Shown here: positions 1-64,000 of the stretch, in pieces | How positions within the stretch are numbered: position 1 is the first letter of the stretch | Layout: each line of letters starts with the position of its first letter | Assembly: GCA_015501605.1 (NCBI GenBank) | Contig: JADNRZ010000009.1 | Location: 248,001 to 312,000, forward strand | Reading direction: 5' to 3' | DNA from: Panaeolus papilionaceus | Taxonomy: Eukaryota; Basidiomycota; Agaricomycetes; Agaricales | DNA length: 64,000 nucleotides | Made by a program: the position numbers and the translations under genes | The notes under the pieces: model-generated | Seen by the model: the letters and a program-made list of their open reading frames with translations, nothing else | Database searches by the model: none | What the model was told of the DNA's origin: nothing

Positions 1-1689
1 AAAACTGATGTGAAACTCACAGTCCTTGCGCCCAGGACAATTCAGAGCATTACCTGGAATGGTCAACCAGTCGCTCTCGATGCTGCTTCTGGTTCTGCTA
101 TCACCACTTCGGGAGCCTTTGTAGGGCAGTTGAAGCTTCGAGCGGCTGCTACGAGCCTAAATATTCCCAAGTTGACTGGATGGAGGTTCAAAGACAGCTT
201 GCCAGAAAGAGATAGCTCCTTCGACGATAGCACCTGGACAATTGCGAACAAGACTAAGACCAACACGCCATTCAAGCCATATTATGGAGATGGACGCGTT
301 TTGTATGGCTGTGATTACGGATAGTAAGTGGTTCGAAACGTACCTATGTCGCTTTGAGCTTATGAGTTTTCAAGCTGCGAAAATACTGTGCTGTGGAGAG
401 GACACTTTATCGCTAATGGGAACGAGAAGAGTGTCAATCTTTCCATCAACGGTGGAGAAGGTATGTCTTCTACAACTGGTACTGAAAGTGTGAACCTTGC
501 ATTGACTTAACATCGGTGCAGCCTTCGCCGCCAGTGTTTGGGCCAACAACATATTCTTGGGCACATCATTCGGAAAGTATGTGGTCGATTCTGTTCGTCT
601 TCAGCCTGGATCCATTCTCATGCGACCTTACAGCTCGACTAATAACCGAAACATTCGCGAAGAAACTGATGACAAGTTTATTTTCCCGACTGGTGTCATC
701 AAGAGCGGCTCCGACAACGTTATCACTATCGTCCAGGTAGGGAGGCATAGTTCAAGTTCATCTGGGTGAAATCTAATAAGTTTAATCGCGCAGGACAACA
801 TGGGTCTAAACGAGACCGGATGTGAGATTTTTCTCCTTTGTGCATGCTTCATTTTCTGACTATTTGATACCAGCTGGCGCCGATGCTCCGAAATCGCCTC
901 GTGGTGTGCGTGGTTTTGCACTTGACAGTGGAACCAAGTTCACTACATGGAAGGTTCAAGGTAAAGTTGGAGGATACAAAGGGTCAGCAAATCATTGCCT
1001 ATTCATTAAATTTAAGTGCTGACTATCCGTTTGTATATATAGTTATTTAGACAAGACGAGAGGCAGGTATCCTCTTCTTAAGTCGTCGTCTAACTTCTAA
1101 CCGCTCTTCAGGTGTCCTAAATGAGGGTGGACTGTTTGGCGAGCGTAAGGGATGGCACCTTCCTGGGTTCCCAACTATCGATTGGGCTCGTCGTGACCTA
1201 TCAGCTGGTCTGCCAGGAAATGCGGCAGGTATCGGATTTTTCGTGACGACCTTCCGTTTGGACATTCCACAGGGACTCGACGTCATGCTTTCCTTCACTT
1301 TCCAAGAACCATTTGGACAGCCCTATCGTGCATTCCTTTTCGTCAATGGTTGGATGATGGGAAAACGTGTTGGTAATCTCGGGTAAGCACGCGCTTCGAT
1401 TACGTTTCGAAACGCCCACAATTGACTTGTTTTGGAGACCTCAATCGAAGTTCCCCGTGCATGAAGGCATTCTTGACTATCGAGGTGAAAAGTGAGCCTA
1501 TATACCTTATGTTCGAATGGAATTGGTGCTTATTCGAATTGTAGTACGGTGGCAGTGGCACTTTGGTCGATGACACCGAATGTGCCGATCACTCCGAATC
1601 TCCAGCTGACGTTGGATGGTGTTTATGATGGAGGCGTGGGCAACGTTCGGACAGACAACCCGAGGTGGTCGTCCAAAGGGCGAATGTAA
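1..1689 (+). CDS. Beta-galactosidase, GH35 (3' part; 5' end outside window)
   Basis: This is the C-terminal 397 residues of a secreted GH35 beta-galactosidase, a family that removes terminal galactose from pectin side chains and other galactosides. Exons: 1-323, 375-460, 522-576, 634-736, 794-821, 874-982, 1043-1062, 1112-1382, 1438-1491, 1545-1689. They total 1194 nt, in frame from base 1. It aligns exon for exon with the complete paralogue at 7228-11704, including the 20-nt exon and the conserved stretches GWRFK, LWRGHF, NGWMMGKR and NPRWS. The visible part is the beta-sandwich/jelly-roll region; the catalytic domain lies off the left edge. The intron after 1062 appears to use a GC donor (GCAGGT), because the GT alternative puts a stop in frame. 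The paralogue uses GT at the same place. Confidence 0.9.
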
Positions 1690-2444
1690 TCGCCAAGACA
1701 GCATCACACTGGGATGATGAAAGCATCGATTGAATCCTTTCCTCTTCACCCTCGTGCTCCACAGAATTTTTTATCATAGCCTACAAAGTGTACTCAACTA
1801 CGAAATCAAATGGCGTTTGGTCAGAGCACCCTCATGTCATAGCGGGCTTCGATATCTGTCATATCCATCTCGGCCCAGTGACATTTAAGTACAGACATTG
1901 AAGAGCCTTCCAGCTCCGTGGACTTCGCTCTTGAGCGAACTACCACCGTCACCCACTATCCCTGATAATTATGCATACCATTATTGTTATCAACACCCAT
2001 TAATCATTCCCATTTGTGTTTAACGTTGTATATATACCGCAATAGGCAGCGTACACAGTCACCATCGAGTACAGTAGAGTACAAACACCTGTAGTAATCA
2101 TTTAGGCTTCGGGACCGCATGAGTTTATAGCTGGGCGGGAGATTGATTCAAAGGGAACAGATCATACCTGACTGTGGGGTGTTTCATCATAGTGTGCATG
2201 GGATGACTGCCAAATCATTGCGCGGTGTCAACAATTGTTGTGAGCACACCTGAATCAGATTACTCGCTTCTAGAGCATTGCCCAAAAATAGTTTTTATGA
2301 ATAACTTGCAATTGGTTGCACCACGTCGCAACATATCTGGAGAGATGAGGTAGCAGCGAACAACTTTGACAGAACTAAAGACGCGAAAAGGTATCAAGGC
2401 TGCTAGCAAATTGGAAAGGTAAAGCTTATATCGTGTACGATAAA
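1690..2444. other. Intergenic, 3' flanks of two convergent genes
   Basis: This lies between the stop codons of two convergent genes. Only short shadow ORFs are present. I see no RNA gene or repeat. Confidence 0.5.
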
Positions 2445-3179
2445 CTACATGCGTGAAAAACTTTTCCACTCCTCATCAATTAAAACCTCCATGCCATCTA
2501 GATACAGTCCTCCACTCTGCACTAGTTTTAGGTTTTCCTTCGTCATAGCCACCCCAGTTCTGCTATATGGTCTCATGGAACTTTCCTCCATGTCCTCGTT
2601 CGCATGGAGATTCTGGACGCTTAACATGGCCAAAGAAAAGTCACTGCGAACCTTCTGAACACGGCCGTCTCTCGCTTCTACAATTGTACATATGCCCTGC
2701 TCAACGGCTTCCGTGTCCAATACGATGAACACTTCTGCCATGTATCCCAATCGATCCGCATGACCCGTGATATTCTGAGAGAACCACGCAGCTACTTCAT
2801 CAATGGTCTCTCCAATGAAGGGGGATTCAAAAAGCTGCACTGGCGTTTTGAGTCCATGGCGGAGAGTAGAGGCGTCCTTCGAGGTCATTAACATAAAATG
2901 TTCGTCCGGTTCTATCTCTCCAACTTCATACAAGGGGTGGAGCTCCACATAAAGATGTTGGACCGTCTCTTCAACGAACCTGTCAATGGTCTACCATCGA
3001 TAAGGATAAGTATATGGATGCTTCGATGAGTGTAATGAGGAAATGAACACCTACAGAAGGAGGTATATTGGCAACACAAAATATGGCGCAACGACTGAAT
3101 GGAACATTTTCCATATCTCTAAGCAAGGTGATGATTGGTAACCAAGTGCTAATATGCTTGTATTTGTGGATCAGGATCT
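2445..3179 (-). CDS. Uncharacterised protein, paralogue A (5' end unresolved)
   Basis: I do not recognise the family. The final exon (2990-2445, phase 0, 181 codons plus stop) is preceded by an intron with donor GTAGGT after 3055. The exon before that is open upstream to about 3179. The protein has no signal peptide or membrane segment in the visible part. It shares a scaffold with the gene at 5669-6344: a TIRHGL-like motif, SPF-GxTI, AWFS-N, FVVLD-EAVE-ICTIV, RTGIAMTK, and GGxYLDGMEV near the C terminus. The intron position and phase are the same in both copies, which supports duplication of a real gene. The first exons and start codon are not determined. Confidence 0.6.
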
Positions 3180-3595
3180 GAACGTGACGTTGTTAGAAGT
3201 GTTAGTGGGTGTCAAATCCTCCAAATAATACCCATACCAAGGTCAATTCAATTTCAGGGGTCACAAGATCCCATCATTATCAATCCTGTGGAATTTTTGG
3301 TTGATGCAAACAGCACACCGAGGGCCAGGCTACCCACAAACGAAGAGTATACTTACCGTTATTTGATAAATTATGTTAGGGACCCAGAAATTATAGCTAC
3401 TAATTCAACAAGACAACAACCTTCTATAGTATTGGAATCGTTTGTGTGTTTGTAAACGTAGGCGCGGGCGCTAAAGTTCTCTCAGTATAAAAGACCGAAC
3501 ACATCGTTGCGTTAAAATCCACTTCGCTGGTCGAAGCAGCATCCCTACTTATCTTCGCCTACATTTCAGAGTCTCCTTAACTTGCATACCTTTCC
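3180..3595 (+). promoter_or_regulatory. Promoter region of secreted-protein gene, with TATA box
   Basis: A TATAAAAG sequence lies at 3486-3493, about 100 nt before the ATG at 3596, at a plausible distance for a 5' leader. The rest of the stretch separates the divergent gene on the left and holds no supported ORF. The TATA call is by sequence only. Confidence 0.45.
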
Positions 3596-5103
3596 ATGAA
3601 GCTTCTCATCATCTTCGCTCTTTGCACCTGCTTTGGTGCTCTCAGCAGTGCGATCCCTGTACCTGTCAATCAGACGGGTCCAAAGATTGACAAGGGGAAA
3701 GCCAATTTAAAAGCCATAGAAAAGGCTGAAGATCCCATTTCCAGGCCAGTTTCACCAACACCGTTTACCGACCAGAAGGTTCCTCTACCAGGACGAAGTG
3801 GAATATATCATAATTCTGGTGATAGTGTTACGACTGCCTACTATGGTGACGATAAAATTCCAGAGCATGTAGGACACCTCGAACGCAACCATGAGGCCTA
3901 CCAGAAAATCGTCTTCCAATGCGACTCTCAACTGAACAAGAACACATAAAGAACAGAGCCAACGCGCTTCGTGGCATCCCAAGCGGGGGCTTTTGGCGTG
4001 GTACAGAAGATGGACGGAACCGCGATGAGAAGCAAATTGCAATGTTATACAACCCCAATCACGCAATGACCACTACAGTCGAGTATGTCCCAAGTACAGA
4101 GTCTAGTAAGGGTTCCATTGTGGTCTACACATCTTAATCCTTCCCATTGACAATCATGATGACAGTCCAAGAGGGTAATTTGCTTTCCAAACTAAGTTCA
4201 ACGATGAAGAAAGAAGGTAGTCTAGGTCAACTTCGACCCAGCCGCGGCTGGAGTGATTTGGACCCAAATCAACGCATTGCCCACGAAGCACCTGTAGAGT
4301 TGAGCGATGAACACAACTTCCGGGCAGGGCCACCTCTGGAGGAGAAGAAACCAAATACTATAGGTTTCCGCAAGTCTAAGCCACTTAAACCAGTACCCGA
4401 TGGAACCCACCACCGCCCTGGACGAGTCGCTCCACCAGGACATGTATGGCATCCTCCCGCGAAATTAAACGACTTACAGCATGCAACACACGTCGGGGCA
4501 CCAATGCCTCCTCCAGAATCAGACAAGCGTTATCCGCCTCGTCCGCAGGATTATGAGCACTACAGGCAACAATATTATGAGGCGCAGATGACCCAGGCAC
4601 GTCAGCAGGCCGCGCTATCACGGGGCCCTCCCAAGTCATCCATTATCGAAGCTTCTAGGTCCCAAGGTAGTCCTTCGCTGGTAGAGACAACCCCATCGTT
4701 CCAAGCACAAATGGAAAGTCTTGCCGAGCAAATGAGACTTGCGCATATAGCTCAGCAGCAGCAAGTGTCTCCCGCTGGACATACGCCCCCTGCATCGCAT
4801 GTCCCTCCCAATGCATATACCCATCTCCGTGCAGCCGATCACTCCATGCATGTTTCCCCAGCACACAGTTATCCCGCTGTACCTCCTTCCTCGGCCCATT
4901 ACATAGGAGGCTTTGAGTCTCCCGCGCATCAACAACCATACCCTGGGCAACATTCTCATCCTACGCCCATTCTTACCCCTCAAGCGCCGGCTTCTGGTGG
5001 ACATCAGGCTTCAGCACAAGGTGCCAATGTGTTGCCCCCACATGAGGTTAATCCAGAGCCCCGTCGTTCTGCCCGAATCAAAGCCCTAAAGAAAACACCC
5101 TGA
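3596..5103 (+). CDS. Secreted Pro/His/Gln-rich low-complexity protein
   Basis: The function is unknown. The N terminus is a classical signal peptide (MKLLIIFALCTCFGALSSA, then a likely cleavage before IPVP). Three exons restore one frame: 3596-3868, 3952-4105 and 4166-5103, total 1365 nt, 454 residues. The second intron has GTAAGG and CAG ends with a TTGAC branch-like site. The first (GTAGGA...AAAG) is weaker. After the signal the chain is low complexity: basic and acidic linkers, then from about residue 220 a Pro/Gln/His/Tyr-rich region with several SPAH-type repeats, ending in RRSARIKALKK. There are no cysteine pairs typical of small secreted effectors. It could instead be two adjacent genes if the first intron is wrong. 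Confidence 0.55.
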
Positions 5104-5668
5104 GACTTTTCGGGGTTCACGGTCCTTGTTCGTTAATTAGTGGTACTATATTGCTTTCAAATTGCATCGCTGTGCGACAATATCACATTCATTCATTTAA
5201 GATAACACAAAGGATAACCCTTTTTGAAGTCTCTTGCATGTATACATGACTAAAAAGGTAACAGTTCCAAATCTTGCAGGCATCGATCGGCAAGAAGATA
5301 AGCGCCTGTGCATATGATGCATTTAACAAATGCGGACCGATGTTTGCGCCTGTTTGTGCAGTCGAAAGTCGAGGCGACAGCTCATGAGTCATTTGCTAGA
5401 CGAACTATACACAACTATGATTACACAGTGACAGAGACATGGACATTTTTGAAGTGCAGCGACTCTTATGCAGCTCCTAAGCCCAATTATGACCTACCCA
5501 ATCATATCCGCCGTGATGGCATTCTCCCTTCTACTTTCATGTCTCATTTTCATATCAGTTCGTTGAGCAAGTCTCCTGATTTTCTTGGGACTCTTTTCAT
5601 CCTAAAGTTTATGTTGGTGCTACTGTCCACATGGGTACACCAAGTAATAAAGAATCTTCCACCAGTGA
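5104..5668. other. Intergenic between convergent genes
   Basis: A 144-codon + strand ORF (5308-5742) runs into the antisense of the next gene and has no recognisable features. I see no other structure. Confidence 0.4.
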
Positions 5669-6344
5669 TTAACTGCGGGAAAAGTCCCTCCATGCTTCAT
5701 CGATCTTTACTTCCATTCCATCCAAGTACATTCCCCCATTGAGAACCAGCTCGAAGTTGTCTTTGGTCATAGCGATTCCAGTTCTGTGGAAAGCGCCGAT
5801 GGGGCCTTCGTCAATAGTTGCATTGAAGGTATTCAGGCTAAATAAGGTCGTCAACAGCAATGCGAAGTCGACGCGAAGCGTCTGAACAAATCCTTCCATA
5901 ATGGACACGATGGTGCATATATGATCCTCCACGGCCTCTGCATCTAAGACGACAAAAAGCTCGCTGTTGTAACCACCATCTTCGCCGACTGGGCAGACGT
6001 TCTCAGAAAACCACGCAGACATTTCCTGGATCGTCTTTCCTTTAAAAGGGGATACGAATGGTGTTACCGGTAAAGTAAGTCCATGTCGAATGGTGGTGAT
6101 ATCCGTTGAGGTGATCAACACGAAAGCCTCTTGCGGTCCTAACCCAACATCAGACAACATGGCCTGTTCGGATGGGCTCATGTATCCAAATGCCTCTTCG
6201 ACTAATTTATTGAATGTCTGTCACAGTGGGGTATGAAGGCCCATATAACATACAGTCAAGTTGAAGTTGACTCACGATCATTGGTATGTCCGCGATGCAG
6301 AAGATCGCGAAACGAGTTGCTCGAGGGTCTTCCATAAATAGACT
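5669..6344 (-). CDS. Uncharacterised protein, paralogue B (5' end unresolved)
   Basis: This is the second member of the unknown family seen at 2445-3179. The last exon (6217-5669, 182 codons plus stop) joins at a phase-0 intron (GTGAGT...CAG) to a 69-nt exon at 6344-6276 that begins after a TACGTAG acceptor. Further 5' exons were not identified. Shared blocks with paralogue A include ITS-DITTIRHGL, SPFKGKTI, AWFSENV, FVVLDAEAVE, ICTIV and GGMYLDGMEV. The pair flanks the secreted-protein gene in the same orientation, so a small segmental duplication made the arrangement. There are no transmembrane segments in the visible part. Confidence 0.6.
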
Positions 6345-7227
6345 CTACGTATAACAGTTGATTTGTATTAATCTTGAGAAAACGATGATCTAGGACCACG
6401 GGTTGTGAAGGATGCTATTTGACTGGAACAAAGTTGTAAGCGAAGTGTTGGATGCTTGACGTTTAACAGCGTCAAAGCAAAATCACTGCAGCCGCATCGA
6501 GTATGATAAACATTCCAAGTGATCGTCCATGATATTCCAAGACATCCATGCGGCTACGTCATCACCCGCCATTGTTAGATTGCATTAACCTACATATCCA
6601 AGAGGGTCATTTGTATTAGGGCGTGATGGAGAACATTAGCAGAAGGGAAATAGCGATGACGAAAGACAAAATCGATATAGCCTCGAGGAATGTAGGTCTT
6701 GGTTAATCCTTATTGGAAGGATGTTGCGAAGTGGTATCAGAGTAGAGTAGATGGGTAGTGAATCAAACAACCTACCGAACAAGGGCCCTGTTGTGTACTC
6801 ATTCTCAATCCTCATTTATAATAATCAAAACTTAAACACAATACGGCTCGCCTCTAGGTAAGTTTCGTGACGTGTCTAGCCACAGTAATGGACGATCCAG
6901 GATAAAAATAAAATGGAACAATTCTCCTGGGAGACATCGAATTAGCATCTGTGCTTTATATCCAAGGCCATATGACGACTATGTTCGAATTGAGGTGGAT
7001 TTGAAGACGATGACTTCGAGAAGGTGGAAACGAAATAGAGGCGTGCGAACGAAGAAACTGTATATGGCAAGGTTTGCCCCTGTCCTTCTTTGCATCTGAC
7101 GTTCACCTCCGCGTCACCCACGACGCATCCCACTAACATCCCGGACCGTCTTCGTCAGTAGCAGGCTCCAACCTGGCTTCTTGCTATAATAATTCTTCGT
7201 TTATCATCCTGAAGTTCTTTTTCTCTC
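6345..7227. other. Upstream regions of divergent genes
   Basis: This probably contains the missing 5' exon(s) of the minus-strand gene and the promoter of the beta-galactosidase. A TATAATAA sequence at 7185-7192 lies about 40 nt before the first ATG at 7228. The 75-codon ORF at 6872 has no support. Confidence 0.4.
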
Positions 7228-10200
7228 ATGAAAACCAGTCATGGGGCGACAGGGTACAACGATCGCGTGATGGAAGAATCCAAGGCGTTTGTGCATAAAG
7301 ACAGACGGAACCTGGAATGCAGTTCAGTTACCTCTGGGCAACATCTCACATACCCATCAGATTTGAAGCGACATTGGAATCCACAAATGGCTTCATTTGA
7401 CAAAGGGATGAGGCGCACCCAATGGAAAACCCTTCTTGCTCTCTGCCTCGCCTCCGTATTTTTTGTTTTGGCCACAACATCCTGGTCACCACATCTGACG
7501 CTAAGAAATATACAAGGAATATTGACCCGTGACATTTTTCCTGCTTCCACACCCCCGCCAGCGTCCAATGCCGAGGCCACATCCAATTCTGCGTCCCTGG
7601 GCCGAACTGACGAGGTTCAATTTGACAACTATAGCTTGATCCTAAGAGGGCAGAGGATATTCATTCAGTATGTCTTTGGTCTTCTTCATTGGGTATAGAT
7701 GCTAATTTCCTTAAGCTCCGGAGAATTCCATACATTCCGACTTCCCGTTCCGTCCTTATGGCCGGATATTTTAGAAAAGACAAAGGCTGCTGGCCTCAAC
7801 GCCGTTAGTGTGTACACGCATATGGGGCTCATAAACCCTGCACCTGGTGTTGTGGACTTTGATGGCTTCCGTGCACTTCAGCCTTTGTTTGACGCAGCAA
7901 AGGCAGCTGGCATATGGATTGTGTTACGACCAGGCAAGTAACGTCAGATTAACTTCTACTCGGTCTCTACTTAACCGCCACTTCCCACCTAGGACCGGTT
8001 CGTTTTAAATTCGCAGACATCTACGTAAATTGCTCATGACCTCGTGCTTAGTATATCAACGCAGAGACTACTGCAGGAGGAATCGCTCACTGGGCAACCT
8101 CAGAAGTTGCGGGGCAGCTGCGAACCAACGCTACTGATTGGCGTGCAGCATGGGACGCCTACATTCAAGGCATAATCAAAGTTACCATCCCGAATCAAAT
8201 TAACCATGGAGGATCAGTCATAGGTTTGTTTTATCTCGTCTTCTCAATATTACGAAGGTCCTGAAATATTTATCCCTGCAGCTGTTCAAATTGGTTAGTG
8301 TATAATGATTTCATGCAAGGGTGTGTTGCTCATATTTTCACATATCATGCATAGACAACGAGTACACACAAAATCCCATCAGCCATGCCGAATATTTCGC
8401 CGAATTAGAAGAGGCTTTCCATGATTCCGCAATCGTTGTTCCCCTCACTTACAACGATCCAGGACAAGGTCGCAACTTCATAAATGGCACTGGAGCCGTC
8501 GATCTATACGGGTGTGGATCCATGCTTTTAACCGTTGTTTTATATGTACTAAAGTACCTTGTTTAGACAAGACTCGTACCCTCAGGGCTTCGATTGCTCT
8601 AACCCCACGGTGTGGAAACCTGTTGTCACCAATTATCAGCAATACCATGCTCAAGTGAATCCTTCACAACCCTGGTACATACCTGGTAATTTTAAGTGCA
8701 TATCTTGTGTTGACGAGCACATGCTCACTAATATTATTCACAGAATTTCAAGGAGGGTCTTTTGATGCTTGGGGACCCACAGCTCCTGGTAAAATTGCTT
8801 ATTTTTCACTCTACGTTATGCGGACGTTGACCATCAGTCTATTTTGATTAGGCTACGGTCCTTGTCGTACACTTACTGGCGCAGATTTTCAGTCTGTGTT
8901 TAATCTCCAACTTTGGGCAAGCAACGCAAAACTCATCAACTACTACATGCTCTACGGGTAGGCGATCACCTTATCGTGTTTTCTGACTCCAGCCTAACTG
9001 AATCAACAGCGGTACATCTTGGGGAGGCATCCCTTTCCACGGCGTTTATACATCGTATGACTACGGTGCCTCGGTAACTATTGCTTTATTGACCCATATT
9101 CATTTTCATTGAATAATAAATTGTCGCCAGATTACCGAGGGACGAGAACTCACAGCCAAGTTTGATGAACTGAAGCGCCAAGGCCTATTCATTCGCAGCT
9201 CCCCTGAATTCTATAAAACCGACTGGGTTGCTGATTCATCTACGGGACTCAATATATCGTCCAACTCCGCAGCTTTCATTACACAGCTTCGTAACCCAGA
9301 TACAGGATCTAATTTTTATATTGCACGTCAGACAAGCTCCACATCCACGTACGTGATTAATATCTGCGTCCCTGCGTATTTAAATGAAACAAAACGTTTT
9401 CGTTCCAGGTCCACCACCTCGTTCAAACTTAACGTCGCAACATCACAGGGCTCTATTCAAATCCCTATTGTCGCAAACGCAATTACTCTTGGAGGACGCC
9501 AATCTAAAGTAGTCCTCACCGATTATTCCTGGGGCAAGTCTTCAAGATTCCTTTACTCGACCGCTCAGGTTTTCTACGCAGGGACTATCGATAACCGTGA
9601 TGTTCTCTTCCTCCATGGCGACAGCTCTCAAGCGCATGAAACGTCTCTGACATTCACCGGAAAGCCCAACTCGGTACAAAGGAACCCCTTAGTACAGCTC
9701 ACAACCAGGAGCGGCAACGTCGAGTCGGGGACCACTATTGTCAGTTTCCTACCAGGGATTGAAGGGCTGGTTACTGTTTGGGACTCTGACACACAGCTCA
9801 TTTTGTATGCCGATTCGACGACAGCAGCCACATTCTGGTCGCCTGCGCTTGCTGGAAAGGCCGATGATCCGTTGAGGAACTTCTGGGGACTGGGAACTAA
9901 TTCGTCTATCTTGGTTGGAGGGCCGTACCTCGTTCGCGACGCTACTCTCAGTGGTACACAACTGCAACTTCGCGGAGACCTCAAAACGGATGTGCGCCTG
10001 ACTGTTATTGCTCCGAAAGGGATCAGGAGCATCACTTGGAATGGTCAATTGGTCTCGGCTGATTTTGCAGCTGCTAGTTCAGTTACTGCTGTTGGTGGAT
10101 TTGTGGGCCAACTAAAATTGCGAAGAGAGTTGGCAGGTCTGAGTATTCCGAAGTTGACTGGCTGGAGGTTTAAGAATAGCTTGCCTGAAATTCAGAGCTC

Positions 10201-11704
10201 CTTCGACGACAGCTCGTGGGTTCTAGCAAATAATACCAAGACGAACATACCCTTGAAGCCATACTACGGAGACGGCCGGGTTCTTTATGGTTGTGATTAT
10301 GGATTGTAAGTGGCAAACGCTCTTCATTATCGGCATATTGCTTACGGTCATGACAGCTGTGAAAACGCTGTTTTGTGGCGTGGTCATTTTATTTCGAATG
10401 GAAATGAGAAGAGCGTCAATCTCTCAATTAATGGGGGCGAAGGTGAGCATGGGTAATATTTTTATGGTTTTATGCGGTATTTACAATTTGATTGCTAGCG
10501 TTTGCTGCCAGCGTCTGGGTTAACGATGCCTTTTTGGGCACTTCGTTTGGCAAGTAAGTACCATAGACCAAAAAGGTTAAACAGCCTGTCTGGACTTATC
10601 GACTTATCGATGTTTTTCAGTTCAACCAATAACCGCAACATCCTCGAAGAAACCGATGACAAGTTTGTCTTCCCAGCTGGTTCGTTGAAGGATGGCAAAG
10701 ACAACGTTATCACCATCGTACAGGTGTGTTAACACGACTGTTGAGTTACTTCGTGACGGCTTATGTTTTGTCACCACTTCAGGATAACATGGGTCTCAAT
10801 GAAACCCAAGGACGTGAGGACTTTCTTGCTCGCTCTTGATGACCTGCTCAGATGCCTGTATAGAAAATACGGACAGCTCGAAAGGGCCACGCGGTGTTCG
10901 AGGATTTGCACTTGATAACGGCAACACCTTTACGACTTGGAGGGTACAAGGGAAGGTGGGAGGATACAAAGGGTATGTTTTACCTTCATTCCCTTTGCAC
11001 TTCTATCGTCACTTACGTCCTTTATTTTCGTCTCACAGATTCCCTGATAAGACGAGGGGTAAGACATCGTTGAAAAATGTCAGTATGACGCTTACATCCG
11101 CACATTATCGCAGGTGTCTTGAATGAAGGCGGACTTTTTGGAGAACGAAAAGGATGGCATCTACCAGGCTTCCCGACTGGAGACTGGGAACATCGTGACC
11201 TGTCAAGTGGACTTCCAGATAATGCAGCCGGCGTTGGATTTTTCGTCACCACATTCAACCTGGATATTTCCGAAGGTCTGGATGTTATGCTCTCATTCAC
11301 TTTCGAAGAACCCTTCGGACAGCCATATCGAGCATTTTTGTTCGTCAATGGGTGGATGATGGGTAAACGAGTTGGCAACCTCGGGTAAGCTCTATATCCT
11401 TTGACCCAGGATTGTCGTCACCTGCTCATGAACTGCACCCGTACTTAGACCACAAGCCAAATTCCCAGTGCACGAAGGAATTCTTGATTATCATGGTGAA
11501 AAGTATGTCTTAATCTCTCATTTAGTGCGAACATCGACGGATCAATACTGACTTGATCATAGTACCGTCGCAGTGGCATTGTGGTCTATGACTCCCAACG
11601 TGCAGATCACCCCCAATCTCCAGTTGACCCTCGATGCGGTTTATGATGGAGGTGTGGGTAATATCGAAACAAATAACCCGAGGTGGTCTGCAACCGGACG
11701 ATAG
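7228..11704 (+). CDS. Beta-galactosidase, GH35 (complete, 21 exons)
   Basis: Secreted GH35 exo-beta-galactosidase of 1107 residues in 21 exons (3324 nt), paralogous to the truncated gene at the left edge. Family motifs appear in order: IHSGEFHTFRLP (start of the TIM barrel), RPGPYINAE (about residue 220), AVQIDNEY with the predicted acid/base Glu (about 280), PEFQGGSFDAWG with the predicted nucleophile Glu (about 376), then jelly-roll domains ending NPRWS. Reconstructing RPGPYINAE needs a GC-AG intron (7934-7992), a 5-nt exon (7993-7997) and a second intron to 8051. A 12-nt exon (8282-8293) encodes part of AVQID. The signal/anchor hydrophobic stretch lies at residues 68-85, so translation may really start at the in-frame ATGs at 7387 or 7408, which would give a normal signal peptide. 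Fungal GH35 enzymes are usually about 1000 residues, which favours the later start. Confidence 0.93.
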
Positions 11705-12368
11705 TAGACGAAGCAAACTGTTTGATCCTCGAAGGTTCCGAACTGATTTCGGGCTCACTGAGGTTGTATTTTTAGTATTTTTAGCTTTCAAGCAGTTTTG
11801 CTTGGTCAATATGCTGGTGATGACTCTAAATCATTTCGTTCATTTCAAGTGAAGACCTGGTGACAATCGTTTCAATATACCGAAGTGGCATTACGAGGAC
11901 TCGATTATTAACGAAGTCATACTCTGTGACGAGTTTTTCCGGGCCCTCGAATGACCTATCTCATGATTGAGCTTTGATTCCTTGGCATATAAGCTGAAGG
12001 GACGCTAGGTATGTATTTCAGCGCAGTATGTCAGAAATGTGCATGGGCCCAAGTTTCAACCGGATACAGCAGTAACTTCGTTTTCTTCTTTCAGTCGAAG
12101 TGCTTAGTCAAAGAATTTACCAGTCAATGACCCTCAGCTCCCTGGCATTGGAAGTGCATGTTGCTCGACATGGCTCCAATCAACGGGCCGTCAGGGATCA
12201 GCACTATAGTCTGTGGATCCAATGACATGTTCTCGTGGACGAGTGTTCCGCAGGAAGGATGTCCTCGACTGCCGTTCAATGCTGCTCCTTCCGCGAAAAC
12301 ACCGTGATCCACATGTGCATTTTCTTTTAAACCTTGTCGGTGCTTCATTGACCGATACCCATCTCACG
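11705..12368. other. Intergenic; 5' region of pectinesterase
   Basis: An in-frame ORF extends upstream of the pectinesterase ATG (from 12213) but lacks homology-like features, so it is treated as leader or intergenic. No repeat was seen. Confidence 0.4.
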
Positions 12369-13659
12369 ATGGCCTTACGTTTTTACCTTTTAATCAGTGC
12401 AGCTCTTTGGGGACTTGCATTAGCTGCTACGCGAACCTCTCCCCCATCTGGCTCAATTGTCGTTCGAGCTAGAACTAACACAGCTAGAGAATACAGAACG
12501 GTAGCCTCTGCTGTTGCTTCACTCCCTAATGACAGCTCGTCGAGAAGCATTTTCATTTACCCGGGCACCTACAACGAGCAAGTTTACATAACTCGCTCAG
12601 GGCCCTTGACAGTGAGTGCGTCGGATTTCGTTTCCAGTGCCATCTCTCATGAGAAAGTCTAGATCTACGGATACACAACGGACACCATGGCCTATTCCGC
12701 CAATCAAGTAACCATCCAAGCTGGAGTACCAGCCAGCCAGGCTGGTTCTAACGATGCCAGTGGAACTCTCCGTATTCACAAGAACAACTTCAAAATGTAC
12801 AACATTAATGTAAAAAACACCTACGGACCTGGCGGTCAAGCTATCGCCATCAGCCAGTATGGCAGTAAGGTTGGCTTTTACGCCTGCGGCTTCTACGGAT
12901 ACCAAGACACTGTTCTGGCCAACGACGGAACCCAGGTTTATCTTCGAGGCTATATCGAGGCATGTTGACCTCGAGCCATATTTGTGCGATGAGAGTCATG
13001 ACCTAGTTAGAATTAGGGGGCCACCGACTTTATTTTCGGGAGACGAGGCTTGGCGTATTTTGGTGGCAACACCATTGGCGTGAAAGCCAATGGTTGGGTG
13101 ACCGCCAGTGGCCGTGAGTCCAATGACAGCGGTAGCTGTAAGTCCTTTTCATATGGCTGCTCTAACCCTGAATTCATTTTGTTAATCATGAATTATGTTG
13201 CAGATGTATTCAACCAAAACACTATCATTCAGGCCCCTGGTTCTGGCGCCAACGGTGGTGTATATCTCGGACGCCCTTGGGGAGGTTCGTCTATTTGCAC
13301 TTGCATTTATATCAGTTTTGGCTCAACCTTCCTTGCTCGATCTTTTAGCGTTTGCCAAGTAAGCGATCTCGGTACTTGTCTGTTTATCTTTGCTCACTGC
13401 TTTCTTCAGAGTGATTTTTAAAAACACCGTCATTACAGCACCCATGAACAAGGCTTTGTGGTCCGTTTGGAACATGGGGGATACTCGAACCAGCAACGTT
13501 TTCTTCGCTGAATACAACACTAGTGGCAGCGGTGCCAGTGGTGCTAGTCGCCCAAGCTTCGCACGAGTTCTTTCTGCAAGCGAAGCAAATGCTTATTCGA
13601 TTTCCAGTGCCGTCGGTAGCGACTATGCAAGCTGGGTCGATAGTGCGTATTTAGTGTAA
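12369..13659 (+). CDS. Pectin methylesterase (carbohydrate esterase family 8)
   Basis: Secreted enzyme that hydrolyses methyl esters of pectin, releasing methanol and exposing galacturonate to lyases and hydrolases. Six exons (12369-12611, 12663-12959, 13017-13137, 13204-13284, 13349-13358, 13410-13659) total 1002 nt, 333 residues. The signal peptide is MALRFYLLISAALWGLALA. CE8 motifs are present: GTYNEQV, QAIAISQYG, GYQDTVLAND with a catalytic Asp, ATDFIFGRRG with the nucleophile Asp, and LGRPWGG with the substrate Arg/Trp. The intron after 12959 begins with GC (GCATGT) and exon 5 is only 10 nt; both are needed to keep GATDFIFG and the FAKVIFKNT strand. ATG 12369 is chosen because the signal peptide starts there. 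It sits beside beta-galactosidase genes acting on the same polymer. Confidence 0.93.
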
Positions 13660-14522
13660 GTCAGTTGTAGAGATGTTGATACATATGTCGTCATGTAAAG
13701 TGGTGTCCAAGTTGAAGACTACAAGACATCACCAAGCTCGAGTATGTAGAATTCGATGTGAATACCAGGGATCTCCGGCAAGGCGCAAGGAAAAAGTTTT
13801 ATACCAGCAAAGAAACTGCTGCGGTTTACATACGTCTGTGCATGGCATCTGGAAATCATATTCAGGTGGAGTTGCTTGGAGTTGCATACTTGGGACCGGA
13901 TAAATGAACTGCATATTTTATCAACACATTCAGGGTCGTTCGAGCATCACGATTGTTGCCGGGCTCGTTGCGATTCATGTCAAACACAATTCACAACTGA
14001 TCATCGGTTGCTTTCAACCGATATCGTCGTCCTGTGCTAGCGACCATTTACTCACTTGTTTTCAGATGCACTCCCCCTTGCTTCAAATGTTAGCAACCAG
14101 ATAATATATTCTGCTTATTGGCACCGTACCCTCCCTCATCACTTGGATAACTTGTTATTACCAGGGAAAAATACATTCATTGCTTGTTCTTTACCCCCAT
14201 CTTTTTTGAGTTCCTTTCTCTGTCTCTCCTTTCTCTTTTCCCTCCCATTCTTTTCTTTCTCTTCTCTTCTCAATTCCATCCTAACGCTGGCAGTCGTTGG
14301 GTCACGGGCACAGTGTTGCTTCGCCTCGCCACACCGCGACCCCTTTTTTTTGCCCTGCTTCCGTTAGGAGACGTTTCGTTCAACTCGATGTCCAGACTCA
14401 TTCCAGTTATTGAGATTACTTTCTTCCTGCGCCATTATACTTGGGGTTTCGCCGTGGCAGCTATGAAGTGGGGTGGTTTATCATTTGCGATCTTGCTCAA
14501 CCCATGGAGAGAGGCGACATCG
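13660..14522. other. Intergenic with pyrimidine-rich tract
   Basis: A strongly CT-rich stretch (about 14180-14290) precedes the protease gene, a common feature of fungal promoters near transcription start. Open frame continues through it, but the composition suggests leader, not protein. Confidence 0.45.
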
Positions 14523-16815
14523 ATGAGTATGACCTTCATGATCACGACAATAATTATGTCTTTGGTTATCTGTCCAGCAATCGCGCATCCGACTTTGATA
14601 ACTCCAACATCTCATTTAAACAGGAGAGGAATCCCTACAAGCGGTGGGCTGGACGTCCCTATAACCCTGCGGCCAATGCCCTCTAAACACCGATTAGACA
14701 AAAGGGAACATCTATCTGGTTCAGTGGGAACAGGTAACAACGTGGATCTGTAAGTTTGGAGCTTCATATCTAAGCCCAGCATAATGCTAACATTGTATTA
14801 CTTCCTAGTCTCTACACGGTACCAATCGAGTTTGGCGACAAAGTAATGGCAGTCAACCTAGGTATTCATACTCTTCGAGTCTGAAGTCATATATGATCAC
14901 GTAGTTGACCATTGTAAAATTTGTGATCTCTAGACACAGGATCCAGCGACCTTTGGGTTATATCGGACACTTGCTCTATCAACTCCTGTGAAGGTTCCGA
15001 CGCCCCTCGGTACCCAACAGATGACATACGGGCAACAGGTGCAGATGTGGAGCTATATTATGGCGATTCGAACACAGGCACATTCGCGGGAGGCAGTGTA
15101 GCGCTCGAAACAGTGTGTTTAGCTGGCATGGCTATGCGTGATCAGCAATTCCTTATCGCCAACGACACTACGAATGAGATTGTGCAGTTCGAAACATCTG
15201 GTATACTTGGTTTGGGCTTCCCAACAGCAAGGTGATCTTTATCTTTTGATTCGACGCACAAGTATGGCTAACAGAGTTTCCCCGTAGTCGCGTCCTGGAG
15301 GTAACGACGAAGACGAGGGTAAGTGCTATTGGAAAGTCGAGCTCAAGTGCTCATATTGATGGAATTTCGAACAGCCCGATGACTCCACTGATGGTATGCT
15401 GAGTGCCACGGACTCTCATGGCCCTTTGATTCCTCGAATGGCCTTGACAGGTGCCTTAGAGCTGCCTATGTTCACGGTATGGACTACAGGCTGCGATGGT
15501 ACGAATGAAATCTCATCTACTTCTCAGGTTACTCTGCAAAGAAACACTATCGACCTCAGTGGTGAGGGCCTGCTCACTATTGGCAAGCTTCCGGACGGAA
15601 TAGACAAGTCGTCGTTGACTTGGGTGCCCGTCAGGCTCTACAGTCCTGAGGAAGGAGGAACGGTCCCTCCCACTTATGCACCTGATGAGGTAAGAGAGTC
15701 GCAGCTTGGGATGATATAAACCGCTGAGTATAAATTGTCTTATTTATTATGCAAGATTTACCCATAGTAAGTGCTCTCCGTTCGAAGCTTGAGCCGATGC
15801 TTACACCTAGCCCTCAGCCGCTGGGAAATAGACATTGAAGGAGTATACATCGACGGAAAACGTCTCCCAGATTCACGGATTCCAGCTAATGGTGTCGATT
15901 CGCGACGGACCTCGGCACTCCTCGATACAGTAAGTCTTGCTCCTGAATAACAATAACTAGCAGCCTGCTCACTTGGATGGATAGGGAAATTCCCTCCTTC
16001 GTGGACCAGTTGACGTCGTGAATAACATCCTTGGAACCGTATCGCAGTCATTCAATCCTAAAGCGCAATACCCCATCGCAACTCTGCCATGTAACATCCC
16101 TCGGACACTGGCATTCAAGATAGGAGGAAATGTGGGTACTGTGCCTTATTTTCCAAATGCATCGTTCTAACTTGAATCTCTAGATGTTTCCTATTGACCC
16201 TCGTGATTTCATCGGACAGTTGCGCACCGGGGATGCAGTTACATGTCAGGCGGACAACCTAGTGTCGACCGATGCCCCGTCGTTTGGGTCACTCTTCAGA
16301 TGGAGTCTTGGTGCTCCGTTCTTTAGATCGTGAGTAGAAGGATGTAAGCCTGTTTTAAAAGTTAATCGTCCATCAGAAATATGGTTGCATTCTACTATGG
16401 TAACCTCACCCATCCCTCGGTGGACCCACCTCGCATCGGCATTCGGTCAAACGTACCTGCAAACGCTGGTGACCTTCTTCAGCAGGCTGTGAAGACTGCT
16501 CTCAAGAATGGCGGAAACTTTCCACGTGTGTATCCTCCTCACATATGACATTCTCATATACTGACTAGCCTCATAGACGCCATGCTCCCAGCGCCAACCG
16601 ACAGTGTTTCTGGCAGTCCTGTTTTCCTTAACCCCGATGATGGCAATCACCGGACAGACGATCCTTCTCCAACGAACATAGTTACATCGGGAGCCACCTA
16701 TGCACCCCCTAATCCTACGATCACTTCTGCAGCCAGTGGCTTTCTACATTACAAATTGGTCACCGCGCCGTCGACTCTCCTTGCCTTACTCTTACTTATG
16801 ATTCATTTTACTTAA
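14523..16815 (+). CDS. Pepsin-like aspartic protease (A1), predicted GPI-anchored
   Basis: Eleven exons total 1728 nt, 575 residues. Motif DTGSSDLWV (about residue 94) and second active site LLDTGNS (about 349) define a bilobed A1 protease. The N terminus from 14523 or 14529 is a signal peptide (MTFMITTIIMSLVICPAIA), followed by a propeptide with KR and RR sites. The C terminus is a Ser/Thr/Pro-rich stalk, then a hydrophobic tail ending MIHFT, as expected for GPI attachment and so cell wall or membrane location (yapsin-like). Exons: 14523-14749, 14809-14861, 14934-15231, 15288-15318, 15375-15689, 15756-15766 (11 nt), 15818-15929, 15985-16131, 16184-16329, 16377-16525, 16577-16815. Exon 4 has two in-phase donors, at 15301 and 15319. 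In-frame ATGs at 14388 and 14463 are possible alternative starts. Confidence 0.88.
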
Positions 16816-16862
16816 TTTATTTACATGTGCTTCCGCGAAGTGAACGATGAACAGCATTATTG

Positions 16863-16942
16863 TATTTTAGTTACATGCATTCAATGGACTTTTCCGAGTA
16901 TTTAGTTACATGCATTCAATGGACTTTTTCCGAGTATTTAGT
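16863..16942. repeat. Direct tandem repeat, two copies of about 36 bp
   Basis: The sequence TTAGTTACATGCATTCAATG followed by GACTTTT and CCGAGTATT occurs twice head to tail, with a one-base difference in the T run, and a partial third start. It lies in the 3' flank of the protease, just outside the transposon. Confidence 0.85.
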
Positions 16943-17061
16943 TTATTTATTCGTAGACGATCTGCTGGTTTTCAGTTCTTCCATTTCGCATTGTCCCCGT
17001 CTCTTATTATCCACATCTGTAGCGTATAATACCGTTTGTATGACCACTATATACAGCCTCA

Positions 17062-17069
17062 TAATGGGT
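17062..17069. repeat. Target-site duplication, left copy (TAATGGGT)
   Basis: The eight bases TAATGGGT immediately precede the left terminal repeat and recur immediately after the right terminal repeat at 28462-28469. An exact 8-bp duplication abutting perfect inverted termini marks a transposition event. Confidence 0.95.
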
Positions 17070-17438
17070 CACCTGTGACTCCCAGATGACAGATCAAATT
17101 AGACTGGAACATGCCCTGAGAGTTCCAGTCTTGTTAGAATGATTTTATATGAGTTCACACTACGCTGAATAGCAATGAATATCTCTGGGGACTTGAACAA
17201 CAGCTAGGAGACTGCTGGGCACTGAGCTATAGAGCCACGTCATTGGGAACCGGGATGTTCGGTAGCCGCTCCCTGTTGTCAGGGACTCATCTTGGCCGAC
17301 GTCCCATCATCACCATCAATGTAGTCGCTGTCATCGCTCCCATCATCAATTATATCGTCGTCGTTGTTGTCCACGACGAGCTCAACATATTATCTTCCTT
17401 TGCTCATTTCAGGCCCGTTTTTTTTTGGAAAAAACAAA
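17070..17438 (+). repeat. Left terminal inverted repeat, 369 bp
   Basis: It matches the reverse complement of 28093-28461 base for base as far as I can read, and diverges after ...GGAAAAAACAAA. The same 65-codon shadow ORF appears in both copies. It contains a 10-bp palindrome near the outer end. Confidence 0.95.
17101..17131. repeat. Subterminal palindrome in left repeat
   Basis: AGACTGGAAC (17101-17110) and GTTCCAGTCT (17122-17131) form perfect 10-bp arms with an 11-nt loop, 31 bp inside the element end. The mirror copy is at 28400-28430. It is a candidate transposase-binding site (inference). Confidence 0.7.
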
Positions 17439-17577
17439 AGTAATTTATTATAAATGTATGTAAATAGCTAATGAATAAAAATAAAGAGCATAAACGTTCA
17501 AAAAAGACAATCAGAAAAAATGAACCAGGAAATCCAAAAAGGAAAAAAAAAAAATCGTGCTCAAAGTCTACATAAAT

Positions 17578-20220
17578 TTAGGCTTCGTCCTCAACGCTCT
17601 CCTCAGACTCCGTATCCGTGTCGACAAACTCGTTGCTGACAATGCGACGAGGTTGAGGGGGTAGTTGAGCCTTGGCCTTGTTGATTTTCTTGTGGGAGCT
17701 TGTTTGTTTGGCGGCAGCTTTGACACCAACGGTCTTTGTTGATTGCTTCGTGTTGGTCACGTTATTCAACGCGCGGTGTGGCAGTGTTGCTGGTGTTGTC
17801 TTTTGCCTCTTGGATGGCCTACCCATTTCGTCGTCATCGGCGTCGTTGTCGTCGTTGTTGGTCGACTTTGGCTCTCTGGGGCCCTTCGTGACGCCTTTAT
17901 CTATCCTCGGTTTCCTCTTTGTTCCAATTACCTCTCCTGCTGCACGCCGTTTGGCCAAATCCTTGTTGTGTGCCGTCAGCTGAGCTTTCGATAACCGTAC
18001 CCAATGACATGCACCCGTTGTAAGAGCATTGTGAAGGGTTTTGAGGTCGTCAATGCCCGTTATTTCAGACGGATTGACAAAATCCTTGTATGTCCATCCC
18101 ACGAGCATCACTCCCAACTTACTAACGATCTGATCCTCATAGTTTATGTAGACCATACGGACCCCCTTTGTCCCGGTGATGCTCTCTATTCGGATACAAT
18201 CAGGATGATGAACCACCGGCGAAGGAAGGGCATATCAACTCACCCAGGGAGCCCGAAATGACCTTGGCACACTCAGAGCGCAGTATCAGGAAGGAAACAC
18301 CGGGTTTCTCTACGGTAGTAAATGAGCAAGATGGATGGTACGTGGTTTGATATGCTTACTGTTCTTATTAGTGACGCACCATGCCTCTAGCCCCCTTGTT
18401 ACATCCCACATCGTTTGACCAAAAGCATCTGGCGCGAAGTCCATCGCGTTCGGTGTAGCCAGCCATCTCGGAGCATAGGATTGCGACATGCTGGACCTTG
18501 CAAAGAAGCAAATCGCAGCGATCTCCGTACGTTCACTCATCGTTATAAGCTGGGGTTAATGATGATTTAGTTCACGAACAGCAAATGGCGGAGGTGAAAG
18601 GGCTACCTGATCATGGAACGACTTGATGTTGGCGGACACATCCTGGGATGAGGAGAGAGCACTGGGACGAACGCCTGTTTTTTTCTTGTCACGTTTGTCC
18701 TCCAGTCTCTTCACCAATTCTTTCTCTTGCACTTTCGACAGGTTCTGGTACCGGGGGTCCTCCTTCACCATTTTCTTCAATGCAGGGACTGCATGACGCT
18801 GGTTGGTTTCAAGGCCTAAACATCAAAGATGGCTGTAAATGTCTACTCAAACGCATCCACACAATGCAAAGCACTGACCAGTATTTATTCTCTTAGCAAG
18901 GTCGCTGACTTTGGCATTCTCGATGTTCACCGCCCTGGTTCCTTTGAGCGGTTTCCCAAACTTGATTTTGCTGATGAGTTCTGGCTTTATGCCATGTTTT
19001 TTTGCCAACGCGGCATCCTCCAGCTCCCGAGCTGCCTCGAGCTTGGCATACTCTTCCATGAATGCCGTTTCTCGTGCCTTTGCCAGCTCACGCCCAATGC
19101 GCAGGGTTTTCTCCTGAGCTGGACCCCTTTTGTTATTCTTTTTGGCCTTTTGTACGTACTGGCCATCGGCGTCTGAGTCTTCGTCTTCGGAGCTGAAGGT
19201 GAGCTCGGAGGGAAGGCTTTCCGGCTCATGGGAAGGACTACGCTCGGACATTTCCTCGTTATCAGGTTCAGCACCGTCTTCATCACTGAGGTTATGGAGC
19301 TCGAGGCTGCTGTCGATGTTGCTATCGCGGCTAGCAGCTGTTGAATGGTTGGAAGAGGGGTCGTTCAATGGCTGTTGAATGTCATTGGCAGGTGATGGGG
19401 GACGGCTCAACGGCTGTATGTCGTTTTCGTCCTCTATAATGTGCTCCTCTTGCGCTGGTGATTGTGGTATGTCAGGATCCGGGATAACCTCGGGGGGTAA
19501 AAAGGTGATAGTCTGCGAAGAGGTCCGGATGACGGGTGTGTGAGGTGATTGGTTCCTGGATGGTGCTTGTGCAAGGGGTCCAAAATGAACCCTTGCGTCT
19601 ACATTCTGAAGAACATGGCTGTGAGAGATGTGTGTAGGCTGGCGTAGTAGGGCTTGAGCTGGTTGGCCTTGAGCTGCAGGTTGGATTTGGAGGGGTGGTA
19701 AAGTGAATGAACCCCTTGGCTCGTTGCAGGGGAAGGCGGCGTTGGTAAGCGAATTTAAACTAGGCAGCGTAGGACGGGGTATTCCCAACTGAGGTTGATG
19801 GGCAGGACCTCGGCTAGGTTGGGCGCTTGGGAATGGGTTGGCTGCTCTCATGCCATGCTGGCAGTCTGACCGTGGCAAAGTCGCCATTGCTGGCGCTCCA
19901 GAGCTTAATGCTGCCGGCATTGGTGCAGGCGCTTGAATAGGCGATGGTAATGCGGGGAGGTGAGGCATTGGGGTCCACCTTTGGTTAGGGTGGATGGGCC
20001 TTTGGTTGGAGTGGATGGGGTGGCTGTGGTTGTAGCTGGGTTGGGTGCCATGGTTTGTGACTCCTCTGCCCCATGGCTGTGGGTGGGGTGGTTGTTGATG
20101 ATGCTGGCGGTGAGGATGGATGGTTTGGTTCCACCAACCGTTGTTGCGATGGTGGCTGGGCAAGCTTGACCCATGACTCATGCCTCTCAAGTGGGGGTTT
20201 TCGTCGTGTGCTCTGTTCAT
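17578..20220 (-). CDS. Transposon cargo protein of unknown function, 804 residues
   Basis: Five exons (20220-18879, 18815-18607, 18549-18360, 18309-18244, 18185-17578) total 2415 nt. I do not recognise a named domain. Residues 1 to about 250 are Pro/His/Gln/Asn-rich and probably disordered. Then comes a strongly acidic Ser/Asp/Glu segment (about 270-380) and a Lys/Arg-rich helical stretch. A compact, Trp-containing region follows (about 480-690), with blocks such as SERTEIAAICFFARSS, QTMWDVTRGLEAWCVTN and VYINYEDQIVSKLGVMLVGW. The C terminus mixes basic motifs (GRPSKRQK, nuclear-signal-like) with a final acidic tail. The layout suggests a nuclear, chromatin- or DNA-associated protein; that is inference. 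It is divergent from the viroplasmin-like gene across a 350-bp spacer. Confidence 0.8.
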
Positions 20221-20570
20221 GGGCGGTCAAAGGTAGCTCAAGTGCTGGGTGGGATTTTGGTTTTTTTTTTGGGGGGGGACGGGTTTTTTCTTTTGTGGGC
20301 ACTCAGTATATAGGGAAGGGGCCTGCCCTAACCAAAAAAAATATTTCAATACTATATGGTGGCTCATAGACTGTTGTATAATGTTACACGTGAGTCGTGT
20401 TTGACGGTATGTGGTTTTTTGTTGAACAAGGGTCCGCTATGTTGAATGCCAAAAATGGGATTATTTTTTCAACCCATCTGCCAATTTTTTTGCCCCACCT
20501 TTTAGTTTTCAACCGCCACCACAACCGTGACCTCCCAACTCTTCTCCTGCCTCCCTCTGCTGTCTCTACC
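20221..20570. promoter_or_regulatory. Shared spacer between two divergent cargo genes
   Basis: Both flanking genes are transcribed outward from this 350-bp stretch, so it should hold two promoters. It includes homopolymer T and G runs near 20260-20290. No conserved site can be assigned by eye. Confidence 0.5.
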
Positions 20571-21944
20571 ATGCATACCTGTAAGTATAGACAGCCTGCC
20601 CGCTTTGTTCCAGCTGCTGACCGACCCATAGTCTCCAAAACTCCAATTTCAAAGGGAAAAGCTGCAGCTCCAGCTCAAGGTAAACTTTTGCAAAGCCACC
20701 TGGTTAGTATTATGTCTGACACGATTAAAACAGGGCGAAATGAATCTTATGGCTGGGAAACCGATGTTGAAAGTCAGTTTGCAATGCCTGTTTTTTTCAT
20801 AAACTGATTGATCCAAAAATTCCATTCATCCAGCTCATGTCGACGACGAGGAAAGCTATTGGTCAACCAGAGACAGATTTGAACCGCTTGAACATGTATC
20901 AGCTCCGCCTCACGAGGAGGCCCTTCATCGCGACTACTGCGAGGTTAATAGGACAAGCGGTAACTGCGCATATGTGGTGTTTGGTCACCACGCCCAGGAC
21001 GGGATTTTCCGCAATTGGTATGCCCTGCATGAAGGCATTAAAAATCGCACTAAATTTTCGACAGGTCATCCTGCATTGACCACTTGAGTAGCACCTATGG
21101 TCCCAAGAAAAATCGCCCATTTTACAAGGGATTCAAGGTTGACGGCGAAGCGGAAAAGGCCTGGAATGCTTTCAAGCAGTCTGGCCAGATTCCGAGGGGT
21201 CTTATCAGGCATGGCGCCGAAATGCCGGTTGCCAGGCCTTCTCCACAAGCAACCCCCATGAGGCCTGCCCAACCCTCAACGCCTACAAGACCTGGTCATC
21301 ATCAGACCATCAACTGCAGTCAGCCTTCTGGTGCTGCACAACGTTTTTTTTCACCCTCGCCGACATCATCCCCATCTCGTCGGTTTGTTTCCCCTCTTGC
21401 CTCTCGGGCGACCACCCCCCTTCGAACCAGAGAGGAAGCTAGCCCCTTCCAAACCGCTTATGCTGGGAGTCAACCCCCCATGGCGTCAACCTCTCAATTC
21501 CCTTTCAATTCACCCAACATTACGACGCGGGGGTCCTCTAAGAACAGCTCAGCTCATCTGCAATCGCCCCAGCAAGGTCCAAAATTCAACCTGCTCAAAA
21601 TGAGTCGCATGACTGAGAGGAAATGGAGAGAGTCTAGCTCTGCAGCGCCGATACCTGATGGCGCCGATGAATATTTTGTAGTCATCAAAGGGTTTCAACC
21701 AGGCGTTTACACAGACATGTATGTATACCGCTACTGTCACACCTTTGTCACAACACTAACAGGCATCCTGTTCTCTAGCAATGACATGCTGGACTCTTTT
21801 CCAGAAACCCCTGCGCAATGCGACGCCTTCCGAGTTACGAGCCGGGAATTAGCACTCAGGATGTTTGCTGAGTCTTTCATGGCTGGGGCAGTTGAGGTCA
21901 TTGAGCCCTTTGATGAAGGGGATTATGAAACCGGTTTCTATTGA
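20571..21944 (+). CDS. Transposon cargo protein with two RNase H1 N-terminal (viroplasmin)-like segments
   Basis: Five exons (20571-20679, 20734-20772, 20834-21017, 21065-21718, 21779-21944) total 1152 nt, 383 residues. Residues about 95-150 read YVVFG..., GIFRNW, a Cys, then FYKGFKVDGEAEKAW. This is the pattern of the small RNA/DNA-hybrid-binding domain at the N terminus of RNase H1 and in caulimovirus viroplasmin (YVVxxGxxPGIYxxW...GxxEAExA). A second, more divergent copy starts at about 313 (YFVVIKGFQPGVYTD) and ends near the C terminus. Between them is a Ser/Pro/Thr-rich linker. No catalytic RNase H domain is present, so binding and not cleavage is expected. The role in transposition is unknown. 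Confidence 0.72.
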
Positions 21945-22842
21945 TATTGACACCGCCTTTTCTTTGAATCATCTATATGCTATCCATCCCTTCCTTCCTG
22001 ATTTCATACTCTCTTTAAAAATCTCAAACCTTTTTGCCCCATGTCCTCAAACACGACAGGATGAACTCTCTTTTTATGGCCGCTTTTTTTTTTCAATGGA
22101 CTTTCTCTAGCACTGTTTTGACCCATGGACAACGTAGCAGAGACACTCTAGCATTGTTGATATGCTTATGGTAGTTAGTTTAGTGCCGTTATCCCTATAT
22201 ACCTACAGATCGCTAGTGTCATGTATGCTTTCTTGTTGACTTATACCAATTCCATTTTTTACCCTTACCCGAATGTTGATTTTAGGGGGAACCCTTGAAG
22301 TTTGATTTTGTGAATTTCATGTGGGAAATTCCATGGAAGCATTCCGATTGGCTGCGGAGCTCCTGGACCGTGATAAATCTCAGACCTTCGAACTTGCCAG
22401 CCTTCAACATCTACTATCTGAGCAGCTATAAAGCTACATCCCCTCTATAAACCAAATGATTTTATGTTAGAAAGTTACTATAGCACACTTTTAGACCCTA
22501 ATTGTGCTGTAAAATCAATGGCAGTGAGTTTAGACAAACATGCATAATCTGGATGGATTTCATTCGAAGTTATATATGCAAAACATCACCTTTGACTCAA
22601 GGTTGATGCTATGGAATGCTTTTGACATATATTCAATGGTCAAAGGCTTGTAATCACATATCATAACAATATCCTGACTTGCTCACCCCATGAAAGGGAT
22701 GATAACAAGTTGGATACAGAGAGTTCGGTTGATCCATGCCTCAGGTATACAACTTCTCGACCAATATTTCTATTTGCCTGTATAATCTCTCCTTCCTTTC
22801 GAAATTCATGAGGGCATGGAAAGATTGATCCATTCATTGAAA
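21945..22842. other. Convergent 3' flanks inside the transposon
   Basis: About 900 bp between the stops of the viroplasmin-like and TET/JBP genes. It is AT-rich with no supported ORF; it may hold 3' UTRs. Confidence 0.5.
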
Positions 22843-24253
22843 CTATATACAGGAAGTTAACTCTTCATATGTAGAATAGAGCTTGAGCGATTCAAGCCAC
22901 CTCTCCGACTTCTGCTCCATCTGGCTATCATACATCTGTCTATGTCGAATCTTAAGCTCCGATTCAGTCATGCATGAGTTCATGACCCATCTAAAAAGTC
23001 CACCAGCACTGTACTGAGTAAATGAAAGCCTGCACTCGCCTTCTTGGACAGATGTGTTGGAGTGGGTGAGGCAGGCGGAGGGTATTAAGATGGTTGAGTA
23101 AGGGGGAAATTCAATAGCCAGCTTAAGATCCCAAAGGATGAGGTGACCTCCAAGCTTTGGATCAAAGTCACCCATGGACTGAATGGCGCATAGGCCATAG
23201 GGTAAATTCAATGAGTCGCGATGTTTAAAGGTTCGCACCTGAGGGCCTAGGTTGAGAGTGGCACATGCGAAGGCAATTCCGGGGAAGTTGCGGTTTGCAC
23301 CCGTTGCATTCTCCACTGAATTTAGCGTCTGTTGATAATGGAGATAAAGGCGTGGGGCCCATAGCTGAAAGGCGCCTAGATGAGGTCATTGGGAGCATTA
23401 GCAGAGGTCTGCGATTTAAGTATGCTAGGCTCACCATCAGCATAACTTGCCATTCGATGCAGGTCTCTATCCTGGAGCAGTGAGGCGATGAGTGTGCTGT
23501 GTGAGCCTGATGACAGCCGCTGGGGCTTAGTTTGCCCATTTCCATAGGAAATCCCAAAGGCGATGGCTGGGAATGCGCCACGGCGATGCATGGTTTCCTT
23601 GTCAGAGAACGTCTCGAGATCCCTCGCAGTCTGAGCCCTCAAAAAAAAATTTTGGCATGCCTGAACATAGGCGGGGTCCCTCGGTCTCCCTGCAAGGACT
23701 CCTATGATGCGTCCTTCACAGTCAGACAAGGGCATGGGGTCACTAGGTCAGAAAGGGTCAATACATGTATTGAGAATTGACAAAATAGCACCTACACGCC
23801 GTCCCACTCCACCACCCTAAAACCCATGGCCTCCAGATCGCCCAGTTTATACTCCCTTTCATTTTCGGCCTTTGTTCCACCCAGTCGCATCCCAGAAAAG
23901 GCTCCCTTGGTTGCAGGCATGGAGGAGGCATCATATGGCAGGTCAATATGTTCTGACAGCTGCACATGCTCAAAGATCGTTCGCGGGCTCGCACTGTGTC
24001 CACGAGATTCCACAGCCTGCTTGCGTTTATGAGCCCTTTTCCGATTCCGTGAAGACTGATGGGGGCCTTGATCGTCGTCAATCTGGGTGGCCAATACAGC
24101 CGATGCAGCCATTGTGGGAGTCTGTTCAATGAGGGCCTGCTCCAGGTCATCGGGCTCATCTACTTGACTTGCCATACAACCTGCTACTTCGTCCAAGGCC
24201 ACTGTCATATTGAACCCATTCAGTTCAATCCTAGGCATGGGCTTGCAGTTCAT
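22843..24253 (-). CDS. TET/JBP-like 2-oxoglutarate/Fe(II) dioxygenase
   Basis: Predicted nuclear oxygenase that converts 5-methylcytosine to hydroxymethyl and further oxidised forms using Fe(II), O2 and 2-oxoglutarate. Three exons: 24253-23796, 23742-23435, 23375-22843, total 1299 nt, 432 residues. ATG 24238 is an alternative start. The N-terminal 100 residues are polar with a basic RNRKRAHKRK patch. The core has the WDGV...GRIIGVLAGRP lead-in typical of fungal members and the metal-binding KHRD motif (H307, D309). It continues with GGHLILWDL, IEFPPYSTILIPSA, the distal His in THSN (H360), and the 2OG-binding Arg with SFTQYSAGGLFRW (R371). All ligands are present. The first intron is best placed with donor GTAGGT at 23795; a donor two bases upstream would break the frame. 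It is divergent from the transposase. Confidence 0.88.
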
Positions 24254-24563
24254 CAGTAACTTAGATGAGCGGTAAGAATAGCTCAGAGGCTCCTAAAATA
24301 ATAACTGCCAGAAAGCGTACTGGCTCGGATCCAGGGGTGATTCCAAGTCAGCAAGCATCCTAGCAGTTATTTTCTAGGTCCGATGAGGGTTTGAATCCAT
24401 GGAGAGGCTTACTGGGGAGGCAGTACTCGACACTGTGCTTGTCATGCTGAACCATGGAAGACGGAAAAGGCAATTCTCCCTCTCCTGCAAATGAAATCAG
24501 CTGAGTTCCAACATCCCGTCATGTGACTCCACACTGCTCTTCTGGAGGCCTTTGCTCGTTGCC
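24254..24563. promoter_or_regulatory. Shared spacer between TET/JBP and transposase genes
   Basis: This 310-bp region separates two genes transcribed in opposite directions, so it should carry both promoters and could co-regulate them. No clear TATA box is visible. Confidence 0.5.
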
Positions 24564-27500
24564 ATGCCCATCGGAATTGTACCCTCTAAAACGTCTGGAA
24601 AGCCAGCATGCAACACAGTCCAGCACTTATTCAGGCAGCAAAAGGCTCAGGTAGCAGCCAGCAACCCATCTCTCACCCGTCAACCTCAACCCAGTGCCAG
24701 CTCATTGATGCCCGGCTCTGCATTCTCTAACAGCGTCATACACACCCACTCCGGTTATCGAAAAAAGGCCAACAATGAACGCCTGACTCGACGGGCCTTA
24801 CAAGCTCGCATTCAGGTCGAGAAAGAGGAGCAAGCTCTGCGGCTTAGCGCCTTGTCTACAAGCGAACGCGATGCCCTCAAGGCAGCATGTGCACCGTTGA
24901 ACGATGTCTCCCCCTCAGATGATGTTGACGACGATAGTGATGGGCACATGCACATTGATCCGCTGGATGTTCTTAGCGGGGGTTTGGCAATGGATATTAG
25001 CCATGCTGGTGGAGAGCTGAGTGCCCTTTTATCTATTGGGGATGACCTTTTTGGCGTAAACAGGTGGGTAGCCTTATTTCCTATTGCTATGCTAGTGTCT
25101 GATGTGTTAATAAAAATAGGACGAAATATCACGATTACAGGACGCGTCGTAACCGCGTAGAGTGCCAGAATCTGGCATTCAATGCACAAATGGATGCTAT
25201 GGTTAGGTCGTACATGGCATGGGCACATGCAAAGGGGGATGAAGTGCTGTCAGACGAGCACAAGGGCCCAGAAGCTGTTCAAACTGGGCCATTCAGCAAG
25301 CTGCTGGTCATGGATACCTTTTGTGAGCCATTTCCAGGACCCTTTCCCTGCGTTGAGCTAACCCAGATGCCCCAGATGCCCGCCAAGTTCAAGTTTATCA
25401 CGGCGAGGGCGACGAAACCGTCGTTGCCTCCATAATTCGCCACGGCTATATACCTTGCTCCCCTCTTCGACCCTCTGTCGCCTTTACCGTCAGGACGCTT
25501 CAAATGTATCAAACCGCTCGCAATCGCTGCCCCCAGCTCTCCATTCATTCCTTCATCAAAACCCTTTGCGACCTCTACCAACGCCCTTTTAAACGCAGCC
25601 TGTCGCGTCAATTTTCCATATGCCTAGACCTGTACCTTGAGCTGAAGCGTCAGGTGGAAGCTCAGGTCATGGCCGCTCTTCAGCGCGATACTCCGGACTG
25701 GCGGCTACGAAATGCCTGCATCGCCTGCACCTACAGGTTGAAGGATGAAAAGCACCTTAGGTTCAAGATGCTGTACACCGTTGACGGAAACGACTCCCTG
25801 AAACGCATTGCACGTCGGGAAACTGCAGCGGAATACGATCCTGAGAAGAGCGACCATCCCGTCTTAGGCGCATCCTCCGAGTCTATTGACAGTCGCCGTG
25901 TGGGGCAGGGCCTTCATCTTACCAGAGAGGAGGTTGATTCCCTTTCATCTCGGCAAACCGGGGAGGGGGACGAGGAATCTGTTGAGGATGGAAACCCTTG
26001 CGCAGAACGCTGGCGTAATATGAAGACCTCATTGACTGCCAAGATGTGGGGGGTGTTTGAGGAGACTGGGATTTTTGTTGCCCTTTGCCGCCACGGGTTT
26101 ACACTGCTAACAACGGACATGGTTAGAAGCGGTGAGCTGTATGGTGTTCTCTATCATCATCACCCCTTCCATGCTCACCACACGCCAACCTTAGCTCAAA
26201 ATATCCCGTTGCCATCGTCTCCAAGATGGTTGATACATTTGGAGAGGATTTAGCCTTGGGTTATGACATAGGGTGTCGCTTTTCCACCACCCTTTCAAGA
26301 AGCTCCATTGCAAGCAAAGTGAAGAAGAATCGTCATTATTGCCTCGTGGGTGCTTTTCACGGGCACGCGCACAACCGACTCTGCCAGTCTAAAAACCTAG
26401 CAACCTACGTCGAGGGCGTTGGCCTGGAGGGCTTTGAAACCTGCGAGCCGCATTTCTCAGAGACCAACAAAATGGCCCCATCAACAAGGCACGCCAGCGA
26501 ATTCCACCGCCTGCAAACATTCGTAGAGTTTACCAACCATAGGGACCGCTTCGAAAAATATCAGAACCTGAGTAAGTGTTTGCCGACATAAGCAGTCATT
26601 GGTATTGATTATACGACAGGCACTCATCTGCTCAACAACTACAAGCAAGCACTATCGATATTGGAGACCAAACACGACGTAATGGAGACTTTGAATAGGC
26701 TTGGAGCGGAAAGCGGTCAGGCTGTTGAGAAATGGCTGAGGGAAGAGGAGGAGTACCTGTCCTCCCTGAAGCGGGAGCCTCCAGAGGAAACGCTGGAGAT
26801 GGAATACTTCGTTCTATTGGGGAACCTCATGCTGGCTGAGTGAGTGGCTATTTAGGGCATCACGATTTACTTACCAAGACCTCTTCCAGGGATGAGCTTG
26901 CACAGAACGATGAGCTCTTTGCCGCCAATGTCACCCCCCAGACCATTCATCTCCCTGACAAAACTCAAACCACTGAAACCGCGCGTCGACATCTACGAGA
27001 GACCCATTTCGCCCGCCTGAGTGCCGTGCAAACGATGGAGAAGCGCGCGGGCATTGCGGTCCGATGGACGAGAGATTCAGAGAAGTGGAGGGAGACAGAG
27101 CAGAGGGTTGTTCTTCGCCAATATCAAAGGAGCTTGGACACCCTGGAGGGCCTCGTGGTAGCTCGTATGTTTGAGCTTACCAAGATGAATATGTCTCAGA
27201 CTGGTTAGTACGCTCTCATCTTTTCCTTGACCGTTGCCGTATTAATCAGCATCCTATTAGGCTATAGCCTTCGAAAACACATTGCAGCGGCGCTCAAGAG
27301 TCGGTCTAAGGCAATTCGAACCGCCCTTGTCAAGTATAACGCCGCCGCCGCCGCTCTCAACCCCCCTAGACAAGAGCTGACATGGGAGGAGGTAGTTGAC
27401 TATGCCTTTCTTGCCGACTTCGACCTCCTACGTGACTGCCGGCAAGACATTCGACAACGTCCTTGGGCAACACCAGCAGCTCGACACGCGTTGGACCGCT

Positions 27501-28048
27501 ACTTCAAACTACTACGCGCCGCAGAGGAAATTGACCGCCTGAATATCGAAATCCATAGGCTATGGACATTTATTCGGCATGAGGACGCATTTCTCCTCTC
27601 TAAGGAGCAGGAGATATCGGCCACCAACCCCACCCTTGCCTCTGCCATTCGCTCCTATCGCTCCGAGACCTGCCGCTTCATCGAGCACCATACTACGATC
27701 CTCAATCAAATCCGTCAGCTCAAAGGCTACACCGGCAAGCCTGCGTCATGCTTTGGGGTCCCCATTTCGCCTCCCCCCTCATCAACAACCTCTGCACCAG
27801 CTGCACCTACTACAACGCCCTGTGCACCTCATGCTCCCGCATTGTCCTGCTCGCCAACCAGTGCCCCTCCGTCGTCAACACCAGCCAAATCAACCAACTC
27901 GCCCCACACGATCATGGATATTGATGATGAGGACGACAAGGATGAAACCGAGGACGATTTCGAACAGGATCAGGAAGGGGAGGACCAGGATGAGGCAGTC
28001 TTATCGGCCTATACAAGCTTACTCACTATTTCTAATGACTTGTCTTAA
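24564..28048 (+). CDS. KDZ (Kyakuja-Dileera-Zisupton) transposase
   Basis: Seven exons (24564-25063, 25120-25322, 25388-26138, 26195-26571, 26620-26839, 26890-27203, 27261-28048) total 3153 nt, 1050 residues. Characteristic KDZ blocks appear in order: KYHDYRTRRNR and MDTFFQVYHGEGD (about 230, putative first Asp), GELSKYPVAIVSKMVDTFG, LGYDIGC (about 508, putative second Asp), GAFHGHAHNRLCQ (about 540), GVGLEGFETCEPHFSETN (putative Glu), and a long helical C-terminal part. The tail is Ala/Pro/Ser/Thr-rich, then strongly acidic (DDEDDKDETEDD). The family uses an RNase H-like DDE fold to cut and join element ends. The gene is open throughout. ATG 24564 is the first in the exon; a 5' exon further upstream cannot be excluded. 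Confidence 0.9.
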
Positions 28049-28092
28049 TATCATTACCCATTCCGCTGTTTATTGTAATTAATTGATTTTTC

Positions 28093-28461
28093 TTTGTTTT
28101 TTCCAAAAAAAAACGGGCCTGAAATGAGCAAAGGAAGATAATATGTTGAGCTCGTCGTGGACAACAACGACGACGATATAATTGATGATGGGAGCGATGA
28201 CAGCGACTACATTGATGGTGATGATGGGACGTCGGCCAAGATGAGTCCCTGACAACAGGGAGCGGCTACCGAACATCCCGGTTCCCAATGACGTGGCTCT
28301 ATAGCTCAGTGCCCAGCAGTCTCCTAGCTGTTGTTCAAGTCCCCAGAGATATTCATTGCTATTCAGCGTAGTGTGAACTCATATAAAATCATTCTAACAA
28401 GACTGGAACTCTCAGGGCATGTTCCAGTCTAATTTGATCTGTCATCTGGGAGTCACAGGTG
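28093..28461 (-). repeat. Right terminal inverted repeat, 369 bp
   Basis: Inverted copy of 17070-17438. The outer end reads GTCACAGGTG and abuts the right target-site duplication. The transposase stop codon lies 45 bp inside it. Confidence 0.95.
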
Positions 28462-28469
28462 TAATGGGT
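28462..28469. repeat. Target-site duplication, right copy (TAATGGGT)
   Basis: Exact match to 17062-17069. The 336 bp beyond it, up to the sen54 stop, holds no gene. Confidence 0.95.
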
Positions 28470-28805
28470 GCAATTTAGAATTCAAAATGATCAAAATGAC
28501 TATTTTTACTCAGGTTGCTGGAAGAAACTTTGCATTTTGGGGGTTGTGCTATCAAGTAAGTGGTATCCCTTTGTAAAATTCAAGCCAAAATCAAAGTGAC
28601 CGTCCAATCATAATGACTGCACCATATCAACCAAGACCCTGTAACACTTGTCCAGGCCGTTCGCAGGTCTAAAACGCGTCTGACCAATGACTACCTTGTC
28701 ATGTCAAGTGCCCAGTTGAAGATAAGGCAACGCCTCGATTTCTGCTTCGTTTCGTACAGATGACCGAGGGGTCGTGAAAGGAATTGTCCTAATGCGCATG
28801 AATGT

Positions 28806-30448
28806 TTATGCCATGGGCCACTCTGTGAATTCTCCTTGACCAAAACGGAAAAAGCTAATGTTGCCCGTATCCACAGCAGCGATGATGACGATCTTCTTCC
28901 CGGTTTTCAGAGCCACGAATGGGTTAATTCTGCGGACAGGTGAAGGGGCTTCTGAGGAAGACTGGGGAAAGAGCGACGAGAACAATCCCCCAAACCAGGA
29001 AATAGTCTTCAACTTGGAAGCAGGGGGGATAGGTGAATCAGGAACCGGTTTTGGTTTATCTTTTGGTTCGTTGGAATGGAGGTTGCGCCTGGGGCGTGGA
29101 GCAGGAAGAGGGGACTCCGGCACCTGGTCAAACAGGTTCGACAATTCCTGAAGGGTAGGCGTAGGCGTTGTCCGTGCACTGTGAATCCTGTCAATGCGGC
29201 TATAAAATTATGCGAATGAAAGAGCAACAAACTTTACAACCACGATTTGGAAATCAGGAGGGGGAGGCGCGGATTTTTTGAATGGGGTAGATGGCTTATA
29301 CAGATTGAAAAATATTTTGTATGGTGATGATGGGTTCAATTTGTTCGTGGTGTGAAGTAGGGTGCTATGTCCGGCCGGCATAAAGCGCAACGATTGATAT
29401 ATAGATGCTATGGAGAATCAGATAAAGGTTATTCCATAGTGTGAGGAGACGTACCGTAGCTATCATTCGACGCACACCACAGCCGACCAATGCGAATCGG
29501 TTTCCACCAGTTTAGACCTCCAAAGACGATCCTTAGTGCATTTGATATAGAGTTTGATATAAATGAGCAAAAGGATGTCCATATAGATAGCTTCTTGGGT
29601 TCTATGGGACCTGTTTCTGTGGGCACAGGATAATACGATTCCGGTGGCTCTGTGCGTGTGACGACATAACCCAATCTTTTCAGATAGCTATATACCTAGA
29701 AAACACAAATGAACTACTGTTTGACACACAAGATACAATGATTGACATACCTGGAACTTTTCCAGGGTAAGGTCTTCCCTTCCAATCATCTCAGCAAACG
29801 CTTGCTGAACCGACATTGGTGTGCCGTCCACACCCTCTGGCAGAGTAGGATCGGAGCCACGGTCGTACCAACAGAATAAGGAGCCGCGCTCTATAAGGTA
29901 GATGGCTTCTTCTGGTAATAACTCAAGGCGTTTCTGGATTTTTAAGACACCATCCTCTCCCAGTACCGATCGTGGTGCGGAATGACCCATATTGGAGAAA
30001 TGGATGCCTCGGGCAGTAGTCACACAGGTACGTCCCAGAGATGGGTACCAGGTTCCATAGCTAACAGATTTACTGAAAATAGGCGTTAATATCTGTGACG
30101 AGGTATATTGCGCGCTTTATGTACCTGCTTATCGTTCTCTGACTTTTCAAAGTTTCAAACATAGCCGCTCGGGATCTATCCAAAACATGTTGCTGAAGAT
30201 TTGTTCCCCCTTCTCCTCTTGGTTCATACTCTTTTTCACCACGCTTCGGGATCACAGGTCGAGCGGAAGCTGGTCTTCAGTAGTCAATCAGAAGCCAAGT
30301 TCTTAGTGCTCAACTATCAGCAAGCTCACAGTAATTTTGTCCAATCCAGGCCGCCTTCCTCATCGTCAGAATTTTGGTCATCCTGTTGTTCTTCAGTAGT
30401 TGGAAGGTTCTTCAGTGCCGAGCTAGGTACTTCCAAAGCATCATCCAT
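28806..30448 (-). CDS. SEN54: tRNA-splicing endonuclease subunit Sen54
   Basis: Structural subunit of the heterotetrameric nuclear endonuclease that cuts introns from pre-tRNA. Six exons (30448-30330, 30274-30125, 30072-29751, 29695-29455, 29407-29233, 29199-28806) total 1401 nt, 466 residues. The Sen54 N-terminal domain is clear: GTWYPSLGRT, KRLELLPEEAIYLIERGSL, PMSVQQAFAEMI, LEKFQVYSYLKRLGYVVTRT (about residues 110-210). The C-terminal endonuclease-like fold ends with FVALKTGKKIVIIAAVDTGNISFFRFG. A Pro/Lys/Ser-rich linker separates them, as in other fungal Sen54 proteins. No active-site triad is expected in this subunit. It is convergent with the aspartic protease across the transposon. Confidence 0.9.
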
Positions 30449-30880
30449 TTTGAAAGCAGAGTAATCTGAATGTTATTGAAGGTTGATTGAAGGAGTCAGA
30501 AAATGTTGGAATCCATCATAACGTTTGGTCCAGGCTTTGAATGGTAACATATCTGGCCGAATCGGGAACTAATTTCCAAATTTGTTCCTTTCCATAAACC
30601 ACATTTTTACAATTTCCTTTGCATTTTATTTGTATTTCCATCTTTCTACGTATTTCTTTGCCTTACATATCCGTTTATACTCCTATTCTTCACTGCGGAA
30701 TAAAAACAAGTGAAAACAGATGGTAGCGTTGAGTCGATTCTAACTCCCTTCTTCATAGTAAGTCATCTTGTTGTTCTTTTATGTGATCGTGGGGTGCTAT
30801 ATCCTCGCATGATACATCGATTTTATGCGCTTTGGGTAAATTGTAGTGGCTCCAGTGGAGACTCCTTGCCTTCACACCGT
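30449..30880. other. Intergenic, AT-rich
   Basis: It includes the 5' flank of sen54 and the 3' flank of 7TM copy 1. T-rich around 30590-30700. No feature is supported. Confidence 0.4.
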
Positions 30881-31985
30881 TCAAGTGACATTGAAGTTGG
30901 AGATATCTTCCGCCACATCCCTCGTCTGAATCCTGTAAAGGATTATCAGGGGTGCAGCGACCTTGATCAATGTCAGAAGGGCACACTAGAATCCAATTAT
31001 GTGAGATTCCACTCACGTAGAGGTGGATAGCGCTCAAAGCCAGGAGCCCTGCAGCCGGGATAGACAATGATAGTAGGACAATCATAATAACGTTGAACAC
31101 TACAACCAGGGCTGCCGACTCCGGAAGGATAACGATAATTCTTCGACATAGCGAGCGATGTCCAGGTCCAACGAGCCTCAGGAGTCTTGAATGGTGTAGC
31201 CATAGGCGTATGGAAATCAAGCCAGTGAATATGATGTTGATGAACGTGCTAACAGAGGCGAAAATAGTCAGTGGTCCAATGACAGGCCGCCATGGTGGGA
31301 CGTAGACATCGAGTTTGAATGGACTGAACCAAGCTGCGAGGAACGCAATCCCGCTGACTTGATTAAATCGAGTTAGTAGTAGCCCGACGCAAATGCTCAT
31401 AAATGTATTTACCAATCGAAGCAAAAGCGATTAGGAAGGGAAATACACACAAAGTCAGGTGTCTAGGCCTCGGTATGTCTCTATAAAGTACCAGGCAACG
31501 CCAAATCTGCATTGCGTAAATGGTAATTGGGAAGCCAGACACGAGATTTCAGGTGCACGCACTCACCATAAACCCATCCATGCCCCAATTGACAATGGTC
31601 AAACATGTTTGCCCAACGAGGTGCGTTAAACCGCAATAAGAGCATTTGGCCTGATCGGGGAGAGAAGTACTGATTCCCAGCGGTAAAAAATAGGTATCGA
31701 ATGCCGCCTACAGCAAATGCAACATCCACAGTGGTTTGGCAAAGGCTCAACAGCATCATTGTCGTCATGTATGTGGCGAAAAAGTATCGCATCCTTTGCG
31801 ATCTCTGGCTATGCTTGCCCAAGACCAATACCATACATTTCACGTATAGGAGAATGAGGAGACTGGAGCCAAACGCAGAACATATCGTGCCAAGTATGTA
31901 CCCAATATTCGGTCAAAATCAGTCGGATGTGGTAGAGAGCACGTATCCCGCTGAAGGCGATAGAGTCAGGTCGGATTTGACTCAT
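30881..31985 (-). pseudogene. 7TM membrane protein family, copy 1 (frameshifted)
   Basis: This has the same four-exon plan as the intact copies (approximate exons 31985-31567, 31508-31415, 31362-31015, 30961-30881). The first exon carries two lesions. A four-base gain lies just after the conserved EYW in TM1 (near 31895), and an extra base follows YFSP (near 31660). Restoring frame after each gives normal family sequence, so these are breaks in an old gene or sequencing errors. Exon 3 is fully open, with three hydrophobic segments. Exon 4 stops at NFNVT, about 60 residues earlier than copies 2 and 4. It is most like copy 3. Confidence 0.72.
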
Positions 31986-32524
31986 AGGCTGTTTGAGGTG
32001 TAGGATGGAAAGGCGATGCGATGCGAATGCTGTCTATGTTATATACGTACGCATCTGACTAGCCAGCACATTGGCTCCATCAAAACCCATCCATTTCTGG
32101 CGCACCATTAGGACGGAAAGTCAGCCGTATAAAATACAGGGCAGTATCGCCTGTGAGAGATTGATAAGATAGCAGTGTGACAGGAATACTTGGGATTCGT
32201 GGTTCATAGAAAATGTCTGTCCTGGTCTTGTTGTTCTTGCACACATGCGAGAATCCATGTCCAGATCCGAGGATTGATAAGGGGAGATTATAAAATGGTT
32301 TAGCGTGTCGAGCACAAATACATATACAAAGTGCGGCGCAACCTTCGTAATCAACCGAAGGGGCTCAAACATCATCACGAGACCCACTGTTCGTTTCAGC
32401 ACTAAAGGTAACGGGTGATGGTTTCACGAAGACCCAACTGGGATCACTGATGGAATTCCAGATAGCCATGCGGAAGCTTGAATTCCGATGCAAGATGGCA
32501 CTATGAGGTTATCATCATTATGCA

Positions 32525-33830
32525 TCAAACGAAGGATTTATGATCTTCGCTATTGATTGTCGCCGGCTCCCGACTGGAAGAGGCCGGGTGAACGATGTCA
32601 TCTGTGAATTGAGTTGTGGTAAGGCAATTGGATGGTTGTTCCCATGGTACAACAGCTTCGGGAGAGCCGGTGTTGGATGTCGCAAACTGGAGTGGCTCGA
32701 GTTGTGATCGTCTGGATACGCATTGTTCAAGTTGTCTGGTGACATTGAAATTCGAAATTTCTGTCACCACATCTCGGTCGCTATGAATCCTGTAGAGAAT
32801 AATCAAAGGGGACGCGGCCTTCGTTGAAGTCAGCAGAGGCTAACGGGTTGGAAATGCATCAGAGATTTCACTCACATAGATATGAACAGCGCTACAGGCA
32901 ACAGGCGTCGAACCTGCGGGGAATAAGAACAGCAGAACGATCATGACAATGTTCGCGACAACCACCACAGCTGCTGATTCCGAAAGGATGATAACAACCC
33001 TTCGATATATTGACCCATATCCTGGTCCCAGAATCTTCTGAAGCCTTGACCGATGTAACCACAGGCGTACAGATATCAAGGCGGTGAATGCGATGTTGAT
33101 GAAAAGAGTGACCGAAGCGAAGAATGAAAGTGGACCAATAACGGGTCTCCAAGGCGTTTCTTTGATGCCAGAGAGCTGGCCTGGAGCGAGCGATGGCACG
33201 ATGAACAAAATGCCGCTAGCTTTAAAACAATCAGTCAGATATGGTATGATTTTATTTTATTTTATAAAGACACTCACCCAGTGATGCACCGCCGAGGGCG
33301 AAGGCAAATGTGCATAGAGCCAGACGGCTGAGCCTGGGCAGGTCTCTGTATAGTACCATGCACCTCCAAATCTATATTTCAACATCGGTGTGTTAGTTTC
33401 AAATTAGAGTCAATTCAATAACATTGTCAACGCTCACCATGAACCCATCCATGCCCCAGTTGACCGTGGCCGCGCTGACCTGCACAACTATTTCCACTGC
33501 TTGACAGTATAAGCATTCGGCCTTCTCAAGAGAGAAGTATTCGGATCCAACTTGTGCAACTAGACGTCGAACGCTACCGATAACAAACACACCAGTCGCA
33601 GTGGTTTGAATAAGGCTTAGAGACATCATCGTAGTCATGTACGTGAGTAGGAAATATCGCATCCCTCGAGATCTCTGGCTCTGTTTATTCCAGACCAACA
33701 CCATGCATTTAACATAGAGCAAGACCAGCAAACCACAGCCAAACGCTGAGCATATCGCAGCAAGGACCCAGTTCTCCACCATGAGCAGTTGGTTGTTATA
33801 CATTTCGGACATCTGCGTTACTTGGCCCAT
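32525..33830 (-). CDS. 7TM membrane protein family, copy 2 (intact)
   Basis: Four exons (33830-33438, 33371-33278, 33219-32876, 32818-32525) total 1125 nt, 374 residues. Seven hydrophobic segments can be read: VENWVLAAICSAFG..., YFLLTYMTTMMSLSLIQ..., VQVSAATVNWGMDGFM, LALCTFAFALGGASLASGI, VIGPLSFFASVTLFINIAF, SAAVVVVANIVMIVLLFLF, and a last one ending YVAASPLIILYRIH. A polar cytosol-type tail of about 90 residues follows. The N terminus is short with no signal peptide, and the loop after TM2 contains a CxxC pair. This is a receptor-like topology. It does not match the STE3 pheromone-receptor motifs I know, and I do not recognise a named family. Confidence 0.85.
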
Positions 33831-35490
33831 TGGGTTGTTGATGAGAGTGTTGACGAAGGGTGAAATGGGCGAGGGGATGGGTTGAGGGTGTTAAATATTG
33901 CCTATTCATAGCCACCAGTCCCAAGATTCAGTTCCTGCGTTGTTTCGTCAGTTTTGCCAAGGAGCAGCGTCATGATAGTCAAGTCCTGTCAACTCGAGGG
34001 TGTTGTAGCCGATGGTGTCGGTCATCTGATTCGCAGACAACTTGCCCGTATGGATAGACCAAAGCGGTCAATCAGTGATAGCTGGGGGTATGTACGGCCC
34101 ATAGATTTCTGACGGCGATTATTCGCCTCCGCAAGCAGTGCAAGATGACAAAGGAAGATTGCAGTGGAGATAGCCAGAGTGTGCTTGGAAAGATTTAAGG
34201 TTGTGTCGTTATGTCTGTGGTTTCATCGTTTCCATATCCTTCAATTTCAAGGGGTTTGTTAAGTGTGCATAGTTAGATTGTGTAGTTCAGGAGTCAGACG
34301 GAACACAGGCTCTATGTGCCAATCCTGGTTTTTCAAGATTCAGACTCCGCAATCAGGGGCGAATAGCGACGAGTCCAGATTGAATCCAGACTCCACCCAC
34401 CAGCCTGAGCTGCGAGGGCTTAAGATTGTAAGCTCCAAGAGGATGTTTGTCACAAAGGCCATCGTAAATCACATTTACAGAAATAATAATCCGTCATTAA
34501 AAAGCTAGTGCTGGGAATCCATGATAATAAAAAACCACTGGCATCCAGGAAAAAAAAAAGACGGATAATCTCTGTGCCTAAATCAGGAAGTAATTTCCGT
34601 TTTTGTATGCTTGGATTTTTGGTAGCAGGCACTTGGCAAGAGGCTTCAGATCTCGCGATCGCGTACATGGTGAACCCACGGGTGGGGGGTACCCCCACCC
34701 CCCCAAAAGCGGTATAGCGCGATAGCGGCATGATGGCGGCATACCTCAGCCATCAGGAGGTCGGCTCCCTGCCATTTCTCGTCCTGTACAATATGCGACC
34801 AGTAGGCACAATCTTTAGTCTTACTACAGTACCTGCTCTTTTGCGTTGTCGAAGTTGTGATTTATGAGTTCAATGAGCATCATTTACGCATACCCCGATC
34901 CCTGACAAGCTGCAATTTAGGCTGTAACTCATTAATTCCAACGGCTCGATGCATTCAATTGAATCCAATCCAAATGAACTTTCTCTTTACAAACATATTT
35001 CAGAATGTCCCTCAAATTTATATCTAGGAGGATTATCGCCTCGTAAAACCGACCAGTGCACTTCAAAAAATGTGCTTTCACTTACGAGTATGAGGCCAAA
35101 TCCGACAAGATTCCACTCTCCCCATTACTTATACATTTTTGGCTTGTCATATAGGGCCTTTCGGTTATTGTTTTCTCCAAGATATGAGAGACATTTGGAC
35201 TCCTCAGCATTCAGTTTCACGAGGACCAGACTGGCCATCCTCCTTGCACATAATGATCCAATCACTGTGCCGGCGAGCCGGACATGAAAAATCAAAGCAT
35301 CCCTGAATCATGGTTTGATTCCTATGGCCGCGATCGCTGGATCTGACACCTCTTGGCACTTGGCGGGCACCATGATCCTTAGTGTCACTGAAACTTGGTT
35401 GAAACGTTGAGGGTTGGTGCTAGTCGATAACTGGATACTAGCTCACATCATGGGATAGCCTACATCTCAAAGTTGCATGATATATAAGCT
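33831..35490. other. Intergenic within the 7TM array
   Basis: The first 600 bp (5' flank of copy 2) resembles the 5' flanks of copies 4 and 5, for example the CGCCTCCGCAAG...GCAAGATGA block near 34120. A GC hairpin, GTGGGGG/CCCCCAC with a 3-nt loop, lies near 34683-34700. The rest is unremarkable. Confidence 0.5.
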
Positions 35491-36655
35491 TCATGCGCTT
35501 TGAGAAGACTGGGGTGACTGCTGAGTTGCACATCCGAGTCGTTCAAGTTGTTGGGTAACATTGAAGTTGGACATTTCTGCTGCCACGTCCCCCTTCTGAA
35601 TTCTGCAAAGAATAATCAAGAGGGAAGCGGCCTAGATGGACGTCAGAAAGGTGAGCCAGAACTTAATAGAAGTAGACCACGCTCACATAGACATGAATAA
35701 CGCTCAAAGCCACAAGCCCCACCAACGGTATGAACAAACAAAGTAGAACAATCAGAACAACATGACTACAACCAGGGCTGCCGACTCCAGGAGGATGATA
35801 ACAATTCTTCGATATACCGACCGGTGCCCAGGTCCAAGGAGCTTCTTAAGTCTTGATTGGTGTCGCCATAGCCGTATGGAAATCAAGGTGGTGAATACAA
35901 TGTTGATGGAAATGGTGGCAGACGCAAAAAGGGTCAGTGGTGCAATGACAAACTTCCACGCTGGAATGTGGGCATGTATATTGTAAGGAGAGAACCAAGG
36001 TACGATGAACAAGATGCCGCTAACTTTATCACAGAGAGTTAGTGTTGTTGTAGTCCATTGCGAATGTTCACAAACATGCGCCTACCTAATGACACAGTGC
36101 CAAGAAACAAGGAGACCATGCTTAGAGTTAAGTGTCTAAGCCTGGATATGTCTCTATAAAGTACCAGACAACGCCAAATCTGTATTATATGAATAGCATT
36201 AGGATGTCGAAGAAATTATGTTATGTGCAGACACTCACCATGAACCCATCCATACATCAATTGACAGCGACCAAGCATGTTTATCCAACAAGGCGCGCTA
36301 CCCCACAATAAGAGCATGTGGTTTCGTCAGGAGGGAAGTGCTGGTTTCCAACTGCAAAAACCAGGTGCCGAAAACTACCTACAGTGAACGCAGCGTCCAC
36401 AAAGGTTTGACAGAGACTAAAGAAAACCATTATGGACATGTATGTTGCGAGGAAATACTGCATCCTTTGCGATCTGTGGCCGTTCTTGCCGCCCAAGATC
36501 AATGTCATACATTTCACATATAACAAAACGAGGAAACCAGAGCCAAACGCTGAGCATATCGTGGCAAGTGCCCAATATTCGTTCAGAATCTGTTGGTCGT
36601 AAAGTATATCAGGTAACCCGTTTAAGTCCATAGAGTCGCGCCAAGGATGGTCCAT
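35491..36655 (-). pseudogene. 7TM membrane protein family, copy 3 (nonsense and frameshift)
   Basis: This is closest to copy 1 (shared EYW, HRSQRM, SLCQT and NFNVT features). The first exon is open to LVG. It then hits TAA where the family has CAA (VGQ), and a few codons later TGA where it has TGG (N-W in NWGMDGFM). Exon 3 loses a few bases after SAALVVV (near 35765), shifting the frame through TM6. Splice sites at the other junctions are still recognisable. Three independent lesions make it a clear pseudogene. Confidence 0.82.
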
Positions 36656-37192
36656 AGGAAGTTCGAGAGGAGAATGGAAAGTTAATGAAATGAGAATGCT
36701 GCTTATTTGTATACATGCCTGGTCTATACCCAGTCCATATGCTCAAACAGCATAATCATTTCATCAAACTATCCATCTCTCGCACATCAAGAAGGTGTCA
36801 GGTCAGCCATAGAATGCAGGATAATGTCGGATGTGAGATTTCATATCCATAGTTGATGTTGAGTATATGTATCGATGGGGGTGAGGAGGATCCATATTTA
36901 GATTGCGGTTCACGGAAAATGTCCGTTCTGATCTTGCCCTTGCTTGCTTGCGTGCGCGTTATGGCATGAGGATACTAGTATCCAGATAAGAGGAACGATC
37001 AAGGGTCAATATAAAATGAACAGAAAATGGTTTAGTTTATCGTGCTCGAATAAAAATACAGGATGAGGCACATCTCGGTGATCATCGAACATCATCTCGA
37101 GAGCCGCCGTTCGTTTCCGTGCCATTGGCAGATTCGAGGCGTAATGGCGCTATGAGGCTATCATCATTACACATCATGGTCAAACGAGGGAT
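36656..37192. other. Intergenic within the 7TM array
   Basis: 5' flank of copy 3 and 3' flank of copy 4. No supported feature. Confidence 0.4.
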
Positions 37193-38455
37193 TTATGTGA
37201 TTGTCGCCGGCTTCCAATTGGAGTATTCTGGATGAACTGGTCGTTCAATGCATGATACGACAGCTTCAGGAGAGCTGGGGTTGGATGCCATAAACCGCAG
37301 TGGCTCGAGTCGTAGTCGTTCAGTTGCACATCGTTCTAGTTGTCTGGTGACATTGAATTTGGAGATTTCCGATGCCACATCTCGTTCGTTGTGAATCCTG
37401 TAGAGAATAATCAAAGGAGACGCCGCCTTCATCAAAGTCAGCAGGAGCCCATGGATTATAGACGTATATGGCATTTTACTCACATAAATATTGATAACGA
37501 AGCATGAAATAGCTGTCGAGCCTGGCAAGAATAAGAAGAGCAAAGTAATCAAAACGATGTTGGCCACGACTACCATAGCCGCCGACTCCAAGAGGATGAC
37601 AACAATCCTTCGATATATTGACCCATAGGCAGGTCCAAGGAGCTTCTGTAGTCTCGACTGGTGTAGCCACAGGCGTACGGAAACCAAGGCGGTGAATGTG
37701 ATGTTGATAAAAAGGGTAACGCAAGCGAAGAAGGACAGTGTACCAGCAACGGGCCTCCAGCCTGAGGGTGGTATATTGGCAGATATTACTAGACCTGGAG
37801 CCAAAGATGGCATGACAAACAAAATCCCGCTAGCTTCAAAACAATTAGATAGAGTATAGCTTTACACTTTCGACAAAGGCACGCACCAAGTGATGCACCG
37901 CCAAGGGCGAAGGCGAATGTGCATAAAGCCAGGCGTCTAAGCCTCGGCAAGTCTCTGTACAGCACCATACACCTCCAGATCTAATCCGAAATCAATGCGT
38001 TAGCGTCAAACTAAATCAATTAAATAGCATCGTCAATTGACACTCACCATGAACCCATCCATTCCCCAATTAACTACGGCTGCACAAACCTGTGCAATGA
38101 TTTCTACTGTGTCACAGAATGAGCATTCCGTCTGCTCAAGAGGGAAGTATTGTTTCCCAACTTGGGCAACGAAGCGTCGAACGCTGCCTACACTAAGCAC
38201 ACTGATCATAATGGTTTGAACAAGGCTCAGAGCCATCAACGTCGTCATGTACGCAAGGAGAAAATATCGCATCCCCTGAGATCTCTGGTTCTGCTTATTC
38301 CAGACCAGTATAGTGCATTTAACGTAGAGCAAGAGGAGTAGACCAGAGCCAAATGCCGAACATATCGCAGCGAGAACCCAGTTTTCCACTAGAAGCAGTT
38401 GGATGTCATACATCTCTGGTCTCTGTGTTACTTGGCCTGGGTTAATGATGGGCAT
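37193..38455 (-). CDS. 7TM membrane protein family, copy 4 (intact)
   Basis: Four exons (38455-38048, 37980-37887, 37833-37484, 37426-37193) total 1086 nt, 361 residues. Exon boundaries and phases match copies 2 and 5. The extracellular-side start MPIINPGQVTQRPEMYDIQ precedes TM1 (VENWVLAAICSAFGSGLLLLL). The CSFC pair after TM2 and NWGMDGFM at the exon 1 end are conserved. The tail after TM7 carries the repeated NVTRQLERC...RLEPL block. The second intron donor is GTGCGT, where copy 2 has GTGAGT. Function is unknown. Confidence 0.85.
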
Positions 38456-39617
38456 GCTAAAGATATGTGTAATGGGTGAAGAAGTGAGTTGGGGAGCACT
38501 AGTGTCGCATATACATATTCAATCCGATATTCAATCTCAAGATTCTGTTCTTGTTTTGTTTCATCAGGTTGGTAAAGGAACAAAACGACAGCCCTTCCAA
38601 CGTCTTGTGGTGGAGTGGTGGATGTTGGTAGTGATCTGATTCGCTAGTAATTATAGTGCGTGGCAAGAAATGAGAAGTCTGACACCGTCGTTGTCCGCAT
38701 AGATTGATCAAATCACAGTTTAGCCTGTGAAACAGCAGTTGTGGTGCATTGATTCCTGAGAAGCACTGTTTGCCTCCGCGAGCATCGCAAGATGACGCAA
38801 AGAGTGGCCACGGGGGATGCTGCAGTCAAGATAATGACATAGGGAGCCGGGTGCACGAGTGGAGGCCTAAAAGGCTTAGGCCTCAGTCGCCATCCATGTG
38901 TTTTTATTGCTATATTCTCCAAAGGATTTGTTCAGTGCGAGTAGTTCAGGAATGGGTTTGTGGATGCTATGCAAATCCCGCAGCGCCGCTTTCGCCAAAT
39001 TTGCACCCCGCTTGAACTAAGGGACAAGTAGTTATTTGGCAACGATCATCGTAAATTATATTCACAAATATAAGTACTGCAAGTAACAGCCTGTTGCTAC
39101 AATAAACTACATCGAGCCCATGGTAGTGACCCAAGCTAAGTACACATCGCAGAAAAAGGGAATGAGAACGAGGAGGGCATCAAGGGCTGGATCCTCTAGT
39201 TGATGATTCGCGTGTTTTACTTGGGAACTAGACTAGAGCCGCTTTTGTCCGTTTATCGCATATTTGTGGCTCAGTCTGATAGTTGGTGCGCGTCTCTCGC
39301 AAGTCTTATGGATGGTCTTTTTTGAAATGAAAGTGGTTTTTTGATGGGTGAAATTCCGGATAGTGTCAAGGAACGCTTTAACTCAACGAGAAATAGAGCA
39401 GCGACTCCATTCTCGTTGAGTATCAGGCAACGTAACCTCATTTGAATCAAACGGGTGTTTTGTGACCTTTGCCGTCGATTGGCGCTAGCTTCCAACTGCT
39501 CGAGAAGCCCGGCTGGATGATGACATCTGTACATTGAGATGAGACGGCGTTGTCATTCGAAGTCCGTTCCCTGCACGATACAACAGCTCCAGGAGGGCCA
39601 ACGTTAGATGTCACAAA
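38456..39617. other. Intergenic within the 7TM array
   Basis: The 5' flank of copy 4 (about 38500-38960) shows blocks shared with the flanks of copies 2 and 5, such as TCAAGATTC, a GGCAAGAAATGAGA run and GCCTCCGCGAGCATCGCAAGATGA. This indicates the duplicated unit includes upstream DNA. Confidence 0.5.
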
Positions 39618-40759
39618 CTACAGTGGCTCAAGTCGTGATCGTTCTACTGCGCATCGGTCGAGTTGTTTGGTAACATTGAAGTTGGTGACTTCCATCGCCA
39701 CATCTCGTTGTTTGTGAATCCTGTAGAGAATAATTAGAGGGGACGCAGCCTTTTTTAAAGTCAGTGGGGGCTACTGGAAGTAAATGCATGGTGATTTTGC
39801 TCACATAAACGTGAATAACGCTACAGGCAATTGGTGTGGCGCTTGGCAGGGATAAAAAGAGCAGGATAATCAAAGTGATGTTGGCCACAACCACCAAAGC
39901 TGCTGACTCCAGAAGGATGACAACAATCCTACGGTATATTGAGCCATAATTAGGTCCAAGAAGCTCCTGTAGCCTCGGTTGATGCAGCCACAAGCGTACA
40001 GAAACCAAAGCAGTAAATATGATATTGGTGAAGAGAGTGACGCAAGCGAAGACTGAAAGGGGACCAGCGACAGGCCTCCAGGGTCGTATATTGACAGATA
40101 TCAAACCTGGAGCGAGTGATGGCACTAAGCATAAAATCCCGCCAGCTTTGAAGGAATTAGATTTGATGTGGCTTCAGACTTGTACGAGTGCACGTACTCA
40201 GCGATGCGCCGCAAAGGACAATGGCAAATATGCAAAGAGCTAAGCGTCTAAACCTGGGCAAGTCCCTGTAGAGCACCATGCACCGCCAGATCTAGTCAAC
40301 GCCGTTATGTTAGCTTTACAAAGTCAATTTAAGGGACCCAACAGGACTCACCATGAACCCATCCATGGCCCAGTTAACCACACCTGCACAAACCTGTCCA
40401 ACTATTTCCGCTGTGTCACAGTACGAACATTCAGCCTTCTCAAGAGGGAAGTGCTGACGTCCAACTTGTGCAATGAAACATCGAACGCTGCCCACACTAA
40501 CCAGACTCATCATAGTAGTTTGGATAAGGCTCAGAGACATCAACGTTGTCATGTACGCGAGTAGAAAATATCGCATCCCACGAGATCTATGACTCTGCTT
40601 CGTCCAGACCAACACCACGCACTTAGTGTAGAGCAAGACGAGTAAACCAGAACCAAATGCTGAACAAATTGCAGCGATGACCCAGTTTTCTACCCAGGAC
40701 AGTTGAATGTAATACGGCTCTGGCGTTTGCGTTAGCTGGCCTGGGGTGTCGATGAGCAT
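39618..40759 (-). CDS. 7TM membrane protein family, copy 5 (shortened tail)
   Basis: Four exons (40759-40352, 40291-40198, 40145-39805, 39749-39618) total 975 nt, 324 residues. All seven hydrophobic segments are open. Exon 2 ends ASLT, using donor GTACGT one codon shifted from the other copies. The last exon stops at RLEPL (TAG at 39618-39620) where copies 2 and 4 continue with Q/R-F. The sequence beyond the stop still reads like a decayed tail (FVTSN-like). The short tail is therefore probably a recent truncation, and the membrane domain is intact. ATG 40759 is chosen by alignment with copy 4. Confidence 0.8.
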
Positions 40760-42155
40760 GGTATGAGCGTAATGAGCGGGCAAGTGAGTTGAGGAGCACA
40801 TGTGTTGTCTATGTATACATATCCAATCCGATATCCAGTCCCAAGATACAACTCTTGCTTCATACCATGCGATCTGCAGAGGATAGGAACAAACAGCGGT
40901 CAACGTCTCGTGGTGGGTGTTGCCAGTAATCCGATTCGCCGATAATTAGCGTACGTGGCAGGAAATGAGACGTCCGACACCGTCGTTTCCCGCATGAATA
41001 GACCAGACCGATCAAGCATAATGGTGGCATTTCACAAAACAATTTAGTGTAGGACTGTATGTAGCTGTGATACGTCGATCACTTTTCCGCCTCCGCAAGT
41101 ATTGCAATATGATAAAATAGCGAGGATCCTCCAGTCGAAAGTTGAAACCATTGAGATATCAGGGTCTGAATACACTAGCCCTCAGCGCTCAGTCCTGACT
41201 AGTTAAAAAATACAGAATTCGACCTGTCTGTGAGGTTGAGTGTGGAGGTCGTTGCTGGCCGTTGTGAATAAACAGTGTCACGTTGAAATTTGATGTTGTC
41301 CTTATTTTTCAAATTCGCACTCCGCAAACAGGGGCTACATAACAGCAACACAAAGCGACGCGGACAGTGAGCAGGAAGTTTCAGCTTTTCTGTGATGGAA
41401 GGCTTCAAAAATATTCATCTTTTTCACAAATAACCAGGGCAATTCATATTCACAGGAATAACAATTCGTCAAACAAAAACTACGTCAAGCCCATGGTAAT
41501 GACATCAAGGTATCGTGAAAAAACCATCCAGAAATAAACTGAAAAAAGACAGGACAAAAAGAAAGGAGAGAAGAGAAAGAAAACCATAATTAAATAAAGA
41601 CATACAAATCGTAACAAGATCATGATTCGTGAGATACGAGAGGGGATCAACAAGCAAAGATGGGTAAGCTAAATGTATGGAATATCGGATTTGAGGAAGA
41701 TGAACAAAATTTCGTAAAGCGTCCGTTGTCAATGACAGAGTCCAGCTAGTGTTTGTAAGTATCGGATATTTGGGTTAAAATGTGGGGCAGGTAGGTGTGA
41801 AATGGGTAGACTAGACTGGAACGAGGACAGGGTAGAAGAGGGGAGGAACAAAGAGGAGAAAATAGCGTAGCAGGTCGTGATAGCAAAGATCGAAAGCAAA
41901 GAAGACAAATATAATAGCAATGTGAGCGATCAAATGATGACTGGATCGACAGCAAATGGATGGAATGAAAAAAACATGAGAACCAAGGAGCGGAATGTGA
42001 TTCTAGATCACTTTGCTTTTGAGAAACAGAAAGAGGAAGCAATGATGAGATGATGCAGATATGATGGTAAAAAGAAATGAAAAATGCGAGAAGAAAAAGA
42101 GACATAATGACAAATAAAAATGCGCCATGAGGGAGAAACAACACGAAAGACGAGA
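40760..42155. other. Intergenic; purine-rich 3' flank of kinase gene
   Basis: It begins with the third copy of the 7TM upstream block (CGCCTCCGCAAGTATTGCAA near 41090). From about 41520 to 42150 the + strand is GA-rich with many A runs, so the kinase 3' UTR side is CT-rich on its own strand. No gene is supported. Confidence 0.45.
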
Positions 42156-45100
42156 TCAACCCATCCTCGACAGCCTCTTGGATGAGGTGTTGTTCTTTGG
42201 TACCATCAACTTGATCGCCTTCTTCATAAACGCAACAGTTCCATGTCCATCCTCCTTCTGAGATGGGGAGGCAATATCCACAACACCATAATGCATCATA
42301 CCAAGCTCATCCACCGACGCCGCACGCGTCTTCAACAAATCATCACTCGACACAGGTGGGGGCATTGGCTTACGGGTCGTGTAAAACGCACGGTGCTTGC
42401 CCTGTGCTTGCGAGCTTGAACGGGAGGCCGCAGGGGCAACATTTTCAGATTGGTATCCTTTACCAACACGTTTGACACCAGAAGTGGCCATTAGGAATCT
42501 GTCATAGACACCTTCAATACGATGTCGGCTTGGTGTGTCGGGGATGGCATGATCATAGCTGGCGCGTGTTCTCTGAGGGTAAGGTTCGACTTGGAGTGGC
42601 GACGAAGTCAATTCGTCAAATGATGTCTCGCGGCCTCGCTCAAAGCTATCAGCTTCAAGAAGGTTATCGCGAGATGTTAGCTGAGGAGCAATGAATAGAC
42701 TCCTATCGAGGACTTGAGAGAGTCGGGGGGTTGTCACAGGGGGAGGGGCTATCATAAAACGAATTAGCAGTTACCAACCTGCAACAGCAATGAACGATAC
42801 TCACGTTTCGCCAATTCAGCCTCAAGGACCGCAATGGGAGCGATATGACGTTGGAACAAATTGCCATGGGATCTTGACTTTTCTTTCTTCTTTGAAGGAG
42901 ACTCAGGACCAGGAGATGATGTTGAAACAGTCGCACGACGTTGTCTTGAGGGTGTATGAATCTCAGGAATAACCAACTGACTCTGGTTAGCAGAATCATC
43001 GCGAACAGCGGACGATGTCGAGGCACGACGGGCAGGGGAAGTAAGTCCAACGGCAGCGGGTCCTGTGCTCCCATTGGAAGTAGTATTGGCAGTCTGATAT
43101 GCAGAAAGATTGCCAGCGGACATCATGCTGTTGTCAAACATAGGACTGATGTTGCCGTTCTCGTCAGATTGGAAGATTTGGCTGGCAGCGAGGACGCGTC
43201 GTGGAAGTCGAGATGGTTTGCTTTGTGAATGATTTCTCGCAAGAGGGACAGGGAGAGGTGGAAGGGGGAGGTCCACTGGTGATGTAGACGCAGCAAAGTT
43301 TTGTTTGGCATCCTCGACGACCTCTGATGCACGAGCAAGTTAGTAAAATGAAAGACAAAACTTAAGTGCAGAAGACTTACTCTCAACATTCTTCATCCAG
43401 ATGGTCATCCTATCCATCCTAGAATCAGCGGCGATACGTTCATTCTCGGCAGCATTTCTAATGACCGGTAATGGTGAAACTGAATAAACAACGCGCATTA
43501 GCACCTATAACTCGGAGAACTTGAGGTAGTGGTAGCAACGAGGGGATAATAAAAATAAAGTGAAAACAATCGCCGTTCAACGCTGGTCTAAATACCAGAA
43601 GCTCAATGGACCCCCGTGTGTCTCTCCCAAAACCGGGCATAGGAATAATAATTGCAGAACGCATTGACAGGTTCCAGGGATACCAACCCTGGAGAACCCA
43701 AGATGTGCATAATAATAAAAAACACCGAAATGACACGAACGCCGAAACCGTAATGGACAAAAAGAAGACAAGGCAAAAACTCACTCTCAGGAATAGAACC
43801 ATCGGCCTCAGGAACCACAACGTCCCAGAAGTCCTTGCCAGACCTCGTCGAGCCCTTGACTGCGTGTTGTTGATGCTCGGTGTGAGGCATGCCATTGCCA
43901 GCGGCTGTCCCAGGCCTGCTGATGTCAAACGAGAACCCATGCGCGGGTGTTGTCCTTCCAGAAGCGGCGCCACCCACTGTTGATGACTTGTAGAACTGCA
44001 TTGTCTTGTCTGCAAAGAAGAGCATACCAGTCAATAAATGAAGGAATAAACTAAGGAAAGCAAAGTGAGTCACCAATAGAAGCTCTGATGCTATGCTTGA
44101 AGATGTTCTTGCTCTCCTTGACAGGTTTAGGTGAAGCAATAACCTGCGAATCCACGCTGGTCTTGACGTTCATAATCTGGGTTCCAAGAGGCTGAGGTCT
44201 AAACCTCGACAGGAGGGGAGAAGTAGCGGCAGAAGGTGGTGAAGAAGGTGAACGTGCAACTTTCACGTTTTCTTTATCGTGCTCCCATTCCCTGGCCGCA
44301 GTAGGCAATTTGCTGGGTGCAGGGAGTTTAATCTTGAGCAACGACGCGTTTTTCCTCTCCTGCTCAGTGCTGACCCTTCGATTATCTTCATCACTCCCTC
44401 CCAGAATCTCCAATGCACCCTTCCTCTGCCTCTGCAGCTCCTCCAACTCACGCTGCCTCGCCTCTTCTTCCTCTTTTTCCAACCTTGACCTCTCCCGCTC
44501 ATCCCTTTCTCTCTTCTCCTGCTCCTTCCTTTCCTTTCTCTCTTTCTTTTCCTTTTTAAGAATCTCATCTCTCTCCTTCTCCAACTCTTCTAGGCGCGCC
44601 ATCTCCCTTAGCCTCTCCTTCTCTCTCTCCCAATCCTTGACGCGATCCCTCACAGTGCTAGAGTCCTTGCTCGTGTTCGCAAGTGACCCACTCCGGTTCT
44701 CCTTGTCTGGGGTCGAAAATGACGCGTTCTTCGCGTGTCTAGTTGACGGGAGGATGTCGACCGCACTGACATTGACGTTTGCGTATGCGTTCATTTCGCC
44801 AAGGACCTTTGCCGCTTTGGCTCCGTAAGTATTCCCAGAAGGTTTCTTCGCGAGTACGTTGCGAGGAATATTGTTATCACGAGCACCAAGCGTGGTGAAT
44901 GGTTTGCGTCCAGAGTTGGTGACATTGGGGTTGACATTTCCATTCACGTCCACATTCTCCTTCTTCTCCTGTTTCTTCTTATCACGGTCTGCGACACTAG
45001 CCAGGCGATTGAAAGCAGTGATGTTTTGTTTGGCGGTCGCAGCGGTGAGTTTGGGAGTTGTGGGTGATGCTTTGATTGGGGAAAGATCGATGACGGCGGG

Positions 45101-46867
45101 AGCGAGGTTTCGCTTCTTGGGTTGAGCAACTGCAAAATGAAACGAGGTTATTACAAGTCAAAAGTTTGAATCTTGAGCTACTCACTCCTTGAAGCAACCT
45201 TGGGTTGTGAACGAGATTTCGCGAGAGTGGGACGTACACGAGCCGGCTCTTGCTGGTTATGGTCTTTGAAGATGTCCGATCGATCAGCCGCAAGCCCAGG
45301 AGGCGAGTGCAAGTCGATTGGCGCGTTCTCCTTGCCCTTTCTTGACGGTGTCATACTGAGTAGTTTCTCTATATCCTTCTCGAATACAGCAGCTGATGTA
45401 TAGCTTGATGCCCGCTCTAAATATGCCACATATTAACACTTTATTATGTGAAGAGTTAAATGATGTCTTACTGTGAATAGCAGCCTGTGCATCAGCGCGT
45501 GTTGTCTGCCAGTACGAGTCTTTCATTGCCTGAGTTGCCGTGCATCTCAAGTCGGCGTTGGGGGCGATCATCCTCTGTAGGAGCTTCTCAATTCCTTTTG
45601 AAAACTCCCATGTGCCAACCCATTTGCCTCGTAGCTGAAAAATAGAATTATTTAAATGATAACAGAAAGAAGTGAATGTGAACATACTGTCCGTGACCAG
45701 TACTTTTCTAGGTCGTCGGTCGAGTTGAATTGTTCACCGTCAGAATGCTCGAACGGTGTCCGTCCGACAAGAATCTCGAAGAATGTCACACCCAGCGACC
45801 AAACATCAGATTTACGCGTGTCGTGTGGCAGACCGCGCGCACGTTCTGGTGAAAGGTACTGCAAATGACATTTGAGGTCATGCAAAATGAATAAAACGCG
45901 TCAACTGTACCTCTGGTGTTCCGTAAGAGAGGTTGCTGTGGAATGCAGTGTCCGAGTCCATGTCGTATTTCTCAGCAAAGCCAAAATCAACAAGGACGGG
46001 AATATTCTTGTATGATATCAGAATGTTGGCAGGTCTGCAGGAACAAATATTGGGCAGAATTCATGTTACGGAAAACAATTAACTGACTTAATATCATTGT
46101 GAACGACTCCCCGCTGGTGCAGGAATTCTACGCCTGATAATAGATACCGGAACCATTCGCGAGCTTTGGATTCTTCGACTTCGACTGGTACGAGCGTAGG
46201 ATGGTATGTCCTAAAGGATAAAGTAAAAGAAACAAGGGGTCATTAACGTTACAAAGGGGAGATAGATTGATTCCCATGTGGGTGTTGTTAAGGGTGCGGG
46301 TAAATAAATACCACCGCTTGATCTCGGCGGGGCGCGTGGGGTAACGACGAGCAGAACGCGCCAAACATCATCGAAAGGTGGACGTACATTGTGATGAGCG
46401 CATAGGAAGGAGTGATGATAAAAGAGTGAAACGGAATGATTGAAGGATGTGGATCCGACTTGAAGGACCTGACGATCTTCATTTCGTTCCATCTAAAGTT
46501 AGAGTGCTTGTTAGTCAAACCCTTTGCAATTACAGACAAAGAAAACAGACGCACAGTGATCGAACACGAGCAGCAGTTGTTGATGTTTTCGATCTGTGTA
46601 CTAGTTTCACGGCAAGTTTCTGCCCTAGAGGCTTAACGACACCATCCGCTGTTGTCGCAGGTTTGGGTCTGCAGAGCCAGACGCTGCCCCAGTTTCCAAA
46701 GCCAATCTACAACTCAGCTTTAATGCACAATTTATCAGCAAATTAACGAGCAGACGTACCTCCTCAATAAACTCTAGCCTGTCAGACAACACTTGGTCTG
46801 TTAGTGAGAAGATGTCAGTGGATTCGGCAGGACTTGGTAGTTGAGATGAAGATGCTAGGGTATCCAT
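42156..46867 (-). CDS. Large serine/threonine protein kinase with long disordered tail
   Basis: Thirteen exons (46867-46760, 46706-46555, 46492-46388, 46210-46088, 46034-45911, 45858-45688, 45634-45472, 45416-45186, 45129-44074, 44009-43785, 43479-43381, 43323-42805, 42748-42156) total 3669 nt, 1222 residues. The kinase domain spans about 32-295: Gly loop IGFGNWGSVW, LAVKLVH lysine, catalytic loop VVHNDIKPANIL, VDFGFAEKYD, GTPEYLSPERARG, SDVWSLGVTFFEILVG. The Arg of HRD is Asn here (HND), so it is a non-RD kinase; the catalytic Asp and Lys remain. The remaining 900 residues are Ser/Pro-rich and low in hydrophobics, with a Glu/Lys/Arg coiled coil at about 550-645. A 305-bp intron (43784-43480) could hide another exon. 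The family beyond Ser/Thr kinase is not assigned. Confidence 0.88.
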
Positions 46868-47700
46868 GGTCGCTGCAGGGAGATAGACGGTTATTGATTC
46901 TCCAGCTTTAAAGGTGTAAATGGATCCTAGAAATACAAAAGCTGGGGTAGGAAGAGGAGAGAATGTAGCAAACACAGAGAAATGTGAACACAGGGACAGT
47001 GACGCCAGGATTGAACTGTGTCACAACAAATCACAACAACGCGCTGGTGAGAAAAAACACGTCGCGTATCATCACACCCGACCAACAGTTCAACAATACA
47101 TATCATACATGAGGCAAACATGAGGCTGCTCAATACATGGTTCCAAAACCTTCTAAACTCCCTTGAATTGTCTTCCAAATCGTTTCTCATCGTTATCAGT
47201 ATTCCCCTGTAATCCTCCGCTTCTAACGTTTTGCCTCCGCGTTTGCCGATTTGTCAATTTCAATAAACGTGATCGCGTCGCGTGCTTGGCACTGCCACCG
47301 AGAGAATAAGAAGGACAACAACAACCTAAACTACGCTTCGAAACTCCACAATAAAGAACACAAGGTCAGTTAAAATCCCTCTGGTAACATTGATAGACGT
47401 GGTATACATTAAAGCCAGCTGTCTGTCCTTTCATACAACCAACAAGAACTTGTATGTAACAAACATACAATGGTCTTGAATCGCTTGTGATTTAAAATTA
47501 GTTCGGCGTGTATGTGGGGTTCATGTAATATTGATGTAATGGGAACCAGGGGGAATCGCCCAAGCGATATGAAACTTGCTTCGCGACAATATTCGTCAAT
47601 AAACTTAAATTAATCAGCATCGCTAGGAATAATATGTATCAGGTATCGAAGCGCTTCGAAGCGCCTTGACTGTTCATCGCTCAGTCTATGTATAATTCTG
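46868..47700. other. Kinase promoter and BBE-gene 3' flank
   Basis: Both neighbours are on the minus strand. No TATA box or repeat stands out. The 60-90 codon ORFs here are not supported. Confidence 0.4.
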
Positions 47701-50266
47701 CTATGGATGGCCGTCTACAAATAGCAAGAAAACCTCTGCGAGTTTTTGTTCCATCCGACTGTGAAGGCGAACTTGGTTAGGGTATGCATGAGGAAAAACA
47801 CATGTAACACATACCACACTGCCAGCAATCCAGGAGCTGTTGAGGATCACTAATAAACCGAGACACGATCAATCCCTTCATGAGCTGCGTTGAATAGATC
47901 AGTCAAACATACTATTTCTTCTTGATGCGCAAGAGCTCTTGGTAATGTTCACCCCAAAAGGCGACTGTTATAAAACAATGAACAACCGAACCACTTGACC
48001 GGAATATCGAATGAACTGTACCTTCATGGTTAGGCTCATACACATCTGCCTCATTCTGCAACATATGATCAGTGCCAAGCGAGTAAGATCAAATAATCAA
48101 GCTCACCAAATATGCAGCAGTAGGCGTAACCTTCCTCAGATTATCAATCGACGCACTCGCATCTCTGTACCTCTGTCTCTTCTGCTCCGCAGTTGCATTG
48201 ACGTCCCATGGCGCAACAATAGTAACATGATAGATACTCGACCTCCAAGCTTCAGTGACGCTCGTACCGCCAGTCGATGGAACGGACGCCGGGGCAGTCA
48301 TCAACATAATCAACCCTGGTGTTGCTGCATCCGCTGAGATGAGTGCCTGTACGGTCTCTTGTCGCTTCTGAGGGGTTTCAAAATTCGATTTGCTGATCAG
48401 TCTCGACGCAATTGCGAGACTTGTACCAACAGACTATATGGATCCGTCAGATTATTGAACAGTTTGAGTGAAGTCGATGAAAACTCACCGCAACAAAGTC
48501 TTTCGTAAAGACACTGAAAAAAACTCCCCAGCTCGGGAACGTGGTAACCACAAAACTGAGCCCATCCACGCCTTCGCTTTGCAATCTCTGACCCAAATCA
48601 ATCAGTGGCTTCATACTCTCCTTAGCCTGATCTGCTGTCAGCTTTGGATTTATCAAAACAGCAACATTCGCCATCGACCAGCCTCCCCAGCCGTCGTTCG
48701 ACCATTTGAGGCTGTTGTCTGCCATAATGGTCCATAATTCCTTAGTCAAAGTGGTGTTGGAGTTAAACTTCAGGATGACAGTCTGAAGCGTCACCGTCGG
48801 GGAAGTGAGAATAGATGCTTCGAGAACAACTCCGAATGTCCCTCCTCCACCTATCATATCGTCGATAAAACGCTCGAACCACATAAGGGAATACGACGTA
48901 CCTCCCCGAAGTGCGAAGAACAGATCCTTGTTCTGGCACTCATTCACAACTCGATATTTTCCATCCGGAGTGACAACTTTGTACTGAAGCTAAAGTAAAG
49001 CCATCGACATGAGCATCAGGCATTAAATCACTTTCATTTTGAAGAGAGTAAATGACATACCACACGATCAACGCCGAGTCCCATTGTATTTGATAGTCCT
49101 CCATGACCACCGCCTTGAAGCCATCCACCCGCAACACCAACTGCCTTATCCGCACCTTTTTGACATCGTCAGTCAAACTAAGTGTACGAAGAGTTTAGAA
49201 GAGAACTCGCCTCCCACGACTGTGAGGTTGTTAGCTTCGGCATAAGCATATGCTTCTCCCCATTGTACCCCAGCCTACGCAATTAGTTAGCTCCCCAATC
49301 TATCGAAGAGAATAAAAATTCATATACCCCCACTGTCATCGCTGGGTGGCTCGTCGTGCATCCCTCCGGGGTGAAAGCAGCGTCGTGTCGTATCTAGTGG
49401 ATACCATCATCGAGAGAATGGGGGAGTGTATTTTCAGTTTCATCCCTGTGAACCTCGCAGATATCTTTATGTCTAACCTCTTTCAAATGATGGGTCTGTA
49501 ACACAAAGTAAAACAACAGTCAAAGTCGTGTCCATCACTGGTTAGCGACAGCGTCTCAGCTGGATTGATGTCAAAAAATAAACGCACCCAAAGAGAGAGA
49601 GAACCAGGTGCGCTGCTACGTCCTTTGTAATCATGCTAACAATCACCAATATAAATCGACTTCTTGCCCGAAAAGTGAAGAAGTGTCGAATAAAGCTCAC
49701 CCCTGTGTTTTTGATAACCAATGGAACTTTGGTTCGCCTCGAGAATTCGAAAGCGTGGGATATATCGCTGGGTTTTTGTACTAAAATCTGTGGGCCGGGG
49801 TGCATATTAACTTCAAATGAACAGCGGAAATAGAACTAGTCAGATCCGCACAAATCGAGGCGAAGTACTTCCGACATGACACTGCGCAGCCGAAGTCATG
49901 CTCTGTGCGTCCCTCAGAAGACAATCCTCGCTCGTCGCCTGGCACGTCTCCCACTGAGGTTGAATGTACGCTGAGGGCTGGTCTGTTCTAGCAACTGGAC
50001 AAGGGATCGCGCGTTATGAAGAGCCCCCCAATTGCCAAAGAAGAAAACGCACGTTCATCGGTATACTCCTCTCTCACTGTCGTGCACTCTGTCGAATTGA
50101 ATGGATGCGAATAGCATGGCTCAGCGAACGGTTGAGCACGATATAGTCGTCCTTCAACGGCCTTTGATAAGTTATCCCACTCTCCTTGAAGCGCATCTCG
50201 AGCCTGATTAGCCTGTAGGGCATGGTATGTCGTTAATGTCGTAGTGAGGAGCTGTCCTAAAAGCAT
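47701..50266 (-). CDS. Secreted FAD-linked oxidase, BBE-like (PCMH-type FAD domain)
   Basis: Fifteen exons, total 1680 nt, 559 residues. Signal-like N terminus MLLGQLLTTTLTTYHALQA. FAD-binding motifs: YIQPQWETC, ILVQKPSDISHAFEFSRRTKVPLVIKNTGHDYKGRSSAPG split over exons (His about 141 is the candidate flavin-linking residue), AAFTPEGC, VQWGEAYAYAE, GGWLQGGGHG and RGGGGGTFGVV. The C-terminal berberine-bridge-type segment includes EPNHEVAFWGEHY and LLDCWQC. Exons: 50266-50053, 49970-49852, 49787-49701, 49635-49588, 49495-49478, 49393-49328, 49274-49211, 49155-49061, 48989-48902, 48850-48489, 48433-48107, 48055-48022, 47964-47913, 47849-47815, 47771-47701. The intron after 49211 uses a GC donor (GCGAGT). 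Substrate is unknown; relatives oxidise sugars, alcohols or secondary metabolites. Confidence 0.88.
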
Positions 50267-50348
50267 TTTGGGCTGTGAGGACGTCTGAATCGAATTAGGG
50301 TGTGGGCAGGGTATGGAAATGACGCACCGACGAAGCTAATCTCCTATT

Positions 50349-50356
50349 CTTATATA
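50349..50356 (-). promoter_or_regulatory. TATA box of BBE-like oxidase gene
   Basis: On the minus strand TATATAAG lies 83-90 bp before the ATG, just downstream of a GGGAGG-repeat tract (50358-50373 on the + strand as CCCTCC). Confidence 0.55.
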
Positions 50357-50373
50357 CCCCCTCCCTCCCTCCC

Positions 50374-51432
50374 AGTCGTGTCATCGCTACCTGAACTGAG
50401 ATTTCATTTATGTAACCCCCGGTACATCAAGGGAATGTCGAGCGATATCAACACAGGTGGACCTGTCAATTGACTCGCAACCGAACCTCATGCGAAGAGT
50501 GACGGTGATTGCTCGGCCGGGATTAGATAGTGGCCTGCTTCCTTGTATGATAATGCACAGTAAACGACGTTATTTTTAGAATTTGGTTACTCCAAGTCTC
50601 CAACTGATCAATGAGAAATCCTTCAAGGATCCAGACCATGATTGCACCAGATCCACAATTGAGTTCGGCTGTGCTAACCCTCGTATGCTGTCAGTTCGAG
50701 CGGCGGGTCTCGAGCATGTTGGTGGTCCCGGTGTAATCTCGAGTACATATGGTGCGTGTGTATGACCATCCTGGGGACCTCGCAAAAAACGACAATGCGA
50801 TGTTGTGGCGTTGTGCCAAGAGGTCCATGAATCACCCAGTCAAACTGTCGAAGCCAGCGATGATCCACACTCTCAGGGTTAAACCCATATCCCAATCCGG
50901 ATAATACCTAGATCAATGAGTATTGACAATCCTTCTCTTGATTTCATCCGTCTCTAACGCCTCTATGACACACTGGACCTCTAGCTGCGATGCTTAAAAT
51001 AACGTATTCGCTTCACTGTCCCGGACTAGATATAATTAAACGCCAGAAATAACATGCTGGCGCAAAAGCCGTACTGCTCGCTAGATGCTTATCCGGTGCT
51101 TCCATTTCTGCGAAAGGGGGTCAAAAACACCACTTCACCTCAGTACGTGTTTCTCATCTGCGCTCACTGTACATCTGCAGCAACACAAGAAAATTTTGTG
51201 TTTCATGGTAAGTTTCAAGTAGTGGATTGGAAAGAGTAAGTCACGGGCCTGCCAGTTCAGCGCTAAAAGCGTTCCACTGATGACGTAGAGGCTCGGCGAC
51301 ATCGCCCTGTTTAGATCAGCGCTCAGGAATGGCATGCAGAGGCGGACACATATATCTTTTGATATTCAACGCACATGATGGAGCCATGAATTCTATTGGA
51401 CCTGCATTGCAGGATACTATCAACACTGCCCC
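50374..51432. other. Intergenic, no supported gene
   Basis: Several 60-75 codon ORFs overlap on both strands with no domain, start context or splice support. I see no RNA gene. Confidence 0.45.
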
Positions 51433-52630
51433 TCACACCTCCAACCCCACCCCGGCGTCCTTCAGTATCCGATACAGCCCATGCTGTTCTCCCAAAGCAT
51501 AAGTCAAAGTTCTTCTCTCAAACACACCAAGTCCTTCATCAGGATCAAGCTCAAGCAACGAAATGACATCATCTAGGAGATGAGCGTGTCCAACGAGCAT
51601 CCCCCATCCGCCGGCTTGATAATTCGCATTGACTATGTGCACGTGGAAATGAACTAGAGAATCCTACATTCAGAACCCCGCAGATTTTTAGATGGAACAG
51701 TCAGATACTCACAATACGTAGGTTGATAATGGATCAACATTCTCAATGACTTTACACCCCATTTCCTTGACGCAACGTCGAGCGCTTCCGTCCTTATCGC
51801 TTTTAGTAATCCTAGATGACGTTTCCTAAGCGAGCGCAAGCTGAGGATCGAAGGGTCCCGAACGATAGCCAGAAGGTACAGCGACGTGAGGGTTTGCATG
51901 TCCCATTTGATATCCGGCACGATTAAAAATTGATCAGATGAGAACAACACTTTCTCTTTCTGCGAGACACCAGTGAGGATATCGTAGACCCTAAATCAAG
52001 GATCAATGACGAAATTGCTCAATCATTAATATATAAAACAGAAATAGAACGTGCTTCTCGCCATTTATTTCTAGACGGAGGAAACGATTGAATGTAGGGT
52101 TTAACCAGAGTTACGTAAGTCTCTGGTGTTTCGCTGACCATGACAAATTCTTGCTTCGAATACTGAAAGCATCAGGCATCGGCGCTTAGCATGTATCGAC
52201 CAGCGCCCAGTATTATGGTAAACTTGCCTTCCGAATATGAGCATCCGTAGCGGGCCATATGATATTGACCTTGAGGTCTTGCTCTCTATCACTTCCAAGC
52301 CAGGCTGAGAAGGAAGTGTGCTGTTCAAATGTCAGATCCATGGCATATGATAAAACAAAAATTCGATATACAGACATCAGCGACCTGGTCAAGTTCAGCA
52401 CGTTGAACCGAACCACTCCGTCCCAAAAATTGAGAAGCTGTCGAAACATTCAACGCAGTCTTTTCGAACCTTATGATCGCGTTCACAGGGGTCTTGCCAT
52501 CTGAATCCAGCAAATAGGGGAATGACCCCAGAACCAACAGAAAACGCGAATCGGGACCCTCCTCAATCAATCGCCCAAACTTGAACTTGTTAAGATCTTC
52601 GAGGGAGCCCAGGTTCATTGGATCCGTCAT
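51433..52630 (-). CDS. DCS1: Scavenger mRNA-decapping enzyme DcpS (HIT family)
   Basis: Hydrolyses m7GpppN cap remnants left after 3'-5' mRNA decay; cytoplasmic and nuclear. Five exons (52630-52385, 52320-52228, 52162-52077, 51990-51713, 51653-51433) total 924 nt, 307 residues. The N-terminal swapped domain includes FLLVLGSFPYLL and NAIIRFEKTA. The C-terminal HIT domain includes PDIKWDMQTLTSLYLLAIVRD, LRSLRKRHLGLLKAI, HYQPTY and the triad HFHVH (H236, H238, H240), then IVNANYQAGG, VGHAHLLDDVISLLELDP and YALGEQHGLYR. The second intron is GC-AG with a consensus GCAAGT donor (52227). The third intron donor (GTCTAG) is the weakest junction but is the one that keeps frame. Length matches fungal Dcs1. 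Confidence 0.9.
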
Positions 52631-52801
52631 GGTCTGTTAGGGATCGATTACAAGCACTGAACTTCGCAGAAAAACCTAACTTTATCCACCTTCACGTGAA
52701 CGTTCAGATATACAATTCGCAATTTAAAAATAGGAAGAAATAAATCAGTAATATACAGGGTTCGAACGATGAGGGTATACAGCATTTTAAGCATACAGCA
52801 C

Positions 52802-54733
52802 CTATCCCTCCAAGAACGGCTGCATAAACCGCTCAACACCTGGTGCATTAATCCCACCCTTCACATCTTCCTCGATCTCAACATAAATTCTCTTGTTCTG
52901 CTTCTTGAACAGCTTCCGAAGACGCAACAAAAACGCTTTCATTGTCTTGCTCTCCTCATGGAGTCGGAACTCAGGGTTATCGTCCCGAGCCTTGATCCTA
53001 AACAATAGCGTCAAAGATTCAAGCTCAACGTGGCCCTCGACGAGCATTCCTTGGAATACTTGAGGCGCGAGGTCCTCCGTTCTCTCTTTGTAGAGGTTGA
53101 GGATTAGCTGCTGGAGCGATTCTTCGTGGCTTTCAGACAACTCCGGGGTGAGCAGTCCCGTTGGCATAAATTGGAGTGTCAGATGTCGTAGACCGGGCAT
53201 CATACGCATTCCGTGAGGATAGACAGCCTGAATGATATGGTAGAGGGATGGGACCTGCAAGTACGACATGGTCAAAGTGAATGATTTGACACTCCGAGCA
53301 ATGCCAGGCAGCAAAACCAATGGCTTTGCATTATCCGACATGGTATCCGCCTGCTGCAAGTTCAAAGTTTCGAGAGAAGGGAACAACGTTTCAGCAAACG
53401 TTATCAGGGGTTCAGAGGAGTATGCATGAAGTTTGCATCCGGAATTTACGTAGACGGTGTGTTTCTTGAGGTTTGGTATTTGAAGACTCCAATAGGGGCG
53501 AAGAATATCGTTGGTGAATCGGACAAGCGTGACGCTGAGCTCCTTGATATTGGGGTGAACGAGCGCTTTATTCTTCAGGTGAGGACTTGCGTCCATGAGA
53601 TGGAACCATGCTGCTTCAAGGTTGGGGCAGATTCTTAAGACGTTCTGCCAGGTGATCGCGCAAAGTGTTGGTCCCATGTAGAGTCGCGTCATGTTGGTCC
53701 AGGAGTCGCTCGTCTGTGGTGTGAAGCTGGCCCACGCATTGCTCGACTGCGGGTTAAGGCCCAGGATATTCCCTAAGTCAAGCGGGAACGCCTCTGAATC
53801 TTCGTCGTTAGTTCTGTCCAGCCAGAGCCGTTGGATAGTTGACTGCAACTCCAGAAACTTGGGAAGCGTTTTTGCGCCGAGAAGACCCTCTCCGGTTTTA
53901 TTAAGGCCCTCCCAAAGAAGGGCTACAGAGCCTAGCTTGGGAATTTCTGTGCCCCGTTTCTCGACGGCCCTCATTACTTGCAAGAGAGACAGTGGCTTGG
54001 GACCCTTGAGCGTAAGCCGTGTCAGACGCTCCCGGTCCGTCCACGTAGACAACAACCAGTTGAGAGCACGAATGAAACCCTCCTTATCATGATTGCGCAT
54101 TTCTCCCCTCAAGGTAGGCACCTCCTCCTCGAGCTCGCTCTCAGAGTCCTCTGCATACTCTACACACGAGATATCTTTCAAGACAAGCGACAAGGATTGG
54201 GAACCAGATCGGCGGCCGAAGTGCGACAAGTGTTTCTTGAAACGATCCAAGGTTCTTGATCCCCATTCACTGGCTGAAAATCGGATATCACGCCAGCAGT
54301 TGGGGCTGTGTGGGATGGTAGCATGGAAGACGCGAGAGGTTTTGGCGAGGACGCATGGGAAGTGAGGTGGGGCGTTCTTTCCTTTGGGCTCAAGAGAGAG
54401 ATCGACAGGGCAGCGCTCAGTCAACTGATAAATGATGTCGTCTGGGAGGCGCCGGAAGGGAGACAAGATAACGTCGCAAACGAAGGTCTGCTTATCGAGA
54501 GTTTCGTAGTCTTTGTCCAGTTTCTTGATCTCTTCAAGGAGCATGTTGTACTTTTCCCTCAACTCGTCTTGCTTTCCTCTGATCGACTGCTTGCGGGTCA
54601 AAAGGGGGTCTTGGAAAATCTTGATCACACATTCGGTTTTCCAATCCGCAGGATTATTGTGAGAAAGAAGTGGAATGAACGATTTAGGTATTTCGACGGT
54701 TTGCTGATGGTTGGAAGATAAGGTCAAGTCCAT
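52802..54733 (-). CDS. F-box-like protein with LRR-type C-terminal region
   Basis: Single long exon, 643 residues from ATG 54733; an upstream in-frame ATG at 54940 would add 69. A coiled-coil-like segment (RGKQDELREKYNMLLEEIKKL...) precedes an F-box-like motif, SPFRRLPDDIIYQLTERCPVDLS...CVLAKTSRVFHATIPHSPNCWRDI (about residues 87-140). This arrangement is common in Agaricomycete F-box expansions, where the motif would recruit Skp1/SCF ubiquitin ligases. The remaining 500 residues have irregular leucine-rich repeats with conserved spacing of LxxLxL strands. The substrate is unknown. Confidence 0.75.
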   Translation of the reverse strand: MDLTLSSNHQQTVEIPKSFIPLLSHNNPADWKTECVIKIFQDPLLTRKQSIRGKQDELREKYNMLLEEIKKLDKDYETLDKQTFVCDVILSPFRRLPDDIIYQLTERCPVDLSLEPKGKNAPPHFPCVLAKTSRVFHATIPHSPNCWRDIRFSASEWGSRTLDRFKKHLSHFGRRSGSQSLSLVLKDISCVEYAEDSESELEEEVPTLRGEMRNHDKEGFIRALNWLLSTWTDRERLTRLTLKGPKPLSLLQVMRAVEKRGTEIPKLGSVALLWEGLNKTGEGLLGAKTLPKFLELQSTIQRLWLDRTNDEDSEAFPLDLGNILGLNPQSSNAWASFTPQTSDSWTNMTRLYMGPTLCAITWQNVLRICPNLEAAWFHLMDASPHLKNKALVHPNIKELSVTLVRFTNDILRPYWSLQIPNLKKHTVYVNSGCKLHAYSSEPLITFAETLFPSLETLNLQQADTMSDNAKPLVLLPGIARSVKSFTLTMSYLQVPSLYHIIQAVYPHGMRMMPGLRHLTLQFMPTGLLTPELSESHEESLQQLILNLYKERTEDLAPQVFQGMLVEGHVELESLTLLFRIKARDDNPEFRLHEESKTMKAFLLRLRKLFKKQNKRIYVEIEEDVKGGINAPGVERFMQPFLEG

Positions 54734-55303
54734 CCTCAGGCAAACGCTTTGCAAGACAAACCGTTTCGAGTCCCTTTGGCCATGGTACCCTTCGATGGAC
54801 TTTATGTTGAGGTCCAAACTTTTCCATCGTTTAAACTCTTTCTGCTCCATTGAATATCGTAGGAATATCAGGATTCGACCTTTGCGAAAGCACTCACCGA
54901 TGTGGTTCAAGTCCAAAGTTGATTCGCCCCTAAAATTCAATCAGAAGATTTAATTTGACACCAACCGGCACGTGTTCGGATATTGACACGAGGGCCATGT
55001 CGCCAGGTCTTGGCTGTTTGCACTCATTCTTTCAATTGCTTCCAACCCAGCCTAGGCTCCAAGCTCCAAGATCTGGCTCCTCGTAATCGCACATCTTTCA
55101 AGGGCTGATATAAGGCTTTTGCTTGGAGTAGACTGTCAGCTCACGAATATTGCTCTGAATGTTCACTATCGTACTGCAGTGGCAGCACCCTATTTCATGG
55201 GTAGATATTTTGAGGAGCTATGCAACTTCATGTAGGTTCAAAACCCAATTCTGCCTTCTTGACTAAGTAAGATATAGTCACTGTCCTTCCAGTCTTCGCC
55301 TGG
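54734..55303. other. Divergent intergenic region
   Basis: 5' flank of the F-box-like gene and of the adjacent relic. No clear element is seen. Confidence 0.35.
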
Positions 55304-56455
55304 TTGTTCATCAAGTCCATGAGTTGGTTTTCAGAGATGACCCACAGTAAATTCTGCGCGCCCTACGGAAATCTGACTATTCCTGGGTACCCCCTGTATC
55401 CACGAATGCTCTTCAGTTCTAAACACCGAGGTCTGCGGAAATATTACAAAGTGCTTTTACAACGAGTTCCTGACATGGAAACCATCCAAGCCATCACCTT
55501 TCGCTTTGCCAAATCATATGCTCGGATTGGCCAAAGCTATAACCAACCATACCTTCAGCGTAAAATGGAAATCTGCCGTGCAAGCGTAACTACTCGACCC
55601 TCCTAGATCACCCGTCTGTCAATTCAAACGAATTTGCACACCATATTTCCATATTGGCCCACCGATATCGTTTTGCCAAACTTGACGAAGCTCTCCATTA
55701 AAGTCGACATCAACCAGAGTGACACAGGCGACAAGCGGCCCATCTTTAACTTGGTCGATGCCCTCATCAATACGCACAGAGCATCTCTTGAAGAGCTTCA
55801 GCTCACTCATGCATCACACGTAGGGCTGAAGGACATGCTACCTGGCCTAAAGCACCTGCCGCAGCTGCGAAGGTTCTATTTGTACTGGTTTTTGCGTGTT
55901 TCTCGAGCTGAGTGGCAAGAAGTTACCCAGTTTATGAACAACAACGCAGCTTGGCTCATTGAACTTCGGTTGCGTCTCATTTTACACCATCTTTGGCGTT
56001 GGCACGATTTTGGCGACCCATCAGGCGATTTTTCTCGAGCTGCCGCTGTTATTGTGTTAAACAGCTACTTTGGTTTGACATTCCCCTCTCTTCGCCGCTT
56101 TTCTCTGTGCTTTAGGAGCGCCTTGGCCGGCCATGTGGAACCTGTGTGCAGCTTTTTACAGTGTCACTCCGACCAACTGCATTCCCTCACTCTTTTACCT
56201 CCGGGAAATAGCCCCAGGCAACACTTTTCGCTGAACGTCATCTCCATGTTCAATTCGACAGGAGGGGAACCAGACCTTTCTTGTCGTTCTCGCTACTCCA
56301 AGAACTTGAGATCTACTGCACTGCTCTCACTCTCTCGACACTATCTTTCTTTGCCTATTCACTCCCGCTCCTTCAACACCTTCACATTGATGGTCTTTTA
56401 TCCTGATCGTTTCATCAGTGGGTGGCAGGTCCCTCGTTCGTATGTTGAGCATTGA
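55304..56455 (+). pseudogene. F-box/LRR-type relic with in-frame stop
   Basis: Two ORFs (55304-55606 and 55634-56455) lie in the same frame, separated by one TAG and nine codons. Both read as LRR-like sequence (VLPNLTKLSIKVDI, SLEELQLTHASHVGLKDML, LPQLRRFYLYWF, FPSLRRFSLCF). The 5' F-box portion is not visible and no plausible intron removes the stop; the candidate donors leave introns under 30 nt. It is probably a decayed relative of the F-box/LRR families around it. A missed upstream exon with readthrough cannot be excluded. Confidence 0.5.
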
Positions 56456-56687
56456 CTTTCAAATCCCTTGAAACACAGGCTGTGCCAGAATAAACCGAAC
56501 AATCTCTGTGTTCATGTGTGCTGCCTAATATGATGCTTTCGGGCGTTAGGAGCAGGGGATCTGTGGACAAGCACCTTGGACTGGTTGAAAACTGACGATT
56601 GTGAATCCTCGAGAACCATGTATCGCGCCTGATTATTATACAGAATGACACACATAGCGATTAAGAACTACGTATATATATGTAGGC

Positions 56688-59344
56688 TTACATATTATTG
56701 GAAGGGTGTATGATTATAGTAAGCGACTCATGCGACTGGTTTTCGGGTGGTGCCTTTGTGGTACTGCTATGGACGGATATATCTAGTGATTTAGAGGGTG
56801 CTTCTATCCTTCCGAGATCGACGTCCGCCAATTTTTTTTCTCTATCATACGTTGGATGTGCATCGGATGTGGCGTTCGAACTCGATGAGCCGATTGAGGC
56901 CACGTCCAATTTTGCATCACTGGGGCCCACAGGATCAGACGACATAGATTTTATCTCGTCAGCATCGACGACTCCTTCCTCACTGAGATCGCTAGCATTG
57001 TCTAGTTTCAGAAATAACGCAAAAATTAATTGATACCACAGCAGCACGTATGGAAGAAATAATGATGGCATACCAGGTTCGACTGCATTTCTCGAGTGAT
57101 GTCCGTGCGCCAAGCGGTTCCTCTTCCTTGCGAGACGCTTGACTCTATCCCGATTGTGCGCAAGGGTTAGAAACTTGGAATCCGAGTCGGGGAAACACTC
57201 CAACAGGAGCTCATCCCATGCTTCTAGGCGTCCTTCAGACTTTGAGTGACTTTTCATTATATCGCCCCACAGTTCCTGACCTCGAGGATCGCTTGCCAGC
57301 TTCTCCAGTATAGAGAGAAAGGCTGGCCTTTGCATGAGCCTGGTATTGACCTCCATAGATTCCTGTTTGGCAAATATGGGGTCCATAATTTCCCGCAGAA
57401 GATTGTCTGCTTCGGTCTCTCTGACTGACATATCTTCATGTGGAAGGTGAAATCGACATTTTAGCAGGTTGTTGAGTAGCCCAAGAATGTCGTCGACAAT
57501 GTCAAAAGCAGCTCGTCCAGTGCTGTCAAATATATAGCGTACAAGTTCAGACGACGACTGTCGCTGCCAATGATAGATGCTGATGCGATCCTCCACGTCA
57601 TAGGTGGGATCGAAGCCGTCTCCTTGCAGTGATATGAGATACCCAAATACCCATAGCTCGGGATGAAGTGGGACATCATATCCTGTAAACGCATCAGAAA
57701 GAAAACTTGTGGGGAATGAGAGAACGGTTAAGATCAAAAGAAGGACATACGAGGTTCCGCCATGGTTCTCACAGTTCCCCATAATGACAGGCGGGAAGGA
57801 ACCATGCATACCTCAGGGAGCTCGGGGGGAAATTGGTAAGTCATGGATCGCAGCAATAATTCTTGTTGATAAAGGTGAATATGATGATCATCGAGGACAT
57901 GGTATTTTTGAACCCAGTCGATTAGGGTAGCTGATAGCAGGTGTTTGGTTTCCTCTTGTCCAATTTTATCTGGAGCTGTGGATTGAGGTGAACCGGAGAA
58001 CTTGGTTATGAGCGGCAATTCATCTTTCCCGTTAATTGCGATGAGCGCATGCTTCATTTCTTCGATATCGAGGGTCTGAAAGCAATGAAAAATATGATAT
58101 ACTGATTCGGTATTGATAAAACTTTTGATTATCCATCCAAGCATGGAACCCTGGTGATTCTGTGAGTATAACAGACGCCGGGAGGGAATATTTGCTATTT
58201 GTAACCAATCAGCAGCTTCCAGGCATCGTAGTGTCAGAATCCGGCCAGAATTGCATAGAAGCCGGCGGTCCCGGGGCTTAAAAAGCGATAAGATGCCGTA
58301 GTAGGTCTTGGTAAAAAACAAAACGATATGCACCAAGCGTAGTGACTGTGATGAGTGATAAGCACTGAATGAGCAGAAGGAAGGGTCTGAGGCTTGGGCA
58401 AAGGATATAATAGTTCGGATCATGGAGATACTGGGAGCCACCATGGTGAACAGGACAAATGAAAGAATCGCTACAACAAGCAAGGAAATGACGATCGCGA
58501 CAGTGTTGTTTAACAAGTGCAAGAAGTCTATCAGTGCGATAAAGAAAATGATGAGGGATGCTTGCAAAATAAGGGGTAGAGCCGATATAATCGCGGGGAC
58601 CTTCCAAGTCATGAGACCCTCGTAGCGCGCATGACGGGAGGATAGATATACTTTGTGAGATCTGTGGTCGGTTTGTTTGTAGGACCTAATCCACTGCAAC
58701 GTAATGATGCCTACAAGAGCTGTTCCAAGACTGAGGGTGAGACTGAAGTAAATGAGGGCATTGATTCGAACAGACTGAGAAGAGGAGTTTCGGTTTTGGA
58801 ATGGTGTAGCTATGGTGCTGGCGATGTCATTATTCCCAAGCTGACTTGAGATTTTTGCCAGGAGCAGGACGGACGCGACAGCTGGATCGGGTTGTAGGAG
58901 CTTCTGGGATTCAACTGCGAACGAAGTAACGACTGCTGAGAACAAACCAGCCTGGTCCAAGTTTAACATTAATACATGAGCCTGGTTTTACACCCAGAAT
59001 ACTGGGACTTTTGTGAGAGCCCAATCACGCACCAACAACAAAGTGTTCTGTACCTCCTCAACCCATGCACTACACATGCCCTCGTCAGAATCCTTGACTA
59101 TCTGGGAAACCTTGGCCCAAGGATCGCCTTGCACCTCTGGAAACGGGAACGTGAATGGTTCGTCGGGCTTCTTGAAGGGGTTGATCGGCAACCAGTCTGG
59201 GTAGTCGGTACCGTCGAACTTGCATTGGCCACGGGGAGCAGGTCCCTTTCCCCCTTGGTTTGCGCTAGCACTGGATGCAGTGTTGACGCCTGGGGAACGC
59301 TGGTTAGACGCCGAAGAAGGTGTCTCGTCTCCCATGTCCTCCAC
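56688..59344 (-). CDS. DUF6535-type membrane protein
   Basis: Four exons (59344-59033, 58981-57751, 57682-57074, 57001-56688) total 2466 nt, 821 residues. After a polar N terminus, the region W-EEVQNTLLL...NLDQAGLFSAVVTSFAVESQKLLQPDPA resembles the start of DUF6535. It continues with SVRINALIYFSLTLSLGTALVGIITLQWIRSY, MTWKVPAIISALPLILQASLIIFFIALIDFL and VAIVISLLVVAILSFVLFTMVAPS (about 110-300), that is, four membrane segments. The remaining 500 residues are helical and soluble, then Ser/Thr-rich. Function is unknown; the family is restricted largely to Agaricomycetes and often exp­anded there (family knowledge). The joins at 57751/57682 and 57074/57001 are phase-consistent. Confidence 0.8.
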
Positions 59345-60617
59345 CTCAGTGACTTGAACTCTGTGTGGTGACGAGTTACGGGAACGGACTGAGTGTTCGG
59401 CTTTTGTCTCCTATGTTACACCACGTTAGATATGCACAATCTGACCCCAAAAATGCGCACCCACGTCGGAAAACTCGGACATTGTTACAAAGCGGTAGAA
59501 AATAAAGAGGTGGTAAACCTAGAGTGGATGGGAATGAGTATAAGCTCTAGGACGGAATAACGATCAGAGACTCGATTCGGACTTACAAGAGGTCGGTGCA
59601 CCCAGGTTATGGTTCCAATCCAGAAAGCGACTAGAGTTAAGTACCTACACCGGAAGAATCTGTACGATTAGCTGTTCGTGCGAAAGAAGTCGATCATAAT
59701 CTGCCTGTATTCAAAATGGCACAGCATGTCCCGATAATATTGGATTCAGACATAGGTATCAATCCGTTTGCTTACCCAACTCGGGGCGATACTCTCTGGA
59801 TGAATTCATCACGAACTAATGAGCATGGCGCAGCCTTTGTTTGATATTTATACGAGGGTAAATCGTCGCCAGCGATAGTTATGACTCACATACTATAACC
59901 ACAACGCTGTTTTTCCGGGGTTAAACGATACACCTGAACCTCGGACGCAGTGCGTCTGCCAGCTGGTCTACTTGGGGCTGTGTCTGAGCTAAGTCTGAGC
60001 TTCGTCGGATGCGATGTACAGGCAGTAATACTGTGCATGTTGAGTTTGACTTAGATATTTGAGTTGCTGGGAACTGATTTGTCGCTGATTTGTGCCTTAG
60101 GTTTGACGTCCGCAGTGGAAGTATAAGACTATACCAACAACCCTATAGTATGCGATGACAAGTTGAGAAGATTGGTCTGGGGCGTGTTCTCATTAGGATG
60201 TAAGGTACGAAAATAAGCTTCATCTAGGAAGCCCCTTTTCCAGTCAGTTGTGTCACTGTGCAGGAATCCGAGTCCGAGGAGCGTTCGGTCACACCTTGTG
60301 CTAAGTTCGAGAGTTAAGGCCGAAGGCAGCTCATGAGCACAACGCTAATCGAGTCCAATTTCTAGACTTGACTTTCGAATTGAGTATGAGTTGCGGGTCT
60401 AAGGGAACTCAGCAGAGTTAAAACGAAGTGGAACGTTCTCCTTACGACTCTACATAAATTCATTGATGACTTGAGGGGCACGTGAAGTCGCCAGGGTCGA
60501 ATTGGATGGGAGGTTGCGATTCCTGTTGCAACTTGAACTTGATTCCAATGTCAGCTCATGAGCAACCTTTCGCTTCTTCCGTGTTTATTTTATCGTCTGC
60601 GTAGAGTTTAAGGATCC
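59345..60617. other. Divergent intergenic region, 1.27 kb
   Basis: It separates the DUF6535-type gene and the F-box-like locus, transcribed outward. No ORF over 60 codons, repeat or RNA gene is seen. It is one of the emptiest stretches in the window. Confidence 0.5.
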
Positions 60618-61969
60618 ATGCCTCCACGAACAAGATCAAACCGCGCAGCGATCACCGAGATCGAGTCTCTCATTGCAGCTGGAAAGCTTGTCAACAGCAC
60701 AGGCTTTGAATCCCTTCCAAACGAATTATATGGCGAGATCGTATCACACATACCCAAGGTACCTGTGACGTGCCACACTGTGAAGGAGATTAAAGAGTTT
60801 CAACGAAGTAAAGTGCCTTCTGAAGAATTCGACAGGCATTCCACTCTGCATTCCCTCTCACGAACCTGTGGAGCTCTATGTCAGGTCTTTTTGCGGTATC
60901 TTTGGGAGACACTCGAGGTGTATGATGGATTCAAGCTTATTGATGGGCGAAGGCTTCCACTTTGGAGTCAAAGAATCTTGTTGGGCCCTAGAAATGTCAA
61001 ACTAAGGCTATACGCCGAGGAACTTTTGCGTCAATTGGAGTCTCAATCTACATGATGTGCGCTTCTAATCCTACACTTACACCACGAGTCGTCCTGTCGT
61101 CCCTCTCTACCCTCGGCTCACGACCACGTCATGCCACGTTCTCTGGAATTTTTAACGATCAGTACCATTTAGGGAAAGTGGGGAGTACGCGACGTCCCAA
61201 ACCTGACGACTGTTCGGTTAATTTCTGGATACCAAGCAACGCTGCGCAAGGCTCACCGGGATTTGACCTGCCAGTTTCCTCAGGTTCGCCATCTCTACAT
61301 CGATAGCGGCAGCTCTTTGTTTCCGTCCATGTGCCCTAATCTCGTCAGTTTATCCTCAACATCCGATATGAAGAAATGGGATTATCGCCCCTATACATCC
61401 TGCCCATGGGATAAAATTGGGGACAAACAAGTGCTAGTATCGAAGTCCTTGGGACCATTTGTTTTCACGGAAAAGTACGCCTTGGTATGTCCTCATTGGT
61501 TACCAAAACCAGGAAAAGCTTAGGAGAAGCGCCGCCCCGACTAACGCTCATATGACTATACAGAGCTGCTCCAGTTCTCAAATCTCAAGGACATAACTTT
61601 GGAAGTCAGACTGGCCAAGATACTCGTGGTACGTGAATCTCACTCTGATATATTTGAACCATCTTACACAAGTTGGTCAATCAGCGGTTAACAGACACCC
61701 TTGATTTATCTGATCACTTTAAGCGCCTGCAGATAATTCGAATCCGCGCCGACCAGCTGAATCCTGGACCTGCTTACGTCGACCTTGGGGTCCCTGAAGC
61801 CGCGGATGTGGAGAACTGGGTAAAGTGGGCCGAGGGAGTACTGCGACGAATTCAACGATGCGACAAGCAAGTCAAAAGGGTGTATTTGACCGTCCATGGC
61901 GGAGAGCAAACACTGTATCTTCTTGAGCCAGGGCAACCAACCAAATCTCTCCCCCTACCACCACTATAA
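60618..61969 (+). pseudogene. F-box-like/LRR locus, probably damaged
   Basis: Exon 1 (from ATG 60618) is open to 61055: basic start MPPRTRSNRA, then F-box-like SLPNELYGEIVSHIPKV and LSRTCGALCQVFLRYLWETLEVY. Downstream exons are well formed: about 61190-61484 (VPNLTTVRLISGY, CQFPQVRHLYID, MCPNLVSL), 61566-61628, and 61673-61969 ending PLPPL. Between 61030 and 61190 the frame carries TGA and TAG, and coding-like sequence appears in other frames. I found no intron that joins the two halves in frame. Either two small indels broke the gene, or the splice model or assembly is wrong there. Confidence 0.55.
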
Positions 61970-62724
61970 TGTTACTCGTCTACTGCCAGCCGTAGTTGTG
62001 GATTGTTGTATTCAAATTCATTCAAAATTATCTGTAATTGACTATGAATTACGGGTCTAAATAACAGCTAGCTAGGTATCGATAGACCTAGTTTGCCAAA
62101 AATACACCGCTTGGTTTTGGCTTGATTTTTGGAGCCAAAGTGGGGCTACCAAACATCAGGGTACATACAGCTATCTCAGACACGATAGACCGCTTTTTGA
62201 TTTTATTTACCTTTTGGGTGATTTAAACAAGGCCCCACAACATCGATTAGGCAATGGCAGGGGCTGTATGTGAAAGAAGCCAACCGCACCAAAAAAGATC
62301 AAGACACATAACGAAGATCAAAACAAGCTCAAAGGACCCATTCAAAATTTTCGTTTGAAGTTCAAAACACATATTCGTTGTTATTTCCATACAGACAAAA
62401 TTAAACATGAAACAAACGCAAAAGTAAAGAAACAAGCATGTTAATCTCCAAAAAGAGAGAGAGACAGAAGATAGAGAGGAAGGATAACGCAACAGACATG
62501 ACTAATTTATACTTGACGGGAGGGTATTACAACATTTACAAAGCAAGGATACGGGGAGAGGTGATGCGAGACATGTATGTATATATAAGATGGATGAGAG
62601 CAATGGAGTAAGTGTGAGAGTGTGAGTGACAATGTCCTTGAAGATGAGGATGAAGAACTATAAGAGAATACGACGATGCAAGAGAAAAAAGAGGACGATG
62701 AGCAAGGTGTACAACAAAGGTCGT
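61970..62724. other. Intergenic between convergent genes
   Basis: It contains AT-rich and GA-rich runs (3' UTR side of the ribonucleotide reductase gene). The short ORFs here are compositional. Confidence 0.45.
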
Positions 62725-64000
62725 TTAACCAGAGCACATCAGGCAAGCCTCCTTGTTCTCGAGCGAGCACATCAACTTCTCCTCCTCGTACTCCCTCTCC
62801 TTCTTTCTGATCAACGCAGCGGCGAACTCGGGATCAGCCTCAGCAGCCTTACGCGTCTTCTCATCCAGGCTCAGCGAGTCGAGGTTGATGGAGGAGACAT
62901 CCGCAGCCTTGCCCTTGGATTCGGGAGAGGTATTCACGAGAGTTGCAGTAGAGGGCGATTCAGCAATGGCAGGGCTGGACGTTGAAGACGGGGTTGAGCT
63001 CGAGGAGATGGGGAGGAATTTAAGAGGAACGGGAGTGATGGGCTCCTCCTTGATTTTTGGTTCTTCCTCGACCTTCGTCGGCGTCGCAGGAGCAATGGCG
63101 GATCTCACAGGCGATGCAGCCTTGCTTGAAACGGGGGTGGGGATGCTTGCAACAGGCGCGGGGGCAACAGCTGGGGTGCCGCTGACGGTAATCTTGGATG
63201 CAGTGGCGGCAGCGGTATTCTGCCTCTTGGCCTCCTTCAACAAGCTCTGGTCTACCGTGAACTGAATGGCTTGAGCAGCAGGTCTGGTTCTCAGATAGTA
63301 CATTCCAGTCTTCAAGCCCTTCTTCCATCCGTAGAAGTGCATGCTTGTCAGCTGACCCATAGTTGGTGCCTGCAAGTGCACATTGAGGGATTGACTCTGG
63401 CAAATGAACGCTCCACGGTCAGCCGCAAGATCCAGGACCTTCTTCTGCGAGATCTCCCAAACAGTCTTGTAGATAGCCTTGGTATCATCAGGGATGTTGG
63501 GGATGTTCTGGATAGAACCGTTGTGGGCGATGATCATGTTCTTCATATTGTCATCCCAGAGACCAAGATCGACGAGCTCGCGGAGAAGCCATGGGCAGAC
63601 GACCTGGAATTCACCGGCAAGGACACGACGAGTGTAGATGTTGCTGGTGTATGGCTCGAAGCATTCGTTGTTGCCAAGGATTTGACTGGTGGATGCTGTG
63701 GGCATGGGAGCAACGAGGAGAGAGTTTCTCAATCCATGGCGAGCAATTTGAGCCTTGAGTGAACTCCAGTCCCAGAGATCGGTGGGAGTGACACCCCAGA
63801 GATCATACTGGAGCTGACCCTGCTGGGCGGGACTGCCCATCCAGGTCTCATAGGGGCCATCCCTCTCGGCGAGTTCACAAGAAGCTTCCAGAGATGCGTG
63901 GTAGATGGTCTCGAAGATCTTGATGTTGAGCTCCTTGGCAGCCTGTGAGTCGAAGGGCATGCGGAGAGCCATGAATGCGTCGGCGAGACCTTGCACACCA
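62725..64000 (-). CDS. RNR1: Ribonucleoside-diphosphate reductase, large subunit (3' part; 5' end outside window)
   Basis: Class Ia reductase large chain, which makes dNDPs from NDPs with the small tyrosyl-radical subunit. The last 424 residues are visible in one exon. Conserved barrel motifs include [50 protein letters not shown] (with the catalytic-site NECFEP region), [29 protein letters not shown] and [22 protein letters not shown]. The C terminus ends [10 protein letters not shown], the mobile redox Cys pair that recharges the active site. Between barrel and tail there is a Pro/Ala/Ser-rich linker of about 150 residues, longer than in yeast or animals. Confidence 0.95.

Follow-up and report, generated by a model that had tools for sequence, protein, structure and literature searches.

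The DNA analysed here, called the window, is a 64,000-nucleotide stretch of the Panaeolus papilionaceus genome (assembly GCA_015501605.1, contig JADNRZ010000009.1, forward-strand positions 248,001 to 312,000). It raises the question of what kind of unit holds a gene for a TET/JBP-like dioxygenase and three other genes between inverted repeats, and which of these genes belong together. The unit spans 11,392 bp (17070-28461), and its four genes, A to D, lie inside terminal inverted repeats (TIRs) of 369 bp (Table 1). Splicing at GT-AG introns gives all four a reading frame with zero internal stops, the start codons and some introns of the models being our choice. An earlier note on this DNA had described a full KDZ transposon in which a TET/JBP-like gene travels with two more genes; the perfect repeats, the 8-bp duplication and the four unbroken genes on which it relied were all found again, and the ends, the duplication and the gene models support its description. 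Chance falls far short of explaining a perfect inverted repeat of this length together with an exact 8-bp duplication. We give next to no credence to the alternative that host genes lie between chance inverted repeats: nothing speaks for it, and a chance repeat is ruled out by the exact duplication, the KDZ transposase and five further copies with like ends. Because its two ends are identical, the element of the window looks young.

Table 1. Features of the element, in positions of the window.
Feature	Position	Strand	Basis and remarks
Target site duplication, left copy	17062..17069	.	TAATGGGT; exact match to 28462-28469
Left TIR, 369 bp, starts CACCTGTGACTCCC	17070..17438	+	Inverted, 100% identical to 28093-28461
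ACGACGAGCTC motif within TIR	17373..17383	+	TIR alignment; mirror at 28148-28158
Gene A, 5 exons, ~780-800 aa	17578..20220	-	Splice model, relatives
Gene B, 392 aa, protein with two hybrid-binding units (PF01693)	20571..21944	+	Splice model, Pfam, relatives
First hybrid-binding unit of gene B	near 20950-21180	+	Sequence analysis
Second such unit of gene B, interrupted by an intron	21660..21881	+	Sequence analysis
Gene C, TET/JBP-like 2-oxoglutarate dioxygenase, 427 aa, 3 exons (24238-23796, 23742-23435, 23375-22843)	22843..24238	-	Splice model, relatives
Gene D, KDZ transposase, 7 exons, 1,044 aa	24564..28048	+	Splice model, Pfam
Right TIR, 369 bp	28093..28461	-	Mirror of left TIR
Target site duplication, right copy	28462..28469	.	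TAATGGGT; exact match to left copy

Gene D matches the KDZ profile PF18758 over the full length of the profile (1-217, E 7.5e-69, Pfam), the very match whose failure the earlier note had named as grounds for doubt. The C-terminal half of the CxC1 profile is matched upstream of the KDZ domain. Candidate catalytic D, D and E residues can be picked out by eye in gene D.

The genome contains six complete copies, namely the window element (C71) and five others with the same kind of ends. These copies define a long-TIR KDZ lineage with ends CACCT..AGGTG and 8-bp duplications. The duplication is direct and exact in four of the six (C71, C17, C67 near 1.72 Mb, and C48), and the two C14 copies have exchanged flanks, with TTTTTCAT and CACGGGGG each bordering one end of each copy. 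Within the TIRs, the ACGACGAGCTC motif is found in 4/5 aligned element families (in C48 as ACAACGAGCTC) and is absent from C67; it is possibly a protein-binding site. The genome search proposed in the earlier note brought out like ends on five more copies. The 14-bp terminus of the window element itself is carried by no more than two full copies, plus two isolated ends. The latter count would fit a relic that moved once and is mobile no longer, as would a stretch of ~1.46 kb within gene D of the C17 copy that does not match the protein. The perfect 369-bp ends, exact duplication and four open genes of the window copy point the other way, and we consider a relic somewhat unlikely; the copy that the earlier note called apparently active may be so, judging by its kin.

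A tree of KDZ transposases (14 rows, with long branches and without labelled reference sequences; C14b, C61 and C15 left out) separates the lineage of the window deeply from the commoner KDZ-TET elements of the genome (100/99), which rules out that all KDZ-TET elements genome-wide are of one kind. The transposase of this lineage occurs at 13 places; this count and those that follow reflect our grouping of exon matches and are lower bounds. The 13 do not include weak KDZ matches at C2, C34 and C43:95598, with 25-28% identity, nor a fragment at C30:32318. Gene A is present at 10/13 lineage places and has no other match in the genome at a threshold of 0.001. Gene B is present at 9/13, the match at C67 near 1.75 Mb being weak (one 39-residue match, E 0.008), and outside the lineage has two chance-level matches only (E 0.97 and 0.24, at thresholds from 0.001 to 1). 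The TET gene was found by genome search at no fewer than 4 of the 13.

In particular, gene B occurs at C48, twice at C6, at C16 and weakly at C67 near 1.75 Mb, and gene A also occurs at C30 and C67 near 1.72 Mb. At C48, C30 and C67 near 1.72 Mb, no TET was found by the genome search or by a profile scan of the locus stretch; at C6, C16 and C67 near 1.75 Mb, none was found by the genome search alone. Because A and B are present in relatives that yielded no TET gene, judging by gene content D, A and B look like the core genes, and TET looks like an accessory gained or kept by some members only. The same distribution gives no support to the suggestion that the two additional proteins belong to a 5mC-oxidation machinery, and it leads us to set aside the view of A and B as partners of TET.

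The assignment of gene C rests on its relatives, since its own match to the Tet_JBP profile is only a trace (E 0.029, 14.1 bits, below the Pfam cut-off of 34.9). Here the TET/JBP match expected in the earlier note was recovered in part: the trace falls short of the cut-off and is backed by the relatives. Specifically, three of five family members match the profile at E <= 1 (best 4.1e-6), and kin of gene C at other loci reach 29.1 bits. Gene C carries the conserved HxD (H302, D304), H355 and R366, and this HxD..H..R pattern is invariant in 5/5 and 7/7 aligned family rows; a relative at C9, outside those alignments, has HxN instead. On sequence grounds, we class gene C as a divergent member of the TET/JBP-like dioxygenases; it shares the HxD..H..R core with human TET2 and with CcTet from Coprinopsis cinerea, as far as the available text describes them (PMC11040006). 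The TETs of C71, C17 and C14 group together (96/97) in a tree built without C15 (pieces join poorly), C14b and C55; TET places at C20, C39, C57, C32 and others lie outside the sequence comparisons.

Counted by simple offset from the first His, residue +5 of gene C is Asn and residue +11 is Cys, as in all 7 aligned rows. By this offset, the Asn corresponds to Asn1387 of hTet2 and Gly331 of CcTet, and the Cys to Asp337 of CcTet (PMC11040006, available text). Set against these two enzymes, the Asn and Cys suggest a pocket of the 5mC type rather than the 5mC/6mA type, and the Asn would lead one to expect little activity on 6mA. AG-type TETs in Kojima 2025 (PMC12730594) are marked by Gly/Ser at position 331 and Asp at position 337 of CcTet, and the TETs of Kyakuja transposons likewise have Gly/Ser and Asp at the places where gene C, by simple offset, has Asn and Cys.

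Could the TET be a passenger without effect on silencing, or an enzyme for another base modification? Its presence at 4/13 places only would fit, as would the CpG content, in which no protection was seen, and the search for solved TETs, which found none matching the gene C family by sequence. However, the catalytic residues are kept in the 5 and 7 aligned members, and a comparison of C71 with C17 shows, for each of the four genes, 1.9 to 3.4 times as many differences at third as at second codon positions (computed without one exon of A and exon 1 of B). For gene C, this excess together with the kept residues argues for selection on the protein. We hold a passenger or other-base role to be unlikely. 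A putative role of gene C in demethylation is plausible. Such a role for transposon TETs is a proposal already in print (PMC12730594, in the part available).

The PF01693 match in gene B, read from sequence, is an RNase H1-type RNA:DNA-hybrid-binding domain, scoring above the Pfam cut-off in 4/4 B proteins tested (27.2, 40.5, 22.7 and 23.6 bits versus 21); no Pfam match to an RNase H catalytic domain was found in gene B. The B proteins have an intron at the same place in the domain. Consistent with the gene model, 360/366 residues of the public protein P0004 are matched exactly by gene B, the other six lying at the P0004 start or at splice joints. Genes B and C adjoin in C71, C17 and C14, as they might if the hybrid-binding protein on element R-loops brought in the TET, in the way that mammalian GADD45A brings TET1 to R-loops (PMC13078211, as far as the accessible text goes). 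We regard such cooperation as quite improbable, since gene B stands at the five places listed above that yielded no TET, the one at C67 weakly, so that its first role would not be TET recruitment.

Gene A comprises a low-complexity N-terminus, a conserved core and a C-terminal domain. The splice model gives 782 aa; lengthening exon 2 by hand to 18607 after the C17 copy gives the 804 aa used in searches, with an adjoining GT..AG intron of 57 bases. The predicted structure of a Mycena homologue matches in fold NRF1 (8k4l), GTF2I repeats and the MADS box, with weak scores. In the gene A family, a predicted dimerisation hairpin is followed by a second DNA-binding domain, the order given for NRF1 in the available text (PMC10810270). 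Gene A is thus possibly an NRF1/GTF2I-like DNA-binding protein.

How does the element relate to known systems? KDZ transposases have reportedly been linked to TET/JBP genes in fungi by Iyer and colleagues in 2014.

TET-bearing KDZ elements are in print, including Kyakuja and Zisupton transposons in Agaricomycetes (Kojima 2025, PMC12730594, available sections). Kyakuja shares CA..TG termini with the window element but has 7-bp duplications and no TIRs, against 8 bp and 369 bp here; Zisupton has 8-bp duplications, as here, and 8 bp is likewise given for Dileera. The available sections of that paper make no mention of hybrid-binding or gene A proteins. Set alongside by description, KDZ1, KDZ2 and KDZ3 of Cryptococcus neoformans resemble the window element in size (~9-11 kb), TIRs (139-241 bp) and a KDZ + CxC1 transposase; they have been shown to move, and their duplications measure 8 bp in KDZ1 and 4-8 bp in KDZ2 and KDZ3, but their account, which cites the sequences as GenBank PQ181658, PQ181660 and PQ181661, in the part available, mentions no TET, hybrid-binding or gene A protein, all three of which the window element has (PMC12810828). 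TIRs by themselves are nothing novel in KDZ, since their motifs have already been characterised in such elements from the mushroom Marasmius oreades; the available text mentions no cargo, which the window element carries (PMC8290104).

The four-gene set A/B/C/D did not turn up in our searches of open-licence PMC papers, though Iyer et al. 2014 could already describe such genes. When those papers were searched for a pairing of the hybrid-binding domain with transposons of fungi or of the KDZ group, one parallel that we followed up was helpo1.3 of Pleurotus ostreatus. Its long copy holds capD (matching PHA03247), capE (with PF01693) and capF (an RNase H-fold putative transposase) within inverted repeats (PMC4289320, as far as accessible), and these resemble A, B and D. 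They are described there as captured by a Helitron and no TET is mentioned, whereas the window element has one. By analogy, we infer that the three-gene block may be a nested element of the lineage of the window.

Taken as a whole, we lean, at slightly better than even confidence, to a young, autonomous-looking cut-and-paste long-TIR KDZ transposon with a D/A/B core and an optional anti-silencing TET. The transposase, like its kin, would cut the CACCT..AGGTG ends and insert with an 8-bp duplication. With weak to moderate confidence, gene A may bind within the long TIRs and either join the ends or drive the element's promoters. Gene B, given its domains, could bind the element's RNA:DNA hybrids or its double-stranded RNA, and might thereby protect or mark transcribed element DNA so that it withstands silencing by RNA or the removal of R-loops. 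Gene C, given its catalytic residues, would oxidise methylated cytosine in the element and around it and so weaken methylation-based silencing.

A bolder proposal, which we rate a long shot, is a counter-silencing kit in which a dimeric NRF1-like protein binds CpG-containing sites of the element's own TIRs solely in their unmethylated state, TET keeps these sites unmethylated and the hybrid-binder guards R-loops against RNA-directed silencing. If true, methylation state would be a switch on transposition itself, and the TET-less A/B/D form would be widespread and, as in Pleurotus, would have passed for genes that another element had captured.

TET-bearing and apparently TET-less members of one lineage thus occur in one genome with core genes common to both, which makes the anti-silencing idea directly testable through methylation, expression and movement. 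Furthermore, the usual equipment of a DNA transposon now includes a hybrid-binding protein, which hints that transposition and RNA:DNA hybrids are connected.

The KDZ element is flanked at both ends by TAATGGGT and carries four genes in the order A(−), B(+), C(−), D(+), specifying a putative DNA-binding protein, a hybrid-binding-domain protein (PF01693), a TET/JBP-like protein and the KDZ transposase, respectively, with the termini of A and D lying close to the two terminal inverted repeats (TIRs). The inverted ends are 100% identical and stop-free models were obtained for all four genes, bearing out the 369-bp terminal repeats and four unbroken genes of the earlier note. Gene B matches exactly 360 of the 366 residues of the public Panaeolus papilionaceus protein BJ165DRAFT_1469401, the six unmatched residues being N-terminal or at exon junctions; the window therefore stems from this species or a very close relative. 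A tandem repeat of ~35 bp (2.2 copies, window 16866-16943) lies ~120 bp beyond the element's left end.

The window also holds an array of related units of ~1-1.4 kb in the same orientation (30885-40995; 72-77% identical in long pairings), two ORFs of which match no Pfam family, and a DUF6535 ORF (57734-58987, E 5e-39). Two further related stretches (162-1670 and 9113-11688, 73-79% identical) are probably paralogous beta-galactosidase genes, since an ORF encoding beta-galactosidase domains 2 and 3 overlaps the latter stretch.

The transposase assignment of the earlier note is confirmed by a whole KDZ domain in gene D (Pfam, E 7.5e-69). Upstream of KDZ, CxC1 is matched over its C-terminal half (E 7.7e-6); the score of 26.4 bits falls short of the 26.9-bit cut-off, and the exon searched by itself reaches 28.0 bits. 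CxC3 and CxC2 match more weakly. The searched Panaeolus genome (Agaricales; 50.9 Mb, 71 contigs) contains 134 KDZ-matching stretches, and the gene D protein as query retrieves 13 places, a count that is our own grouping and excludes four weak places. A tree of 14 KDZ segments, built on a short alignment of 118 columns and flagged for long branches by the tree program, comprises two groups (support 100/99) separated by a branch of 3 changes per site. The first contains contigs C71 (the window element), C17, C14, C48, C67 and C30 plus the long-branched C13, and the second contains the commoner KDZ-TET type (C24, C10, C9, C23, C27, C43 and C55). The C13 KDZ-TET pair (C13:269481-273321) stands apart on long branches in both the KDZ and the TET trees, and is possibly a third lineage. 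The transposase gene of the C17 element includes ~1.46 kb (C17:671960-673421) without a match to the protein.

Terminal inverted repeats of the KDZ element and of related copies
Feature	Coordinates	TIR length	Identity of the two ends
KDZ element (C71 copy)	window 17070-28461	369 bp	fully identical
C17 copy		327 bp	99.4%
C14 copies	C14:193951-204165; C14:216630-226844	368 bp each	99.5 and 99.2%
C67 copy	near 1.72 Mb	129 bp	98.5%
C48 copy		343 bp	99.4%

Of the seven first-group places fetched, six have TIRs, and all six copies start with CACCT and end with AGGTG; at C30, no TIR was found around the genes within the 18 kb fetched. The genome search for the same ends suggested in the earlier note recovered related long TIRs at further places of this group, with the 14-bp terminus of the window element at both ends only in C71 and C17. 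The other two of its six genome occurrences are single ends (C4:630665-630775, with 88% identity to a portion of the window TIR, and C70:75591-75723, with 74-76%), for which no second end was found in the 6 kb fetched. Around KDZ and TET of the commoner type, inverted repeats did not exceed 13 bp in any of ten fetched stretches.

Exact 8-bp duplications occur at C71, C17, C67 (near 1.72 Mb) and C48. The two C14 copies, both TET-positive, are mutually inverted and have non-matching flanks of their own; their left flanks are reverse complements of each other (TTTTTCAT), as are their right flanks (CACGGGGG). Target duplications swapped in this way between the copies are most simply explained by two insertions and a later inversion via recombination between them.

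At 10 of the 13 places, gene A was detected close to the transposase (seven by one search, three more with a Mycena relative as query); no other genome match was listed at E ≤ 0.001. Gene B is present at nine (C71, C17, C48, C6 twice, C16, C14 twice, and C67 near 1.75 Mb, the last at E 0.008 only), always on the transposase strand and between D and A wherever A is known; the only further genome matches are no better than expected by chance (E 0.97 and 0.24). At C67 near 1.72 Mb and C30, A and D share a strand and no gene B was seen. TET occurs at ~28 genome places by our count, yet at only four of the 13, and therefore five places (one weak) have gene B with no TET found, as judged at C48 by scanning the whole locus with the TET profile and at the other four by the genome-wide TET search alone. 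In all eight of the other KDZ-TET loci scanned, C13 included, neither a gene A match nor a hybrid-binding unit was seen.

In RNase H1, the N-terminal domain is known to bind both RNA:DNA hybrids and dsRNA. Each spliced B protein (C71, C17, C14, C48) contains two short units that follow this domain's hairpin pattern, and an intron interrupts each unit at the same position. Pfam reports the domain above cut-off in all four proteins, and no RNase H nuclease domain in them; a PDB sequence search with the first unit alone returned no RNase H1 structure. Single gene B exons score under the PF01693 cut-off, which is exceeded at one genome site only (C12 near 1.3256 Mb), which may be host RNase H1.

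The gene C protein is 36-61% identical to four family members of the same genome, and its relatives at commoner KDZ loci score 23-29 bits against Tet_JBP, under the cut-off of 34.9. All aligned rows share HxD, the second His and the Arg. According to excerpts of PMC11040006, the position of hTet2 Asn1387 is Gly331 in CcTet, the Coprinopsis cinerea TET, where Asp337 takes over; at the same offsets gene C has Asn, as in hTet2, and Cys, respectively. These residues, placed by simple offset, suggest a pocket of the conventional 5mC type. A commoner-type copy with HxN instead of HxD (C9:1095921-1096436) is probably inactive. In an unrooted TET tree of 11 rows, the sequences of C71, C17 and C14 cluster together, separate from the seven common-type rows, and C13 falls in between. 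One capture, or one old inheritance, fits this topology better than a common-type gene acquired recently.

The C71 and C17 copies differ at the three codon positions by.40/.33/.62 (A),.41/.31/.67 (B),.32/.23/.58 (C) and.23/.16/.55 (D), a sequence pattern indicating that all four genes are held by selection in old relatives. Yet within each copy the two ends are nearly identical, and thus both lineages have recently either transposed or had their ends homogenised.

KDZ elements with TET are already in print (PMC12730594), as are KDZ TIRs (excerpts of PMC8290104 and PMC12810828). In the open-licence literature, we found neither a long-TIR KDZ form with gene A and a hybrid-binding gene nor TET as an optional member of such a gene set. 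A Pleurotus Helitron copy contains capD, capE (PF01693) and capF within inverted repeats (excerpts of PMC4289320), a set that, by its description, resembles a TET-less relative of the window element; the cap genes look like such a relative, earlier read as captured genes.

We propose that D would perform cut-and-paste at the long TIRs, a step backed by the activity of Cryptococcus KDZ1-3 (excerpts of PMC12810828), that A may assist it, and that B may protect transcribed DNA or RNA of the element. C would remove or alter methylation, as backed by Kojima's proposal and by the oxidised methylcytosine around Kyakuja in Coprinopsis in earlier reports recounted there (PMC12730594).
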